From Streptomyces qinzhouensis (GTDB lineage: Bacteria; Actinomycetota; Actinomycetes; Streptomycetales; Streptomycetaceae), in contig NZ_CP042266.1 in assembly GCF_007856155.1 (NCBI RefSeq), forward strand, positions 5,766,001 to 5,830,000: a DNA stretch of 64,000 nt, given 5' to 3'. Under the pieces are notes generated by a model that saw nothing but the letters and a program-made list of their open reading frames with translations, made no database searches and was not told the DNA's origin. Of this stretch, positions 1 to 64,000 are shown piece after piece. How positions within the stretch are numbered: position 1 is the first letter of the stretch; each line of letters opens with the position of its first letter. Made by a program: the position numbers and the translations under genes.

Positions 1-230
1 ACCGGCAGATCATCTCCGACGAGCCGCTGACCAAGGCGCTGCACCTGATGCGCCGCCTGGTCACCGGGCAGGCGGCGACCGCGGAGGCGGTCACCGTCCG
101 TGAGGTGGAGCGTGCCCGCTGGTCCGCCTCCGATCTGGCGCACCGGGTGCCCGCCGGGCATGCGGTGCTCTCCCTGACGACGGTCGGGGGCGACCATACG
201 CCGCCGCTCCTGGTGGATCTGCGGACCTGA
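1..230 (+). CDS. 3' end of an unidentified protein (5' partial)
   Basis: An open frame enters from the left edge (first complete codon at position 3) and stops with TGA at 228-230, giving 75 residues of a C-terminus. The visible part has a helical stretch (LTKALHLMRRLVTG) and then a mixed segment with no signal peptide, membrane span or motif that I recognise. Codon use is typical of the chromosome. It reads towards the PucR-type regulator that starts 155 bp downstream. Function cannot be assigned from this fragment. Confidence 0.7.
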   Translation, partial: RQIISDEPLTKALHLMRRLVTGQAATAEAVTVREVERARWSASDLAHRVPAGHAVLSLTTVGGDHTPPLLVDLRT

Positions 231-384
231 CCCGCCGGGGGCGATCCCGCGGCCGACCGGCTCCGGGCTGCCGTACTGCTACGGGCTGGCAGAATCGGAA
301 CAGGCCGTTCATACGTGACGGCGCACTGCCTGCTCTCCCGCGCCGCGCCCCGTCCGGCGCACCACCCGAAGGGCCCACGGTCCC

Positions 385-1986
385 ATGCCCCCCACACTCG
401 CCGCCCTGGTCCAGCACTCCACGCTCAAGCTCGTCGTCCGGGCGGGCGAGGGCGGGCTGGACCGGGAGGTGCGGTGGGCGCACGTCAGCGAGCTGGCCGA
501 CCCGGTGCCGTATCTGGAGGGCGGGGAGCTGCTGCTCGTCACCGCGATCACGCTGGACGTGCACGACCGGGACACCATGCGGCGCTATGTCCGCCGGCTG
601 ATGGACGCCGGGGTGGTCGGGCTCGGGTTCGCCGTCGGCGTCCACCACGACGCCGTACCGGACGCACTTCTCGAGGCGGCCGGGGAGGCGGACTTCCCGC
701 TGCTCGAAGTGCCGCGGCGGACGCCGTTCCTCGCCATCGGCAAGGTGGTCTCGGCGGCCATCGCGGCCGATCAGTACCGCGCGGTGACCGCGGGCTTCGC
801 CGTCCAGCGGGAGCTGACCCGGGCCGCGCTCGCGGGCGGGCCCGGTGCGGTCCTGGCCCGGCTCGCCGGATACCTCGACGGCTGGGCGGCGCTCTACGAC
901 ACCTCCGGCGCAGTCATCGCCGCCGCACCCGACTGGGCGGCCCGGCGGGCGGCCCGGCACTCCGCCGACGCCGAACGGCTGCGGGAGCGCTCCGCGCCCG
1001 CCAGCGCCGTCGTCGCCGACACCGACGCCGGGAACGACCGCGTCGAACTCCAGTCCCTGGGCATCGGGCGCCGGGTCCGGGGCGTCCTGGCGGTGGGCAC
1101 CGGCGCGCCCCTCGGCACCGCCGAACGGTACGCGGTCCACTCCGCCATCGCCCTGCTCACCCTGGCGACCGAACGCTCCCGCTCGCTTCAGCAGGCCGAG
1201 CGGCGGATCGGCGCGGCCGTGCTGCGGATGCTGCTGGCGGGGCATCCGGACGACGCCCGCGCGGTCTCCGGCGAGCTGTACGACACCCTCCTCGACGCCC
1301 CCTTCCGGGTGCTGGTCGCCGAACCCGCCGACCCGGCGGCGCCGGACGCGGGCGAGGCCCTGGGGAGCCTGACCGAGGCGCTGGAGTCGGCGGCCTCCCG
1401 GGCGGGCGAGCCCGTCATCGCCGTACAGGAGCCGGCCGGGCGGCTGGTGGTGCTGGCCGTCGGCGGGGGAGCGGTCGTGGAGTCCTGCGCCGACGCCTAC
1501 GCCGACCGGCCCGCGCAAGACCCCGGCGACGGGGGCGACCCGCCCCTCTATCTGGGGCTCTCCGCCGCGACCGCGGCCGGTTCGGGTCCCGCCGCCGCGC
1601 CCGCCGCCCTCCGGCAGGCCGAGCAGGCGCTGTCCGTCGCCCGGCGCCGCGGCCGCGCGCTGGTCGAACACGGTGAGCTGGTCGCGGGCTCGGTCCTGCC
1701 CCTCCTCGCGGACGACGCCGTACGGGCCTTCGCCGACGGGCTGCTGCGACCGCTGTACGAGCACGATGCGACGGGCCGCGGCGATCTGGTGGCGTCCCTG
1801 CGGGCCTGGCTCTCCCGCCACGGACAGTGGGACGCGGCGGCGGCCGACCTCGGCGTGCACCGCCATACGCTCCGCTACCGGATGCGGCGGGTGGAGGAGA
1901 TCCTCGGCCGCTCCCTGGACGATCCGGACGTCCGGATGGAGCTCTGGCTCTCCCTGAAGACGACGGAACCCACCACCGGAGCCTGA
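385..1986 (+). CDS. PucR-family transcriptional regulator
   Basis: The 533-residue product matches the PucR/CdaR architecture. An N-terminal PucR ligand-sensing domain (about residues 1-125, with the typical LYLEGGELLLVT-like segment) is followed by a GGDEF-like middle region. The C-terminal helix-turn-helix of the HTH_30 type lies at about residues 470-525 and contains LGVHRHTLRYRMRRVE. Such regulators usually control catabolic genes for purines, amines or amino acids. The aldehyde dehydrogenase and transporter downstream are plausible targets, but that is inference. The ATG at 385 opens directly into the PucR domain. The family is certain; the ligand is unknown. Confidence 0.9.
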   Translation: MPPTLAALVQHSTLKLVVRAGEGGLDREVRWAHVSELADPVPYLEGGELLLVTAITLDVHDRDTMRRYVRRLMDAGVVGLGFAVGVHHDAVPDALLEAAGEADFPLLEVPRRTPFLAIGKVVSAAIAADQYRAVTAGFAVQRELTRAALAGGPGAVLARLAGYLDGWAALYDTSGAVIAAAPDWAARRAARHSADAERLRERSAPASAVVADTDAGNDRVELQSLGIGRRVRGVLAVGTGAPLGTAERYAVHSAIALLTLATERSRSLQQAERRIGAAVLRMLLAGHPDDARAVSGELYDTLLDAPFRVLVAEPADPAAPDAGEALGSLTEALESAASRAGEPVIAVQEPAGRLVVLAVGGGAVVESCADAYADRPAQDPGDGGDPPLYLGLSAATAAGSGPAAAPAALRQAEQALSVARRRGRALVEHGELVAGSVLPLLADDAVRAFADGLLRPLYEHDATGRGDLVASLRAWLSRHGQWDAAAADLGVHRHTLRYRMRRVEEILGRSLDDPDVRMELWLSLKTTEPTTGA

Positions 1987-2270
1987 CCCCCACCGGCGCC
2001 CGACCGCCGGCCACGCTCGGCTCGGGCCCGCCGGCCTGCCCCGCCCCACCCTCCTTCCTCGCCGGCCGGACGGTGCCCGGAGCATGCCGTGGGACCGGAA
2101 TCCGCTGGTTTCTGCCCGATGGCGGGCAGGACTCTTGGCAGCGAGGGCCGTCAGTACCTAAAGTCCTCTTCGTTGCTGACGTTCGGTTCGCTCGGGACCG
2201 TTCCGTCCCCTCCCCGCTTCCGGACGCCCGGTGTGCCCCGACGCGTCCGAGCGCCCCGCGAAGGACCCCG

Positions 2271-3239
2271 ATGACCCGACCCGCCCCTGCCCTGAGCACG
2301 CCCGCAGCCGGTGCCGAACCGTCCCTCTCCCCGGGCCCCGCCCCCGCCGGACGCCGGATCACCGGTGCCGTCTGGGCCGCTCTCGCCATCGTGTACGTCG
2401 TCTGGGGCTCGACCTACCTCGGAATCGCCGTCGCCGTCGAGACCATGCCGCCGTTCCTCTCCGCCGGGGTCCGGTTCGCACTGGCCGGAGTGCTGCTCGG
2501 GGCGATCGTCGCCTGGCGGCAGGGGTTCGCCGCGCTCAAGGTCACCCGGGCGCAGCTCGGTTCCGCCGTACTCGTCGGGCTGCTGCTCCTGCTCGGCGGC
2601 AACAGCCTCGTCGTTCTCGCCGAGACCGCCATTCCCTCCGGGCTCGCCGCACTCCTCGTCGCCATCGTGCCCGCCTGGGTCGTCGTGCTGCGCCGGGCCG
2701 CCGGCGAGCGGCCGGGCGGCCGGGCGTACGCCGGAGTCGCCATCGGGCTCGCCGGGCTCGCCGTGCTCACCCTGCCCGGCCTCAGCGGCGATGTGCGGAT
2801 GTGGGGCGTGCTGATCGTGATCGCGGCCACCGTGAGCTGGTCGGTGGGGTCGTTCGTCTCCTCCCGGATACCGATGCCGGGCAATCCCTTCACGGCCAGT
2901 GCGTACGAGATGGTCGCGGGCGGCGTCGGCTGCGCCCTGGTGGGCCTCGGCCGCGGTGAGCACCTCGGCTTCTCGGTCGCCGAGGTCTCCACCCGTTCCT
3001 GGCTGGCCCTCGCCTATCTGGTGGTCTTCGGCTCGCTGGTGGCGTTCACCGCGTACGCCTGGCTGCTGCACTCCGCACCGCTGTCGCTGGTCGCCACCTA
3101 CGCGTACGTCAATCCGGTCGTCGCGGTCTTCCTCGGCGCCGTGTTCCTGAGCGAACCCGTCAGCTGGCCGATCCTGCTCGGCGGCGGGATCGTGGTCGCC
3201 GCGGTCTGTCTGATCGTGAGCACCGAACGCCGCGGCTGA
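2271..3239 (+). CDS. EamA-family (DMT superfamily) membrane transporter
   Basis: The product is 322 residues with about ten hydrophobic segments arranged as two EamA repeats, the usual drug/metabolite transporter size. The first span holds the family signature around YVVWGSTYLGIAVAVETMPP. I chose the ATG at 2271 because AAGGA lies seven bases upstream and the frame before it is not membrane-like. It should sit in the cytoplasmic membrane and probably exports a small metabolite, but the substrate cannot be read from sequence. It lies between the PucR regulator and the aldehyde dehydrogenase on the same strand, with a 284-bp spacer upstream that suggests its own promoter. Confidence 0.88.
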   Translation: MTRPAPALSTPAAGAEPSLSPGPAPAGRRITGAVWAALAIVYVVWGSTYLGIAVAVETMPPFLSAGVRFALAGVLLGAIVAWRQGFAALKVTRAQLGSAVLVGLLLLLGGNSLVVLAETAIPSGLAALLVAIVPAWVVVLRRAAGERPGGRAYAGVAIGLAGLAVLTLPGLSGDVRMWGVLIVIAATVSWSVGSFVSSRIPMPGNPFTASAYEMVAGGVGCALVGLGRGEHLGFSVAEVSTRSWLALAYLVVFGSLVAFTAYAWLLHSAPLSLVATYAYVNPVVAVFLGAVFLSEPVSWPILLGGGIVVAAVCLIVSTERRG

Positions 3240-3403
3240 CCGGCGCCCCGGGTGGCCCCGGGGCCACCCCCGTACCCCGGTGGCCACGCCAAAGCGTCGG
3301 ATCCCCGGTACCGATCACTCCACCCCGGACAAACGACCACGCCACCTCTCCCACCTACCGTGGGACCGCACACCCCCATCTCCTACCTCGGAAGGGCCGG
3401 GAC

Positions 3404-4849
3404 ATGACCTCCACCCACGCCTTCTGGCTCGCCGGCCGCCAGGCCACCGGTGAGACCTCGTTCGACGTCACCAACTCGTGGGACGGACGGCTCGTCGGCA
3501 CGGTCTCCGTACCGACCGAGGCGCAGGTCGAGGAGGCCGTCGCCGCCGCGTACGCCGTACGGGACGAATTCGCCGCGACCCCCGCCCATGTCCGGGCCGC
3601 CGCCCTCGACCATGTCTCGCGCCGGCTCGCCGAGCGCACCGAGGAGATCGCGCAGCTCATCTCCGCCGAGAACGGCAAGCCCATCAAGTGGGCCCGCGGC
3701 GAGGTCGGCCGGGCCGTGTCCGTCTTCCGGTTCGCCGCCGAGGAGGCCCGCCGCTTCAACGGCGGCGAGGCGCAGCGGCTGGACACCGACGCCGGCGGCG
3801 TCGGCCGGCTGGCGCTCACCCGCCGGGTGCCGCGGGGCGTGGTCCTCGGCATCGCGCCGTTCAACTTCCCGCTGAACCTCAGCGCCCACAAGGTCGCCCC
3901 GGCCATCGCCGTCGGCGCGCCGATCATCCTCAAGCCCGCCCCGGCGACCCCGATCTCCTCGCTGATCCTGGGCGAGCTGCTGGCCGAGACCGACCTCCCG
4001 GCCGGTTCCTGGTCCGTGCTGACCGTCCCCAACGACCGGATGCCCGCCCTGGTGCGGGACGAGCGGCTGCCCGTGATCTCCTTCACCGGCTCCGGCCCGG
4101 TCGGTTACGCGATCATGGACTCGGTGCCGCGCAAGCACACCACGCTGGAGCTGGGCGGCAACGGCGCGGCCGTCGTCCTCGCCGACTGGTCCTCCGAGGC
4201 CGACCTGAACTGGGCCGCGAGCCGGATCGCGACCTTCTCCAACTACCAGGGCGGCCAGTCCTGCATCTCCGTCCAGCGGGTGATCGCGGACGCCTCCGTC
4301 TACGAGCGGCTGCTGCCGAAGATCGTCGCGGCCGTCGAGGCCCAGGTCACCGGTGACCCGTCGGACGCCGCCACCGATGTCGGCCCGCTGGTCAGCGAGG
4401 ACGCCGCCCGCCGGGTGGAGTCCTGGGTCGACGAGGCCGTCGCCGCGGGCGCCGCCCTGCTCACCGGCGGCAAGCGCGACGGCGCCACCTACGCGCCGAC
4501 CGTGCTCGCCGATGTGCCGGCCGAGACCACGATCTCCTGCGAGGAGGTCTTCGGCCCGGTGCTGACCGTCACCCGGGTGGACGGCGAGGAGGCCGCCTTC
4601 GCGGCCGTCAACGACTCCAAGTACGGCCTTCAGGCGGGTGTCTTCACCCACGATGTGCAGACCGCGTTCCGCGCCCACCGCGCGCTGGAGGTCGGTGGCG
4701 TGATCGTCGGCGACGTACCCTCGTACCGTGCGGACCAGATGCCGTACGGCGGTGCCAAGCAGTCCGGCGTCGGCCGTGAGGGCGTCGCGTACGCGATGGA
4801 CGACTACACCTACGAGCGGGTGCTGGTACTCACCGGCCTGGCCCTCTGA
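3404..4849 (+). CDS. NAD(P)-dependent aldehyde dehydrogenase
   Basis: This is a 481-residue member of the aldehyde dehydrogenase superfamily, oxidising an aldehyde to an acid with NAD(P)+. The catalytic cysteine is Cys287 in GGQSCISVQR and the general-base glutamate is Glu249 in LELGGN. The cofactor-binding signature FNFPLNLSAHK and the later EEVFGPVL motif are intact. An AAGG-type ribosome site precedes the ATG. The substrate is not evident; members with this CIS motif include lactaldehyde- and phosphonoacetaldehyde-type enzymes. A strong terminator follows, so the gene is probably monocistronic or ends a short unit with the EamA gene. Confidence 0.93.
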   Translation: MTSTHAFWLAGRQATGETSFDVTNSWDGRLVGTVSVPTEAQVEEAVAAAYAVRDEFAATPAHVRAAALDHVSRRLAERTEEIAQLISAENGKPIKWARGEVGRAVSVFRFAAEEARRFNGGEAQRLDTDAGGVGRLALTRRVPRGVVLGIAPFNFPLNLSAHKVAPAIAVGAPIILKPAPATPISSLILGELLAETDLPAGSWSVLTVPNDRMPALVRDERLPVISFTGSGPVGYAIMDSVPRKHTTLELGGNGAAVVLADWSSEADLNWAASRIATFSNYQGGQSCISVQRVIADASVYERLLPKIVAAVEAQVTGDPSDAATDVGPLVSEDAARRVESWVDEAVAAGAALLTGGKRDGATYAPTVLADVPAETTISCEEVFGPVLTVTRVDGEEAAFAAVNDSKYGLQAGVFTHDVQTAFRAHRALEVGGVIVGDVPSYRADQMPYGGAKQSGVGREGVAYAMDDYTYERVLVLTGLAL

Positions 4850-4866
4850 GGCCCGCTCCCTCGGCC

Positions 4867-4912
4867 CGGCGGCCGGAGCCCTGCTGTGCGGGGGCTCCGG
4901 CCGCCGTGTTTT
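4867..4912 (+). terminator. Rho-independent terminator after aldehyde dehydrogenase
   Basis: A perfect 14-bp GC-rich stem (4867-4880 pairs with 4893-4906) closes a 12-base loop and is followed by GTGTTTT. It lies 18 bp after the aldehyde dehydrogenase stop. Confidence 0.85.
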
Positions 4913-5077
4913 CCCCTCCGCGGGGACATCGCCCGACCGGATCCGGCGGGATGGTGCACCCGCCGGGTATCGGGTAGGACAAAGGTGTACGAGTCAGTAG
5001 CACCGGCCGGTGTGCCCGCGCCCGCCCGGCCGGCATCCGACGACGCCCGCACCCGACACCGCGGCGAGGTGGACCTC

Positions 5078-7027
5078 ATGACCGCACCACTGGAGAAGGA
5101 CCGGCCCCCCAGGGTCACCGAGCGGGAGGCCCGGCAGGTCGCCGAGGCCGCCCGCGAACAGGACTGGCGCAAGCCGAGCTTCGCCAAGGAGCTGTTCCTC
5201 GGACGGTTCCGGCTCGACCTGATCCACCCGCACCCCCTCCCCGCCGGCGAGGACGTCCGGCGCGGCGAGGAGTTCCTCTCCAGACTGCGCGCCTTCTGCG
5301 AATCCTCGGTGGACGGCGCGCTGATCGAACGGGAGGACCGCATCCCCGACGAGGTGATCGGCGGACTGCGGGAACTGGGCGCGCTCGGCATGAAGATCGA
5401 CCCCAAGTACGGCGGCCTCGGCCTCACGCAGGTCTACTACAACAAGGCGCTCGCCCTCGTCGGCTCCGCGAGCCCCGCGATCGGCGCCCTGCTCTCCGCA
5501 CACCAGTCCATCGGCGTACCGCAGCCGCTGAAGCTCTTCGGCACCCAGGAGCAGAAGGACGCCTTCCTGCCCCGGCTCGCCCGCCACGCCATCTCCGCCT
5601 TCCTGCTCACCGAGCCGGACGTGGGCTCCGACCCGGCCCGGCTGGCCACCACCGCCCTGCCGGACGGCGACGAGTACATCCTCGACGGTGTGAAACTCTG
5701 GACGACCAACGGCGTCGTCGCCGACCTCCTCGTGGTGATGGCCCGGGTGCCGCGGTCCGACGGCCACCCCGGCGGGATCACCGCCTTCGTCGTCGAGGCC
5801 GACAGCGACGGCATCACGGTCGAGAACCGCAACACGTTCATGGGCCTGCGCGGACTGGAGAACGGCGTCACCCGCTTCCACCGGGTCCGGGTCCCGGCGG
5901 CCAACCGCATCGGCCCCGAGGGCGCGGGCCTGAAGATCGCCCTCACCACCCTCAACACCGGCCGGCTCTCCCTGCCCGCGATGTGCGTCGGCGCGGGCAA
6001 ATGGTGTCTGAAGATCGCCCGCGAATGGTCGGCCGTCCGCGAGCAGTGGGGCCGGCCGGTCGCCCGCCACGAGGCCGTCGGCGCGAAGATCTCCTTCATC
6101 GCGGCCACCACCTTCGCCCTCGAAGCCGTCGTCGACCTCGCCTCCCAGATGGCCGACGAGGACCGCAACGACATCCGGATCGAAGCGGCCCTCGCCAAGC
6201 TCTACGGCTCCGAAATGGCCTGTCTGATGGCCGACGAGCTGGTCCAGATCCGCGGCGGCCGCGGCTTCGAGACCGCCGGATCGCTGGCCGCCCGCGGCGA
6301 ACGCGCGGTCGCCGCCGAACAACTCCTGCGCGATCTGCGGATCAACCGCATCTTCGAGGGCTCCACGGAGATCATGCATCTGCTGATCGCCCGGGAGGCC
6401 GTCGACGCCCATCTCAAGGTCGCGGGCGGACTGATCGACCCGGACACCTCGCTGGGCGACAAGGCGAAGGCGGGCGCCCAGGCCGGGGCCTTCTACGCCC
6501 GCTGGCTGCCGCAGCTCGTCACCGGGCCCGGCCGGCTCCCGACCTCGTACCAGGAATTCCACCCGGCCGGCCACCCCGACCTCGCCACCCATCTCCGGTA
6601 CGTCGAACGCGCCTCGCGCCGGCTCGCCCGCGCCACCTTCCTCGGCATGGCCCGCTGGCAGGGGCGGATGGAGACCAAACAGGGCTTCCTCGGCCGGATC
6701 GTCGACATCGGCGCCGAACTGTTCGCGATGAGCGCCGCCTGCGTCCGCGCGGAGCTGCTGCGCGGCGGCGGGGACGGCCACGGGCGGGAGGCGTACCAGC
6801 TGGCCGACGCGTTCTGCCGGCAGTCCAGGCTGCGGGTGGAGGAGCTGTTCGGCCGGCTCTGGAAGAACACCGACGACATCGACCGCAAGGTCGTCGGCAA
6901 GGTGCTCGCCGGTGCGTACACCTGGCTGGAGGAGGGGGTCATCGACCCCAGCGGCGACGCCCCGTGGATCGCCGACGCCACCCCCGGCCCCTCCCACCGG
7001 GAGAACGTCCACCGCCCGATCCCCTGA
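5078..7027 (+). CDS. Large acyl-CoA dehydrogenase with C-terminal extension
   Basis: The product (649 residues from the ATG at 5078) is an FAD-dependent acyl-CoA dehydrogenase longer than the usual ~380-400. The N-terminal helical domain begins near residue 65. The flavin-binding middle domain holds TEPDVGSDPARL, and the C-terminal domain contains IRGGRGFETAGSL and NRIFEGSTEIMHL. About 150 extra helical residues follow, as in the large FadE-type actinobacterial enzymes. It probably acts in fatty-acid or branched-chain acyl-CoA oxidation. I chose ATG 5078 because GAGGTGG precedes it and upstream codons are not protein-like. It is flanked by terminators, so it likely forms its own unit. Confidence 0.92.
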   Translation: MTAPLEKDRPPRVTEREARQVAEAAREQDWRKPSFAKELFLGRFRLDLIHPHPLPAGEDVRRGEEFLSRLRAFCESSVDGALIEREDRIPDEVIGGLRELGALGMKIDPKYGGLGLTQVYYNKALALVGSASPAIGALLSAHQSIGVPQPLKLFGTQEQKDAFLPRLARHAISAFLLTEPDVGSDPARLATTALPDGDEYILDGVKLWTTNGVVADLLVVMARVPRSDGHPGGITAFVVEADSDGITVENRNTFMGLRGLENGVTRFHRVRVPAANRIGPEGAGLKIALTTLNTGRLSLPAMCVGAGKWCLKIAREWSAVREQWGRPVARHEAVGAKISFIAATTFALEAVVDLASQMADEDRNDIRIEAALAKLYGSEMACLMADELVQIRGGRGFETAGSLAARGERAVAAEQLLRDLRINRIFEGSTEIMHLLIAREAVDAHLKVAGGLIDPDTSLGDKAKAGAQAGAFYARWLPQLVTGPGRLPTSYQEFHPAGHPDLATHLRYVERASRRLARATFLGMARWQGRMETKQGFLGRIVDIGAELFAMSAACVRAELLRGGGDGHGREAYQLADAFCRQSRLRVEELFGRLWKNTDDIDRKVVGKVLAGAYTWLEEGVIDPSGDAPWIADATPGPSHRENVHRPIP

Positions 7028-7054
7028 CACCGGCCTCCGGCCGGGACAGGCCAA

Positions 7055-7090
7055 GGGGCCGGGGACCCGGCCGGGTGGGCCCCCGGCCCG
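7055..7090 (+). terminator. Probable terminator after acyl-CoA dehydrogenase
   Basis: GGGCCGGGG at 7056-7064 pairs with CCCCGGCCC at 7081-7089, with a second palindrome inside the loop. There is no clear T-run. The rest of the 315-bp spacer (7028-7342) is very GC-rich, with a direct repeat of CCGGCGCCTGGA at about 7094 and 7123. I see no gene in it. Confidence 0.55.
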
Positions 7091-7342
7091 TACCGGCGCC
7101 TGGAGCCCGGCGCCCGGACTGCCCGGCGCCTGGACTGTCGGGCGTGGGCGCCGCCCGCCGGGCCGCGAGACCGGCCGCCCGGACCGTGCCCGGCGACCAC
7201 GGCCCCCCGCCGGAGGCGAACCGGCTGTCCGGGGGCGCGCCCGTGCCCCGGCCCCCTCGCCGCAGGCGCCCCCGCGACCCCACCGCGCCCAAGGCGTACC
7301 CGCGCTGCTCCGGTCCGGCGGTATTGCCGACACAATGGGGGC

Positions 7343-8599
7343 ATGAGCGACAGCCCATCCCCCCTCGCCGATCCGCACACCGTCTTCGCGCCCGACCCGG
7401 GCCCGGGCCCGCGGGACCTCGTCGTCCTCGGCTCGACCGGTTCCATCGGTACGCAGGCCATCGACCTCGTGCTGCGCAATCCGGACCGGTTCCGGGTCAC
7501 CGCGCTCTCCGCGGCGGGTGGCCGGGTCGGCCTCCTCGCCGAGCAGGCCAGGACGCTGCGGGTGGCGGCCGTCGCGGTCGCCCGTGAGGACTCCGTACCC
7601 GCCCTGCGCGAGGCGCTGGCCGCCGAGTACGGCGGCGAGTCGCTGCCCGAGATCCTCGCCGGGCCCACCGCCGCCGCCGAGCTGGCCGCCTCCGACTGCC
7701 ACACCGTGCTCAACGGCATCACGGGCTCCATCGGCCTGGCGCCGACGCTCGCCGCGCTGAAGGCCGGACGGACCCTCGCCCTGGCCAACAAGGAGTCCCT
7801 CATCGTCGGCGGGCCGCTGGTCAAGGAGCTGGCCCGGCCCGGCCAGATCATCCCGGTGGACTCCGAGCACGCCGCGCTCTTCCAGGCCCTGGCCGCCGGA
7901 ACCCGCGCCGATGTGCGCAAGCTGGTCGTCACCGCCTCCGGCGGCCCCTTCCGCGGCCGTACCCGCGCCGAGCTGGCGGCCGTCACCCCCGCCGACGCCC
8001 TGGCACACCCCACCTGGGCCATGGGCCCGGTGATCACGGTCAACAGCGCCACCCTGGTCAACAAGGGCCTCGAAGTCATCGAGGCACATCTGCTGTACGA
8101 CATCCCCTTCGACCGCATCGAGGTCGTCGTCCACCCCCAGTCGTACGTCCACTCCATGGTGGAGTTCACGGACGGCTCCACCCTCGCCCAGGCCACCCCG
8201 CCCGATATGCGCGGCCCCATCGCCATCGGTGTCGGCTGGCCCGAGCGGATCCCTGACGCGGCCCCCGCCTTCGACTGGACCAAGGCGTCCACCTGGGAGT
8301 TCTTCCCGCTGGACACCGAGGCCTTCCCCGCCGTCGGACTCGCCCGGCACGTCGGCGAACTGGGCGGTACCGCCCCCGCCGTGTTCAATGCCGCGAACGA
8401 GGAGTGCGTGGACGCGTTCCTCGCCGGAAAGCTGCCGTTCAACGGAATCATGGATACGGTCACGGATGTCGTCACCGAACACGGGGTGCCCGCGCGGGGA
8501 ACCCGGCTGACGGTCGACGACGTCCTGCAGGCGGAGACCCGGGCCCGGGCCCGGGCCCGGGAACTGGCGGCGAAAGCCATGGCGGAGGCGCGCGCATGA
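7343..8599 (+). CDS. dxr: 1-deoxy-D-xylulose 5-phosphate reductoisomerase
   Basis: This enzyme converts DXP to MEP using NADPH, the second step of the non-mevalonate isoprenoid pathway. The NADPH loop GSTGSIG is at residues 30-36, and the metal/substrate residues are in DSEHAALFQ and in the SGGPFRG and [13 protein letters not shown] motifs. At 418 residues it has a short N-terminal extension relative to E. coli. Its stop overlaps the start of the downstream protease gene (ATGA), and ispG of the same pathway follows, the order known in actinobacteria. Confidence 0.97.
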
Positions 8600-9897
8600 C
8601 GATGTTGTTGACGGTGCTCGGCATCGCGATGTTCGCGGTCGGGCTGTTGTTCTCCATCGCCTGGCACGAACTGGGCCATCTGTCGACCGCGAAACTGTTC
8701 GGCATCCGGGTGCCGCAGTACATGGTCGGTTTCGGCCCGACCCTGTGGTCCCGGAAGAAGGGCGAGACGGAGTACGGCATCAAGGCCGTCCCCCTCGGCG
8801 GCTACATCCGCATGATCGGGATGTTCCCGCCGGGCGCCGACGGGCGGGTCGAGGCCCGCTCCACCTCCCCGTGGCGGGGCATGATCGAAGACGCCAGAAC
8901 CGCCGCGTACGAGGAGCTGGAACCCGGCGACGAGAAGCGGCTCTTCTACACGCGCAGGCCCTGGAAGCGCGTGATCGTGATGTTCGCCGGGCCGTTCATG
9001 AACCTGGTGCTCGCCGTCGCGATCTTCCTCGGCGTCTCGATGACCTTCGGCTTCGCCACCCAGACCACCGAGGTCGCCGGGGTGCAGCAGTGCGTGATCG
9101 CACAGAGCGCCGACCGCGACACCTGCGCCGCCGCCGACCCCGTATCGCCCGCCCGGGCCGCCGGGCTGCGGACCGGGGACACGATCACCGCCTTCAACGG
9201 TGAACCGGTGAAGGACTGGGCCGCCCTCTCCGACCGCATCCGCGACACCATCGGACCGGCCACCATCACCGTCGAGCGCGGCGGCCGGGAAATCGTCCTG
9301 AACGCGACCCTGCGCGAGAACATGGTGGCCAAGAAGGACGCCGACGGCGAGGTCGTCCCCGGCGAGTACATCCCGGCCGGCTATCTGGGCTTCGCCGCGA
9401 AGACGGAGATCCTCCCGCTCTCCTTCGGCGCGTCCGTGGACCGCATGGGCGGCATGCTCGAGAACGGCGTCGAATCGATCATCGCGCTCCCCACCAAGGT
9501 CCCCGACCTGTGGAACGCAGCCTTCGCCGACGCCGAGCGCAAGGACGACTCCCCGGTCGGAGTGGTCGGCGCGGCCCGGATCAGCGGTGAGGTGATGACC
9601 CTCGACGCCCCCGCGCAGAACCTCTTCGCGATGTTCCTGATGCTGCTCGCGGGCTTCAACCTCTCCCTCTTCCTCTTCAATATGCTGCCGCTGCTGCCAC
9701 TGGACGGCGGCCATATCGCCGGAGCCCTCTGGGAGTCCGTACGGCGCAGGATCGCCCGGCTCTTCCGGCGGCCCGACCCCGGCCCGTTCGACGTGGCCAA
9801 ACTGATGCCGGTCGCCTATGTCGTCGCGGGCATCTTCATCTGCTTCACCCTGCTGGTTCTGGTCGCCGATATCGTCAATCCGGTCAAAATCACCTGA
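8596..9897 (+). CDS. Site-2 metalloprotease (RseP/Rip1-type)
   Basis: This is a 433-residue membrane-embedded zinc protease of the RseP/Rip1 family, which cuts anti-sigma factors and other membrane proteins within the bilayer. The first span carries the zinc motif HELGH at residues 24-28. A PDZ domain occupies about residues 175-270, and the last metal ligand is in [12 protein letters not shown] near the C-terminal spans. The start overlaps the dxr stop by four bases, so the two are co-translated. The dxr-protease-ispG-GNAT order matches Mycobacterium tuberculosis Rv2870c-Rv2867c. Substrates here are unknown. Confidence 0.95.
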
Positions 9898-9925
9898 TCG
9901 GCGGTTGACCTCAGGAAACCGGCCA

Positions 9926-9957
9926 CGGCGACCGGGCGCACAGGTGCTCGGTCGCCG
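9926..9957 (+). terminator. Hairpin between protease gene and ispG
   Basis: CGGCGACCG (9926-9934) pairs with CGGTCGCCG (9949-9957) around a 14-base loop, followed by TCACCTTA. This weak terminator may partly separate ispG from the dxr unit. Confidence 0.55.
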
Positions 9958-10074
9958 TCACCTTAGGGCGGTTCGGGCGCGCGATGTGCTCCCGTCAACC
10001 CGGGTGCCGTAACCTCGATGGCCTGAGCCCGCCGTTCTTCGGGGCCACGTCCACACCATGGGGTAGCACTGCTG

Positions 10075-11232
10075 ATGACCGCGATTTCTCTCGGTATGCC
10101 TTCCGTTCCGACCAAGCTCGCGGACCGCCGCGTGAGCCGGAAGATCCAGGTCGGATCAGTCGCCGTCGGCGGGGACGCGCCCGTCTCGGTCCAGTCCATG
10201 ACCACCACCAGGACGTCCGACATCGGCGCCACCCTTCAGCAGATCGCCGAGCTGACCGCGTCCGGCTGCCAGATCGTCCGGGTCGCCTGCCCGACCCAGG
10301 ACGACGCCGACGCCCTCGCCGTGATCGCCCGCAAGTCCCAGATCCCGGTGATCGCCGACATTCACTTCCAGCCGAAGTACGTCTTCGCCGCGATCGACGC
10401 CGGCTGTGCGGCGGTCCGGGTCAACCCCGGCAACATCAAGCAGTTCGACGACCAGGTCAAGGAGATCGCCAAGGCCGCGGGGGCGACGGGCACCCCGATC
10501 CGGATCGGCGTCAACGCCGGTTCCCTGGACCGGCGGCTGCTCCAGAAGTACGGCAAGGCCACCCCCGAGGCGCTGGTCGAGTCCGCGCTCTGGGAGGCGT
10601 CCCTCTTCGAGGAGCACGGCTTCCGGGACATCAAGATCTCCGTCAAGCACAACGACCCCGTCGTGATGGTCAACGCCTACCGCCAGCTGGCCGCCCAGTG
10701 CGACTACCCGCTCCACCTCGGCGTCACCGAGGCCGGTCCGGCCTTCCAGGGCACCATCAAGTCCGCGGTGGCGTTCGGCGCACTGCTGAGCGAGGGCATC
10801 GGCGACACCATCCGGGTGTCCCTCTCCGCCCCGCCCGCAGAGGAGGTCAAGGTCGGTATCCAGATCCTCGAATCGCTCAATCTGCGGCAGCGGCGGCTGG
10901 AGATCGTCTCCTGCCCCTCGTGCGGCCGGGCCCAGGTCGACGTCTACAAGCTCGCCGACGAGGTGACCGCCGGCCTGGAGGGCATGGAGGTGCCGCTGCG
11001 GGTCGCCGTCATGGGCTGTGTCGTCAACGGTCCGGGCGAGGCGCGCGAGGCCGACCTCGGCGTCGCCTCCGGCAACGGCAAGGGCCAGATCTTCGTCAAG
11101 GGCGAGGTGATCAAGACCGTACCCGAGTCGAAGATCGTCGAGACCCTGATCGAAGAGGCGATGAAGATCGCCGAGCAGATGGAGAAGGACGGCGTCGCCT
11201 CGGGCGAACCGACGGTCGCCATCGGCGCCTGA
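10075..11232 (+). CDS. ispG: 4-hydroxy-3-methylbut-2-en-1-yl diphosphate synthase
   Basis: IspG (GcpE) reduces MEcPP to HMBPP in the MEP pathway using a [4Fe-4S] cluster. The 385-residue product has the N-terminal TIM-barrel portion ([13 protein letters not shown]) and the C-terminal cluster domain with ligands in SCPSCGRAQ and [10 protein letters not shown]. This is the compact bacterial form without the plant insert. It lies 177 bp after the protease gene, with a weak hairpin between them. A long repeat-bearing spacer follows. Confidence 0.97.
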
Positions 11233-12077
11233 CCCCCTGCGGGGGGAGCATCGCAGGGCCCCGGCCCCTGAGCCCGGGACCCCCATGGCGGCGGCCGTAC
11301 GCGGCCGGGCCCGCTCAGGAGCCTCCCGGGCTCCGGCCACTCCGTGCCCCGGTGCCATCGACACCGGTCCCGGACCCGCCGCGCGGCCCGCGAGGCTCGT
11401 ACCGCTGGTTCCGGGCGCCGGGACCGCCGTCCGGTGATGGCTCCACGGAACGGAGCCACCCGCTCCGGAGCGGCCGCGGACCGGGGCACGGTCGCCTCGC
11501 GGCCCCGCAGCCGGCCGGATTCGGGGCCCGGACCGCCCCCCGGGAGCGCCCGGACCGATGTCCGGTGACGGTCCCAGGGGGCGGAGCCCCCGCTCCCGGG
11601 CGGACGCGGCCCGAGGCGCAGGGCCGTCTCAGGGCCGGGGCCGTCCGATTTCCGGAGTTGCTCCGGGCGGGGTATCCCGGGACCGAAGGGCCCGGGGTCG
11701 GTGTCGCCGGGCTGCTCCGGCGGTGACCAGGAGCCTTCAGGCGTGGCGGCGGGCCGCGTACGCCGGGGCGCGGCACCGGGACACCCTGCGGCCCCACAGG
11801 GCTCGGCGCCAGGACCGACCCGGAAGCGGCCGGACCGGCGTCCGGTGACGGTTCCGCCGAGCGGAGCCACCCGCTCCCCTGCGCACGCGGACCGGCCCCG
11901 CGCACGGCCGGTTTCCCCGTGCCGCCGACAACCGGAGCCCGCGGCCGCGCGGGGCGCGGAGAGCACCCCCGTACCGCCCGCATCCGCGGCAGCGGACCGG
12001 CGTTCGCGCGCTCGGCACCCGCGGCACCCGGCGGGTACAGTGCGGAGATCAGCAGACCGTACGGTGAGGCCCCCTTC
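11233..12077. other. 845-bp spacer between ispG and GNAT gene
   Basis: I see no convincing gene: the frames here are arginine- and proline-rich, lack good ribosome sites and have no family resemblance. The stretch holds the degenerate repeats listed separately. The last ~60 bp contain TACAGTGCGGAGAT near 12037 and probably the promoter/leader of the GNAT gene. Confidence 0.6.
11425..11880. repeat. Three degenerate ~45-bp intergenic repeats
   Basis: The block GTCCGGTGAYGG, followed about 15 bp later by GCGGAGCC and CCGCTCC, occurs three times: about 11430-11475, 11558-11600 and 11840-11880. Spacings are about 130 and 280 bp. The second and third copies also share an upstream stretch around GCGCCCGGACCG/GCGGCCGGACCG. 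No coding role is apparent. Confidence 0.6.
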
Positions 12078-12923
12078 GTGTTGACGCAGACCACCACCCG
12101 GGTCCTCGAACCCGGCGATCTCGGCGCCGCGCTCGCCGTGCTGGAGAGCGAGCCCGTGGAGAATGCTTTTGTCACCTCCCGGGTCCAGGTCGCCGGGCTC
12201 GACCCCTGGCGGCTCGGCGGCGAGATGTGGGGCTGGTACACCGAAGGCCGGCTCCGTTCCCTCTGCTACTCCGGCGCCAATCTCGTCCCCGTCTGCGCCA
12301 CCCCCGAGGCCGTGCGCGCCTTCGCCGACCGGGCCCGCCGCACCGGCCGCCGCTGCTCCTCCATCGTCGGCCCGGCCGGGCCGACCGCCCAGCTCTGGCG
12401 GCTCCTCGAACCCCACTGGGGCCCCGCTCGCGATATCCGTGCCCGCCAGCCGCTGATGGTGACCGAGTCGACCGCGCCCGACACCGAGCCCGATCCGTAC
12501 GTCCGCCGCATCCGCAAGGACGAGATGGAGGTGATCATGCCCGCGTGCGTGGCCATGTTCACCGAGGAGGTCGGAATCTCCCCGATGGCGGGCGACGGCG
12601 GCCTCCTCTACCAGGCCCGGGTCGCCGAACTGGTCGGCGCCGGCCGTTCCTTCGCCCGGATCGACGGCGGCCGGGTGGTCTTCAAGGCCGAGATCGGCGC
12701 GGCCACCACCCAGGCCTGTCAGATCCAAGGCGTCTGGGTCGACCCCGAGTACCGCGGGCGCGGACTGTCCGAGACCGGGATGGCCGCCGTGCTGCGGTAC
12801 GCCCTCACCGACGTCGCCCCGGTCGTCAGCCTGTACGTCAACGACTACAACACCCCGGCCAGAGCGGCCTATCGGCGTGTCGGCTTCCGCGAGGTCGGCG
12901 CGTTCATGAGCGTACTGTTCTGA
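12078..12923 (+). CDS. GNAT acetyltransferase with DUF4081 domain
   Basis: A 281-residue protein with an N-terminal DUF4081-like region (about residues 10-115) and a C-terminal GNAT fold (about 140-281). The acetyl-CoA loop is seen around VDPEYRGRGLSETG, and the NDYNTPARAAYRRVGF segment is typical of GNAT strand 5 onward. It corresponds in position to M. tuberculosis Rv2867c, next to ispG. I chose the GTG at 12078, from which the conserved region begins. It should transfer an acetyl group to an unknown amine or protein. A second GNAT gene follows 47 bp later. Confidence 0.85.
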   Translation: MLTQTTTRVLEPGDLGAALAVLESEPVENAFVTSRVQVAGLDPWRLGGEMWGWYTEGRLRSLCYSGANLVPVCATPEAVRAFADRARRTGRRCSSIVGPAGPTAQLWRLLEPHWGPARDIRARQPLMVTESTAPDTEPDPYVRRIRKDEMEVIMPACVAMFTEEVGISPMAGDGGLLYQARVAELVGAGRSFARIDGGRVVFKAEIGAATTQACQIQGVWVDPEYRGRGLSETGMAAVLRYALTDVAPVVSLYVNDYNTPARAAYRRVGFREVGAFMSVLF

Positions 12924-12970
12924 ACCCCGCGCCCGCCGCCGCCCGGACTCCGGGCCAGTAGGGTGCGCGC

Positions 12971-13540
12971 ATGGCATCAGACCTCGGGGGCGTCCCCCAC
13001 CTCCCCGCCGTCACCGTCGAACCGGTCGATCTCACGGACCGGCTCGACGAGGCCCTGATGGTGCAGGCCCTCGCCTTCGGACTCACCCATGCCGAGGTCG
13101 AGGTCCGCCGCCCCATCGTCCGGCGCCATCTGGGCCAGGCCGGCGCCCGGTCGCTGGCCGCCCTCACCGACACCGGACGGCTTGTCGGCTTCGTGTACGG
13201 GATGCCCAACGACCGCGCCCACTGGTGGTCCACCGTCGTGGAGCCGTATCTGCGCGCCACCGGCAGTGAAACCTGGCTCGACGACGCGTTCGTCATCACC
13301 GAACTGCATGTCCACCCCCGTTTCCAGGGGCGTGGACTGGGCCGCGGGCTGATCACCGCGATCACCGACGGAGCCGCCGAACCGCGCTCCATCCTGTCCG
13401 CCATCGACATCGAGTCACCGGCCCGCGGCCTGTACCGCAGCCTCGGCTACCAGGATCTCGCGCGCCGTGTCCACTTCCCGAGCGCACCCCGTCCGTACGC
13501 CGTGATGGGCGCCCCGCTGCCGCTGTCACGCGGCAACTGA
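12971..13540 (+). CDS. GNAT-family N-acetyltransferase
   Basis: The product has 189 residues and one GNAT fold. The acetyl-CoA-binding region is ELHVHPRFQGRGLGRGL (about residues 112-128), followed by a SPARGLYRSLGY segment. It lies directly after another GNAT gene and 81 bp before proS, on the same strand. Substrate is unknown. The similarity to the upstream gene is at fold level only, so this is not a recent duplicate. Confidence 0.87.
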   Translation: MASDLGGVPHLPAVTVEPVDLTDRLDEALMVQALAFGLTHAEVEVRRPIVRRHLGQAGARSLAALTDTGRLVGFVYGMPNDRAHWWSTVVEPYLRATGSETWLDDAFVITELHVHPRFQGRGLGRGLITAITDGAAEPRSILSAIDIESPARGLYRSLGYQDLARRVHFPSAPRPYAVMGAPLPLSRGN

Positions 13541-13621
13541 TTTCCGCCTGCCCCCGCTGCCCGGCTAACCTCCTGCCCATCACCTTCTTCTTCACGCAGG
13601 TCGTTCACGCAGGAGATTCCC

Positions 13622-15319
13622 ATGGCAGCCCAGGTCCAGCGCATGTCCCGTCTGATGGTCAAGACATTGCGCGACGACCCGGCGGACGCGGAGACACTCA
13701 GCCACAAGCTCCTGGTCCGCGCCGGGTACGTTCGGCGCAACGCGGCCGGTATCTGGTCCTGGCTGCCGCTGGGCAAGGCCGTCCTCGACAACATCACCCG
13801 GGTCGTCCGTGAGGAGATGGACGCCGCGGGCGCACAGGAAGTATCGCTGCCCGCGCTGCTGCCGAAGGAGCCCTACGAGACCAGCGGCCGCTGGTCCGAG
13901 TACGGTGCCGAACTGTTCCGGCTCAAGGACCGCAAGGGCGCCGACTATCTGCTCGGCCCCACCCACGAGGAGATCTTCACCCTGCTGGTGAAGGACCAGT
14001 GCTCGTCCTACAAGGACCTGCCGGTGATCCTCTACCAGATCCAGACGAAGTACCGCGACGAGGCCCGGCCCCGCTCGGGCATCCTGCGCAGCCGCGAGTT
14101 CCTGATGAAGGACTCGTACTCCTTCGACACCACCGACGAGGGCCTGGCGGAGTCGTACGCGCTCCACCGCGAGGCCTACATCAAGATCTTCCGGCGGCTG
14201 GGGCTCGACCACCGCATCGTCTCCGCCGTCTCCGGGGCGATGGGCGGCTCGGCGTCCGAGGAGTTCCTGGCCCCCGCGGCGGCCGGCGAGGACACCTTCG
14301 TCCACTGCACCGCCTGCGACTACGCCGCCAACACGGAGGCCGTGACCTTCACCGTGTCCGCCGGCGAGACGGCCGAGCACCCGGCCGTGGAGCTGCTGGA
14401 CACCCCGGACACGCCGACCATCGAAACCCTCGCGGCCCACCTCGGGGTGCCCGCGTCGGCGACCCTGAAGAACCTCCTCGTCAAGGTCGACGGCGAGATC
14501 GTCGCCGTCGGCGTCCCCGGCGACCGGGAGGTCGACCTCGGCAAGCTGGCCGAGCACCTCGCCCCCGCCGAGGTCGAACTCGTCACCGCCGACGACTTCA
14601 CCGGCCGCCCCGACCTGGTCCGCGGCTACGTCGGCCCGCAGGGTCTCGACAAGGTCCGCTACCTGGCCGACCCGCGTATCGCCGCCGGTACGGCCTGGAT
14701 CACCGGCGCCAACCAGCAGGGCTTCCACTCCCGCAACGTCGTCGCCGGACGCGACTTCGAGGTCGACGAATACCTGGACGTGGTCGTCGTCGAAGAGGGC
14801 GACCCCTGCCCCAAGTGCGGCCACGGCCTCAAGCTGGACCGCGCGATCGAGATCGGCCACATCTTCCAGCTGGGCCGCAAGTACGCCGACGCCTTCCAGC
14901 TCGACGTCCTCGGCCGCAACGGCAAGCCCGAGCGGGTCACCATGGGCTCGTACGGCATCGGGGTCTCCCGTGCCGTCGCCGCGCTCGCCGAGCAGACCGC
15001 CGACGAGCAGGGCCTGTGCTGGCCCGCGGAGATCGCCCCCGCGGACGTCCACGTGGTGGCCGCCGGCAAGGCCGCCCAGACCGAGTTCGCCCTCGACGCC
15101 GCCGAGCAGCTGGCGGCGGCGGGCCTGCGGGTGCTGGTCGACGAGCGCCCCGGAGTCTCCCCGGGCGTCAAGTTCACCGACGCGGAGCTGATCGGTGTCC
15201 CGAAGATCCTGGTCGCGGGCCGCCGGGTGGCGGAGGGCGTGGTCGAACTGAAGGACCGCCGCACGGGCGAACGCGAGGAGCTCCCGCTGGCGGAGGCGAT
15301 CGCCCGTCTGACCTCGTAG
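13622..15319 (+). CDS. proS: Prolyl-tRNA synthetase (bacterial type)
   Basis: ProRS charges tRNA-Pro with proline. The 565-residue class II enzyme has motif 2 around [16 protein letters not shown], the GPTHEE segment and motif 3 in GSYGIGVSR. The editing (INS) domain typical of the long bacterial form lies between about residues 220 and 400. The anticodon-binding domain is C-terminal. An AGGAG site precedes the ATG at 13622. The two GNAT genes upstream may share its transcript. Confidence 0.97.
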
Positions 15320-15364
15320 CCCCCGGGCCCCGGGGCGGGGTTTCCCGCGGGGTGCGGGCGGCTA

Positions 15365-15492
15365 CGCACCGCGCCCCCCGCTACAACGCGGAAAGGACGC
15401 GTACCCGGGGGCGCGAGGAACTGCGCGACAAGCCACACACGGCCCGCGGCCGGAGAACAGCCCCGCCACGCACCGCGCCCCCGCTACAACCA
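15365..15492. repeat. Direct repeat and common Streptomyces intergenic motif
   Basis: The block ACGCACCGCGCCCCC-GCTACAAC occurs at about 15364-15387 and again at 15470-15491. Between them is a GCGAGGAACTGCGCGACAAG segment at about 15411, a motif I recognise as recurring between Streptomyces genes. The second copy includes the stop codon of the minus-strand gene that ends at 15484. Confidence 0.6.
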
Positions 15493-16407
15493 GGACGCGA
15501 ACTCCAGCAGCGGTTCCGCCTCCCGCGCGCGGCCCGCGCGCAGCGCCGAGACCGCCGCGGTGACCGTGCGGAACAGGGTCCAGCCGAGGACCCGGTCCCG
15601 GTCCAGGTCCAGCGAGTCGGCGAGGCGCCCCACCCGGCGGCGGGCCGTCGAGGGGCCCGCGGTCGTAGCGACCAGGTCCTCCGCCCGGTCCCGGGCGAGC
15701 CGCGCCAGGTCGTAGGCCCGCTCCCCGACGAGCGGCGCGGGCCCGACCGCGAGCCACGGGGCCCGGTCACCGGCCAGCACCTTGCCCTGGTGGAAGCAGC
15801 CGTGGAGCAGGAAGGTCTCGGACTCCGGGGCGGCCAGCAGCTCCTCCCGTACCGCCAGCGCCGCGGCGATCAGCGGCGCGACCACCTCGTCGGACTCCGC
15901 GGCGGCCCGGAGGCGGCCGGCCTGCGCCGCCGTACGGTCCTCGACGGTTCCGAGGCCGTGACCGGCGGGCGGTTCGACCCAGAGCCTGCGCAGCGTACCC
16001 GCGGCCTCCAGGATCGCCTTGGCCTCCGGCAGGGATCGTACGGACACCTCGGGGTGCAGCCTCTCCAGCAGCAGACCGGCCTCGGGGCCGCCGTCGGGAC
16101 CGGCGACCGGGGCGAGGAACCGGACCGCCCCGGAGCCGTCCCAGGACTCCAGCGCCGTCCGCTCGTGGCCGGTCGCGGCCGACGGCGGGGCGAGCTTGAG
16201 CGCGGCCGGAGTGCCGTCGGGGAGGTGTACGAGGACCACGAGGCTGCCCCGGCCGCCGGGGGCCACCACCCGCTCGACGCCCAGACCCGCCCGGTCCACC
16301 GTCCGGGCGAACAGCTCCGGCAGACCGTCGAGCCAGCGCGTGTCGTCCTGTGTGCCGTCGCCTTCGGCGAGCGCCCGCACCAGACGCCGGGGCGCTTCGA
16401 AATCCAT
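15484..16407 (-). CDS. APH-fold protein lacking catalytic residues (putative pseudokinase)
   Basis: The 307-residue product resembles APH(6)/hydroxyurea-type phosphotransferases: an ATP-grasping N-lobe (LVVLVHLPDGTPAALKLAPP) and a helical C-lobe. In the family the catalytic loop is HGDxxxxN and the metal site is a DPK-like motif. Here the loop reads LLHGCFHQGKVL and the later motif AVGPAPLVGERAYDLA. The catalytic Asp, the Asn and the metal-binding Asp are therefore replaced by Cys, Lys and Gly. It is probably not an active kinase and may bind a ligand. The ATG at 16407 is preceded by AGGAAG. Confidence 0.8.
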   Translation of the reverse strand: MDFEAPRRLVRALAEGDGTQDDTRWLDGLPELFARTVDRAGLGVERVVAPGGRGSLVVLVHLPDGTPAALKLAPPSAATGHERTALESWDGSGAVRFLAPVAGPDGGPEAGLLLERLHPEVSVRSLPEAKAILEAAGTLRRLWVEPPAGHGLGTVEDRTAAQAGRLRAAAESDEVVAPLIAAALAVREELLAAPESETFLLHGCFHQGKVLAGDRAPWLAVGPAPLVGERAYDLARLARDRAEDLVATTAGPSTARRRVGRLADSLDLDRDRVLGWTLFRTVTAAVSALRAGRAREAEPLLEFASWL

Positions 16408-16453
16408 GCCTGTGCGACTTCCTCTCAAGCACATGTGTGCACGTGGTGCACGT

Positions 16454-16909
16454 CTACGCACCGGCCGGACGGCCGGTGGCCGCCGACCGCTCGGCGAGCC
16501 CAGGAAAGGCTACGCCGGTGCCCCGCCAGCGCACGGACCGCACCGCCGCCTCCCGCAGTGCCGCCGCCGCCTCGGTGCGCAGCGGCCCCCGCGCGGCCCT
16601 GACCAGGTCGGAGCAGGCCCCGGCGGTCCGGTCCTCCAGATGCGCCGCGAGGCGCCCGGCGGCCGCCGCGTCCGGTACCGGGAAGGGCAGCGCGTAGCCG
16701 GGGGCGGCGGCCACCGGCGTGCCCCCGAGGTCGCGGACGGCCCGGATCAGGGCGTCCCGGCGGGCCCGGTGCGCGGTATGCGCCTCCCGGGCCTCGGTCC
16801 GGCGGGCCGTGCCGATACGGGCGCCGACGACCCCGTACCCGTACACCGCCGCGTGTTCGGCGGCGAGCGCGGCCTGGACGGCGGCCAGCGGCTCCCGGTC
16901 GGTGCTCAT
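16454..16909 (-). CDS. DUF4439 ferritin-like protein
   Basis: A 151-residue helical protein with the DUF4439 pattern: EHAAVYGYGVVGARI near the N-terminus, then an alanine-rich helical core with scattered His/Glu residues. The family adopts a ferritin-like four-helix bundle of unknown function and no metal role has been shown. Its ATG overlaps the stop of the lipoprotein gene upstream (ATGA, 16906-16909), so the two are co-translated and may form a pair. Confidence 0.85.
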   Translation of the reverse strand: MSTDREPLAAVQAALAAEHAAVYGYGVVGARIGTARRTEAREAHTAHRARRDALIRAVRDLGGTPVAAAPGYALPFPVPDAAAAGRLAAHLEDRTAGACSDLVRAARGPLRTEAAAALREAAVRSVRWRGTGVAFPGLAERSAATGRPAGA

Positions 16910-17454
16910 CGGCCCTCGCTCCCGGACGCCGCGGGACGGGTCAGCAGATACGCGTTCGCCGCGCCGGCCGCGGCCACCGACGCCAGCAGCCGCGCCAGCT
17001 CGGGTCCGGCCCCGGCGAGCGCGGTGGTGTGGGCGGCGGACGACCGGCGCTCCGCGGCGGCCAGCTCGGTCAGGGCCGCCGCGGGGTCGGGCGGGACCGC
17101 GGCGGGGGCGCCGCCCCGGGCGGCCGGGCCGCCGCCGAGGGCGGTGACATGCGCGGCGGACGCGGCCCGCAGCGGTGCCAGCCGCCCGGCCAGCGCCGGA
17201 TGCGCGGCGATCACCGCGTCGTACCGGTCCCGGAGCGCTCCGCCGGCCGTGGCCAACCGTTTCCTCAGGGCGGCGTCCGCCGCCCCCGGCGCGCTTCCGC
17301 GTGCACGCGCCCCGGCGCCGCCCTGTGCGCGGTCGCGCCCGCCGGGCTCCGACGGCTCACCCGTACAGCCGGAAAGCGCCCCCGCCGCCACCGCCCCTGC
17401 CGTCGCGCCCGTCACTGCGAGCGCACGTCGTCTCGTCGTTCCCGGGCGCCTCAC
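16906..17454 (-). CDS. Tat-type lipoprotein with helical domain
   Basis: From the GTG at 17454 (AGGGAGA upstream) the product is 182 residues. It begins with an arginine-rich signal (TTRRRALAVTG), a hydrophobic stretch, and the lipobox LSGC at about residues 27-30, so it should be exported, possibly by Tat, and lipid-anchored. The mature part is alanine-rich and helical and resembles the partner DUF4439 protein in style (AAERRSSAAHTTAL). It is translationally coupled to that gene. Function unknown. Confidence 0.75.
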   Translation of the reverse strand: MRRPGTTRRRALAVTGATAGAVAAGALSGCTGEPSEPGGRDRAQGGAGARARGSAPGAADAALRKRLATAGGALRDRYDAVIAAHPALAGRLAPLRAASAAHVTALGGGPAARGGAPAAVPPDPAAALTELAAAERRSSAAHTTALAGAGPELARLLASVAAAGAANAYLLTRPAASGSEGR

Positions 17455-17650
17455 GCGTCTCTCCCTCGTTTTGTCGGCGGTTCGGTGATGATCATCGCCG
17501 CAGGCGAGCGTACCCGCGGGTCCCCCTTGCGTGGACGGCAACACCCTTCCGGACCGGATACCCTTTGATCTGACACGCGACCTTCCGTGACGGCACCCCG
17601 CACGGACGCGACGGACCCACAACAGCACACGCGGCCGAGGAGTCACCCGG

Positions 17651-18148
17651 ATGAGCACCACCCAGAGCGAGAGGCTGCGCGGGTTGCTGGATCCGCTCGT
17701 CAGCGCCGCCGGACTGGATCTCGAAGAGATCGAGGTGACCCGGGCGGGCCGTCGCCGTCAGCTGAGAATCGTCGTCGACTCCGACGAGGGCGTCACCCTC
17801 GACGCCTGTGCCGAGCTGAGCCGTGAGATCTCCGGCGCGCTCGACGCCTCCGATGTGATGGGTGAGGAGGAGTACACCCTCGAAGTCGGTTCGCCCGGCG
17901 CCGACCGTCCGCTGACCGAGCCGCGCCACTATGTGCGGGCCGCCGGCCGGCTGGTGAAGTTCCGCCTCCACGAGGGCGACGATCTGGTCGCCCGGGTGCT
18001 CGCCGTGGACGAGGACGGTCTCGACGCCGAGGTGCCCGGGGTGAAGGGCCGCAAGCCGACCGCCCGCCGGATCGCCTTCGGCGAGATCGCCGGGGCGCGT
18101 GTCGAGATCGAGTTCAACCGCAAGGACAAGAAGGAAGAGGAGGCGTAG
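17651..18148 (+). CDS. rimP: Ribosome maturation factor RimP
   Basis: RimP assists late assembly of the 30S subunit. The 165-residue product has the N-terminal alpha/beta domain (LDLEEIEVTRAGRRRQLRIVVDSDEG), the SPGADRPL motif and the C-terminal SH3-like domain ending in a lysine/glutamate-rich tail. An AGGAG site precedes the ATG. It is the first gene of the nusA-infB operon, with nusA starting two bases after its stop. Confidence 0.96.
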   Translation: MSTTQSERLRGLLDPLVSAAGLDLEEIEVTRAGRRRQLRIVVDSDEGVTLDACAELSREISGALDASDVMGEEEYTLEVGSPGADRPLTEPRHYVRAAGRLVKFRLHEGDDLVARVLAVDEDGLDAEVPGVKGRKPTARRIAFGEIAGARVEIEFNRKDKKEEEA

Positions 18149-18150
18149 CC

Positions 18151-19164
18151 GTGGACATCGACGTAAAGCTTCTGAAGGGCTTGGCGCAGGAGAAGGAGAT
18201 TCCCTTCGACCTGCTGGTCGAGGCGATCGAGTCGGCCCTCCTCATCGCGTACCACCGCACCCCGGACAGCCGTCGTCACGCCCGGGTCGTACTGAGCCGG
18301 GAAACCGGCCATGTGACCGTCTGGGCGAAGGAGGACCCGTCCGACGTGCCGGAGGGCCAGGAGCCCAAGGACTTCGACGACACCCCTACCGACTTCGGCC
18401 GGATCGCCGCCACCACGGCCCGCCAGGTCATCCAGCAGCGGCTGCGGGATGCCGAGAACGACGTCACCTTCGGCGAGTACGCCCGCCGGGAGGGCGATAT
18501 CGTCTCCGGCCAGGTGCAGCAGGGCAAGGACCCCAAGAACGTCCTGGTCAAGCTGGACGACAAGCTGGAGGCCATCCTGCCGGTGCAGGAGCAGGTCCCC
18601 GGTGAGGAGTACACCCACGGGCTGCGGCTGCGCACCTATGTCGTCCGGGTGGCCAAGGGAGTGCGCGGTCCGTCCGTCACCCTCTCCCGCACCCATCCGA
18701 GCCTGGTGAAGAAGCTCTTCGCGCTGGAGGTCCCCGAGATCGCGGACGGCAGCGTCGAGATCGCCGCCATCGCCCGTGAGGCCGGCCACCGCACCAAGAT
18801 CGCGGTCCACTCCACCCGGCCCGGACTGAACGCCAAGGGCGCCTGCATCGGCCCGATGGGCGGCCGGGTGCGCAATGTGATGGCCGAACTGCACGGCGAG
18901 AAGATCGATATCGTCGACTGGTCGGACGACCCGGCCGAGATGGTGGCGAACGCGCTCTCCCCGGCCCGGGTCAGCAAGGTGGAGATCGTGGACCTCGGCG
19001 CCCGTTCGGCCCGGGTCACCGTCCCCGACTACCAGCTCTCGCTGGCGATCGGCAAGGAAGGGCAGAACGCCCGGCTCGCCGCTCGGCTCACCGGCTGGCG
19101 TATCGACATCCGCTCGGACACCGAGCAGATCGGCGACGCGCCGGCGGAGCAGAACCGCCGCTAG
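18151..19164 (+). CDS. nusA: Transcription termination/antitermination factor NusA
   Basis: NusA binds RNA polymerase and nascent RNA to control pausing, termination and antitermination. The 337-residue form has an N-terminal domain ([26 protein letters not shown]), an S1 domain (about 120-195) and two KH domains including [16 protein letters not shown] and [19 protein letters not shown]. It lacks the acidic repeats found in E. coli, as usual in actinobacteria. It starts with GTG two bases after rimP. Confidence 0.97.
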
Positions 19165-19330
19165 TCCCGCGCGATCGGCTCCGTACCCCCGTCGTACCGG
19201 GCACCGGACCGGCCCCGGCCGGTCCGGACGGATCACCGCCCGTGGCCACGCACCGTGGCCGAAAAAGACAGATGAGTGTTCGATTTTTGCCCCGAACGGG
19301 TGAGGTCGCTATGGGGAGGTAGACTTAGCC

Positions 19331-19618
19331 GTGTCTGGCCGGACGCATGGCGGCGCATGCCCAGAACGTATGTGTGTGGGCTGCCGCGAGCGGGCGGCCA
19401 AGAGCGACCTTCTGCGCATCGTGAGAATCGGGGACGAGTGCGTCCCCGATGATCGCGGTACGCTGCCCGGCCGGGGTGCGTATGTACACCCCGCCGTGGT
19501 CTGTCTCGACCAGGCGGTCCGCCGCCGGGCGTTCTCCCGGGCCCTGAGGTCCGAGGGCCCGCTCGACACGGCCGCACTGCGTCTGCGTGTGCAGCGGGCG
19601 GCGGAGCAGGACGAGTAA
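19331..19618 (+). CDS. ylxR: YlxR (DUF448) RNA-binding protein
   Basis: A 95-residue small basic protein with the hallmark motif PERMCVGCRERAAKSDLLRIV and GRGAYVH further on, the YlxR signature. YlxR proteins sit between nusA and infB in many bacteria and have been implicated in RNA or nucleoid binding. The GTG at 19331 gives the expected N-terminus. Confidence 0.92.
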   Translation: MSGRTHGGACPERMCVGCRERAAKSDLLRIVRIGDECVPDDRGTLPGRGAYVHPAVVCLDQAVRRRAFSRALRSEGPLDTAALRLRVQRAAEQDE

Positions 19619-19683
19619 GAAGAAGTACGGCACGGGATCCCGTGCGGTCAGGTACCTCGCGAGTTGGAAGTAGGTCGAGATTG

Positions 19684-19716
19684 CGATGAGCACTCGATGA
19701 GTACGCGATGAGTACG
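19684..19716 (+). repeat. Three 11-bp tandem repeats in the infB leader
   Basis: CGATGAGYACK is repeated three times with an 11-bp period just upstream of infB. It sits between a perfect 16-bp palindrome (GCACGGGATCCCGTGC, about 19629) and a small hairpin GGTCCG/CGGACC (19733-19752) that precedes the infB ribosome site. Confidence 0.75.
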
Positions 19717-19766
19717 CCCATGAAGTAGCGACGGTCCGGCGGTAATCCGGACCTCAAAGGAGCGAA

Positions 19767-22700
19767 GTGGCTAAGGTCCGGGTATACGAGCTCGCCAAGG
19801 AGTTCGGTGTGGAGAGCAAGGTCGTCATGGCCAAGCTCCAGGAACTCGGTGAATTCGTCCGTTCGGCGTCCTCGACGATCGAGGCGCCGGTTGTGCGCAA
19901 GTTGACTGACGCGTTGCAGGGGTCCGGCTCAGGTGCCGGCAAGACCGCTGCCAAGCCGGGTGCGCCCCGTAAGGCCGCGCCCGCCCCCGCCGCCCCCCGA
20001 CCGGGCGGCCCCACCCCCGGCGCGCCCTCTCCGGCCGCGCCCCGTCCCGCTGCCCCCAAGCCCGGCGCCCCGGCCCCCCGGCCGACCGTCGCCGAGGCCC
20101 CCGGCAGCACCCCCCCTCCCGCCGCGCCGGCCGCCGGCCCGCGCCCGGGTCCGAAGCCCGCGACCCGGCCCGGTCCGGTCACGCCCGTGCCCGCGGCGGA
20201 GTTCTCCGCCCCGGCGCCCGCGCAGCCGTCCGCACCGTCCGCGCCGCGCGAGCAGTCCGCTCCCCGGCCCGGTGCCCCCGGTCCGCGTCCCGCCCGCCCC
20301 GGTCAGCAGTCCGGTGGCGGCCAGGGCGCCCCGCGCCCCGGTGGCGAGCGTCCCGAGCGCACGGAGCGCACCGAGCGCCCCCAGCGTTCGGCCCCCGGCC
20401 AGGGTGGCCCGCGTCCGGGCGGTAACCGTCCGGCCGGTCCCCGTCCGGGCAACAACCCCTTCACCTCCGGCGGCTCCACCGGCATGGCGCGCCCGCAGGC
20501 GCCCCGTCCCGGCGGCGGTCGTCCCGGCGGTGCCCCGGGCCAGGGTGCCCCGCGTCCGCAGGGCGGCCCCGGTGGCGCTCCGCGTCCGCAGGGCCAGGGC
20601 GCTCCGCGTCCCACGCCCGGCGCGATGCCTCGTCCGCAGGCCCCCCGCCCCGGCGGCGGCCCCGCGGGTAACCGTCCGAACCCGGGCATGATGCCGCAGC
20701 GTCCGGCCGCGGGCCCCCGCCCGGGTGGCGGTCCCGGTGCTCGTCCCGGCGGTGGCGGCGGCGGTCGTCCCGGCGGTCCCGGTGCTCGTCCCGGCGGTGG
20801 CGGTGGCGGCGGCTTCGCCGGTCGTCCCGGTGGTGGCGGTGGCGGCGGCGGTCGTCCCGGTGGCGGCGGCGGCTTCGCCGGTCGTCCCGGTGGCGGTGGC
20901 CCCGGTGGCGGTGGCGGCGGCTTCGGCGGTCGTCCCGGCTTCGGTGGCCGTCCGGGTGGTCCCGGTGGCCGTGGTGGCACGCAGGGCGCCTTCGGCCGTC
21001 CCGGCGGCCCGGCCCGTCGTGGCCGCAAGTCGAAGCGGCAGCGGCGCCAGGAGTACGAGGCCATGCAGGCCCCGTCGGTCGGCGGCGTGATGCTGCCCCG
21101 CGGCGGCGGCGAGACCATTCGCCTGTCGCGCGGTGCGTCCCTCACCGACTTCGCGGAGAAGATCAACGCCAACCCGGCGTCCCTCGTCGCGGTCATGATG
21201 AACCTCGGCGAGATGGTCACGGCCACGCAGTCCGTCTCCGACGAGACCCTCCAGCTGCTCGGCGGCGAGATGAACTACACGGTTCAGATCGTCAGCCCGG
21301 AGGAGGAGGACCGCGAGCTGCTCGAGTCCTTCGACATCGAGTTCGGCGAGGACGAGGGCGGCGACGAAGAGCTGGTCTCCCGTCCGCCGGTGGTCACCGT
21401 CATGGGCCACGTCGACCACGGAAAGACCCGACTCCTCGACGCGATCCGCAAGACCAACGTGGTCGCGGGCGAGGCCGGTGGCATCACCCAGCACATCGGT
21501 GCCTACCAGGTCGCGACCGAGGTCAACGGCGAGGACCGCCGGATCACCTTCATCGACACCCCCGGTCACGAGGCGTTCACCGCCATGCGTGCCCGTGGTG
21601 CCAAGTCGACCGACATCGCGATCCTCGTGGTGGCGGCCAACGACGGTGTGATGCCCCAGACGATCGAGGCGCTCAACCACGCCAAGGCGGCCGATGTGCC
21701 GATCGTGGTCGCGGTGAACAAGATCGACGTCGAGGGTGCCGACCCGACGAAGGTGCGCGGTCAGCTCACCGAGTTCGGTCTGGTGGCCGAGGAGTACGGC
21801 GGCGACACCATGTTCGTCGACATCTCCGCCAAGCAGGGCCTGCACATCGAGGAGCTGCTGGAGGCCGTCGTCCTCACCGCCGACGCCTCCCTCGACCTGC
21901 GCGCCAACCCGAACCAGGACGCCCAGGGCATCGCGATCGAGTCCCACCTCGACCGCGGCCGCGGCGCCGTCTCGACGGTCCTGGTCCAGCGCGGAACGCT
22001 CCGTATCGGCGACACGATGGTCGTGGGCGACGCCTACGGCCGGGTGCGGGCCATGCTCGACGACAAGGGCGAGAACGTGGAAGAGGCCGGTCCTTCGACC
22101 CCGGTCCTCGTCCTCGGCCTCACCAACGTCCCGGGCGCCGGCGACAACTTCCTCGTCGTCGACGAGGACCGCACGGCCCGCCAGATCGCGGAGAAGCGCG
22201 CCGCTCGTGAGCGCAACGCCGCGTTCGCCAAGCGGGTGCGCCGGGTCTCCCTGGAGGACCTCGACAAGGTTCTCAAGGCGGGCGAGATCCAGCAGCTCAA
22301 CCTCATCATCAAGGGCGACGCGTCCGGATCGGTGGAGGCCCTGGAGTCCTCCCTGCTCCAGCTCGACGTCGGCGAAGAGGTCGACATCCGGGTGCTGCAC
22401 CGGGGTGTCGGTGCGGTCACCGAGTCGGACATCGACCTGGCCATGGGCTCCGACGCCATCGTCATCGGCTTCAACGTCCGCGCGGCCGGCCGTGCCTCGC
22501 AGATGGCGGAGCGCGAAGGCGTCGACGTCCGGTACTACTCGGTGATCTACCAGGCCATCGAGGAGATCGAGGCGGCCCTCAAGGGCATGCTCAAGCCGGA
22601 GTACGAAGAGGTCGAGCTCGGTACGGCGGAGATCCGCGAGGTCTTCCGCTCGTCCAAGCTGGGCAACATCGCGGGTGTTCTCATCCGCTCCGGCGAGGTC

Positions 22701-22904
22701 AAGCGGAACACCAAGGCCCGTCTCATCCGCGACGGCAAGGTGGTCGCCGAGAACCTCAACATCGAGGGTCTGCGCCGCTTCAAGGACGACGTCACCGAGA
22801 TCCGCGAAGGCTTCGAGGGCGGTATCAACCTCGGAAACTTCAACGACATCAAGATCGACGACGTCATCGCGACGTACGAGATGCGCGAGAAGCCGCGCGG
22901 CTGA
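19767..22904 (+). CDS. infB: Translation initiation factor IF-2
   Basis: IF-2 is the GTPase that brings initiator fMet-tRNA to the ribosome. The 1045-residue product opens with the IF2_N fold ([21 protein letters not shown]). A ~380-residue linker very rich in Pro, Gly, Ala and Arg follows, with long GGGG-RPGG runs. The conserved core has the G1 motif [14 protein letters not shown] and NKID, and then domains II to IV. AAAGGAG precedes the GTG. The linker is longer and more repetitive than in E. coli, which is normal for Streptomyces. Confidence 0.97.
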
Positions 22905-22914
22905 CGCGCTGCGG

Positions 22915-22963
22915 TCGGCCGGGGCCGGTCGGCGGGATAATTTCCGTCGATCGGCCCCGGCCG
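22915..22963 (+). terminator. Hairpin after infB
   Basis: CGGCCGGGGCC and GGCCCCGGCCG form an 11-bp stem around a ~20-base loop just after the infB stop. No T-run follows, so it may attenuate rather than end transcription into ylxP-rbfA. Confidence 0.5.
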
Positions 22964-23044
22964 CTGCGTGTACGGTTCCGGTGTCGCTGTCGAACACCGG
23001 CAGCCGCCCTTGAACCCGAACCGGCGGGATATCCGGATGTATCC

Positions 23045-23338
23045 ATGTATGTGGGAACGCTGTCCTTCGATCTGCTCCTCGGCGACGTACGGTCGCTGAA
23101 GGAGAAGCGCTCCGTGGTCCGGCCGATCGTCGCCGAGCTGCACCGTAAATTCGCGGTCAGCGTGGCGGAGACCGGCGACCAGGATCTCTACCGAAGGGCC
23201 GCGATCGGCCTCGCGGTGGTCTCCGGGGACACCGGGCATCTGGCCGACGTACTGGACCGGTGCGAACGCTTCGTCGCCGCCCGGCCGGAAGTCGAACTGC
23301 TCTCGGTTCGACGCAGGCTCCACAGCGACGAAGACTGA
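23045..23338 (+). CDS. YlxP-like DUF503 protein
   Basis: This 97-residue protein has the DUF503 opening MYVGTLSFDLLLGDVRSLKEKRSVVRP and the rest of the small ferredoxin-like fold. The family lies between infB and rbfA in Gram-positive bacteria and is thought to act in ribosome-related processes, without a firm function. It continues the operon, 140 bp after infB. Confidence 0.9.
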   Translation: MYVGTLSFDLLLGDVRSLKEKRSVVRPIVAELHRKFAVSVAETGDQDLYRRAAIGLAVVSGDTGHLADVLDRCERFVAARPEVELLSVRRRLHSDED

Positions 23339-23398
23339 AGTGGAACGCCCACCACGGCCATCGTGGCGGGGCACAGCAGGTAAGAAGGAGAAGGACCA

Positions 23399-23884
23399 GT
23401 GGCCGACAACGCGCGGGCGAAGAAACTGGCGGACCTGATCAGGGAAGTCGTCGCCGAGAAGCTACAGCGCGGTATCAAGGACCCGCGGCTCGGCTCGCAT
23501 GTGACCATCACCGACACCCGGGTCACCGGCGATCTGCGGGAGGCCACGGTCTTCTACACGGTCTACGGCGACGACGAGGACCGGGCCAGCGCCGCCGCCG
23601 GGCTCCAGAGCGCCAAGGGCGTGCTGCGCAGCGCGGTCGGCGCCGCGGCGGGCACCAAGTTCACCCCGACGCTCACCTTCGTCGCGGACGCCCTCCCGGA
23701 GAACGCGAAGACCATCGAGAACCTCCTCGACCAGGCCCGCGCCTCGGACGCCCGGGTACGGGAGGTCTCCTCGGGCGCCGCCTACGCCGGTGACGCGGAT
23801 CCGTACCGTAAGCCCGAAGAGGACACCGACGGCGACGGCGAAGCCACCGACGGTGACCGCACCGGGGGCTCCGCTTCCGCATGA
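23399..23884 (+). CDS. rbfA: Ribosome-binding factor A
   Basis: RbfA matures the 16S rRNA 5' end in the 30S subunit. The 161-residue product has the KH-like core (residues 1-110, LADLIREVVAEKLQRGIKDPRLG, VTGDLREATVFYTVYG) and an acidic low-complexity tail. The GTG at 23399 follows an AGAAGGAGA site. Its stop overlaps the start of truB (ATGA). Confidence 0.96.
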   Translation: MADNARAKKLADLIREVVAEKLQRGIKDPRLGSHVTITDTRVTGDLREATVFYTVYGDDEDRASAAAGLQSAKGVLRSAVGAAAGTKFTPTLTFVADALPENAKTIENLLDQARASDARVREVSSGAAYAGDADPYRKPEEDTDGDGEATDGDRTGGSASA

Positions 23885-24780
23885 CCCAGCGCACCCCCGC
23901 GCCCGACGGCCTGGTCATTGTCGACAAGCCGTCGGGCTTCACCTCCCACGACGTCGTAGCCAAGATGCGCGGTATCGCCAGGACCCGCCGGGTGGGCCAT
24001 GCCGGCACCCTCGACCCCATGGCGACCGGCGTCCTCGTCCTCGGCATCGAGCGGGCCACCAAGCTCCTCGGCCATCTCGCGCTCACCGAGAAGGAGTACC
24101 TGGGCACGATCCGGCTCGGCCAGAGCACCGTCACGGACGACGCCGAGGGCGAGATCACCACATCCGCCGACGCCTCGGGGATCACCCGCGACGCCATCGA
24201 CACCGGAGTCGCCGCCCTCAGCGGCGCCATCATGCAGGTGCCGTCGAAGGTCAGCGCCATCAAGATCGACGGCAAGCGGTCGTACGCCCGCGTCCGCGGC
24301 GGCGAGGACTTCGAGATCCCGGCCCGCCCGGTGACCGTCTCCTCCTTCCGGGTCTACGACGTCCGGCCGGCGACCGCCGAGGACGGCACCCCCGTACTCG
24401 ACCTCGTGGTCTCCGTCGTCTGCTCCTCCGGCACCTACATCCGGGCCCTCGCCCGCGATCTGGGCGGCGGTCTCGGGGTCGGCGGCCATCTCACCGCCCT
24501 GCGGCGCACCCGCGTCGGCCCCTACGGACTGGACGCGGCCAAAACCCTCGACCAGCTCCAGGAGGAGCTGACGGTGATGCCCGTCGCCGAGGCAGCGTCG
24601 GCGGCCTTCCCCCGCTGGGACGTCGACGCCCGGCGGGCCGGGCTGCTCGCCAACGGTGTACGGCTCGACATGCCCGCCTACGACCGCTCACCCGTGGCCG
24701 CGTTCGGCCCCGACGACCGGTTCGTGGCCCTCGTCGAGGAACAGAAGGGCAAGGCGAAGAGCCTCGCGGTCTTCGTCTGA
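23881..24780 (+). CDS. truB: tRNA pseudouridine-55 synthase
   Basis: TruB makes pseudouridine at position 55 of tRNAs. The 299-residue product has the catalytic aspartate in GHAGTLDPMATGVL and further family motifs KVSAIKIDGKRSYARVR and CSSGTYIRALARDLG. It is translationally coupled to rbfA by a four-base overlap. The C-terminal portion is the actinobacterial TruB extension. Confidence 0.96.
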   Translation: MTQRTPAPDGLVIVDKPSGFTSHDVVAKMRGIARTRRVGHAGTLDPMATGVLVLGIERATKLLGHLALTEKEYLGTIRLGQSTVTDDAEGEITTSADASGITRDAIDTGVAALSGAIMQVPSKVSAIKIDGKRSYARVRGGEDFEIPARPVTVSSFRVYDVRPATAEDGTPVLDLVVSVVCSSGTYIRALARDLGGGLGVGGHLTALRRTRVGPYGLDAAKTLDQLQEELTVMPVAEAASAAFPRWDVDARRAGLLANGVRLDMPAYDRSPVAAFGPDDRFVALVEEQKGKAKSLAVFV

Positions 24781-24887
24781 GACCCCCGAGAGGGCGGCCG
24801 GTGGCGGCCGGGGGGCGTGGGCATGGCAGTCTTAGACCTGCGAATACTGGTCTTGAGTAACTGATGGTTCGGCGAGGAGCGGTCACA

Positions 24888-25829
24888 GTGCAGCGCTGGC
24901 GTGGCTTGGAGGACATCCCCCAGGACTGGGGGCGCAGCGTCGTCACCATCGGTTCCTACGACGGTGTCCACCGGGGCCACCAGTTGATCATCGGGCGGGC
25001 GGTCGAGCGGGCGCGTGAGCTGTCCGTTCCCTCGGTCGTGGTCACCTTCGACCCGCACCCCAGCGAGGTCGTCCGCCCCGGCAGCCACCCGCCGCTCCTC
25101 GCGCCCCACCACCGCCGGGCCGAGCTGATGGCCGAACTGGGGGTGGACGCGGTCCTCATCCTCCCCTTCACGGCCGAGTTCTCGAAGCTCTCGCCCGCCG
25201 ACTTCATCGTCAAGGTCCTCGTCGACAAGCTGCACGCCCGGACCGTCGTGGAGGGCCCCAACTTCCGCTTCGGCCACCGGGCCGCGGGCACCGTGGACTA
25301 CCTGGCCGAGCTGGGCGCCACCTACGACTACGACGTCGAGGTCGTCGACCTCTATGTCAGCGGTGCGGCGGGCGGCGGCGATCCCTTCTCCTCCACCCTC
25401 ACCCGCAGGCTGGTCGCCGCGGGTGACGTCGAGGGCGCCCGGGAGATCCTCGGCCGCCCCCACCGGGTGGAGGGCATCGTCGTCCGGGGTGCGCAGCGCG
25501 GCCGTGAGCTGGGCTTCCCGACGGCCAATCTGGAGACCCTGCCGCATACCGCGATCCCCGCGGACGGGGTGTACGCGGGCTGGCTGACGGCGAACGGCGA
25601 GCGGATGCCCGCGGCGATCTCCGTCGGGACGAACCCGCAGTTCGACGGCGTCGAGCGCACGGTCGAGGCGTACGCCATCGACCGGGTCGACCTCGACCTC
25701 TACGGGCTGCACGTCGCGATCGACTACTTCGCGTACGTCCGGGGCCAGGAGAAGTTCGCCTCGGTGGACGATCTGCTGGTGGCGATGGCCCGCGATGTCC
25801 AGCAGTGCCGCGAGCTCCTGAACATGTAG
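24888..25829 (+). CDS. ribF: Bifunctional riboflavin kinase/FAD synthetase
   Basis: RibF phosphorylates riboflavin to FMN and adenylates FMN to FAD. The 313-residue product has the nucleotidyltransferase domain first (GSYDGVHRGHQ, TFDPHPSEV, GPNFRFGHRAAG). The riboflavin kinase domain follows (GRELGFPTANLE, YAGWL, DLDLYGLHVAIDYFAYVRGQEKF). I chose the GTG at 24888, with GAGGAG eight bases upstream. The gene is intact although a mobile element lies downstream, so the element inserted beyond the operon. Confidence 0.95.
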   Translation: MQRWRGLEDIPQDWGRSVVTIGSYDGVHRGHQLIIGRAVERARELSVPSVVVTFDPHPSEVVRPGSHPPLLAPHHRRAELMAELGVDAVLILPFTAEFSKLSPADFIVKVLVDKLHARTVVEGPNFRFGHRAAGTVDYLAELGATYDYDVEVVDLYVSGAAGGGDPFSSTLTRRLVAAGDVEGAREILGRPHRVEGIVVRGAQRGRELGFPTANLETLPHTAIPADGVYAGWLTANGERMPAAISVGTNPQFDGVERTVEAYAIDRVDLDLYGLHVAIDYFAYVRGQEKFASVDDLLVAMARDVQQCRELLNM

Positions 25830-26428
25830 CCGGGTCGCTCCCCGCGGGGTCGCTTCCCGCTGTGGGGCCTGGGCTTCCGGTGCGCGCCGTTGGTGGCTTG
25901 TGTTGCGTGTCCGGCCGCGGGCAATGGGGGGACCCCCAGCGCCCCTGGGTGCCTGTGCTTGCTGCCCCTGCGCGGCGCGGCCCCTTCGGTGGTCGGGTCG
26001 CGTTACTCCGTGGGGTAGGCGCGGGGTCTTGTCGGGTGCGGCCGGGTCGGTGGCCTCCGGGCTCACCTCCTCGCAGACTGCGATGCACCGCCCCGAAACG
26101 CGTCCCTTCTTGTCGCAGCCTGCTGCGGGGGCGACCCTGCACCCCCCTCCGGAGATCACTCCGACTTGACCCCGGGGAGAACGAGTCCGCCCGGTCACCC
26201 ATCAAGTGGTCCATGCAGATCAAGGGGTGCCTGTGCCCCGAGACGCGTTACGCCTCCGGGGGCGGTGATCAGGAGAGTTTCCCTTCCCCGGTGACGCGCG
26301 ACAACTCCCGGGGCCTTGGGGCATGGACAGGTGGGGATCACGTGGGAGGGGGGTGCAGGGTCGCCCCCGCAGCCGACCGGCGAAAAGGTGGGTTCGCCCC
26401 TGGGCGGTGCATCGCCGGCGGCGAGGAC
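25830..26428. other. Non-coding stretch between ribF and the mobile element
   Basis: No gene is convincing here. The 600 bp contain one full ~160-bp repeat on the minus strand (26001-26160), a 175-bp unique spacer, and the left part of a second, inverted copy (26335-26434) that runs into the integrated element. Short open frames correspond to the repeats. Confidence 0.7.
26001..26160 (-). repeat. Intact ~160-bp intergenic repeat, copy 1
   Basis: Read on the minus strand this copy contains GGGGGGTGCAGGGTCGCCCC at one end and CCCCACGGAGTAACG at the other. It matches the two half-copies at 26335-26434 and 35561-35632. It can be read as an open frame encoding APDKTPRLPHG and GRCIA, which is preserved in the other copy. 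Whether it is translated is unknown. Confidence 0.8.
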
Positions 26429-26434
26429 GCGGAG
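26335..26434 (+). repeat. Left half of interrupted repeat, copy 2
   Basis: Inverted relative to copy 1, it matches the first ~100 bp, from the GGGGGGTGCAGGGTCGCCCC block to GGGCGGTGCATCGC. It ends at the GCGGAG core where the mobile element begins. The remainder of the copy is found at 35561-35632. Confidence 0.8.
26429..26434 (+). other. attL core (GCGGAG)
   Basis: This is the left junction of the element. Host repeat sequence lies to the left and element sequence (from CCTCACTAGTGAC) to the right. Joining the left flank to the right flank through this core restores a continuous repeat in the same reading frame as the intact copy. The exact crossover dinucleotide cannot be fixed from one sequence. 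Confidence 0.75.
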
Positions 26435-26466
26435 CCTCACTAGTGACAGTCCGGGTCAGTGCTGGT

Positions 26467-26495
26467 CCCCACACCTACCAAAACTAGGTATGGGG
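26467..26495. promoter_or_regulatory. Imperfect palindrome upstream of integrase
   Basis: CCCCACACCTA and TAGGTATGGGG form an 11-bp inverted repeat with one mismatch around CCAAAAC, ending about ten bases before the integrase start. It could be an operator or an arm site for recombinase regulation. Confidence 0.5.
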
Positions 26496-26504
26496 GCACA
26501 CATC

Positions 26505-28202
26505 ATGGGGATGACCAGCATGAATGCACCGGTAGCGCCGGTAACGGCCTACGACGGGTGCGGCATGTGCCTGCTCGGTCTGCGACGGCTCTCACGGGTC
26601 AAGGGGGCGACCAGCTCGCCGGAACGGCAGGAAGCGTTGGTCCTGTCTGCGGCTGAAGCAGTAGGCGGGCACATCATCGCGTGGGCCGATGACTGGGAGG
26701 TATCCGGCGCCACGGACCCGCTGACCCGTCCGGGGCTCGGCCCGTGGCTCCGGGGAGAGAAAGGTCCGTATGACGGTCTCGCCGGATCGGCAGTCGACCG
26801 CATCGGTCGCAACGTGGTGGACGTCCTCTCAACGGCGTACGCCAACCACAGTGCAGGCCGTGCTCTGGTTACCGCCGACCACAACGGCATCTGGGACCTG
26901 AACGACTCCAATCAAGAGAACGAACTCACGCTCAAAGCCATGGGCGCGCAGATGGAGCACCGGGCGATCAGGGAACGCAACCGTCAGGAACTCCGGCGGG
27001 CACGCGCGGTAGGGCAGATCAGTAGCCGCCCGTCATACGGCTACCGGAACGTGCGCCCCGCGCCCACCCAGAAGGTCACTCACCGGGAGTTGGAAGAGCA
27101 CTCCGCCGAAGTGCTGCGCGATGTGGCCCGGCGGATCCTGCTGGACACGACCGACAAGACCACCCCCTACAGCGAAGCGGCACGCCTCACGCTCGCAGGC
27201 GAGTTGGCTCCCGTGGACTGGCTCGCCAACCAGTACGGGCGGGAACCAAAGGGCATAGCATGGGGCGGAAAGTCCCTGCACGACATGTTGGTGAGCGAAG
27301 CAGCGCTCGGCTATCTCATGCACCAGGGGCGCCCTGTGCTCGACAAGAGCGGCAAGCCGTACCGGGTCGGGTCCCCACTGTGGGACCGGGCCACCCACAT
27401 TGCGTTGAAGGCCAAGCTTGCAGCCTCGCCGAAACGTACGATGAAGTCCCGGACGCCGAGGGCTCCGCAGCAGAAGACGCGCCTGAGCGGTGGTATCGCC
27501 ACGTGTGGCAACTGTGGAGAGAACATGTACCGCAACGGCACCACGAGCAAGGGCAAGTATCCCGCGTACCGGTGCACCGCCCGCAATCGGGGAATCCCCG
27601 GCTCCCAGCACTGCGGACGCAAGCTCGGAGCCCCGAAAGCCCCGGGTACCTTCGCTTCCCCGATCATCGCCCGGGCCGAGCTGGATAGCATCGTGGAACG
27701 CTGGTTCCTGGACCGGTTTGGGACCGCTCTACTCATGAAGTCGGTGTACGACCCGGGCTCCGGGCACGCCGCAGCGATTGCCGAGCTAGAAGCGGCGCGG
27801 GCACGGCTCCGGGACGACCGTCAAGCGGGCATCTACGACAGTCCTGATGATGCCGAGTGGTTCCGTACCCGCTTCGCTGACATCGGCCGTGAGATTGCCG
27901 AGCTGAAGAAACTTCCGGACCGTCCCGCAGGCTGGACCAGCGTCCCCACCGGGAAAACGGTCACCGACGAGTGGCACGCGACCACCACCGAGGCGGCCAA
28001 ACGGGAGATGCTCGAAGCGCACGGCATACAGGTGGTGGTCTACCCCACGGAACGAAACATGGGCCGTGTCGTCATCACCAGCACCATCCCCCATGATCCC
28101 GTCGCCGAGGCCACCGACACCGAGGGCAACCCCGGGCACCCCGCCATGCGAGGAGACAGGGGCAGTCACATGCGCATCGCGGAACCCGTACTGGCCGCGT
28201 AG
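26505..28202 (+). CDS. Large serine recombinase (integrase)
   Basis: A 565-residue site-specific recombinase. The N-terminal catalytic domain contains the likely nucleophile serine in LRRLSRVKG and the arginine motif VDRIGRNVVDV. A recombinase domain follows (SYGYRNVRP onward), and then a zinc ribbon with CGNCGENMYRNG and its second cysteine pair. A coiled-coil-like region sits near the C-terminus (AIAELEAARARLRDDRQAG). It should integrate the element at the repeat after ribF; excision would need a directionality factor, which I cannot identify. ATGs at 26490, 26505 and 26520 are all possible starts; 26505 and 26520 have G-rich sites at good spacing. Confidence 0.93.
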   Translation: MGMTSMNAPVAPVTAYDGCGMCLLGLRRLSRVKGATSSPERQEALVLSAAEAVGGHIIAWADDWEVSGATDPLTRPGLGPWLRGEKGPYDGLAGSAVDRIGRNVVDVLSTAYANHSAGRALVTADHNGIWDLNDSNQENELTLKAMGAQMEHRAIRERNRQELRRARAVGQISSRPSYGYRNVRPAPTQKVTHRELEEHSAEVLRDVARRILLDTTDKTTPYSEAARLTLAGELAPVDWLANQYGREPKGIAWGGKSLHDMLVSEAALGYLMHQGRPVLDKSGKPYRVGSPLWDRATHIALKAKLAASPKRTMKSRTPRAPQQKTRLSGGIATCGNCGENMYRNGTTSKGKYPAYRCTARNRGIPGSQHCGRKLGAPKAPGTFASPIIARAELDSIVERWFLDRFGTALLMKSVYDPGSGHAAAIAELEAARARLRDDRQAGIYDSPDDAEWFRTRFADIGREIAELKKLPDRPAGWTSVPTGKTVTDEWHATTTEAAKREMLEAHGIQVVVYPTERNMGRVVITSTIPHDPVAEATDTEGNPGHPAMRGDRGSHMRIAEPVLAA

Positions 28203-28310
28203 GACACGCGCTCGCTCGGTACGCTCACCGGTAGCCCGCGCCGGAATGGAGGCACGGAGTTAGGCACGGTCCCCAGCGATGGGGCGCAGTACGGCCGTAG
28301 CCGCATGGCT

Positions 28311-28348
28311 GGCCCCCGATGGTCCTTAGTTGATCGTCGGGGGCTTTG
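28311..28348 (+). terminator. Terminator after integrase
   Basis: GCCCCCGA at 28312-28319 pairs with TCGGGGGC at 28337-28344, followed by TTTGTC. It lies about 110 bp after the integrase stop. Confidence 0.75.
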
Positions 28349-28466
28349 TCATGCCCTCACACGGGCGTACGGGGTTCGTCACGTGCCACTCGCCGACTCG
28401 CCCGGTCCGGGGCTCCGCAGCGAGGCAAATCGGCGGGACGATGGCTGATGAGATGACGTTTTGATA

Positions 28467-28507
28467 CTTGGTTTTGATTGCACATAAAAAAATAGAGAGA
28501 AACCAAG
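28467..28507. promoter_or_regulatory. AT-rich inverted repeat
   Basis: CTTGGTTT (28467-28474) and AAACCAAG (28500-28507) flank a run with TTGCACATAAAAAAATAG. The segment 28452-28510 is strikingly AT-rich for this genome. It may be a promoter/operator or a DNA-unwinding site. TTGATA and TTGCAC hexamers are present, but no clear -10 pairs with them. Confidence 0.4.
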
Positions 28508-28790
28508 AACCACCCTCCGTCTGTCATGTCGCCATGAACGGCCCCGGGGTGCGGGTCATCGTCGGTCCTTACTACCGGGGCAACCGAGACCGGGATTACC
28601 GCACACCCGCCCCGCAGAGGGGAACACGGTGGTCTGAGTGCCCGGGTCTCACACGTAGCTCTGTCCGTGCAGCACGCACCCTCACGGGTGGCCGCAGTGG
28701 TCGTGTGGCAGAGCGCGGGGACTGCACCGCTCAACGATGTGCAGTCCCCTTGCCGTTCCGGACCGGTCGAGCCGGCGAGGGCGACACCGA

Positions 28791-28865
28791 GCCCGCTAAC
28801 CCAACGGCTAGAGGTGCGCCGTAACCAACCGGCAGAGTTCCCCGGTTCAAGTCCGGGGGCGGGCA
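28791..28865 (+). tRNA. tRNA-like sequence, anticodon unclear
   Basis: The ends form a seven-base-pair acceptor stem (GCCCGCT with GGCGGGC, one G-T pair) plus an unpaired A. A canonical T-arm (CCCGG-TTCAAGT-CCGGG) and a D-loop-like AACGGCTAGA are present, and the length is 75. The anticodon arm is irregular: only GCCG/CGGC pairs cleanly, leaving an eight-base loop TAACCAAC, and position 8 is A instead of T. It is either an unusual phage-type tRNA or a decayed one. No CCA is encoded. Confidence 0.45.
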
Positions 28866-28891
28866 CGACAACACAACAGAGGGGGGCGCAC

Positions 28892-29239
28892 ATGCGCTGT
28901 ATCGACTGTCCGGCTAACGCGACCCATCGGGGCCGCTGCGAGGACCACCACCGCGCGTACGAGAACAGGGCTCCGGTCCGGTCCCGCCGATCGCGAGGGC
29001 GCCGGAGAGCGAAGCGGTACGAGGGTGCCGCAAGGTTGCGTGCCCTGGTCGACGCTCGCGGGTCCGGTTGGTGTGCGTGGTGTCTGGAGTCCTTCCCTGC
29101 GGAAGGGCTTGAGATCGACCACGTGTGCCCGTTGGCCATGGGGGGCGAGGACATCGACAGAAACGTTCACGCGCTCTGTACGGGCTGCCACGGGCTCAAA
29201 ACCCGGACCGAGTTCGGGGGTGCCCGTGTCGACGCTTGA
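28892..29239 (+). CDS. HNH endonuclease, small (first copy)
   Basis: A 115-residue protein with an N-terminal cysteine pair (MRCIDCPANATHRGRCEDHH), a basic linker, and a C-terminal HNH domain. That domain has CAWCLESFPAEGLEIDHVCP and NVHALCTGCHGLKT, with two CxxC-type zinc pairs and the catalytic DH. The ATG at 28892 follows GGGGGG. Small HNH proteins beside terminase genes take part in phage DNA packaging. This one is 27 bp after the tRNA-like sequence and overlaps the next gene. Confidence 0.82.
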   Translation: MRCIDCPANATHRGRCEDHHRAYENRAPVRSRRSRGRRRAKRYEGAARLRALVDARGSGWCAWCLESFPAEGLEIDHVCPLAMGGEDIDRNVHALCTGCHGLKTRTEFGGARVDA

Positions 29240-29489
29240 GGCGTACGAACAGGCCGTAGCCGAGGGGCTTGGCAGTTGGTTGCCGGACGGGGTCACCCTC
29301 GCCGAGTGGCAGCGTCTGTACCGGCCCGTGGTGTGGGTTGACGAGGTCCACGTTCACCGCGCCACCGATGCGGACCGGCTACGGGCGGTGTGCGCTGTCC
29401 TCGCGGCTGCTGCGCTGCCCGACACGGTGTGGACCACCAGCACGGTTGATACCCCCCGCCCTGGTCCTGGTGCCCCTGGTGCCACGTAG
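29226..29489 (+). CDS. Small hypothetical protein between HNH genes
   Basis: The GTG at 29226 lies inside the end of the first HNH gene, and the reading frame ends inside the start of the second. The 87-residue product begins VSTLEAYEQAVAEGLGSWLP and is acidic and helical with a proline-rich end. I recognise no family. The tight overlaps on both sides support a real gene in one operon with the HNH pair. Confidence 0.6.
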   Translation: MSTLEAYEQAVAEGLGSWLPDGVTLAEWQRLYRPVVWVDEVHVHRATDADRLRAVCAVLAAAALPDTVWTTSTVDTPRPGPGAPGAT

Positions 29490-29871
29490 GCCCCGCCGCC
29501 CCTGTACCGCCCCCGGGTGCCCTGAACTGACCCCCCGTGGTGGCCGCTGCCCCAAGCACCAGAAGGAAGCAGACAGAGCGCGTGAGGCTGGTGGACGGAC
29601 GTACGACACGCGTTGGCAGCGCGTCCGGCGCGCGTATCTCTACGCGAACCCGTGGTGTGTCCTTTGCTCCGCCCTGGCGAACGTTGCCGACCATCACCCG
29701 GTGAGCCGGCGAGAGCTGATTGCCCGGGGCGAGCCGAACCCGGACGCGTGGAAGCACATGAGGCCCGTGTGCGCGTCGTGCCACAACGCCGAGACCGCGC
29801 AGCGCCAACCGGGCGGGTTCGCCGCTGAGCGGCGCTCAGAGCGCGAGGCGAACGACCGTCCGCCGTTCTGA
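29479..29871 (+). CDS. HNH endonuclease next to small terminase (second copy)
   Basis: From the GTG at 29479 the product has 130 residues: a cysteine cluster (CTAPGCPELTPRGGRCPKHQ), a helical segment (YDTRWQRVRRAYLYANPWC), then the HNH core CVLCSALANVADHHPVSRRE and VCASCHNAETA. This is the classic HNH arrangement found immediately before small-terminase genes in phages with cohesive ends and in capsid-encoding satellites, where it supports cutting by terminase. GTG at 29470 is an alternative start. It overlaps the preceding small gene. Confidence 0.82.
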   Translation: MPRRPRRPCTAPGCPELTPRGGRCPKHQKEADRAREAGGRTYDTRWQRVRRAYLYANPWCVLCSALANVADHHPVSRRELIARGEPNPDAWKHMRPVCASCHNAETAQRQPGGFAAERRSEREANDRPPF

Positions 29872-29992
29872 CGCGGTGGCCCCCGGGCGGGGTCCCCCTG
29901 CCCCTCTGACGCCAGATCGGCAGGGAGGCAAAAAACTCGCGCCGGAGCTGAAGGCATTTTTGGTAGCCCGAAACATCAGAAAACGAGGCTGA
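29872..29992. other. Spacer before small terminase
   Basis: This 121-bp gap contains AGGCAAAAAACT and GGCATTTTTGG separated by about 20 bases, near-mirror A/T tracts in a GC-rich setting. In phages this position often holds the packaging (cos/pac) site. I cannot identify a cut site. Confidence 0.35.
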
Positions 29993-30490
29993 ATGGCCGA
30001 CAGATACAGACCCAAACCCGCTATCCAGCGGGCACGCGAAGGAAACCCATCAAAAGGCAGCATAACCGAAAGGGTGGTTGTTCCCCGGGCGATCCTGGCT
30101 GAACCAAACTGGGTTGAAGTCTTCCGATTCTCAACTGATCCCGCTGTCGAATCAGCCAATGTCCGATGCCGAGATGTTGCCTCGCAGGAATGGCGACGCA
30201 TCGTCCCCGTTCTCGAAGTGGCGGCCGGTATCGGCGAGGTCGACCACACCACCGTGAAAGACCTCTGTGTCTGCGTTGCCCGCATCGACCAGGCGGAGCG
30301 GGACCTTTCCGAACGCGGGCTCATGGTGACGGCGGAGCGTGGGACGGTGAAGAACGGGGCCGCAACCATCGCGGGGCAGTATCGGACCCAACTCGCCCGC
30401 TACATCCGCGAGCTAGGACTCTCCCCGAGTTCACGGGCGGCGATCAGCCCGCCGGAATTCGATGACGACGATGACGACATCTTCGACTGA
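29993..30490 (+). CDS. Phage terminase small subunit, P27 family
   Basis: The 165-residue product has the P27-type small-terminase pattern. It has a basic N-terminus (MADRYRPKPAIQRAREGNPSKG), a central VASQEWRRIVPVLEVAAGIGEVDHTTVKDLC segment, a helical RIDQAERDLSERGLMV region, and TIAGQYRTQLARYIRELGLSPSSRAAI. It ends in a run of aspartates. Small terminases recognise the packaging site and load the large subunit; no large subunit is encoded here. In satellites, a private small terminase redirects helper packaging to satellite DNA. Codon use is visibly less G/C-biased than the host's. Confidence 0.87.
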   Translation: MADRYRPKPAIQRAREGNPSKGSITERVVVPRAILAEPNWVEVFRFSTDPAVESANVRCRDVASQEWRRIVPVLEVAAGIGEVDHTTVKDLCVCVARIDQAERDLSERGLMVTAERGTVKNGAATIAGQYRTQLARYIRELGLSPSSRAAISPPEFDDDDDDIFD

Positions 30491-30527
30491 ACACCCCGAC
30501 AGCAAGAAACAATCCAAAGGAGCAACC

Positions 30528-31463
30528 ATGGCACTAACACTGACTGAATCCGCGAAGCTCACCACTGACCACCTTCAGCAAGGAGTCATCGAGACTTTCG
30601 TTCAGGAATCACCCATTCTTGACCGTCTTCCGCTGATCACCTTTGAAGGCTCCGCCTTCGCTTACAACGAGGAATCCACCCTCCCCGGTGTCTCGTTCCG
30701 GGCCGTGAACGAGGCGTATCCGGAGAGCACGGGTTCAGTGAACCAGCGAATCGAGACGCTAGCTATTCTCGGAGGTGACTCGGATGTTGACCGGTTCATC
30801 GTCAAGACCCGGGGGAACCTGAACGAACAGCGGGCGATACAGACCGCCATGAAGATCAAGGCTGCGTCCATGCACTTCTCGGACCAGTTCTTCAACGGTG
30901 ACATGGCGGTGAATCCGAAGGGGTTCGACGGTTTGGGGAAGCGGCTCACCGGTCGTCAGGTCATCGACGCGAAGAGCGTCGGCCCGATCGCCAATGGCCA
31001 CGAATTCTTCGATGCACTGGACCGGCTTGCCGCATCTGTGCGCGGCATCAACGGTTCGAACGGCGCCCTCTACATGAACGGCGAACTGATCGCCCGTATC
31101 CGCTCCGGGTTCCGCCGGCTCGGCGGCGGCGAACTCCTCATGAGCGACATCGAGGGGAAGCGCACCATCATGTGGAACGGAATCCCCCTCCTCGACGCCG
31201 GACAGAAGCTGGACGGCACCGACGTTCTCCCGCTCACCGCCGGAACCGGGGGGAAGGAAACCGGAGACATCTACGCCGTCCGTTTCGGCACTACCGAGGC
31301 TGACGCGGCAGTCACGGGACTGACGAACGGCGGCATACAGGCTACTGACCTCGGCGAGGCGCACGACAAGCCCGTGTACCGGACCCGCATCGAGTTCTAT
31401 TGCGGCATCGCCGTATTCGGCGGGAAGGGCGCCGCACGCCTGATGAACGTACTGAACGGCTGA
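30528..31463 (+). CDS. HK97-fold phage major capsid protein
   Basis: The ATG at 30528 has AAAGGAG upstream and gives 311 residues. The sequence opens MALTLTESAKLTTDHLQQGV and contains SPILDRLPLITFEGSAFAY, GDSDVDRFIV, NGDMAVNPKGFDGLGKRL and GALYMNGELI, the layout of HK97-like major capsid proteins of Streptomyces phages. It lacks the long N-terminal scaffold domain removed by a protease, which suits the absence of a protease gene. Directly after it comes a terminator, so the packaging unit is HNH, small gene, HNH, small terminase and capsid. An encapsulin is less likely given the terminase neighbour. Confidence 0.88.
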   Translation: MALTLTESAKLTTDHLQQGVIETFVQESPILDRLPLITFEGSAFAYNEESTLPGVSFRAVNEAYPESTGSVNQRIETLAILGGDSDVDRFIVKTRGNLNEQRAIQTAMKIKAASMHFSDQFFNGDMAVNPKGFDGLGKRLTGRQVIDAKSVGPIANGHEFFDALDRLAASVRGINGSNGALYMNGELIARIRSGFRRLGGGELLMSDIEGKRTIMWNGIPLLDAGQKLDGTDVLPLTAGTGGKETGDIYAVRFGTTEADAAVTGLTNGGIQATDLGEAHDKPVYRTRIEFYCGIAVFGGKGAARLMNVLNG

Positions 31464-31475
31464 CACGGGATCATA

Positions 31476-31522
31476 GAGCCCCCGCACTCGTCACCCATCA
31501 TGGGGGCGGGTGCGGGGGTCTC
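31476..31522 (+). terminator. Terminator between capsid gene and convergent regulator
   Basis: GAGCCCCCGCAC (31476-31487) pairs with GTGCGGGGGTCTC (31510-31522) with one bulge, followed by TTATTG. It serves the capsid transcript and may also serve the convergent regulator gene ending at 31530. Confidence 0.8.
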
Positions 31523-31529
31523 TTATTGT

Positions 31530-32864
31530 TCAGGTCACCCGAGAAGATTGCCGAGACCGCTCGAAAATTTCCCGGGCAATGCCATTGGAGATGTATGGCA
31601 GAAGAAGTTGAGAGATCTTCTTGACTTGCCTATCAACTCTCCCGGAATGAATTTTCGGATACTTGTCCAGCACTTCACTCCACGTTGCACAGGCTGCTTC
31701 CAGATGCCCTAATTGGAGCTGCCGCTCAGCCAGCATGAGATGAAACCGAATACCGGAAACCTGAGTTTCAGATGGGCCTCGCAACTGAAAATGCAGTTCA
31801 AGGGATTCGATGCTACCTGAAATATCCCCCATGGCGTGTCGGACCTGAGCCGTATGGTACGCCAAGGTGGCCGGTCCGTAACCCCCAAACGGCCCCGGAC
31901 CGCTTTCAGCTACGTCTATGGCCTTCTCCGTTTCCATGATGCTGCGCAGTGCCAAATTCCTCTCACCAGCCACGGCAAATGAATGTGCTTGCTGTCCCGC
32001 CATAAATGCGCGCAAACGTGGCCCCATTTTGGGGGATGTGGCGGCAGCAGCATTGGCCAAGCGAACGGCAATGGAGCCGTGGCCGAGGTCGGCAGCCTGG
32101 ACGCTCATTCCTCGCAGGACGTGGCAGTACGTCAAATGGTCAGTACTGGCACCCGCCAATTCCAATCCCTTGACGTAGTATTCTTGAGCCAGGCCGTGAA
32201 GGCCTTCATCAACCGCCATCCAACCGGTTAGATAGGAAAGGAATGATGCGGCCGACATCATTGCCTTGCGGACGTCATCGGTAGCATCTGCTCGCAAGTA
32301 AGGCGCGACGGTGTTCGCCAAGAATAGACCTGCCAGCGGCCGCGAATGCCTTCCGCCGAATTGGCTATATATTTCAGTAAACCGATCCGTCATCTTTGCG
32401 ACCATGTCGACGTCCGACATTCCGATACGTGACACCGTTCCCGATCGAACCGATTCCATCCGACCTACGACGTCCAGCCAATTTGGGATGCTCACGGCGA
32501 CAGAGAAGAGGCTCGCGCCAATGAATAGACGCCGCTGGGGGAGCGAATTGGTGGGGCTAAGGTCAATGAGGGCATCGGATGTACTGTCAGAATTTTCGGG
32601 ACCGCCAGATGGGGGAGGAAATCCCGCCGCTGTCGACGTGATCGACCGTCCCAGCTTCCGCGCGAGGGCTTCACGGATGAGCGGCCGCGTTGATTCCTTC
32701 GGTACGTACCCGCCGAGCCATTGGCTGACCGATGGCGATTGGTACTTGGTGGGAGTGCCGCGTTCGGTACCAATGCGGTTGACCGCTTGCACGAACTGAC
32801 GGTGAGTCCATCCCGTCTCGCGGAACAGCAGTGCTAGATGTGTGTTCGGTTCGCGGGTTGCCAA
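31530..32864 (-). CDS. XRE-type HTH regulator with TPR-like domain
   Basis: A 444-residue regulator. The N-terminal helix-turn-helix is in residues 5-75 (LLFRETGWTHRQFVQAVNRI, SVSQWLGGYVP). A linker and a short hydrophobic stretch near residue 110 (RRLFIGASLFSVAVSI) follow, then about 300 residues of helical TPR-like repeats. The start is TTG at 32864, ten bases after GAGGAG. This Streptomyces family often sits beside DUF397 genes, and one lies on the other side of the divergent promoter (34098). It probably controls the rightward small-gene operon. Base composition is low-GC relative to the host. Confidence 0.85.
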   Translation of the reverse strand: MATREPNTHLALLFRETGWTHRQFVQAVNRIGTERGTPTKYQSPSVSQWLGGYVPKESTRPLIREALARKLGRSITSTAAGFPPPSGGPENSDSTSDALIDLSPTNSLPQRRLFIGASLFSVAVSIPNWLDVVGRMESVRSGTVSRIGMSDVDMVAKMTDRFTEIYSQFGGRHSRPLAGLFLANTVAPYLRADATDDVRKAMMSAASFLSYLTGWMAVDEGLHGLAQEYYVKGLELAGASTDHLTYCHVLRGMSVQAADLGHGSIAVRLANAAAATSPKMGPRLRAFMAGQQAHSFAVAGERNLALRSIMETEKAIDVAESGPGPFGGYGPATLAYHTAQVRHAMGDISGSIESLELHFQLRGPSETQVSGIRFHLMLAERQLQLGHLEAACATWSEVLDKYPKIHSGRVDRQVKKISQLLLPYISNGIAREIFERSRQSSRVT

Positions 32865-33005
32865 CGATGGTCAACTCCTCGCGTTGAGCGGCCGTTTAGC
32901 GCTTTTACACGCTGGTCCTGTCACCACGGTACCGCTGTCAGTGACTGCGGAGTTGCCTAGTACAAGCACGGATCGACCGGGCAACGTCACGTCAGAGGAC
33001 AGGGC
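32865..33005. promoter_or_regulatory. Divergent promoter region of the element
   Basis: The 141-bp gap lies between the leftward XRE gene and the rightward small-gene operon. It holds a near-inverted TGTCAC/CTGTCAGTGAC arrangement at about 32930-32946 and an AT-richer stretch (TTTAGCGCTTTTACAC) at 32895-32911. It is the likely control point for both transcripts. I cannot fix -35/-10 elements with confidence. Confidence 0.4.
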
Positions 33006-33221
33006 ATGAACCGCATCACCGCCGGGCCCCCGGACCAGGAGGCTGTCTTACTCGTCGCGCTCCTTGCGGCAGGTGGCTTCTGGGGACTTGCCCCGGCATG
33101 GGTGCCCCGGACGGGCTACGTCCGGGACCGGGACACTCTGATCCGCTGCCGGGCCGGACTGGTCCGGATCCTTCAGGGCGAGTCGATCAGCGCGCGCCGG
33201 AGGTACAGCCGTGGGCGCTGA
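33006..33221 (+). CDS. Small hypothetical protein with one hydrophobic segment
   Basis: The product has 71 residues with one likely membrane span (AVLLVALLAAGGFWGLAPAW, about 14-33) and a basic tail. AGGACAGGG precedes the ATG. It starts the rightward gene string of the element, and its last codons overlap the next gene. No family recognised. Confidence 0.6.
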   Translation: MNRITAGPPDQEAVLLVALLAAGGFWGLAPAWVPRTGYVRDRDTLIRCRAGLVRILQGESISARRRYSRGR

Positions 33222-33444
33222 CACTCCATGGGAACCGCAGATTGACGACATCGTCCGGGACTCCGAGACCAACCGGATCGGACGGGTCATGGACCGTTTT
33301 GGTGTTCGCTACTCGCTCCGACCGCTCAAAGGCGGGTGTGAATGGGAAGCACGGCCCGGCGATCTTCACCCCGTAACCATGTCCGACCTGCTCAGTACGG
33401 CAGTTGCCGAACTAAACCAGCGCAGCAGCAAGGGAGTTCTATGA
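33211..33444 (+). CDS. Small hypothetical protein (77 aa)
   Basis: Starting with GTG inside the previous gene, this encodes 77 residues with a compact beta-rich look: IDDIVRDSETNRIGRVMDRF, YSLRPLKGGCEWEARPGDL. Proteins of this sort are common in Streptomyces mobile elements, but I know no function for them. Its stop overlaps the next start (ATGA). Confidence 0.65.
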   Translation: MGADTPWEPQIDDIVRDSETNRIGRVMDRFGVRYSLRPLKGGCEWEARPGDLHPVTMSDLLSTAVAELNQRSSKGVL

Positions 33445-33548
33445 AGACCATCGACCAGCGAGCGGCAGTGGCTGAGGCGGTGTGGATGGTCGTGCAGATC
33501 ATCGCTGCCGTTGTCGTAATCGCCCTCGCCACCCTCAGGCAACTGTGA
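33441..33548 (+). CDS. 35-residue membrane peptide
   Basis: ATG at 33441, preceded by AAGGGAG, overlaps the stop of the gene before it, and its own stop overlaps the next GTG. The peptide has a short polar head (MKTIDQRAAVAEA) and one span (VWMVVQIIAAVVVIALATL). The double overlap and good ribosome site argue that it is translated. A holin-like or toxin-like role is possible but unproven. Confidence 0.55.
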   Translation: MKTIDQRAAVAEAVWMVVQIIAAVVVIALATLRQL

Positions 33549-33964
33549 CCGCCCCGGATGAGGGGGCCACCCTCGTCTGCGGGGAAGAGTTGGTGGTGTT
33601 CGAGGAGATCCGGGAGCTGGTCATCCCGTGTTTCCCGAGCGAGGACCCCGCACGGATTAAGGCGCGGATCCGGTGCCCTCTCAGCAGTCGTCACGCCGGT
33701 CGGCACACCGGCCTGGTGTGGGAACTGGTGAAGTCCAAGCCCGGGAACGTCTGGCTCACGTGGTGCCGCATTGGCAGTGCCTACGAATGGGGGATGCACG
33801 CCCGGTCAAGCTGTCCGAAGCGCCACGACGGCGGAACCGACTGTGGTCTGTACGAGGGCCACGACCTGGGGCGCTCGTACGAACCGACCGACGAACAGAC
33901 CGCTTTCATCGCAGCCGCCGGCGCGGCCCACTTCCTCCGGCGGAACAACGCCGAGAACTGTTAG
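33545..33964 (+). CDS. Cysteine/histidine-rich hypothetical protein
   Basis: The product has 139 residues from a GTG that overlaps the stop of the membrane peptide. It contains IRCPLSSRHAGRHTGLVWEL and SSCPKRHDGGTDCGLYEGHD, two Cys/His clusters that could bind zinc. No known family. It closes the four-gene overlapping run of the element. Confidence 0.62.
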   Translation: MTAPDEGATLVCGEELVVFEEIRELVIPCFPSEDPARIKARIRCPLSSRHAGRHTGLVWELVKSKPGNVWLTWCRIGSAYEWGMHARSSCPKRHDGGTDCGLYEGHDLGRSYEPTDEQTAFIAAAGAAHFLRRNNAENC

Positions 33965-34097
33965 CTACCCGACCACCGGATCCTCACAGGCGATCCGGCA
34001 CCCCGCCCCACGGAAAACATGCTCCCTCACGGGACGGGACGCGAAACGGCGGCGGGGACCGACTCCCCGCACCACAGAGAGAAAGGAACCCACAGCC

Positions 34098-34307
34098 ATG
34101 CACACAGCCCCCGGGTTTAAGTTCGTCAGCGCGGCTGCCTGCCGTGACCCGAAGGTGGGCAACTGCCCGCAGGTCGCCACCAACATTCCGGGAGTGGTCG
34201 CGTTGCGCGACAGCGAGCGACCCGACACCATCGTCACGATGACCCCGGACCAGTGGGTCACCCTGACTGACGCGGTCAAGGCCGGAGAGTTCGACCTGTC
34301 CGCCTGA
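34098..34307 (+). CDS. DUF397-domain protein
   Basis: A 69-residue protein of the DUF397 family, the same family as BldB: FVSAAACRDPKVGNCPQVA, VVALRDSERPDT and TPDQWVTLTDAVKAGEFDL. The ATG follows AAAGGA. DUF397 proteins usually pair with an XRE regulator in Streptomyces, where they modulate its activity. Here the partner is probably the XRE-TPR regulator in the same element. Confidence 0.78.
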   Translation: MHTAPGFKFVSAAACRDPKVGNCPQVATNIPGVVALRDSERPDTIVTMTPDQWVTLTDAVKAGEFDLSA

Positions 34308-34319
34308 GAGTAGGACACC

Positions 34320-34487
34320 GTGGAATGCCCCCGCTGCGCCGCAGACTGCATCACCGACCCTGAGAACGGGTTGAGCTGGTGCGCGCAGTGCGGGGCATTC
34401 TTCGCACTTACCCTCCACGCATGCCGGGGCCTGCGGTGGTGGCGCAACGCTGCCACCCGAGCGCCGCAGCGTCCACGCGATCACTGA
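34320..34487 (+). CDS. 55-residue zinc-ribbon-like protein
   Basis: A GTG thirteen bases after the DUF397 stop opens a 55-codon frame starting VECPRCAADC with a second pair WCAQCG, a likely small zinc ribbon, followed by a basic tail (LRWWRNAATRAPQRPRDH). AGGA lies just upstream. It ends five bases before the convergent GntR gene. Confidence 0.5.
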   Translation: MECPRCAADCITDPENGLSWCAQCGAFFALTLHACRGLRWWRNAATRAPQRPRDH

Positions 34488-34491
34488 TCCG

Positions 34492-34752
34492 CTAGACCCC
34501 GCCTTGGTCGTCTTCCTCGTTCCAGCCGTCAGGGTCAGCGACGAACGAACCCATGCCGGTCACAGTCGTGATCAGCCCTTGTTCCCGTAGCGCGGCTGTT
34601 GCTTTACGGATGGTCACACGAGCGACACCGAACTCTGACTCCATCTGAACTTCCGACAGTTGATGTCGCGGCGGGTACTCGCCGCTGAAGATCCGTTGGC
34701 GCAGGACATCGGCAATCTGCTGCCACTTGGGGCGGGTCGGGTCGTACTCCAT
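34492..34752 (-). CDS. Short GntR-family repressor
   Basis: The 86-residue product is essentially one winged-helix GntR DNA-binding domain: WQQIADVLRQRIFSGEYPPRHQLSEVQMESEFGVARVTIRKATAALREQGLI. No effector domain follows; the tail is acidic. Stand-alone GntR proteins repress the control genes of Streptomyces integrative elements. I chose ATG 34752 because it starts the domain, although its ribosome site is weak. An upstream in-frame extension would be hydrophobic and atypical. Confidence 0.82.
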   Translation of the reverse strand: MEYDPTRPKWQQIADVLRQRIFSGEYPPRHQLSEVQMESEFGVARVTIRKATAALREQGLITTVTGMGSFVADPDGWNEEDDQGGV

Positions 34753-34784
34753 CACGCAGGAACCGTACACACCTACGCTCAATA

Positions 34785-34833
34785 GCACATAGATACTCAT
34801 AGCTATAGCTAGGTATAGACAGGTATCTACAGG
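34785..34833. promoter_or_regulatory. Candidate GntR operator / AT-rich promoter
   Basis: Just upstream of the GntR gene is an AT-rich run with the palindrome TAGCTATAGCTA and two direct AGGTAT repeats (in AGGTATAGACAGGTATCT). This is unlike the surrounding composition and suits autoregulation and control of the divergent gene at 34927. Confidence 0.5.
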
Positions 34834-34926
34834 CGTGTTTTCCTTCACATGCCAAAGCGCCCCGGCAACCGCTTAGGACCGGTCACCGGGGCTCCGACCG
34901 AACAGCTTTCTAGGAGCTGAACGACC

Positions 34927-35256
34927 ATGCGCGACTCTATCGCCCGTGCCCTCGCATGGGCGCTGTGCCTTTGCTTCCCCTCCCGGGGCCGACACCGCGC
35001 CCCCGAGCCTGCCCAACCCGCACCGGTCACCATCTGCGCCCCGCGCACACCGATCCCTGTGCACGTCCTCGCACGGACCATGCCCACTCGCGAGCAGTTC
35101 CGCGTACCGCCGTACATGGCCGAGTGGTCCGCTCGCCAGGAGCGGGAGGAGCAACGTCGTTGGGAACGCCGTATCGCCCTTGCCCTCGCGGATATAGGCA
35201 TCGACTACCCGTACACCGCCGAGAACGTCCACCAGGTAACGGGGGCAGCAGCATGA
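34927..35256 (+). CDS. Hypothetical element protein (109 aa)
   Basis: The product begins MRDSIARALAWALCLCFP and has a proline-rich middle and a charged helical end (MAEWSARQEREEQRRWERRI, ALADIGIDYPYTAENVHQV). The ATG is preceded by TAGGAGCTG. It is divergent from the GntR gene and coupled to the next gene by ATGA. No function recognised. Confidence 0.65.
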   Translation: MRDSIARALAWALCLCFPSRGRHRAPEPAQPAPVTICAPRTPIPVHVLARTMPTREQFRVPPYMAEWSARQEREEQRRWERRIALALADIGIDYPYTAENVHQVTGAAA

Positions 35257-35450
35257 CACGTGATGCCTTCGTGAACGACGTTCCAGAACCGTTCACCGCA
35301 TGGTGTGTGCGCTGCGGACGGCAGACTTCCGCCCCGGTGGAAGTAGGGGTCATGGACCGTGGAAGCAGTGCCCCGCTGATGCAGTACGCGTGCCCCGAGG
35401 ACGCCACTCGCTACGGCGCGGGACCGACACCGTCCGACGTGATCCGGTAG
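35253..35450 (+). CDS. Small cysteine-containing hypothetical protein
   Basis: A 65-residue product starting inside the previous stop. It contains FTAWCVRCGRQ and YACPEDATRY, suggesting a small zinc-binding fold. It is the last gene of the element before a strong terminator and the right attachment site. Confidence 0.65.
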   Translation: MTRDAFVNDVPEPFTAWCVRCGRQTSAPVEVGVMDRGSSAPLMQYACPEDATRYGAGPTPSDVIR

Positions 35451-35466
35451 TACCCCGTCAGCGAAG

Positions 35467-35500
35467 AGCCCCGTTCGGCCATGTGCCGAGCGGGGCTTTC
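35467..35500 (+). terminator. Terminator at right end of element
   Basis: AGCCCCG (35467-35473) pairs with CGGGGCT (35491-35497), with a further TCGGC/GCCGA stem inside, followed by TTTC. It closes the last element operon about 60 bp before the attachment core. Confidence 0.85.
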
Positions 35501-35560
35501 TGCTGTAAACAGACTCCCCACCAGCACACATGCGCCCTAGACTGCCTTTTGAGGGGACTA

Positions 35561-35566
35561 GCGGAG
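35561..35566 (+). other. attR core (GCGGAG)
   Basis: This is the right junction. Element sequence lies to the left (ending GGGGACTA) and host repeat to the right (GTGAGCCCGGAGG). It matches the left core exactly. Confidence 0.75.
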
Positions 35567-35632
35567 GTGAGCCCGGAGGCACCCGACCCACCCGCACCGG
35601 ACAAGACCCCGCGCCTTCCCCACGGAGCAACG
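35561..35632 (+). repeat. Right half of interrupted repeat, copy 2
   Basis: It matches the second part of copy 1: GTGAGCCCGGAGGC, GACAAGACCCCGCGCCT and CCCCACGGAGCAACG. Together with 26335-26434 it makes a ~166-bp copy, nearly the length of the intact one. Confidence 0.8.
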
Positions 35633-35744
35633 GTCACCCATCTTTTGAGCCCCGCCGGCGTTTGAGGCGCAGCAGGGCCCGCACGCTGCGGGTCGCCCAC
35701 CCCCGGGGCCCCGGGGCAACGTACCCCCAGCGGGAGGCGACCCG

Positions 35745-36689
35745 TCAGGGGAGGTGGCACGCCACGCCCTCCCCCCGCAACCGCGGCAACGGCTCCGCGA
35801 CGCACCGCGCCGCCACGCCCGCCGCCCCCGCGGCCAGCGCCGGGCAGCGCGCGTGGAAGCGGCAGCCCGGCGGGATCCGGGTCGGATCCGGGGGCTCGCC
35901 GGTGAGGACCGTCGGCGGTAGCGGCGATTCCGGGAGCACGGACAGCAGGGCCTTCGTGTACGGGTGGCGCGGAGCGGTGAGCACTGTCTCCACCGGGCCC
36001 GACTCCACCACCCGCCCCAGGTACATCACGGCCACCCGGTCCGCGATGTTCCACGCGAGTCCCAGATCGTGCGTGACGATCAGCGCGGAGAGCCCGAGTT
36101 CGGCTCGGAGTCTCAGCAGCAGGGCGAGGATCTCGCCCCGTACGGAGGCATCGAGGGAGGCCACCGGCTCGTCGGCGACGATCAGCGCCGGTTCGAGGAC
36201 GAGCGCGCCCGCGATGACGACCCGCTGCCGCTGTCCGCCGGACAGTTCGTGCGGATAGCGCAGGAAGAAGCGTTCCGGTGGACGGAGCCCGGCCAGGGAC
36301 AGGGCCCGGGCCACGGCCGCCCGTTCGTCCTCGGGGACCCGGTGCGCCCGGTGCACCCGCAGCCCCTCGGCGACCGCGTCGTACACCGTGTGCCGGGGGT
36401 TGAGGGAGCCCGTGGGGTCCTGGAGGACCAGCTGGGCGCGGCGCCGGTACGCCTTGAGGGCGCGGGGCGAGTAGTCGAGCGGCCGCCCGTCGAAGGAGAC
36501 CGTGCCCGAGGTCGGTGGTACGAGCCCGAGCAGCGCCCGCGCCAGCGTGGTCTTGCCGCAGCCGGATTCGCCGACGAGGGCCACGATCTCGCCCGCGCCG
36601 ACCGTCAGATCGACCCCGTCGACGGCGCGCGCCGCGGGCCCTCCGCGCCGCCCGGGGAAGCTGATGTGCAGATCCTCGGCGCTCAGCAC
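35745..36689 (-). CDS. Oligopeptide-type ABC transporter ATP-binding protein (OppF-like)
   Basis: The 314-residue ATPase has Walker [10 protein letters not shown], the signature LSGGQRQRV, Walker B ALIVADEP and the OppD/F C-terminal domain with CRFHARCP. It energises import together with the second ATPase upstream. The GTG at 36689 overlaps the stop of that gene and follows AGGAAGG. It is the last gene of a five-gene importer operon on the minus strand. Confidence 0.92.
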
Positions 36690-37675
36690 AGGGGCCCGCC
36701 TTCCTCGGCAGCCGTCACGACACACGCGACGCGGTGCCTCTCGTCGCCGACCGGGGCGAGTGCGGGTTCCCGGTCGGCGCAGGCCGCCACCGGCACCGGG
36801 CAGCGCGGCCGGAACGCGCAGCCGCCGGGCAGTGCGGCCGGATCGGGCGGATCCCCGGGCAGTCCGCGCGGCGCCCGCCGCGACGCGGGGTCCCCGACCC
36901 GGGGGAACGCCGCGGCCAGCGCCCGCCCGTAAGGATGGCGGGCCCGGGTGTGGACCGCCCGCGCCGGGCCGTCCTCGACGACCCGGCCCGCGTACATCAC
37001 CGCCAGCCGGTCGCAGGTGTCGGCGAGCACCGCCAGATCGTGACTGATCATCACCAGACCGATCCGCTGCTCGGCGACGAGCTGTCCGATCAGCCGCAGG
37101 ATCTGCGCCTGGATCATGACGTCCAGCGCGGTGGTCGGTTCATCGGCGATGATCAGCTGCGGATCGCAGGCCAGTGCCATGGCGATCATCACCCGCTGCC
37201 GCTGTCCGCCGGAGAGTTCGTGCGGATAGGCCCGGGCCCGGTCGGCGGGCAGCCCCACCTGCCGCAGCAGGGTCGCGACGCGTTCCCGGGCCCGCGCCGG
37301 GGTCGTCCGGTGGTGCAGCAGTACGGGTTCGGCGATCTGGTCGCCGATGCGGTGGACCGCGTTCAGGGAGTGCATCGCGCCCTGGAAGACCAGGGACGCG
37401 CCCGCCCACCGCACCGCCCGGAGCCGCCCCCAGCGCATCGTGAGGACATCCTCCCCGTTGAGGAGGACCCGCCCCTCGACCGTCGCGGCCGGGGGCAGCA
37501 GCCGCAGCAGCGCCAGCGCCAGGGTCGACTTCCCGCACCCCGACTCCCCGGCGATGCCGAGCTTCTCGCCCGCCGCCAGGTCGAGGTCGACGCCGCGGAC
37601 GGCGGGGACGGCATCGCTCCCGGAGCCGTAGGTCACTCGCAGATCCCGCACCCGGAGCAGCGGAGTGGTCGTCAT
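36683..37675 (-). CDS. Oligopeptide-type ABC transporter ATP-binding protein (OppD-like)
   Basis: A 330-residue ATPase with GESGCGKST, a Q-loop in [37 protein letters not shown] and a C-terminal CAFRPRCP iron-sulphur-like segment typical of OppD. The ATG at 37675 overlaps the permease stop (ATGA), and the end overlaps the OppF-like gene, so the operon is tightly coupled. Confidence 0.93.
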
Positions 37676-38559
37676 GAGCCGGCCCCCAGTTTGGGGTTGA
37701 GTACGGATTCGACCGCCCGCCCGCAGAGGGTGAACGCGAGTGCGACCGATGCGATCGCCAGTCCGGGCGGGGCCAGATACCACCAGTGCCCGGCGGAGAC
37801 CGCGCCCGCCTCCCGCGCGTCCTGGAGCATGCCGCCCCAGGACACGACGGTCGGATCGCCGAGGCCGAGGAAGGCGAGGGTGGCCTCGGTGAGAATGGCC
37901 GTGGAGATGCCGAGCGTGGTCTGCGCCAGGACCAGCGGCATCACATTGGGCAGCACATGACGGCTCATCACATGCCGGTGGCCGCCGCCGAGCGCCCGGG
38001 CCCGTTCGATGTAGGGCCGGGACTCGACCGCGATGGTCTGGGCCCGTACCAGCCGGGCCGTCGTCGGCCAGCTCGTCACCCCGATCGCCACCACGACCGT
38101 CCAGGCACTGCGCGACATGACCGTCGCCAGCACGATCGCCAGGACCAGCGTCGGCATCACGAGGAACCAGTCGGTGATCCGCATCAGGACGGCCGAGAAC
38201 CGGCCGCCGAAATGCCCGGCGACGACCCCGACGAGGGTGCCGATCGCCACCGACAGGGCCGCCGCCAGCAGACCGACCGTCAGCGAGATCCGGGCTCCCC
38301 ACACCAGCAGTCCCAGCAGGGGCCGGCCGAACTGGTCCGTACCGAGCGGGAACTCGGCGCTCGGCGGCTCCAGCGGCCCGCCGGGTGCCCTGGTGACGCT
38401 CTGTACGTCGTCGCCCGCGAGCAGCGGCGCCGCCAGCGCCGCCAGGGTGATCAGGGCCAGCGCCGCGAGACCGGCGAGCCCGGCCCGGCGGGCCCGGTAG
38501 GCCCGCCAGAAGCGGCCCGCCGACGCCCGGCGGCGCGCCCGCGCCAGAGAGGAGCTCAT
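37672..38559 (-). CDS. Peptide ABC transporter permease (DppC/OppC-like)
   Basis: The 295-residue membrane protein has an N-terminal extension with one span, the LGTDQFGRPLLGLLVWGARISL segment of DppC proteins, and the EAA loop ERARALGGGHRHVMSRHVLPN that contacts the ATPases. ATG 38559 overlaps the stop of the partner permease. It forms the channel with that permease. Confidence 0.92.
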   Translation of the reverse strand: MSSSLARARRRASAGRFWRAYRARRAGLAGLAALALITLAALAAPLLAGDDVQSVTRAPGGPLEPPSAEFPLGTDQFGRPLLGLLVWGARISLTVGLLAAALSVAIGTLVGVVAGHFGGRFSAVLMRITDWFLVMPTLVLAIVLATVMSRSAWTVVVAIGVTSWPTTARLVRAQTIAVESRPYIERARALGGGHRHVMSRHVLPNVMPLVLAQTTLGISTAILTEATLAFLGLGDPTVVSWGGMLQDAREAGAVSAGHWWYLAPPGLAIASVALAFTLCGRAVESVLNPKLGAGS

Positions 38560-39635
38560 CGGGCCACCCGGGGGTCCAGGAACGGATAGAGCAGATCGGC
38601 CAGGAGGTTCATCAGGATCATCGCCCCCGCGAAGACCACGAACAGGCCCTGTACCAGCGGCAGGTCCGGCACGCTCAGCGCCTGGTAGAACAGCCCGCCG
38701 AGCCCCGGCCAGGAGAACACCGTCTCCACCAGGATCGATCCGGCCGCCACATGGCCCAGATTGATGAAGACCATGGTCACCGTCGGCAGCAGCGCGTTCG
38801 GTACGGCGTGCCGGCGCCGGACGACCGCGTCCCGCAGCCCTTTCGCACGGGCCGTCGTCAGATAGTCGCCGCCCATCTCGTCCAGCAGTGAAGCGCGCAT
38901 GACCAGCAGGGTCTGGGCGTATCCGACGGCGACCAGCGTCAGCACCGGCAGCACCATGTGGTGGGCGACATCGAGGACGTACCCGAATCCGCTTGTCCCG
39001 CCGGACTCCATGCCGCCGGTCGGGAACAGCCCCGGGACGGGCCCGGCGCCCACCGAGAACGTCATGATCAGCAGCAGCCCCAGCCAGAACGAGGGCACCG
39101 ACCAGAGCGTCAGCGCCACCCCCGTATGGAGCCGGTCGCCGAGGCGGCCGTGCCGCCAGGCCGAACGGGTGCCCAGCCAGAGCCCGACGGCCGAGTACAG
39201 CACCACGGCGACCCCGGTGAGCAGCAGCGTCGCGGGCAGCTTCGCCGCGATCAGCTCCCCGACGGGCGCCCGGAACTGGTACGAGGTCCCCAGATCGCCG
39301 GTCAGCGCGCCCGCGCAGTACTCCGTGAACTGCCGCCACAGCGGTTCGTCGAGTCCGAACTGCCGCCGCAGGACCGCCAGCTGCTCGGCCGAGGTCGGGG
39401 TGCCGTGCGTCATGGCCTTCACCGGGTCACCGGGCACGATCCGGAACAGGAAGAAGCCGGTCACCAGCACGGCGAGCAGGGAGACCGCCGCCGCGCCCAG
39501 CTTCCCCGCCAGATAGGGCAGATACGCCCGGGCGCGGACCCTGATCCGCTCGCCGCGGGCCGCACCGGCCCGAGCACCCGTCTCCAGGGCGCCCGCGGGC
39601 GTCGTCGCCGAGGGGGAGGTCGAAGGTGAGGTCAT
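38556..39635 (-). CDS. Peptide ABC transporter permease (DppB/OppB-like)
   Basis: A 359-residue permease with a basic, low-complexity start, a first span (LGAAAVSLLAVLVTGFFLFRIVPGDP), several further spans and the EAA loop YLTTARAKGLRDAVVRRRHAVPN. It is the usual partner of the DppC-type gene downstream. It starts three bases after the binding-protein stop. Confidence 0.92.
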   Translation of the reverse strand: MTSPSTSPSATTPAGALETGARAGAARGERIRVRARAYLPYLAGKLGAAAVSLLAVLVTGFFLFRIVPGDPVKAMTHGTPTSAEQLAVLRRQFGLDEPLWRQFTEYCAGALTGDLGTSYQFRAPVGELIAAKLPATLLLTGVAVVLYSAVGLWLGTRSAWRHGRLGDRLHTGVALTLWSVPSFWLGLLLIMTFSVGAGPVPGLFPTGGMESGGTSGFGYVLDVAHHMVLPVLTLVAVGYAQTLLVMRASLLDEMGGDYLTTARAKGLRDAVVRRRHAVPNALLPTVTMVFINLGHVAAGSILVETVFSWPGLGGLFYQALSVPDLPLVQGLFVVFAGAMILMNLLADLLYPFLDPRVAR

Positions 39636-39638
39636 GGG

Positions 39639-41510
39639 CTACTCACGGTCTTCCACGGTCGCGCGGCGCCGCATCACGACGAGTACCGTCAGCACCACCG
39701 CGGGCACCAGGCCCGCGCCGAGGCCGAGCAGCAGTCCTCCGGCGGCGTCGTCGTCCGGGCCGCCGTCCCCGGCCCCGGCGGCCGGTTTCGCCGACCACCA
39801 GCTCCAGTAGCCGTCCTGGCCCCAGATATTGCCCGCGGCTTCGGGCATCGTCGTGATCGACTGGATGTGGTCGGTACGGTACGCCTCGACCGCGTTCGGA
39901 TAGGCGATGACATTCATGAAGCCGGTGTCGTACAGCCGGGACTGAAGCCGTTTCACCAGTTCGGCCCGGGCCGTGGGCTCGTACTCGGCCGCCTGGGCCC
40001 GGTACAGCTCGTCGTAGCGCCGGTCGCAGATGAAATTGTCCGTCGAACCGGTGTCCGCGGGTGTGGCGGGCAGCGCGGCGCAGGTGTGGATGGCGAGCGC
40101 GAAATCGGGGTCGGGGTTGACCGACCAGCCGTCGAAGGCGAGGTCGTAGTCGCCCTTGAGCCAGGGGTCGGAGACATTGTCGAGGCAGTCCACCCGCAGC
40201 CCGATGCCCAGCGCGCCCCACCACTCCTGGAGGTACTTGCCGATCGCCCGGTCGTTGGGGTCGGTGGCATGGCACAGGATGCGGAAGGAGAGCGGTCTGC
40301 CGTTCCTGCCCGTCCGTTTACCGCCGGCGGTCCTGCGGTATCCGGCGCGGTCGAGGAGGGCGGCGGCCCGGGCCGGGTCGTAGCCGATCCGCTGCCCGGC
40401 GGCCGGTTTCCAGTGGTACGAGGTGTAGCGCGGCGGGATGTAGCCCTCGCCTTCCTCGGCATGGCCCCGGAAGACCCTCGTCACCAGCGCGGTGCGGTCG
40501 ACCGCGTGGAAGAGGGCCCTGCGGACGGCCGGGTCCAGCAGTGCCGGATGGCCGCTGCCGAAGGTGTTCCCGTCCCGGGAGCGGGCGCCGGGGTTGGTGG
40601 CCAGGGCGAGGAAGCGGCGGCCGGGGGCGTCGTTGACCCGGATGTTCCGCATGCTCTTGAGGGCGGCGGCCTGGGCGGGGGTCAGGCCCTGGACGAAGGA
40701 GACCTCACCTTTGCGCAGCGCGGCGACGGCGGCGTCCCCGTCCTTGTAGTACTTCAGCAGCAGCTCGTCGAAGTGCGGGGCGCCCTGCCAGAAGTCACGG
40801 TTGGCCCGTAGCCGGAGATGGCGGTCGACCTTGAAGTCGGTGATGACGAACGGACCGCTGCCGACGATCGGGAACTGCCGGTCGTTGGTGAAGGCCGGGA
40901 TGGAGCGGACCTTCTCCCAGATATGGCGGGGGACGATCGGGATGTCGAGGGCGAGCATCGTCGCCTGCGGTCTTTTCAGCTCGACGACCAGGGTCCCCGG
41001 GTCGGGGGCGGTGACTTTGCGGAAGTTGGTGGTGAAGCTGCCGCTCGCGGTCGCCGCGCCCTCGTCCGACATGATCTTGTTGAAGGTCCAGGCTGCGTCG
41101 GCGGCGGTCACCGGCCGGCCGTCGGACCAGCGGGAGTCCCGGCGGATGGTGTAGGTCCAGATCAGTTTGGACGGCGACGAAGTCCAGGAGGTGGCCAGAC
41201 CGGGGGCCGGCCGCCCGTCCTTCACGTCGTAGTTCGTCAGATACTCGTAGGCCAGCCGGTGGATGCTGGTGGAGACGAGCCGCTGGGCGAGGAAGGGGCT
41301 GAGGGAGTCCACGCTCTGCGATACGGCGATCGTCAGGACCTTCTTCTGCCCGCCGCCGTCCGGGTGACCGGCCGCGGCGGCGGGCAGCGGGGGTACGGCG
41401 AGGAGGGTGCCCGCCGCGCCGAGCGCGTACCGGCGTAACCGGCGGTGGGGACGGGGGGCGGGCCCCGGGCCCGGAGGCGTCGGGGGGTGCGACGGGACCG
41501 TGGTGACCAT
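39639..41510 (-). CDS. Extracellular solute-binding protein, family 5, with C-terminal membrane anchor
   Basis: This is the substrate-catching component of the importer. The 623-residue product has a signal segment (LRRYALGAAGTLLAVPPLPAAAA) without a lipobox cysteine, followed by an SBP_bac_5 domain (SPFLAQRLVSTSIHRLAYEYL, VTAADAAWTFNKIMS). Its end carries a hydrophobic span (GLLLGLGAGLVPAVVLTVLVVMRRR). Most actinobacterial binding proteins are lipoproteins; this one seems held by that C-terminal helix. GAGG lies eight bases before the ATG. The ligand is probably a peptide. Confidence 0.9.
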   Translation of the reverse strand: MVTTVPSHPPTPPGPGPAPRPHRRLRRYALGAAGTLLAVPPLPAAAAGHPDGGGQKKVLTIAVSQSVDSLSPFLAQRLVSTSIHRLAYEYLTNYDVKDGRPAPGLATSWTSSPSKLIWTYTIRRDSRWSDGRPVTAADAAWTFNKIMSDEGAATASGSFTTNFRKVTAPDPGTLVVELKRPQATMLALDIPIVPRHIWEKVRSIPAFTNDRQFPIVGSGPFVITDFKVDRHLRLRANRDFWQGAPHFDELLLKYYKDGDAAVAALRKGEVSFVQGLTPAQAAALKSMRNIRVNDAPGRRFLALATNPGARSRDGNTFGSGHPALLDPAVRRALFHAVDRTALVTRVFRGHAEEGEGYIPPRYTSYHWKPAAGQRIGYDPARAAALLDRAGYRRTAGGKRTGRNGRPLSFRILCHATDPNDRAIGKYLQEWWGALGIGLRVDCLDNVSDPWLKGDYDLAFDGWSVNPDPDFALAIHTCAALPATPADTGSTDNFICDRRYDELYRAQAAEYEPTARAELVKRLQSRLYDTGFMNVIAYPNAVEAYRTDHIQSITTMPEAAGNIWGQDGYWSWWSAKPAAGAGDGGPDDDAAGGLLLGLGAGLVPAVVLTVLVVMRRRATVEDRE

Positions 41511-41661
41511 GGCGGTGACCTCGCGTCGGCGCTCGGGGGGAGCGGATGGGCGGTGCGGGGCGGCCGGTGGACGGGTGGGTGAACCCGGCGTTGGTTCATA
41601 CCCCGTCGACGGCCGTCCGTACCTCCGCTGTACCCCTCCTGGGCTGCGGTGGCACAGCGAA

Positions 41662-41689
41662 GGCCCGCGGCGCCGAGACGCCGCGGGCC
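41662..41689. terminator. Hairpin between ABC operon and ParA-like gene
   Basis: GGCCCGCGGCG (41662-41672) pairs perfectly with CGCCGCGGGCC (41679-41689) around a six-base loop. It lies just beyond the stop of the minus-strand ParA-like gene and upstream of the importer operon. No T-run. Confidence 0.7.
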
Positions 41690-41714
41690 CGTATGGGTCC
41701 AGTCCTGTGCCGCC

Positions 41715-44684
<2,970 letters not shown>

Positions 44685-45119
44685 TGTGCCTCCTGGTGTG
44701 GTCGAGCACCGTCAAGTCCCGGTGCGGATGGGCGACCTGTGTCTCCCGGTCGGCCCGGCCGGTGCCGTGACGACGTGGCGTGGTGCTCGTGGGTTCGATC
44801 CGCCACTGTCCTCTACCACCCTAAACGCCAGGGGCGACAGCCCGGCAGCCCCGGCGCCGCGGCCGGACCACCACCCGCCGTCCCGTGCGCCGCAAGGGTT
44901 CCCCGGTGTCCCGGGGAGCTGTGACCGGCGCGGACGAAGACGGTGCGAAACGGCACAACTCGCCTGCGGTCGCGGCTTCGAGGAGGCCGTGGCGAGGTTC
45001 CGTCGAACGACGGACGAACGCCCGGTGAACACCGAAGACCGAACACCGGCCGCACCGGCTGCACCGGTCGTACCCGCCGGTCCACGGCACCGGGCCCGCC
45101 GCCCGACCCCTCGCTCCCG
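44685..45119. other. 435-bp gap between ParA-like gene and bldB
   Basis: No gene is convincing. GTGGGTTCGATCC near 44788 looks like a tRNA T-loop but has no acceptor stem. The gap should contain the leader of the ParA-like gene (TCACTGTGCCTCCTGG just before its start, giving an AGGAGG site) and the bldB 3' end. Confidence 0.6.
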
Positions 45120-45353
45120 TCAGCGGAGGTCGAACTCGCCGTCCCGGGCGCCCAGGACGAACGCCTCCCATTCGGCCGCCGTGTACCGCAGCACCGTGTC
45201 CGGGTCCAGCGACGAGCGCATCGCGACCCCGCCGCCCGGGAGATGGGCGATCTCCACCCGCTCCTCGTCCTCACTCGTACCGGGCGCGCTCTGCCATTCG
45301 ACGCCCGAGATATCGAGTGCGTACAGCTCGTCCTTCTCCTGTGCGCTGCCCAT
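45120..45353 (-). CDS. bldB: Developmental regulator BldB (DUF397 family)
   Basis: The 77-residue product reads MGSAQEKDELYALDISGVEW, then ERVEIAHLPGGGVAMRSSLD and YTAAEWEAFVLGARDGEFDL, the DUF397 layout of BldB. In S. coelicolor bldB is needed for aerial growth and antibiotic production, and it lies among ESX genes as here. The ATG at 45353 is preceded by GAAGGGAAG. The gene is isolated by gaps of more than 300 bp on each side, consistent with its own promoter. Some uncertainty remains because Streptomyces has many DUF397 paralogues. Confidence 0.75.
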   Translation of the reverse strand: MGSAQEKDELYALDISGVEWQSAPGTSEDEERVEIAHLPGGGVAMRSSLDPDTVLRYTAAEWEAFVLGARDGEFDLR

Positions 45354-45673
45354 CGCCACGCTTCCCTTCGTCTGTCCCGGCTTGTCTGTCCCGGCCGGGC
45401 CGGGCGGGACCGCGCGAGGTCCGCGGGTCCGCGTCACTGAAGGGATTTTAGGCTCAACGACGCCCCGCCCCGGGGCGGGTTCCACGGAAGATCCCCACCA
45501 CTTCCGGCCGGGCCCCGTGCCGTACCGCATCCCGGCCGAACGCCCGTGCGGAGCCGTACGAGAGCGTACGAACGCGGGAGTCGGCGCATCGCCGGTCCCG
45601 CCCCTGCTCCGAGGGCCGCCCCCGGCGCCGTACCGCATCCACCCCGGTCGGACCTGCCCCGTACCGCCGCGGT
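45354..45673. other. 320-bp gap upstream of bldB
   Basis: I see no gene. It contains the palindrome CCCGCCCCGGGGCGGG near 45464, possibly a terminator of the eccE-side genes, and a direct repeat of GCCGTACCGCATCC at about 45519 and 45629. The bldB promoter should be in the part nearest 45354. Confidence 0.5.
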
Positions 45674-46381
45674 TCAGTCCATGCGCCGGGCGACGCCCAG
45701 CAGGCCCGTCTCGGCGTCCGTACCGCTCGTCATCACCCAGTTCCGCTCCGCGCCCGCCGACCAGAGCGTGACACCGTCCGCCAGAGTCGGCAACGCACCG
45801 CTCTCCGTCTCCGCGAGGCCCAGGATCCGGCCGATCTGCCCGGCTTCCTGCGGCGACACCCGCTGCACGCCCACCAGCGTCGCCGCCCGCAGCAACCGCG
45901 GTGCCACCGGGCTCAGATACGGCAGCAGCGTCAGCACCGACTGCCAGGGCGCCGACACCACGCGCCCGCGCGGCGGGCGCATCCCGCAGTCCCGGATCAC
46001 CACGACCGGACTGCCGACCGTGGCGCCCATCGGCGGCACCCGGCCCACCTCGTGCAGGGTGATGCAGTCGAGGCCGGCGCCCGCGGCCTGGGCGAGCGTC
46101 GTCCACGCCTGCGGCCGGCCGGTCTCCACGGCGACCCGGGCCCCGGTGCCCGCCGCCCGCAGCGCCAGCACCTGGGCCGTCCACAACCCGCCGATCAGCA
46201 GGACGTCGTACGGGGTCGAACGGTGGAAGCCCACCATCAGCGGACGGCCCTCGGCGTCGTCACCGATGACCACACCGTCGTCACCGACCGGCAGCGACAG
46301 CGCGCCCAGATCCACGGCCGCCATCGTGTGGCCGGGGTGGCGCGGCCCGGCCGGCCGCCGCGGCGACCGCGCGGCCCTCAC
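45674..46381 (-). CDS. Hypothetical protein downstream of eccE
   Basis: A 235-residue protein coupled to eccE by a GTGA overlap (46378-46381). It contains PYDVLLIGGLWTAQVLALRA and GLDCITLHEVGRVPPMG, alternating strands and helices that look like a soluble alpha/beta domain without catalytic motifs I recognise. The position argues for an accessory role with EccE. An internal ATG at 46324 (MAAVDLGALSL) is an alternative start. Confidence 0.7.
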   Translation of the reverse strand: MRAARSPRRPAGPRHPGHTMAAVDLGALSLPVGDDGVVIGDDAEGRPLMVGFHRSTPYDVLLIGGLWTAQVLALRAAGTGARVAVETGRPQAWTTLAQAAGAGLDCITLHEVGRVPPMGATVGSPVVVIRDCGMRPPRGRVVSAPWQSVLTLLPYLSPVAPRLLRAATLVGVQRVSPQEAGQIGRILGLAETESGALPTLADGVTLWSAGAERNWVMTSGTDAETGLLGVARRMD

Positions 46382-47739
46382 CGCGCACCCCCGAGCGGCA
46401 GCGTGGCCAGCGCACCGGGCAACTGCTCACGGTCCAGCCGGACCAGGGAGACCCGGCCCGTGCGGGCGTGCTGCTCCAGCGTCCGCCGTACCCCTATCAG
46501 CTCGGTGTCCGAGCCGCCCGTCACCCGGACATGACCTGCCATCGACAGCGCTCCCCGGTGCCCGCCCCGCCGCAGGGTGAGACTGAACGTCGTGGCGTAC
46601 GCGGGCGCGGCCGTCAGCAGGGCCACCAGCTTGGGCAGCGGCGCCGCCCCCCGGCCCAGTTCGGGCCAGCGGCCCACCGCGTACGTCGTGTGCCAGCGGT
46701 CGTCGCAGCGCCACACCCGGGCGGACTCCGCGGTCCGCTGCTGGGGCACGGCGTCCGGCCGGCTGGCCCGGGCCGCCAGCCGCGGACTGGCACAGGCGGC
46801 CGTGGCCAGGGTGGAGTTCAGCTCCTGCTGGTCCAGGACGACGGCCGAGAACCCGGCGCCGGTCACCCGGCTCGCCACATGGTCCGCGACCCGGACCAGA
46901 CAGCGCTGGGCCCCCTCGACACCACCGCCGCGCGCCTCGACCGCCTCCCGGCAACGCTCCGGATCCAGCTTCACCGCCACCCAGGTCATCCGCAGCGCCG
47001 GGGCGCCGGTCTTCTCCTGGAGCGGGGCGTACGACAGCCGGGCCACCGACTGCTGCGGCAGATGCGGCGCCGGGGCGGACCGCACCTGCTGGACGAGCTG
47101 AACCGACTCGACCACGATGTCGTCGACCTCCAGCGCACCGCCCAGCAGGGCCAACGGCAGCGCCCGGGCACCGAACGCGGGCCGCAGCGCGGCACCGCTC
47201 GCCTCCACCCGGACCACCGCGGTCAGAAAGCCGCCGTCGCCCAGCATCCCGACCGTACGGCGGTTCTTGTCGACATACGGATACGGGCGCAGGCCCGGTA
47301 CGCCCTCGACGACCGGGGCCAGCGAAGGGTCGGTGCCGGCCGCGGCGGGCCCGGCTGTCCCGCGGCGCGAGCGCAGGGCCAGCGCCGTGGTGATCCAGTC
47401 CTGGACCGCCTGGCCGCGGCGGCGCAGAAAGGCGAGGACGACGAGGACCGCGGCGACCGCGGCGGCCGGGACGAGCCAGAGCCCGCCCGCGACCGCGCCG
47501 AGCGCACCGATCACCAGCGCGATTTCCACCAGCACGAGCTGACGCAGTTGCAGCGGGCCGAGCCGCCGGGTCCTTGAGAGCGGACGCAGGGTCGTGGTCG
47601 CGGGCGGGACCGGCGGACCGCCGTGTCCAGGGCCTCCGTCAGGGCGCGAGCCGGATCCGGTCCGCCCCCGGTCGGTGCGCGCGCCCCCCGCACGTCGTCC
47701 GGGCGTCCGCCCATTTCGCGCGCGCGTCGCCGTAGCCAT
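46378..47739 (-). CDS. eccE: Type VII secretion protein EccE
   Basis: EccE is a peripheral subunit of the ESX membrane complex. The 453-residue product has a basic, disordered N-terminus, two adjacent spans (LVLVEIALVIGALGAVAGGLW and AAAVAAVLVVLAFLRRR, about residues 75-115) and a large soluble domain. That domain carries the PEL-type segment RWPELGRGAAPLPKLVALL. The divergent eccB starts 195 bp away. The downstream gene overlaps its stop. Confidence 0.85.
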   Translation of the reverse strand: MATATRARNGRTPGRRAGGARTDRGRTGSGSRPDGGPGHGGPPVPPATTTLRPLSRTRRLGPLQLRQLVLVEIALVIGALGAVAGGLWLVPAAAVAAVLVVLAFLRRRGQAVQDWITTALALRSRRGTAGPAAAGTDPSLAPVVEGVPGLRPYPYVDKNRRTVGMLGDGGFLTAVVRVEASGAALRPAFGARALPLALLGGALEVDDIVVESVQLVQQVRSAPAPHLPQQSVARLSYAPLQEKTGAPALRMTWVAVKLDPERCREAVEARGGGVEGAQRCLVRVADHVASRVTGAGFSAVVLDQQELNSTLATAACASPRLAARASRPDAVPQQRTAESARVWRCDDRWHTTYAVGRWPELGRGAAPLPKLVALLTAAPAYATTFSLTLRRGGHRGALSMAGHVRVTGGSDTELIGVRRTLEQHARTGRVSLVRLDREQLPGALATLPLGGAR

Positions 47740-47934
47740 CGCCGCGATGCCCCCTCGTGTCCGTAATTACCAATTTCCGGTATTTCTGGTGGCCGTTGAC
47801 AGGGCGATCACCCTACCTGAGCGGTAAGTCACGAGCCCCAGCAGGCATAGTAGGGGCCGTACGACGGCGGGCCGATTCGGAGAACGACGACACAGGGCCC
47901 GGCCGCCACGTGGGGGAGAGGGACAAGCGGACAG
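47740..47934. promoter_or_regulatory. Divergent eccE/eccB promoter region
   Basis: The 195-bp gap is AT-richer near eccE (CCGTAATTACCAATTTCCGGTATTTC, 47761 onward) and has a TTGACA hexamer at 47796-47801. No convincing -10 lies at 17-18 bp. Both ESX operons probably start here. Confidence 0.45.
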
Positions 47935-49455
47935 ATGGCATCACGTCGGGACGAACTCAACGCCTACACCTTCGCGAAGCGACGGTTGATCGCGCAGTTC
48001 CTCCAGCCCAATACGACGGGCTCGGAGGAAGGCGCACCGAAACCCCTGCGTGCCGTCGTTCCCGGAGCCATCATCGGTGTGGTGATTCTCGCCGGATTCG
48101 GTGCCTGGGGAATGTTCAAACCGGTGGCGCCCAAAGGCTGGGACAAGCCCCGCGAGAACGTCATCATCGCCAGCAAATCGACCACACGTTATGTGGTGGT
48201 CGAGACCGGTAAAAAGAAACAGCTTCATCCCGTTCTCAACATGGCCTCCGCAAAACTTCTGCTGAATCTCGACAGAGGGAAGGTCATCAAGGTCGACGAG
48301 TCCGTTCTCGACAGCGGAAAGATCCCGCACGGCGCGACCCTCGGCATTCCCTATGCGCCCGACCGGCTGCCGAAGGCGAAGGACGCCGGTTCCGCGAAGC
48401 GCTGGGCGGTGTGCGAACGCCCCGGGCAGGGCGGCCGGGCCATCCAGAAGGCCGCGTTCGTCCTCGCCGACCGCGAGAAGGACAGCGTCGACGGCGAACG
48501 GCGGCTGACCGGCGGCCAACTGCTGTACGTGGAGTCCGGCAAGGACCGCTACATCGTCGACGCGGCCGGGACGGCGTATCCCGTCGACGACGACGAGGCG
48601 CTGCTCCGCCAGTTGGTCGGGCAGAACCGGCAGCCCCAGCGGGTCTCACCGCAGTGGCTGGCGACGCTTCACAAGGGCGACCGGATCACCTTCCCCGAAG
48701 TCCCCGGCACCCCCGGTGAAGGCGCCGGTGTGCCCGGCGGCCTGGAGCGCGGGGCCAACCGGGTCGGCATGATCCTCAAGGCCACGGACGGCACCGAGGA
48801 ACAGCACTACGTGGTGCTCGAAGGCCGGATCGCGCCCATCACCGACTTCATGGCCAAACTGCTGCTGAACAGCAGCGACCGGAAGCTCATCGGCCTCGGC
48901 CAGAACGGCCGGGCCACCCAGGTCAGCGCCGGCGCCTTCCAGCCGGGCAAGGCCTTCGGCGACGACCGGAAGTGGCCCGGCGAATCCCCCGCCGCCGTCA
49001 ACACCCCGGCGCTCGGCGAGGGCAGCCGCAACACCGTCTGCTCGGTACTGCGGGAGGTGGCCGAGGACGGCCGGACCACCCTCAGCACCTGGGCCGGCAC
49101 CGACTTCCCGGCCGAACTGCCGACCGGCTCGGCCAGCGCGTACGTCACCCCCGGATCCGGGCTGCTGTTCCGCCAGTTCCAGGGGTCGGCGACCGAGGCC
49201 GGGGCCCTGTTCCTGGTCACCGACACCGGACTGCGGTACGCCATGCAGTCCAACAGCGACAGCGCCACCGACGACTCCGGGATCGGGACGACCGAGACGG
49301 AGAAGAAGGAACAGGAGACACAGACCCAGCTGGCGCAGCGGCAACTCGGCTACAAGGACGTGACCCCGGTGCCGGTCCCGGTCGCCTGGTCGGCCTTCCT
49401 GCCCACGGGCCCGCGGCTGTCGACGGGCGCGGCGAACGAGCCGCAGGGCTCATGA
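47935..49455 (+). CDS. eccB: Type VII secretion protein EccB
   Basis: EccB is a single-span core subunit with a large extracytoplasmic domain. The 506-residue product opens with the diagnostic MASRRDELNAYTFAKRRLIA and has one span (VVPGAIIGVVILAGFGAWGMF, about 41-61). The external repeats include YVVVETGKKKQLHPVLNMASAKLLL and KLIGLGQNG. The stop overlaps the mycosin start (ATGA). Confidence 0.95.
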   Translation: MASRRDELNAYTFAKRRLIAQFLQPNTTGSEEGAPKPLRAVVPGAIIGVVILAGFGAWGMFKPVAPKGWDKPRENVIIASKSTTRYVVVETGKKKQLHPVLNMASAKLLLNLDRGKVIKVDESVLDSGKIPHGATLGIPYAPDRLPKAKDAGSAKRWAVCERPGQGGRAIQKAAFVLADREKDSVDGERRLTGGQLLYVESGKDRYIVDAAGTAYPVDDDEALLRQLVGQNRQPQRVSPQWLATLHKGDRITFPEVPGTPGEGAGVPGGLERGANRVGMILKATDGTEEQHYVVLEGRIAPITDFMAKLLLNSSDRKLIGLGQNGRATQVSAGAFQPGKAFGDDRKWPGESPAAVNTPALGEGSRNTVCSVLREVAEDGRTTLSTWAGTDFPAELPTGSASAYVTPGSGLLFRQFQGSATEAGALFLVTDTGLRYAMQSNSDSATDDSGIGTTETEKKEQETQTQLAQRQLGYKDVTPVPVPVAWSAFLPTGPRLSTGAANEPQGS

Positions 49456-50747
49456 GGGCGGGTACGGAGATGACACGGACCGTCCGCGTTCGCTTCCACG
49501 GCCGTGTCCGCGTCCGTGTCCGCGTCCGCGGCAGGGCGCTGGCGCTCGGCGCGGCGACGGCGCTCGCCGCGGTCGCGGTACCGGTCACCGCGGGCCCGGC
49601 GGTCGCGGAGAGCGCCCAGTGCGAGTACCCCGGCCGGCCGTACAAGGGACGGCCCTGGTCGCTCCAGCGGGTACTCCTCGACGAACTGTGGGAGCAGTCC
49701 ACCGGCAAGGGCGTGAAGGTCGCCGTCATCGACACCGGTGTCGACATACGGCATCCCCAGCTCAAGGCGGCCGTGGACGCCAAGAACGGCCTCAACCTCC
49801 TCCCGGCGAAGAACAAGAAGGGCGAGAAGCTCGAACGGGGCGCGGCCAACGGCACATCGGACGAGGTCGGCCACGGCACCAAGGTCGCCGGGATCATCGC
49901 CGCCCGGTCCGCGCCCGGTACGGGCTTCGTCGGCCTGGCGCCCGGCGCGACGATCATCCCGATCAAGCAGAACGACGCCGAGGGCAACGGCGACGCGGCG
50001 AGTCTGACCGAGGCCATCAACGAGGCGGTCGACCGGGGCGCAGGGGTCATCAACATCTCCCAGGACACGGCGAACGCCGTCGCCCCCGCCCGGTCGCTGG
50101 AGCACGCCGTGAAACGGGCCCTGAACGAGGGTGTCGTAGTCGTCGCCTCAGCGGGCAACGACGGACTGGGCGGCAACGTCAAGAAGACCTACCCCGCCTC
50201 GTACGAAGGCGTCCTCGCCGTCGCCTCGTCGGACCGGAACAACGAACGGGCGGCCTTCTCCCAGTCCGGGGACTTCGTGGGGGTCGCCGCCCCCGGCATC
50301 GACATGATCACCACCGTCCCGCTCCGCGGCCACTGCGCCGACAACGGCACCAGCTTCTCGGCCCCCTATGTCGCCGCGGTCGCCGCGCTCGTGAAGGCGA
50401 AGCACCCCGACTGGACACCCCGTCAGATCGTCGCCCAGATCCAGCAGACTGCGGAACGCTCCACACCCGGGCACGACCGCCTCGTGGGCTGGGGGGTCGT
50501 CGATCCGGTACGGGCCCTGACGGAGGACGAGCGCCCCATCGAGCGGCCGGTGGCACAGGAGGGTCTGACCAAGGGCGAGGCCCCGAGCCCCGCCCGGTTC
50601 GACCTCGGCGAGACGGCGGAGGAGCGCAACTCCCGCCTCGCCACGTACGTGGTGATCGGCGGAGGTGTCCTGGTCGCCACGATCGGGGGTGCGGCGGTCG
50701 CACTCCGCGACGCGCGCCGCCGGTCGAGCCGGGTCGCCGGAGGCTGA
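49452..50747 (+). CDS. mycP: Type VII secretion mycosin (MycP), subtilisin-type
   Basis: A 431-residue serine protease of the ESX complex. The signal region begins with Arg-Val tandem repeats, then LALGAATALAAVAVPVTAGPAVA. The catalytic triad is Asp in VIDTGVD (about 92), His in GHGTKVAG (about 141) and Ser in NGTSFSAP (about 300). A C-terminal span (VVIGGGVLVATIGGAAVAL) and basic tail anchor it. It is translationally coupled to eccB. A second mycosin gene lies 2.4 kb downstream. Confidence 0.93.
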   Translation: MRAGTEMTRTVRVRFHGRVRVRVRVRGRALALGAATALAAVAVPVTAGPAVAESAQCEYPGRPYKGRPWSLQRVLLDELWEQSTGKGVKVAVIDTGVDIRHPQLKAAVDAKNGLNLLPAKNKKGEKLERGAANGTSDEVGHGTKVAGIIAARSAPGTGFVGLAPGATIIPIKQNDAEGNGDAASLTEAINEAVDRGAGVINISQDTANAVAPARSLEHAVKRALNEGVVVVASAGNDGLGGNVKKTYPASYEGVLAVASSDRNNERAAFSQSGDFVGVAAPGIDMITTVPLRGHCADNGTSFSAPYVAAVAALVKAKHPDWTPRQIVAQIQQTAERSTPGHDRLVGWGVVDPVRALTEDERPIERPVAQEGLTKGEAPSPARFDLGETAEERNSRLATYVVIGGGVLVATIGGAAVALRDARRRSSRVAGG

Positions 50748-50914
50748 GGCCCGGCGGCAGCGGCACCGCCGCGGAGGAAGCCGACTGGCGGGTAAGCCAC
50801 TTGGGGCTGTCATAGCCAGTCGTTAGAGTGGTAAGCGGTCTCATTTCTGATGACGACCGGATCACCGTACTGGCAATGCGGTGCAGCAGTAGCAAACGGG
50901 GAGGAATAGGGCAA

Positions 50915-51391
50915 GTGGTCTATCCAGCCGATGGCGGGGGCGGAGGCGGGAGCAGGCGCAGAGGTGACTTCGAAAAGGGTTACCTGGCGCTCACGACCTT
51001 CCAGAAGCGGGTGAACACCCTGCTCGCCACATTCAACGAAAGTGCCGCAGGCAAGTCCAAAATCGCTCAGCAGACGGTGTCGCGCCAGTCCCTCAGCGGA
51101 CCCGGCGCCCCCTTCGCCGAAGCGGACGGACTCTTCCACCAGTACAACCGTGTCCACCAGGCGCTGATTTCACTCTCGCGGAGCCTGGCCGACCAGATCG
51201 ACGCCTTCGGTATCGCCGTCCACGCGGCGGACGTCGGCACCGACAACGTCGACGAGGAACGCCGAATCCGCTTCGCGCAGATCCAGGCCCGTCTCGACCA
51301 GGAGCGCACCGCCGAGCGTGAGCGCGAGCGCCCGAAGGCCGACGAGCCGAAGAACGTCAACGAGAAGAACGCCGGAACGGAGTGGCGGTGA
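50915..51391 (+). CDS. Small helical ESX-associated protein
   Basis: From the GTG at 50915 (GGAGG upstream) the product has 158 residues. It begins with a Gly run, then a helical hairpin-like core (FEKGYLALTTFQKRVNTLLATF; LFHQYNRVHQALISLSRSLADQI) and a charged tail. Size, helicity and position just before a WXG-like gene suggest a secreted or chaperone-like partner, but no WXG motif is present. Family not recognised. Confidence 0.72.
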   Translation: MVYPADGGGGGGSRRRGDFEKGYLALTTFQKRVNTLLATFNESAAGKSKIAQQTVSRQSLSGPGAPFAEADGLFHQYNRVHQALISLSRSLADQIDAFGIAVHAADVGTDNVDEERRIRFAQIQARLDQERTAERERERPKADEPKNVNEKNAGTEWR

Positions 51392-51394
51392 CAC

Positions 51395-53164
51395 ATGACT
51401 GACAACGACAAACAGCCGGAGCCGACCCCCGCCGAACAGCACGAGAAGGACCTCGCCCGGGTCGAACGGCAGCTGGACGTCACCGATGTCGCCCGCAAGG
51501 TCACCTCGATCTTCGGCGGCAACGGCTTCTTCGCCCGTACCGATTTCGAGGGACACGAGCTCAACATCATGATCGACATGGTGTTGAACGCGAACCCGGC
51601 CGACCTCGAAAGCGCCGGCGACAACCTCTGGAACGCCCGCAAGGACCTCCGCGACGCCGCCGAGGAGCTCCGCACCAACATCAAGGAAGTCCACTGGGAA
51701 GGCGCCTCCGGCGAGGCATTCCGCGACTTCGGCCGCGCCCTCGCCGACCACGCCGACCAACTCGGCACCTTCGCCGACATCGCCGCCACCCAGATCCGCG
51801 TCGCCGGCACGGGCCTGGCCTCGGTCCGCAGCTCAATGCCGGAACGCGACCTCCGCCTGATCAAACACAACGCCAAGACGATGCCGCTCCCGGAACGGAT
51901 CGACACCAACCCCGACTATGTCGCGGCCAAGAAGGTGGAGAAGAACCGCCAGGAGGCCATCAACCAGATGAACCGCCTGGCGTCGTTCTACGCGGTCTCG
52001 GAACAGACACTGGCGGGCCAGGAACCGCCGACGTTCAGCAAGGTACTGAACGCGGACGTGCCGCGCCCGTCCGGCGAGGTAATCGACGACCCGTCCGTCA
52101 TCGGGAGGCGGCCGCGCGGTCTGTCGGAGAGTCCGAGGAACGGGACGGCATCCGAGCGGCGCGAAGGCTCGAGAGGGACAGGGGAGAACCGTCGACCGGA
52201 GACCGTCGGCGCCCCTCCGTTGGGTACTCCTGAGCGAAACCCGTCGATGGAACTCGACAGTGCGGCCCCCCCTCCCACCACACCTAACAGCGTTACCCCC
52301 GTCGCGCCCTCTCCCGGACCGATCGGTGGCCCTCCGACGGTGCCGGGTCCGTCGACGGTCCCACCGGTGCCCGGTGCGTCGCCGGGTAAGTTCGGGCCGG
52401 GGCCCTCGGCCCTGTCTCCGACCGTCTCCAAGGCCACGGGCGGCCCGGGACTCGGGGGCGGGAAGGCAGTGGCAGCTGGCGCCGGCGGCCACCCCGGTGC
52501 GCAAGGGCGCCCGGGCATTGTTGGCGGCGGCCCCTCGGCAACGGGAGGGTCGAACCCCACAGGGCGGCCCACGGGACCCATGGGAGGCGGAAGTGCAGCG
52601 TCGTCCACGGGGCGTGCCAATCCCCCGGGAATGGGGTCGGCGATGGGCGGACAGGGGCCGATGACCGGCCGAGGGGGCACGGCGGCACAGCCCATGGGCG
52701 GGCGTACGCCGTCTTCGTCGGCCGGGTCACGTGCCGGCCGTGACGGGATTGTTGGTGGTACGCCCCAGCGGGCCCCCGGCGGCGCGAGTGGACCGCGAAT
52801 CCCCAGAGGGAACGTTGTGGGAGCGGAGGGGCAGACTGCTGCACGTTCCGGGACAGCCAGGCCCGGCCAAGCAGGCGTCGTCGGTGCAGGACCTGTGACG
52901 GGAGCTTCCAGGGCGACCGGCGGCGGAACTCCAAGTAGTCATGGCGTCGTCGGAAGGCCCAAGGCAGAGAACGGTTCGTTCTCACGTCCGGGGCAAGGCA
53001 GCTTTACCACTGGCGGGGCGGGGCTCGTTGGTGGCCGTCCGGGGCGAAATCCGTCCGGCAGCGAAGGAGACCGCACCGAATCGGCGCGTCCGGACTACCT
53101 GACGGAAGACGAAGAGACGTGGACGGCACAGCGGCGCAACGCCGGCCCGCCGGTGATCGAGTAA
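51395..53164 (+). CDS. WXG-like protein with long Pro/Gly/Ser-rich tail
   Basis: The 589-residue product has a helical N-terminal domain of ~190 residues containing AEELRTNIKEVHWEGASGEAFRD, a W-x-G turn between two helices like WXG100/PPE-type ESX substrates. About 350 residues of disordered Pro/Gly/Thr/Ser-rich sequence follow, ending in a short acidic segment. Such a tail could span the cell wall. It starts three bases after the preceding gene and is followed by the second mycosin. Likely an ESX substrate or surface component; exact role unknown. Confidence 0.78.
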   Translation: MTDNDKQPEPTPAEQHEKDLARVERQLDVTDVARKVTSIFGGNGFFARTDFEGHELNIMIDMVLNANPADLESAGDNLWNARKDLRDAAEELRTNIKEVHWEGASGEAFRDFGRALADHADQLGTFADIAATQIRVAGTGLASVRSSMPERDLRLIKHNAKTMPLPERIDTNPDYVAAKKVEKNRQEAINQMNRLASFYAVSEQTLAGQEPPTFSKVLNADVPRPSGEVIDDPSVIGRRPRGLSESPRNGTASERREGSRGTGENRRPETVGAPPLGTPERNPSMELDSAAPPPTTPNSVTPVAPSPGPIGGPPTVPGPSTVPPVPGASPGKFGPGPSALSPTVSKATGGPGLGGGKAVAAGAGGHPGAQGRPGIVGGGPSATGGSNPTGRPTGPMGGGSAASSTGRANPPGMGSAMGGQGPMTGRGGTAAQPMGGRTPSSSAGSRAGRDGIVGGTPQRAPGGASGPRIPRGNVVGAEGQTAARSGTARPGQAGVVGAGPVTGASRATGGGTPSSHGVVGRPKAENGSFSRPGQGSFTTGGAGLVGGRPGRNPSGSEGDRTESARPDYLTEDEETWTAQRRNAGPPVIE

Positions 53165-53189
53165 GTACAGGGAAGGCGCGGAAGTCGGG

Positions 53190-54446
53190 ATGACGGCAGG
53201 AATGATCCAGATGCGGAAGCAGAGCATGCCTCGCGCGCTCCGGCAGGGAATGCTGTGCACTCTGGCGGCAGCCTGCGTCTGGGCCGGTGGCGCTGTTGGC
53301 GCGGCCCCAACCGCTGCTGCTGCGGGGCAGCCCGGTCAGTGGTACCTCGACGCCATGGGTGTCGCGGAGATGTGGAAGGTCACCACAGGTAAAGGCATCA
53401 CCGTTGCTGTCGTCGATACCGGAGTAAACGCCACCACTCCTTCGCTGCGGGGACAGGTGGTCAAAGGCTTCGACGCAACCGAGGCCGCAGGCGCCGAGAC
53501 CGACGACTACGACGGCCATGGAACGACCATGGCCGAGATGATCGCCGGTACTGGTAAGGGGGGCGGTCTCCAAGGCCTCGCCCCCGGGGCGAAGATCATG
53601 CCCATGCGCATTGCCAATACCGAGTTTCAGAATGAGAACAAGGTCAACGCCCAGGACTCGGCGGATGCCATTAAGGCTGCAGCAGACAGTGAAGCCAAGA
53701 TTATCAACGTGTCCTTCGCGAGCGAGTTCTCCACCGCACAAGAGCGCGCTGCGGTTGAGTATGCTCACGGTAAGGGGAAGCTGATCTTCGCAGGTGCAGG
53801 AAACAACGCGAAGAGCGGCAATAAGCCACAGTACCCGGCCTCCTATCCCGATGCCATTGGTGTTGCTTCGGCTGACAAGAAGGGAACGGTCGCCGAGCAC
53901 TCTCAGCATGGTGACAACGTCGATATCACGGCGCCGGGGACTGACGTTCCGGTCTGGTGTGACGATTCCTTCAAGGAGTACTGCAAAGGAAGCGGCACAA
54001 GTGCTGCCACCGCCATTGCATCGGCTTCGGCGGCCCTCGTCTGGTCCGCCAACCCCGACTGGACCGCGAACCAGGTTCTCCGTGCCCTCATCGACACCGC
54101 AGGTCGAAGCTGGGCCAAGGGCACCCGGAGCAACTTCCTCGGTCACGGTCTGATCCGCCCGGCGCAGATCGTCGTCGACAAGAAGGGCGATCCCGGCGCC
54201 CCGGACATCAGCCCCCTTACCAACCGGAAGACCGGTGGTTCACCCGCCGCCTCCGCGCCGCCCTCTGCACCAGCCTCGTCACAGCCGCCGAAGAGCAATA
54301 CCGAAGACGGTACTGCCGTGGCAGGCTCCAGCGAGAAGGCGGAGAAGAAAGACGACAGCAACACCGGCCTCATCGCCGGCGGTGTCGCAGTCGTCTTTGT
54401 TCTCGCCGGAGGAGCCTTCTTCTTCCTGCGACGGCGCGCCGCCTGA
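53190..54446 (+). CDS. Second mycosin-like subtilisin protease
   Basis: This 418-residue S8 protease has a signal peptide (LCTLAAACVWAGGAVGAAPTAAAA). The triad is Asp in VVDTGVN (about 75), His in DGHGTTMAEM (about 110) and Ser in GSGTSAAT (about 270). A linker rich in Ser/Pro/Ala and a C-terminal span with a basic end (GGVAVVFVLAGGAFFFLRRR) follow. It resembles MycP in plan but differs clearly in sequence, and its codons are less G/C-biased than those of the first mycosin. That suggests separate origin and a different substrate. Confidence 0.88.
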   Translation: MTAGMIQMRKQSMPRALRQGMLCTLAAACVWAGGAVGAAPTAAAAGQPGQWYLDAMGVAEMWKVTTGKGITVAVVDTGVNATTPSLRGQVVKGFDATEAAGAETDDYDGHGTTMAEMIAGTGKGGGLQGLAPGAKIMPMRIANTEFQNENKVNAQDSADAIKAAADSEAKIINVSFASEFSTAQERAAVEYAHGKGKLIFAGAGNNAKSGNKPQYPASYPDAIGVASADKKGTVAEHSQHGDNVDITAPGTDVPVWCDDSFKEYCKGSGTSAATAIASASAALVWSANPDWTANQVLRALIDTAGRSWAKGTRSNFLGHGLIRPAQIVVDKKGDPGAPDISPLTNRKTGGSPAASAPPSAPASSQPPKSNTEDGTAVAGSSEKAEKKDDSNTGLIAGGVAVVFVLAGGAFFFLRRRAA

Positions 54447-54514
54447 GCCCGGCCCCTCGCACACCAGCCACTACGCAAGACCCCAGAAAGAAATAGGGAA
54501 AGGAAGACCGGGAT

Positions 54515-54880
54515 ATGTCAGCAGTCCAGAAGGTCGGCGATCAGAGTCTCAAGGATTTCCAGGACGAGATCTCGAGGCAGTTCGAGGACATCAAGGGGCA
54601 ATTGCAGGGCCTGCAGGGTGTCATCGACAGCCTGGAAGGTTCCTGGAAGGGCATCGGCGCCGGCGCCTTCGATGCGAAGCAGGCCGAGATCAACCAGGGC
54701 ATGGTGCGCATCGCGAAGCTGCTCCTCAACTTCCAGGAAGCGATTCAGGTCACCCGTACCACGGCCAGCAACACCGAAGACGAGGTCCGCGCCGCTCTCC
54801 AGGGCGTCGATGTGACCGCGGGCTTCTCCGGTGACGCCGGGGCGACCCGCACCGCGACCTCGAACATCTCCGGATACTGA
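54515..54880 (+). CDS. WXG100-family ESX protein (first of pair)
   Basis: A 121-residue helical-hairpin protein with the W-x-G turn in LEGSWKGIGAGAFDAKQAEI. AAAGGAAG lies upstream. WXG100 proteins are secreted as heterodimers by type VII machines; the partner is the gene 65 bp downstream. The C-terminal 25 residues end in ATSNISGY. Orthologues of S. coelicolor esxA/esxB are likely, but which is which cannot be set from sequence alone. Confidence 0.87.
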   Translation: MSAVQKVGDQSLKDFQDEISRQFEDIKGQLQGLQGVIDSLEGSWKGIGAGAFDAKQAEINQGMVRIAKLLLNFQEAIQVTRTTASNTEDEVRAALQGVDVTAGFSGDAGATRTATSNISGY

Positions 54881-54945
54881 CGAGCCTCGCAGCTCGGCGC
54901 ACCACAGCAGGACCACTTTCACTCATGGCAGTTGGAGGACGATTC

Positions 54946-55245
54946 ATGGCACAGGGAAACGACGGCGTCATGCTCGTCACGTACTCGTCACTGGAGCAGG
55001 CGGCGAGCACGATCGAGAAGCAGGCGCAGCGTCTGGACCAGACGCTCGAAGACCTTCAGAGCAAGATCCGCAGTGTCTCCGCCACCTTCGAGGGTGACGC
55101 CAAGACCGCTGCCGACGCGGCCCACAAGAAGTGGGACAACGAAACGCGTCAGATCCACAACGCCCTGAAGGGCATCGCGCGTGCCGTCCGCGAGGCGGGT
55201 CCGGCGTACCAGGCGGGCGACAAGAAGGCCGCCGGAAACTTCTAG
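54946..55245 (+). CDS. WXG100-family ESX protein (second of pair)
   Basis: From ATG 54946, with GGAGG seven bases before it, the product has 99 residues. The two helices are joined at VSATFEGDAKTAADAA, where the usual W-x-G is F-E-G. The second helix reads HKKWDNETRQIHNALKGIARAV, and the tail ends KKAAGNF. It should dimerise with the preceding protein and be exported together. A perfect terminator follows. Confidence 0.87.
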   Translation: MAQGNDGVMLVTYSSLEQAASTIEKQAQRLDQTLEDLQSKIRSVSATFEGDAKTAADAAHKKWDNETRQIHNALKGIARAVREAGPAYQAGDKKAAGNF

Positions 55246-55311
55246 AGCGGCTCGTTCGGTCCCGTCCGGGCCGGGCCGGGCCGAAGCGATGAGGCCGGCA
55301 AGAGATAACGC

Positions 55312-55348
55312 ACCAGGGTGGGCATGCGCGGGAGATGCCCACCCTGGT
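55312..55348 (+). terminator. Strong terminator after the esx pair
   Basis: ACCAGGGTGGGCAT (55312-55325) pairs perfectly with ATGCCCACCCTGGT (55335-55348), a 14-bp stem, followed by TCGTTTC. It separates the esx operon from the convergent lipoprotein gene. Confidence 0.9.
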
Positions 55349-55398
55349 TCGTTTCAACCCGGTGGTGTTGGCCGTCGGCCAACACCAAGGCGCCCGCC

Positions 55399-56067
55399 TT
55401 AGGTTCCCGCGGGCGGTGGGGCCGGGAGTTGCTGAGGAAGTCCGGAAGCAGCCGCGCAGCCGAGCCGCTCGGCAACCCTCCGAGAGATCGAGTTGAGGAC
55501 GGTCATCCGCTCGTCGGCGGTGGATTCCCCGGCCAGCGGGCGTGGTGTCGACATCGAAGACCTCACGAAGGGCGTGCGGCCCTTCTCGCCGGTGGTCGGA
55601 CAAGGGAAAAAGATCTGGACCGATGAATCACCGTCGGCTGCGGCGTACTTTCCGACCGGATAGAGGATTCGTTCTCCCTTACTGCTCTCCTGGGTTTCTC
55701 GGGGGTAGTGGGTTCGAGGTTCGAAATCGATGGTGAAGAGGGCAATGTCGTCCCCTTCATCGGTTGTGTAGACGCGGCAGACGGTGCGCTCCTGAATGCC
55801 ATGGTGCAGACCTTGGGGCATGGCGTCGAGGGTGAACTCGTCCCCTGGGAGCTCTTCGAATCGATCGATTCGAGTGGCCTTCTTCAGTGCAGCCTGTGCA
55901 GCAGAATCCAGTGTGCTGTCACAGATTTTTGCCGAAGAAACTCCCGATAGCTTGTTGCCGGTTTTCCCTTGGGTGCAGCCGGTCACTCCCAGGGCAAGAG
56001 TCAGGGTTAGTGCGGTCCAGCGGGCCGCACGAAATGGTGCGGTACCGGCCCGGGGATGTTGGGTCAT
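55399..56067 (-). CDS. Lipoprotein of a type VII cassette
   Basis: A 222-residue product with a signal and lipobox (LTLTLALGVTGC, cysteine at about residue 31) and a soluble domain with paired cysteines (AKICDSTLD, RTVCRVYTT, FFPCPTTG). It lies six bases after the large effector-like gene, with AAGGAG inside that gene's end. Lipoproteins in this position can be immunity or surface partners. The function is not shown by sequence. Confidence 0.78.
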   Translation of the reverse strand: MTQHPRAGTAPFRAARWTALTLTLALGVTGCTQGKTGNKLSGVSSAKICDSTLDSAAQAALKKATRIDRFEELPGDEFTLDAMPQGLHHGIQERTVCRVYTTDEGDDIALFTIDFEPRTHYPRETQESSKGERILYPVGKYAAADGDSSVQIFFPCPTTGEKGRTPFVRSSMSTPRPLAGESTADERMTVLNSISRRVAERLGCAAASGLPQQLPAPPPAGT

Positions 56068-56073
56068 TTAACA

Positions 56074-58371
56074 TCACTCCTTGTAGGCAGGTCGTCCGCG
56101 GAATTCGTTCTGATGGGAGCCGGTTCCAAGATATCCTGCCTGAAAATCGTCCTTCCAGTTTTCCTGGTCGGCTCGCTCGCGTACGGAAGGGTTTGCGTCG
56201 AGATAAGCCTCGTGGCTACCCCCGATAGAATTCATGCCCTTTCCGTAGAACTCTCTGCTCGTCACTTGCGCCTGCTCACGCGGATCCTGCTGCGAACCCT
56301 CGACTCCCTTGTCGATCTGCTGCCCCAGGAATGTGCTGACCGCACTGCCGACCGTCTCGGCTGCCAAGGGGGCGAGAGCTATGGCTGCTCCGGTTGATCC
56401 CGGTACCGGAATGGCCGCCACCCCGATGCCGACTACGGCACCGACCGCAAATTTTCCCCACTCCGCTGAACGGCCGAGCGAGGCATTAGCCGCTTCCGAG
56501 TTCGCGCCGTACGTCAGCTCCGCCTGCCGGACCCTTGCGTTATCGAGAATTCCGCGTGCTTCGGCTTCTGCTGAGATGGCGTCGCGTGCTGCATCGATGT
56601 TGGCCCCGCTGGTCGCGGGGTGGGCATCGAGCATGCTGAGCGTGTACAGGTGCTGTGCCGACGTCACGACACCGTGGGAGGTCTCGTGCTGCCCCAGAAC
56701 ACTGAGGAAATCGATGGCTCCCTGTTCCCCAAAATCTGCCCGACTCTCATACTTGGCCGGGAATCCTGCGGCGTCCTTGTCTCCGTCCCCGATTCCTGAC
56801 AAGTGGTAGTTGAGGTCGTCGATATATGCGGCACCCATCTTCCCCAGGCTGTCCACCATCTCCGGGCTTCCGTGCAGCATCTTGGGGCCGTCTTCGCCGC
56901 CGTACAGATATGCAATCTGTTCCATGACACCTGCGGTTTCCGGCGTACGGAGATCCCCGACCTGCGGCGGAATACCCTTCTCCGTAGTCGGAATGGCGTC
57001 GTATGCGTATCCGGTGGTGGCCGCCTCCAAAGCGTGGCCCAGCGCGTCGCGCCCCGCCACGACCTTGTTGTCGCCGTCCATGATCGGCGCGTCGGACAGC
57101 CAGATGCGCTCCTTCGTAAGGTAGGCAAGGTTCTCGTTGACGTCGGATGCCTTGTCCACCCGCCCTTCGGTGCTCATCGGCGGAGCGAAGAAGTCGGTCG
57201 CGGCTCCCGGATTGTGGCCGAGGGCCTCCAAGAACCCCGTTACAGGATCCCGACCTCGGTCGTCCTTACCCCAGAAGTTGAGGTCGCCCTGGTTCCAGTT
57301 ATTGATCCAGGGGCTCAGATCCTTTGCGCTGTTATCCCTATCGAAGGCGATCAGGTTGTTCCCATAATTGTTCAGGAACTCGTCGTCGTAGTCGCCGAAG
57401 CGCATCAGGTTGCTCATGACGGCGAAACCGCGTGGATCGTTGGCATCGTCGACCCCGAGGTTCTCTTTGCCCAGTCCAACCATCTGCCATTCCCAATCCT
57501 GCATGGCGGAGCTATTCGACAGGGTGGCTGTACCCAGAGTGATGCCGAGGTTCTTCTGGAGCTGCTTTGCCTCTTCGCCGCGTTTCGGGTCGTAGCGCAC
57601 GCCCTGAGAGGGGTCGGCGATCCCGGCGTAAAATTCGAGAGTGCGCTTCGGCCCCACATCGAGCGCGAATTGCTCCGCGAACAGGGGATCTTTGCTATAG
57701 CGGGCCAGGGTGCTGTTGAGCCGGGTCAGTTCCTCGTTGGAGACATCATGAGGATTCTTCTTGAGGATCTGTGCCGCCTCATCGGCCGCCTTCAGAGCGT
57801 CCGCGCCACTGTCCCGGTCGGCGTAGGCGGCGTCCGAGAATCCGACATCGGTCCGGTCGACCAGGGCGTGCAGCACCCGGGCAGCGCTGGTGTCACTTTC
57901 AGCGGCACCGTTGAGGATGGCCTGGATCTCGTCGCGCAGAGCTAGAGCGGCGTCGGGAGTGCTCTCCGGCACCTTCGTGCCCGGGGCGGCACGGTCGGGG
58001 TGAACGGTCTTGGTTACGGTGAAACCGCCGTCGCCCATGGAGGTAACCGTGAGGTTCTTGCTCCGAGCCCGCTCAAGGGCGTCGTTGAGCTTCCCTTGAT
58101 AGACCTTCAGCTCGTCCCGAGTGTCACGGAGGATGTTGCGGATGGACGTGGCCTGGGTCCTGGCGTCGGAGAACTCCCCGGTGGTCTTTCCGATGAACTG
58201 GCGTGAGACGGTCGCGTTCACTCCCTTCCAGTCGGCTTTCTCCGCCTTGCCGTGTAACCCGCTGCGGGCTTCGTCCTCCAGCTTCTCCAGGTTTCCGACA
58301 ACCTTCGTCCAGTCACTGACCGCGTCGTCGAGCACATCGAACTTTGCGGAGCGTAGTGCATCCAATTCCAT
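56074..58371 (-). CDS. Large type VII effector-like protein
   Basis: A 765-residue protein. The N-terminal ~110 residues are coiled (MELDALRSAKFDVLDDAVSD; SGLHGKAEKADWKGVNATVS), resembling a WXG/LXG-type targeting domain. A long middle domain has helical repeats, and a hydrophobic glycine/alanine-rich hairpin (VGAVVGIGVAAIPVPGSTG, about 630-680) lies near the end. No enzymatic motif is recognised. The start overlaps the upstream gene (TGATG). Similar proteins recur in Streptomyces beside WXG-like genes. Secretion by this ESX system is inference. Confidence 0.78.
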   Translation of the reverse strand: MELDALRSAKFDVLDDAVSDWTKVVGNLEKLEDEARSGLHGKAEKADWKGVNATVSRQFIGKTTGEFSDARTQATSIRNILRDTRDELKVYQGKLNDALERARSKNLTVTSMGDGGFTVTKTVHPDRAAPGTKVPESTPDAALALRDEIQAILNGAAESDTSAARVLHALVDRTDVGFSDAAYADRDSGADALKAADEAAQILKKNPHDVSNEELTRLNSTLARYSKDPLFAEQFALDVGPKRTLEFYAGIADPSQGVRYDPKRGEEAKQLQKNLGITLGTATLSNSSAMQDWEWQMVGLGKENLGVDDANDPRGFAVMSNLMRFGDYDDEFLNNYGNNLIAFDRDNSAKDLSPWINNWNQGDLNFWGKDDRGRDPVTGFLEALGHNPGAATDFFAPPMSTEGRVDKASDVNENLAYLTKERIWLSDAPIMDGDNKVVAGRDALGHALEAATTGYAYDAIPTTEKGIPPQVGDLRTPETAGVMEQIAYLYGGEDGPKMLHGSPEMVDSLGKMGAAYIDDLNYHLSGIGDGDKDAAGFPAKYESRADFGEQGAIDFLSVLGQHETSHGVVTSAQHLYTLSMLDAHPATSGANIDAARDAISAEAEARGILDNARVRQAELTYGANSEAANASLGRSAEWGKFAVGAVVGIGVAAIPVPGSTGAAIALAPLAAETVGSAVSTFLGQQIDKGVEGSQQDPREQAQVTSREFYGKGMNSIGGSHEAYLDANPSVRERADQENWKDDFQAGYLGTGSHQNEFRGRPAYKE

Positions 58372-58865
58372 CAGGCGTTCTTCTTCTCCCCGTTGGTGCC
58401 GTCGGGCCTACCTAAGGGTGTGTCGGATTCGTCGAAACCCCGATGCAGAGTCTGGATACTGCTCATGCTCCGACGGATCCAGCCGTCGTCGTCCCCGTGT
58501 GTCTTGTTGCTGAAATCCATATGGTTCGAGATATGAGCACAGGCGTCCATGAGGGTGCCCAGCTGTTTGTCCCAGCGGGTGGCCACGTGCTTCAACGCCG
58601 CGCCCAGGGCGAACTTCTGGGTTGTCAGGCTGTCACCGGCCCTGTCCGTGCTGGGTACGACCGCCTGCCGTGCCTCCGGCCATAACCGGTTGTAGAGCTT
58701 GTAAGCCTGGTCACCGACTGCTGCGAGATCCTTGTGGGAGACCTGGAGGTCGCCCGTACCCACTGCTGGTAACCGTTCGTCGTCCGGCACTCCGTTGAGC
58801 TGCATCTGCCCGGAGCTGCGCTCTGCTGCCGACGCCTTGAGCCGGTCCCACTCTTCCCACGCCAT
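58371..58865 (-). CDS. WXG100-like partner protein
   Basis: A 164-residue helical protein beginning MAWEEWDRLKASAAERSSGQ. Its later part, ATRWDKQLGTLMDACAHISNHMD, is typical of a Streptomyces family encoded before large effector-like genes. The ribosome site AAAGGAGAGG is strong. It is coupled to the large gene downstream and probably escorts it to the ESX machine, as LXG partners do. No classical W-x-G turn is evident. Confidence 0.77.
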   Translation of the reverse strand: MAWEEWDRLKASAAERSSGQMQLNGVPDDERLPAVGTGDLQVSHKDLAAVGDQAYKLYNRLWPEARQAVVPSTDRAGDSLTTQKFALGAALKHVATRWDKQLGTLMDACAHISNHMDFSNKTHGDDDGWIRRSMSSIQTLHRGFDESDTPLGRPDGTNGEKKNA

Positions 58866-58978
58866 GTGGTCCTCTCCTTTCTCCCACCACCAGGGTGGTG
58901 CGGAATGTGTTCGGTCGATGAGTTGATCAAGTCGATGAGATCGATCGGGTGGCCGATGACAGTCCGGTTGCCACAGCC

Positions 58979-59012
58979 GAGGGGCCCGGCGGCTTTCGCC
59001 GCCGGGCCCCTC
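58979..59012 (-). terminator. Terminator of eccC
   Basis: A perfect 13-bp stem (58981-58993 with 58998-59010), extended to 15 bp by GA/TC, closes a four-base loop six bases beyond the eccC stop. It separates eccC from the effector cassette. Confidence 0.85.
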
Positions 59013-59015
59013 TCC

Positions 59016-62000
59016 TCACCCCAGTTCCTCCGGCATGAGCCCCGTCTGCACCAGCGGATTCCCTCGCTGTCGTGAGACGAAGATCCCGCGGCCCACCGGC
59101 ATCGGGCGCATCCGGACGTTGCCCAGGATGTCGCCTTCCTGTGGGTCGCCGGAGAGCAGGACGCCCTGGGCGCCGAGTTCCATCATCCGCTGCATGAAGG
59201 GTTCGTACGAGGACCTGCTCGCACCGGCCGCGCTGCGGGCGATGATGAAGCGGACGCCCACGTCGCGCGCGAAGGGCAGGCTTTCGGTCAGTCTGCTCAG
59301 CGGATTGCCGCTGGAGGTGGAGACCAGGTCGTAGTCGTCGACCACCACATAGACCGAGGGGCCCCGCCACCAGCTCCGGTCCCGCAGCTGCTGGGCGGTG
59401 ACGTCCGCCGACGGGGTGCGGCGTTGCATCAGGTCCGCGAGGGCGTCGACGTGGTGTTCCATGTTGTTGGACATGGGGACGTACTCCGCCAGATGCGTCG
59501 CCGGGGTCACATCCAGCAGCGCCCGCCGGTTGTCGATGACGAAGAACTTCGCCGAGTCGCCGTCGTACCGCTCGGTCAGCTGTTTGATCAGCAGCTTCAG
59601 CAGGTTGGACTTGCCGGATTCGCTGTCGCCGAAGACGAGGAAGAACGGATCGCGTTCGAAGTTGAGCCAGACCGGTTCGAGGTTGTTCTCGTCGATGCCG
59701 AAGGCCACGCCGCGTCCGGGGTCCGCCTGGCCGCCGGGCAGCCTGGTCGCCGGGAGCTCGCGGGGCAGGAGCCGTACGGCCGGTGCGCCGGGGGCGGTCC
59801 AGTGGCGGGTGACCTCCTGGGTCATCGCCGCGGTCGCCTCGGACAGGTCGCTGTCGGAGTTGATTCCGTCGATCCGCGGCACCGCCGCCATGAAGTGCAG
59901 TTTCTCGGGCGTCAGACCACGCCCGGGCACTCCGGTGGGTACGTTCGCCGCGACCCTGCGGTCCAGTTCGGAGTCCATGGTGTCACCCAGCCGCAGTTCC
60001 AGCCGGTTCATCAGGAGGTCCTTGAGGTTGGCCCGGACCTCCATCGAGCGGCCGGCCGTGAGCACGATGTGGATGCCGTAGCCCAGCCCCCGCGCGGCGA
60101 TGTCGAGTACCGCCGGTTCCAGCGCCTCGTAGTCCGTACGGAAGTTGCCCCAGCCGTCGACGACCAGGAAGACGTCGCCCCAGGGCTGGTCCGTCACCGA
60201 GATGTCGCCGCGGGCCCGCATGGCGCGGAAGGTGGCGATGGAGTCGATCCCGGCGCTGCGGAAGTACTCCTCGCGCCGGGTGAGGATGCCGTACACCTCG
60301 GCGACGGTGCGCCGTACCCGCTCGGGGTCGAGCCGGGACGCGATCCCGCCGACGTGCGGCAGCCCGGCGACCGCGGACATGCCGCCACCGCCGAAGTCGA
60401 GACCGTAGAACTGCACCTCGTGCGGGGTGTGGGTGAGGGCGAACGCCGAGATCAGGGTCCGCAGCAGGGTCGACTTGCCGGACTGGGGGCCGCCGACGAT
60501 CTGCATATGGCCCGCGGCACCCGAGAAGTCCCGGTAGAGCGTGTCCCGCCGCTGTTCGAAGGGTTTGTCGACGACGCCGAGCGGGACGACGAGCCGTCCC
60601 GCCCCCTCGTACCCGGGCCGGGTGAGCCCGCGGCCCGGCACATTCGCCAGCCCCGGCACGATCTCGTCCAGCGGCGGCGGATTGTCCAGCGGCGGCAGCC
60701 ACACCTGGTGGGCCTCGGCGCCCCGCCCCTCCAGCCGCCGCACGATCACATCGAGGACGGAGTCGGCGAGCGCGTCGTCCTCCGGGCTTCGCGCATCGGG
60801 TACGGAGGGCTGAGCGGCCTGCTGGACATAGCGGACCGGCACCGGCGCGGCCGTGAACCGCACCGGGCGCCGGTCCACCGGCAGCGGACCACCCGCGGCG
60901 GCGATCCGGTTGCCGCCCTCGCGGTACACCCCGGAGACGTACGCCGCCTTGAAGCGCACCATCTCGTCCGTACCGAACTTCAGATAGCCGGAGCCCGGCA
61001 CGTTCGGCAGGGTGTACGCGTCGGGCACACCGATGGCCGCCCGCGATTCGGCCGCGGAGAAGGTCCGCAGACCGATCCGGTACGAGAGGTACGTCTCCAG
61101 GCCCCGCAGCCGCCCCTCCTCCAGGCGCTGCGACGCCAGCAGCAGATGGACCCCGAGGGAGCGGCCGATCCGGCCGATCTGCACGAACATCTCGATGAAG
61201 TCCGGCATCGCCGTCAGCAGCTCGCTGAACTCGTCGATCACCAGGACCAGCGACGGGATCGGCTGGAGCGGGGCGCCCGCGGCCCGCGCCTTCTCGTAGT
61301 CGTGGATGTTGGCGTAGTTGCCCGCGTCCCGCAGCAGCTCCTGCCGCCGGTTGAGCTCGCCGCGGATGGAGTCGCCCATCCGGTCGACCAGCGTCAGATC
61401 GTCCGCCAGGTTGGTGATCACGGCCGCGACATGCGGCATCTGCGACATTCCGGCGAACGTCGCACCGCCCTTGAAGTCCGCGAGGACGAAGTTCAGGGTT
61501 TCGGAGGAGTGGGTGACGGCAAGTCCGAGGACCAGCGTCCGCAGCAGCTCGGACTTACCGGAACCGGTGGCTCCGACACAGAGTCCGTGCGGGCCCATGC
61601 CCTCCTGCGCGGCCTCCTTCAGGTCGAGCATGACGGGTATCCCGCCCTCGCCGACGCCGATGGGAACGCGCAGCCGCTCCGACTGGGAGCGCGGCCGCCA
61701 GGTGCGGCTGACATCGACCGAGGCCGCGTCGCCCAGGTTCAGCAGATCGGTGAAGTCGAGGTTGGCGAGCAGCGGTTCGTCGTCGTCCCCGCCGCTGGCC
61801 ATCCGCAGCGGCGCCAGCTGGCGGGCCAGCGCCTCGGCCGCCTCCGTACCGAGCAGATCCGGCACGCCGTCGTACACCATCCCGTGCCCGGACTCCAGCC
61901 GCAGCGAATCGGGGGTGACGATCACCGCGAGTCCGCCGCGCGCTCCGCTGAGCTCGCCGGGTACCACCTCGACGACGGTGACGCCCTGGATGCCCTCGGG

Positions 62001-62990
62001 TGCCGCCAGCGGCGATGTCGGGCTGACCGACTGCCCGTCGAGGACCACGACGACGTGCGGCTGGTCGAGCAGCGGCTGTCCGCCGCCGTGGAAGCGGGGC
62101 CGGCCGTCGATCCGGGACGTGAGCAGCTCGTCCAGCTCCCGCGGATCGACGGTGATCAGCCGTCGGCTGCCCGCGCCGTCGCCCTCTCCGCCCGCCTGCA
62201 GATGCGGCAGCCACTTGGCCCACTCCCAGTGGTCCACGGACTCACGGCTCGCGGCGATCACCACGGTGAGGTCCTCGGGGGAGTGCAGCGAGGCCAGCGA
62301 GCCGACCATCGACCGGGCGGCGGACCGCACGGAGTCCGGACGTCCACCGATGGTCAGGTGGTAGAAGGCGCGCAGCGAGACCGCCAGCGGCAGCCCGTCG
62401 AGGGTGCTGTGCGCGGTGAGGAACTGCCGCATGGCGCTTGCCGTCAGCGGCTCCAGATCGTCGACCGGCGCGGTCTCGGGCGCCAGGATCGGGGTGGCGA
62501 GCTGCTGACTGCCCAGACCGATGCGGACCTGGCCGAAGTCCGGGTCGCCGATCCGCCGCTCCCAGACCCGGCTGCCCTCGGCGACCAGTGCCCACAGCTG
62601 TTCGGGTGACGGATGCAGGTAGTACTGGGCGTCCCGCTGGAGCCTCGCGGTCCGCTGCACCTGACGCCGGGTCTGGTTGAGGTACTTCAGATAGTCGCGC
62701 CGCAGATCCGCGAGCTCCCCCTGGGTTCCGCGCCGGTAGCGGACCAGCATCGCGATGGCCATGGCGATCGTGGACGCGATCATGATCATGCCCATGATCC
62801 GCATGATCGGGTTCGGCGTCATGAAGAAGAACACCACCGAACCGCCCATGCCCAGCATCGGCAGCAGCTGCATCAGCGCGCCCTCCTGCTGCCCGCGGGG
62901 CAGTTCCGGAGGAGGCTGCAACTGAAGGGGGTCGCCGGGCACCTCGGAAGGCAGGGCCCGTGGTGGGCGCTTGACGACGATCTGACTCAC
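59016..62990 (-). CDS. eccC: Type VII secretion ATPase EccC (FtsK/SpoIIIE type)
   Basis: EccC is the motor that recognises and drives ESX substrates. From the GTG at 62990 it is 1324 residues, a single-chain form. Two spans lie at about 35-95 (MQLLPMLGMGGSVVFFFM, GMIMIASTIAMAIAMLV). Three ATPase domains follow with Walker A GATGSGKS (about 473), GGPQSGKS (about 833) and GDSESGKS (about 1121). The start is set by VSQIVVKRPPRALP, the usual N-terminus. It is separated by terminators from the cassette and is divergent from eccD. Confidence 0.96.
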   Translation of the reverse strand: MSQIVVKRPPRALPSEVPGDPLQLQPPPELPRGQQEGALMQLLPMLGMGGSVVFFFMTPNPIMRIMGMIMIASTIAMAIAMLVRYRRGTQGELADLRRDYLKYLNQTRRQVQRTARLQRDAQYYLHPSPEQLWALVAEGSRVWERRIGDPDFGQVRIGLGSQQLATPILAPETAPVDDLEPLTASAMRQFLTAHSTLDGLPLAVSLRAFYHLTIGGRPDSVRSAARSMVGSLASLHSPEDLTVVIAASRESVDHWEWAKWLPHLQAGGEGDGAGSRRLITVDPRELDELLTSRIDGRPRFHGGGQPLLDQPHVVVVLDGQSVSPTSPLAAPEGIQGVTVVEVVPGELSGARGGLAVIVTPDSLRLESGHGMVYDGVPDLLGTEAAEALARQLAPLRMASGGDDDEPLLANLDFTDLLNLGDAASVDVSRTWRPRSQSERLRVPIGVGEGGIPVMLDLKEAAQEGMGPHGLCVGATGSGKSELLRTLVLGLAVTHSSETLNFVLADFKGGATFAGMSQMPHVAAVITNLADDLTLVDRMGDSIRGELNRRQELLRDAGNYANIHDYEKARAAGAPLQPIPSLVLVIDEFSELLTAMPDFIEMFVQIGRIGRSLGVHLLLASQRLEEGRLRGLETYLSYRIGLRTFSAAESRAAIGVPDAYTLPNVPGSGYLKFGTDEMVRFKAAYVSGVYREGGNRIAAAGGPLPVDRRPVRFTAAPVPVRYVQQAAQPSVPDARSPEDDALADSVLDVIVRRLEGRGAEAHQVWLPPLDNPPPLDEIVPGLANVPGRGLTRPGYEGAGRLVVPLGVVDKPFEQRRDTLYRDFSGAAGHMQIVGGPQSGKSTLLRTLISAFALTHTPHEVQFYGLDFGGGGMSAVAGLPHVGGIASRLDPERVRRTVAEVYGILTRREEYFRSAGIDSIATFRAMRARGDISVTDQPWGDVFLVVDGWGNFRTDYEALEPAVLDIAARGLGYGIHIVLTAGRSMEVRANLKDLLMNRLELRLGDTMDSELDRRVAANVPTGVPGRGLTPEKLHFMAAVPRIDGINSDSDLSEATAAMTQEVTRHWTAPGAPAVRLLPRELPATRLPGGQADPGRGVAFGIDENNLEPVWLNFERDPFFLVFGDSESGKSNLLKLLIKQLTERYDGDSAKFFVIDNRRALLDVTPATHLAEYVPMSNNMEHHVDALADLMQRRTPSADVTAQQLRDRSWWRGPSVYVVVDDYDLVSTSSGNPLSRLTESLPFARDVGVRFIIARSAAGASRSSYEPFMQRMMELGAQGVLLSGDPQEGDILGNVRMRPMPVGRGIFVSRQRGNPLVQTGLMPEELG

Positions 62991-63329
62991 AAGCTCACCA
63001 ATTCCCTTGCCGGACGGAAATGTTCCTATCGGCGCCCCCGTGGCGACGGCCCCGTCCGCGGTGAGGGATCCTACTTGCGCGGTGCGTACGGGGTGCGGGG
63101 TAGGGTGACGCGATCGGTTCACGTACCCGCGCAACACCCGCGGATCACCGGGGAATCACCCGGAGAAACGGGTCATTCGGAGTGCGGGTGTGGTCCGGTG
63201 GAAAAGGCCCGGGTGAAATGAATTCGGACCGAGGGTGCGAATTCGGACCGTCCGGGCGGGGTGCAAAACCGGATCTATCGCGTACGGGGTCGGTGCGGAC
63301 GGTGCGTACCCGCCGTATGGAGGTGAAGT

Positions 63330-63713
63330 GTGAAGCCTTCGTACGGAGTCGGTGTACGTATCGGACGGGCCCGCGACCGGGCGCGTACGACGGCCCGCGA
63401 CGGCCTGCGAACAGCGCACAACGGCGTACGGACAGCCTGCGAACGCCGTGACGAACAGCAGGACGCAGTCAGCGGGACACGAACAGCGGGACACAAACAG
63501 CAGGACGCGGACAGCGGGCTACGGACAGCGGGACAAGGCCGGAGACCGTTCGTACGGCCGGAACAGCAGGACGCGGACCGCGGAAGGCACCTGCCGCACG
63601 GCTGCACGGCCGCACGGCGAAGGACGACCGCACCGGACGCCCGCCGCCGGACGGCACCCCGCACGGCCGCACCGCACCCGCGGCGCGGCACGGGCCCGAA
63701 CCGGTGCAGGTGA
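63330..63713 (+). CDS. Possible arginine-rich small protein (uncertain)
   Basis: A GTG at 63330 has a near-perfect GGAGGT site five bases upstream and opens 127 codons rich in Arg, Thr and Gly, ending 22 bp before eccD. The frame runs through the short repeats, giving QQDA and SGLRTAGQ units. Codon use is poorer than in neighbouring genes and I recognise no family. It could be a leader peptide of eccD or chance. Confidence 0.3.
   Translation: MKPSYGVGVRIGRARDRARTTARDGLRTAHNGVRTACERRDEQQDAVSGTRTAGHKQQDADSGLRTAGQGRRPFVRPEQQDADRGRHLPHGCTAARRRTTAPDARRRTAPRTAAPHPRRGTGPNRCR
63440..63600. repeat. Degenerate short repeats upstream of eccD
   Basis: Units like GAACAGCRGGACRC recur about seven times, partly in tandem, e.g. 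ACGAACAGCAGGACGC, ACGAACAGCGGGACAC and CGGAACAGCAGGACGC. They are spread over 160 bp. No symmetry suggests a hairpin array. Confidence 0.6.
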
Positions 63714-63735
63714 ACATCACGAGGGGATGCAGCAG

Positions 63736-64000
63736 GTGAGTATGGTGACCTCAGCGGCGGCGCACGGGCCCGGCCAGTCGGGCCCGGTGACCCCGTCCAG
63801 CAGCGGAACCGGCTTCTGCCGGGTGACGGTCGTCGCGCCGGACGGACGCGTCGACGTCGCCCTGCCCGAGGACATCGTCATCGCGGACCTCTACCCCGAG
63901 ATCCTCCGCCTCTCCGGCCAGAGCCCCGAACCGGGCGCCCCCGTCGGCTACCACCTCGTACGCCGCGACGGCACCGTCCTCGACAGCGCCCGCTCCCTCG
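63736..64000 (+). CDS. eccD: Type VII secretion protein EccD, N-terminus (3' partial)
   Basis: The frame runs off the right edge. The visible ~88 residues contain the ubiquitin-like domain of EccD: CRVTVVAPDGRVDVALPEDIVIADLYPEILRLSG and YHLVRRDGTVLD. The rest, with about eleven spans forming the ESX channel, should follow beyond the window. GAGGGG precedes ATG 63727 by one base and GTG 63736 by nine; I chose the GTG. It is divergent from eccC. Confidence 0.88.
   Translation, partial: MSMVTSAAAHGPGQSGPVTPSSSGTGFCRVTVVAPDGRVDVALPEDIVIADLYPEILRLSGQSPEPGAPVGYHLVRRDGTVLDSARSL

Follow-up and report, generated by a model that had tools for sequence, protein, structure and literature searches.

A lone-capsid-gene island of Streptomyces qinzhouensis as a probable cos-packaged satellite of Rowa-like phages

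The closest described counterpart of the locus examined here is SaPIbov5 with its capsid protein homologue Ccm, an integrated satellite that pairs a cos site of the helper type with a lone major capsid protein (MCP) homologue and takes the rest of its particle from the helper (PMC8569155, PMC5052747). Ccm, the best-studied satellite MCP homologue, is described as redirecting capsid size (PMC8569155), and the account in PMC5052747 has it strongly blocking the helper on its own. A satellite without capsid remodelling genes is reported in the PICMI paper. For actinobacteria, 'integrase plus MCP' candidate PICIs have already been published in Mycobacterium, where those of slow growers correspond to phiRv1 and phiRv2 (PMC10654092), and experiments on such actinobacterial elements are described as lagging behind (PMC10023795).

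The window analyzed here is a stretch of 64,000 nucleotides from S. qinzhouensis, in whose Streptomyces-type chromosome an island of ~9,135 bp lies at about 26427–35561. Joining the flanks reveals an exact insertion into a host intergenic repeat that is dispersed in the genome, and the joined sequence, aligned along its full 146 bases with uninterrupted repeat copies, is up to 91% identical to them, the alignment having 4 gap positions. As the joined flanks rebuild the host repeat, they place the ends of the island, to within a few bases, near 26427 and 35561; the extent of 26429–35566 proposed in the original prediction is close to this. Direct repeats listed around the island reach 41 nt at most. 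The reading frames of the island genes are open, and Pfam and phrog families bear out the serine integrase, HNH, TerS, capsid and regulator genes with intact frames that had been predicted (Table 1). Two details needed revision: there are two HNH genes rather than one, and the capsid gene, whose family assignment is confirmed, has its most likely start at 30528, preceded by AAAGGAG, instead of at 30462. A terminator at the end of the head genes had also been claimed, and a scan of 31400–31600 behind the MCP gene found none, which leaves that element unconfirmed. A search of solved structures returned one weak relative, 3j4u, a major capsid protein.

Table 1 Features of the island and its insertion site, in window coordinates.
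Feature	Position	Strand	Evidence
Left half of interrupted host repeat (attL side)	26402..26427		Joined with 35562 onward, equals uninterrupted repeat elsewhere in genome
Large serine integrase, 570 aa	26490..28202	+	PF00239, PF13408, phrog_95; 99.8% identical to own-genome prophage integrase
HNH1 endonuclease, start perhaps further in	28667..29239	+	PF14279/PF01844; 99.5% identical to prophage copy
HNH2 endonuclease, start approximate	29389..29871	+	phrog_144 (E 3e-21 on longer ORF 29269-29871); 100% identical to prophage copy
cos core CGGCAGGGAGGCAAAAA, between HNH2 and TerS	29918..29934	+	Phage Rowa deposited genome ends inside; Nesbitt record starts at corresponding point
Putative cosB, satellite type, CGCCGGAGCTGAAG...	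29935..29970	+	Class I score 0.96; prophage DNA identity stops at 29940
TerS, 165 aa	29993..30490	+	PF05119, phrog_83; satellite TerS clade
MCP, 311 aa	30528..31463	+	PF20911, phrog_212 (E 3.6e-83); ORF open from 30462
XRE/TPR-type regulator, 444 aa	31530..32864	-	phrog_10886 (E 1e-66); homologues in L018, L023, L059, L155
Small protein, unassigned	33211..33444	+	phrog_15135; homologue in L026
ORF with DUF397-like C-terminus, coding start uncertain	33771..34307	+	PF04149 below cut-off; homologues in L018, L026, L066
GntR-type regulator, 118 aa	34492..34848	-	PF00392; homologues in many related islands
Right-end small protein, conserved	34927..35256	+	Within 34855-35500 (83% DNA identity to prophage right end); homologues in islands
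Right half of interrupted host repeat (attR side)	35562..35632		Prophage right end abuts same repeat

The island is defined as much by the late genes it lacks. When 14 structural, packaging and lysis proteins of phage Rowa were compared with 26300–35700 by tblastn, TerS and the MCP were the sole matches, and Pfam/phrog searches recognised no TerL, portal, protease, scaffold, tail or lysis family among the ten island proteins, nor among the best 25 of 54 families for 39 further ORFs of the window island and seven related ones. The predicted absence of TerL, portal, protease, tail and lysis genes is thereby upheld. It also extends to relatives: the Rowa TerL, portal, protease, scaffold and tail proteins find no counterpart in any of 16 islands (the window island and 15 others), whereas all 6 Rowa-like prophages have TerL, portal, protease and scaffold, in the TerL-portal-protease-scaffold-MCP operon that is absent from the island. 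The same two sets of searches exclude a capsid-forming PICI, and the prediction that the island is a reduced version of one, making its own capsid, gives way to SaPIbov5 Ccm as the nearer analogue. As the island encodes no portal, protease, scaffold or TerL, its MCP can act only inside the assembly line of a helper. Replication families were likewise unrecognised for the ten island proteins and among the best 25 of 54 families for the 39 further ORFs, and the RDF, primase and polymerase of a prophage in the same genome, used as queries, found nothing in the islands; the replication result covers recognised families and the primase and polymerase queries, both of which a novel type of replication gene could escape.

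Candidate helpers are indicated by the cos site. The 17-mer core at 29918 is exact, where chance would give 0.11 matches with up to three mismatches; it coincides with the deposited genome ends of Rowa and with the point at which the Nesbitt record begins, and is common to the island, both phages and the prophages. Rowa-like phages (Rowa, Nesbitt, SF1) share the MCP and TerS families of the island, and Rowa additionally has a serine integrase and HNH genes, but these are full phages of about 42–43 kb; on these sequence likenesses we regard them as candidate helpers. The same-genome prophage, of ~38.5 kb, has the integrase-HNH-cos block in common with the island at 99.5% DNA identity over the left 3.5 kb, and part of its right end at 83–93%. 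It encodes an RDF, a primase, a polymerase and TerL, and is a ready candidate helper in the same chromosome. Close Rowa-type TerL is rare, however, being found in only 1 of 18 searched genomes that bear islands or remnants (1 more has a 32% relative), and in most cases the helper would need to be a phage arriving by infection. Support for the satellite nature and helper dependence originally proposed comes from the conserved island family, the phage-shared cos core, the lack of late, replication and RDF genes, and the same-genome prophage of full size with the same integrase block, and we consider it highly probable that the island is a helper-dependent, cos-packaged satellite of Rowa-like Streptomyces phages.

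The near identity of the left 3.5 kb to a full-size prophage, and the existence of decayed relatives, could instead suggest a decayed Rowa-like prophage whose head genes remained once the stretch from TerL to scaffold, and all that lay past the MCP, had been deleted. The head genes argue otherwise: TerS and the MCP are only 42% and 64% identical to those of the prophage, the MCP being 62–66% identical to MCPs of Rowa-like phages, and the island MCPs form one clade (support 100/100) that excludes all 13 MCPs sampled on the phage side, four of which are viral-contig MCPs placed by label (L069, L070, L071 and L072; L069 and L072 have no match to Rowa TerL). For these trees, 25 residues behind the frameshift were removed from L022, and L153 entered minus its first two residues. 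Island MCP dN/dS is low, about 0.05–0.20 and similar to that of phage MCPs, so that, judged from codon substitutions, the island MCP is under purifying selection. The reduced gene set also recurs in 16 islands, and we find decay very improbable. Recent deletion from the own-genome prophage is rejected by the TerS and MCP divergence, the end of DNA identity at 29940 and the separate MCP clade. The possibility raised in the original prediction that the head genes are prophage remnants therefore does not apply to the window copy, whose MCP and TerS belong to the selected island MCP clade and the island TerS clade. Its related concern, degraded frames in relatives, is borne out in part: alongside 13 apparently intact MCPs there are 3 with frameshifts, and 9 remnants were retrieved.

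Those 13 and 3 MCPs make up the 16 islands, seven of which, including the window one, span 7.9–8.9 kb from integrase to last gene. Many of the genome matches were distant MCPs (about 30–36% identity) and were counted neither as islands nor as Rowa-like prophages; L158 (G648), which has an MCP at 60% and matches to a protease and, distantly, to a portal, was also left out of these counts together with L068, as was one further truncated match, G952, from the nine remnants. In the viral collection, where 5 MCP matches (51–56% identity) and 8 cos matches were obtained, no island of the window's MCP clade was recognised, and TerL accompanies the cos match in 8/8 cases. Two short loci were set aside: the 8.7-kb viral contig L070, a possible second satellite, has ORFs that, as we read them, resemble a terminase (560 aa) and a portal protein (485 aa), and is taken for a phage piece, and L168 (8.4 kb) contains TerL and portal. 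We also rejected the truncated MCPs (L017, L023, L024, L025, L026, L066, L067, L160, L161) as deliberate short capsid decoys and read them as decay, because their break points vary, some enter unrelated frames, and the cos core was not seen beside the MCP in one plus-strand scan and one of both strands (exact core only for L160 and L161).

Next to the cos core, the islands differ in how they acquire packaging identity. Five TerS proteins, the window one included, form a satellite TerS clade (support 100/100), and the putative cosB type agrees with TerS lineage in 21/21 loci, while all ten TerS-less islands have phage-type cosB; an island therefore either has a TerS-cosB pair of its own or imitates that of the helper. 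Only 3 TerS/cosB pairs are phylogenetically independent, all concordant (sign test p 0.25), in a change count for which the cosB states, read by eye, were copied from those of TerS and L060 was left out. Scoring cosB afterwards by script against three consensus strings drawn from the first loci gave the same outcome as by eye, with weak best scores for L060 (0.57), L063 (0.61), L154 (0.62), L020 (0.64) and L155 (0.64); L153–L157 and L163–L170 joined the scoring after the pattern was first noticed. This joint switching of TerS and cosB is a further point against decay. Since natural swaps exist between close relatives (L154 versus L156, L019 versus L021), TerS-cosB recognition in the Rowa-like group is directly testable.

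What the MCP does could be read in other ways. The island might be a resident anti-phage element that transfers itself little or not at all and whose MCP (and TerS) counter Rowa-like phages as dominant-negative decoys, as the helper block by Ccm would allow; among 10 genomes searched whose island MCP is apparently intact, 8 have no Rowa-like TerL and have nonetheless retained the MCP. A pure decoy, however, would need neither a conserved cos, a matched cosB nor an intact integrase, and islands occur in many species with different integrases, which makes this reading very improbable. Somewhat less remote, though still unlikely, is a satellite that leaves head size unchanged, whose MCP forms or joins normal-size heads and whose DNA is packaged as a multimer. 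Four units (36.5 kb) come near the 38.5 kb of the prophage, and the PICMI case is a precedent, but a diverged, selectively kept MCP would then be left without a clear role, and Ccm redirects size.

We instead infer that the satellite is mobilised in small capsids, its MCP probably redirecting helper capsid assembly by analogy with SaPIbov5 Ccm. The integrase would hold the island in the host repeat until the RDF of an active helper excised it, and helper primase and polymerase would replicate it. Island TerS with helper TerL would choose the satellite cosB and cut at the shared cos core, so that island DNA in particles would end at CGGCAGGGA; TerS-less islands, which have copied a helper-type cosB, may use helper TerS. 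The MCP would join the helper assembly line, with its scaffold, protease and portal, and steer it to small heads suiting ~9 kb or a small multiple and excluding the helper genome, and helper tails and lysis would complete the particle.

It is an evenly balanced proposition that these islands constitute a new family of actinobacterial satellites, in which an MCP that determines head size in the helper assembly line is the sole virion gene and packaging identity is swapped as a module: some members would import a TerS-cosB pair, with a cosB unseen in the phages examined here, and others would lose TerS and take over either of two helper cosB types, the cos core and a single permissive TerL lineage being common to all. 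Such a family would show, in minimal natural form, which head genes a satellite has to possess: an MCP, whether or not a TerS-cosB pair accompanies it.

Among known systems, MulchRoom and MiniFlayer (PMC10690885) are likewise Streptomyces satellites with their own MCP, TerS and HNH and no replicase, and MulchRoom shares a GntR-like regulator. They differ in that their genes include TerL, portal, scaffold and adapter, in their terminal repeats of about 1 kb, in an integrase that is of the tyrosine type or missing, and in using virulent BE-cluster phages as helpers; TerL, portal and scaffold were sought in the island with Rowa proteins and family libraries, rather than Mulch/Flayer queries, and are absent. 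Capsid-forming PICIs (PMC10690885) also carry MCP, TerS and HNH, together with portal, protease, connectors and TerL, none of which was found in the island. PmCI172 and EcCICFT073 (PMC6092414) are PICIs with an MCP homologue, PmCI172 causing small capsids; they have Gram-negative hosts, and the likeness is one of description. With SaPIbov5, the island shares a cos common with phages and a lone MCP without portal or protease. It departs from it in its HNH genes, its serine integrase, TerS with its own cosB in some members, its size (9 kb against ~14 kb) and an unrelated host group, and its candidate helpers, the Rowa-like phages, have a separate scaffold gene, unlike those of SaPIbov5. Its MCP is also nearer to those of the Rowa-like phages than Ccm is to the CP of its helper (24% identity), and SaPIs own replication genes (PMC5052747), whereas none was recognised in the window island. 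The Mycobacterium candidate PICIs (PMC10654092) are actinobacterial, defined by integrase and MCP, and some have a serine integrase; they are likened here by description, and the portion of that paper dealing with them holds no cos or TerS-cosB analysis or induction. Under its operational definition, which asks for a phage-like region, other than a prophage, with both an integrase and an MCP, the S. qinzhouensis island is a candidate PICI.

The island, which lies in a host genome assembled as one contig of 8.15 Mb, carries intact frames for a serine integrase, two HNH proteins (HNH1 and HNH2), a small terminase (TerS), a major capsid protein (MCP), an XRE/TPR regulator and a GntR regulator, together with several small ORFs. 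The original prediction of intact genes thus holds, as does its claim that large terminase (TerL), portal, protease, tail and lysis genes are absent: among 14 structural, packaging and lysis proteins of the Streptomyces phage Rowa searched against the island, only TerS (55%) and MCP (64%) matched. The Rowa primase, polymerase, excision factor (RDF), repressor and integrase likewise gave no match in the island. The capsid gene had also been described as ending at a terminator, and none was found downstream of MCP.

Coordinates of the features discussed (window coordinates, the window being G000:C1:5766001-5830000, unless prefixed G000, the host's own genome)
Feature	Position	Length	Remarks
Island	26427-35561	~9,135 bp	GC 0.638 vs 0.703 for the window
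Host repeat	26001-26093	~100 bp	
Host repeat, interrupted copy	26402-26427 + 35562-35632		
Inverted repeat (by eye)	29860-29917		
Exact Rowa cos core	29918		between HNH2 and TerS
MCP start (probable)	30528		preceded by AAAGGAG
Low-GC region, possibly another acquired region	53001-59000		GC 0.61-0.64 vs 0.70 for whole window
Rowa-like prophage L016 (L171, L172)	G000:C1:6498077-6536583	~38.5 kb	second own-genome MCP match
Third, decayed copy L017	G000:C1:6412001-6432000		near 6.420 Mb

When joined, the island flanks recreate a dispersed host intergenic repeat (up to 91% identity to uninterrupted copies across the full 146 bases, 4 positions being gaps), which fixes the island ends to within a few bases. 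Counting the flanks of island and prophage, this repeat occupies at least 28 places in the host genome (one-copy query; 40 of 118 candidates scored). Two elements that share an integrase use this repeat as attB, which gives a single integrase many possible targets. Among ribF loci fetched from 19 relatives, an ABC-like gene lies within the ~4-kb locus in four (L119, L120, L122 and L129), so that no island stands between; it was not found within the locus in the other 15.

The second of these elements is the own-genome prophage, to which the island's left end, integrase, HNH1, HNH2 and cos core (26403-29940) are 99.5% identical. The right ends are also alike, at 83% over 34855-35500 and 93% over 35467-35640, host repeat included. 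The prophage TerS (42%) and MCP (64%) differ from those of the island. Its gene set includes TerL, portal, protease, scaffold and tail, besides a Gp3-like RDF, a primase of D5/Toprim type and a polymerase of family A, the last three of which have no match in the window island or 15 related loci. Neither a Rowa-type lysin nor a Rowa-type repressor was found in the prophage, so it may be incomplete. The decayed third copy keeps the last 55 MCP residues (94.5% identical), and also a right-end fragment.

MCP searches of overlapping samples, whose matches mix prophages, remnants and distant MCPs, returned hits in 9 of 150 genomes (E up to 1e-3), 27 of 392 (E up to 1e-15), and 3 of 394 and 13 of 394 (both E up to 1e-40), plus nine loci in GTDB contigs. 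Merging duplicates left 16 islands: the window, L015, L018, L019, L020 (=L162), L021 (=L056), L022, L057, L058, L059, L060, L061, L153, L154, L155 and L156. By tblastn, none of the 16 matches Rowa TerL or portal, a test the original prediction had proposed, nor Rowa protease, scaffold, connector or tail proteins, with L022 covered as a 4.4-kb contig and L156 for 1.4 kb past MCP. TerL, portal, protease and scaffold are present in all six Rowa-like prophages (L016, L062, L063, L064, L065 and L157). One genome, G798, holds two family islands of unlike packaging types: one has TerS and type I, the other no TerS, type II and a frameshifted MCP (L154 on C1, L155 on C12).

Rowa TerL was matched in two of 18 searched genomes bearing an island or remnant, the own genome (81%) and G396 (32%), and unmatched in 16. 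The absence of a Rowa-like TerL from 8 of the 10 searched genomes with an apparently intact island MCP would favor the rival, and unlikely, view that the island acts as an anti-phage decoy rather than as a helper-dependent satellite.

A tree of 27 MCPs separates 14 island MCPs from 13 of phages, prophages and viral contigs on a 100/100 branch (11 and 12, respectively, in an earlier, smaller tree). Pairwise dN/dS (Nei-Gojobori) is 0.049-0.201 for island MCPs (28 of 36 pairs of nine, dS under 1.6) and 0.099-0.239 for phage MCPs (21 of 21 pairs of seven), with many dS values near saturation. Together, the separate clade and low ratios speak strongly against the window island being a prophage remnant and indicate, from sequence comparison, that the capsid gene is kept functional in islands. 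Both remnant status and degraded relatives had been named as findings that would speak against a satellite; the former is not borne out for this copy, while the latter do occur, as nine fetched loci hold MCP remnants alone and MCP is frameshifted in three of the 16 islands (L022, L061 and L155; apparently intact in 13).

Taking deposited genome ends as virion ends, Rowa ends within CGGCAGGGA|GGCAAAAA, the cos core that the island carries without mismatch, and the record of Nesbitt, a phage with the same MCP and TerS families, begins where the matching position lies in L064, its relative among the prophages. Many islands and prophages have, a short way upstream of this core, an inverted repeat such as GGGGGTGACCCCC, seen by eye, which might serve as a site for the packaging enzyme or act as a terminator. 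Downstream of the core, the putative cosB is of three types: I (CGCCGGAGCTGAAG...), II (CGCATGGCTCATTNGAGC...) and R (CGCCGCAACTGG...TTTGCGCGG). A 14-row TerS tree groups five island TerS in a clade of their own (100/100). Rowa and L157 attach to it, making a group of seven (100/100), opposite which stand Nesbitt, the basal island L060 (gene order MCP-HNH2-TerS) and the remaining prophages (100/100). These sets correspond to types I, R and II, respectively, and are concordant in 21 of 21 scored loci, eight viral contigs being placed by TerS identity. Type I occurs in 5/5 islands with satellite TerS and 0/15 phage-side loci; L060 combines a group-II TerS with a weak type II, and the ten TerS-less islands have type II (eight) or R (two). 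TerS state changes at least four times on the MCP tree, and cosB moves with TerS in three independent pairs on supported branches (sign test p 0.25). Rowa and group-II prophages share 42-44% identity in TerS and 77-84% in TerL; one TerL lineage therefore works with different TerS, and we infer that the island TerS also works with TerL of this lineage.

As a satellite, the island would bring integration, HNH, a packaging address with its reader, and MCP. For its excision factor and replication, for TerL, portal, scaffold and protease, and for tail and lysis functions it would have to rely on a helper, as no genes for these were found in the island. Head T number relates to genome capacity by a T^1.5 rule of thumb, by which 9.1 kb would suit a roughly T=3-size head and a dimer a T=4 head.

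In the open-licence literature, we found no report of this Streptomyces/Kitasatospora island family or of TerS-cosB switching among satellites. In a survey of actinobacterial prophages, satellites are expected among the small elements (PMC10023795). PMC10654092 defines Mycobacterium 'candidate PICIs' by integrase and MCP, those of slow growers corresponding to phiRv1 and phiRv2, and MCP homologues are noted in PmCI172 and EcCICFT073 (PMC6092414). TerL and portal genes are present both in capsid-forming PICIs and in the Mulch/Flayer satellites (PMC10690885). The protein to which PMC12409344 assigns capsid redirection by SaPIpT1028 is likened there to CpmB and phage scaffold, and is not an MCP. 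The nearest tested precedent for the island MCP is SaPIbov5, whose Ccm has the HK97 fold and is homologous to the capsid protein of the helper; Ccm occupies the pentamers of T=4 heads, makes no shells by itself and blocks the helper (PMC8569155, PMC5052747). At 62-66% identity, the island MCP is much nearer to Rowa-like MCPs than Ccm is to its helper's capsid protein, and it may therefore fill more than pentamers.
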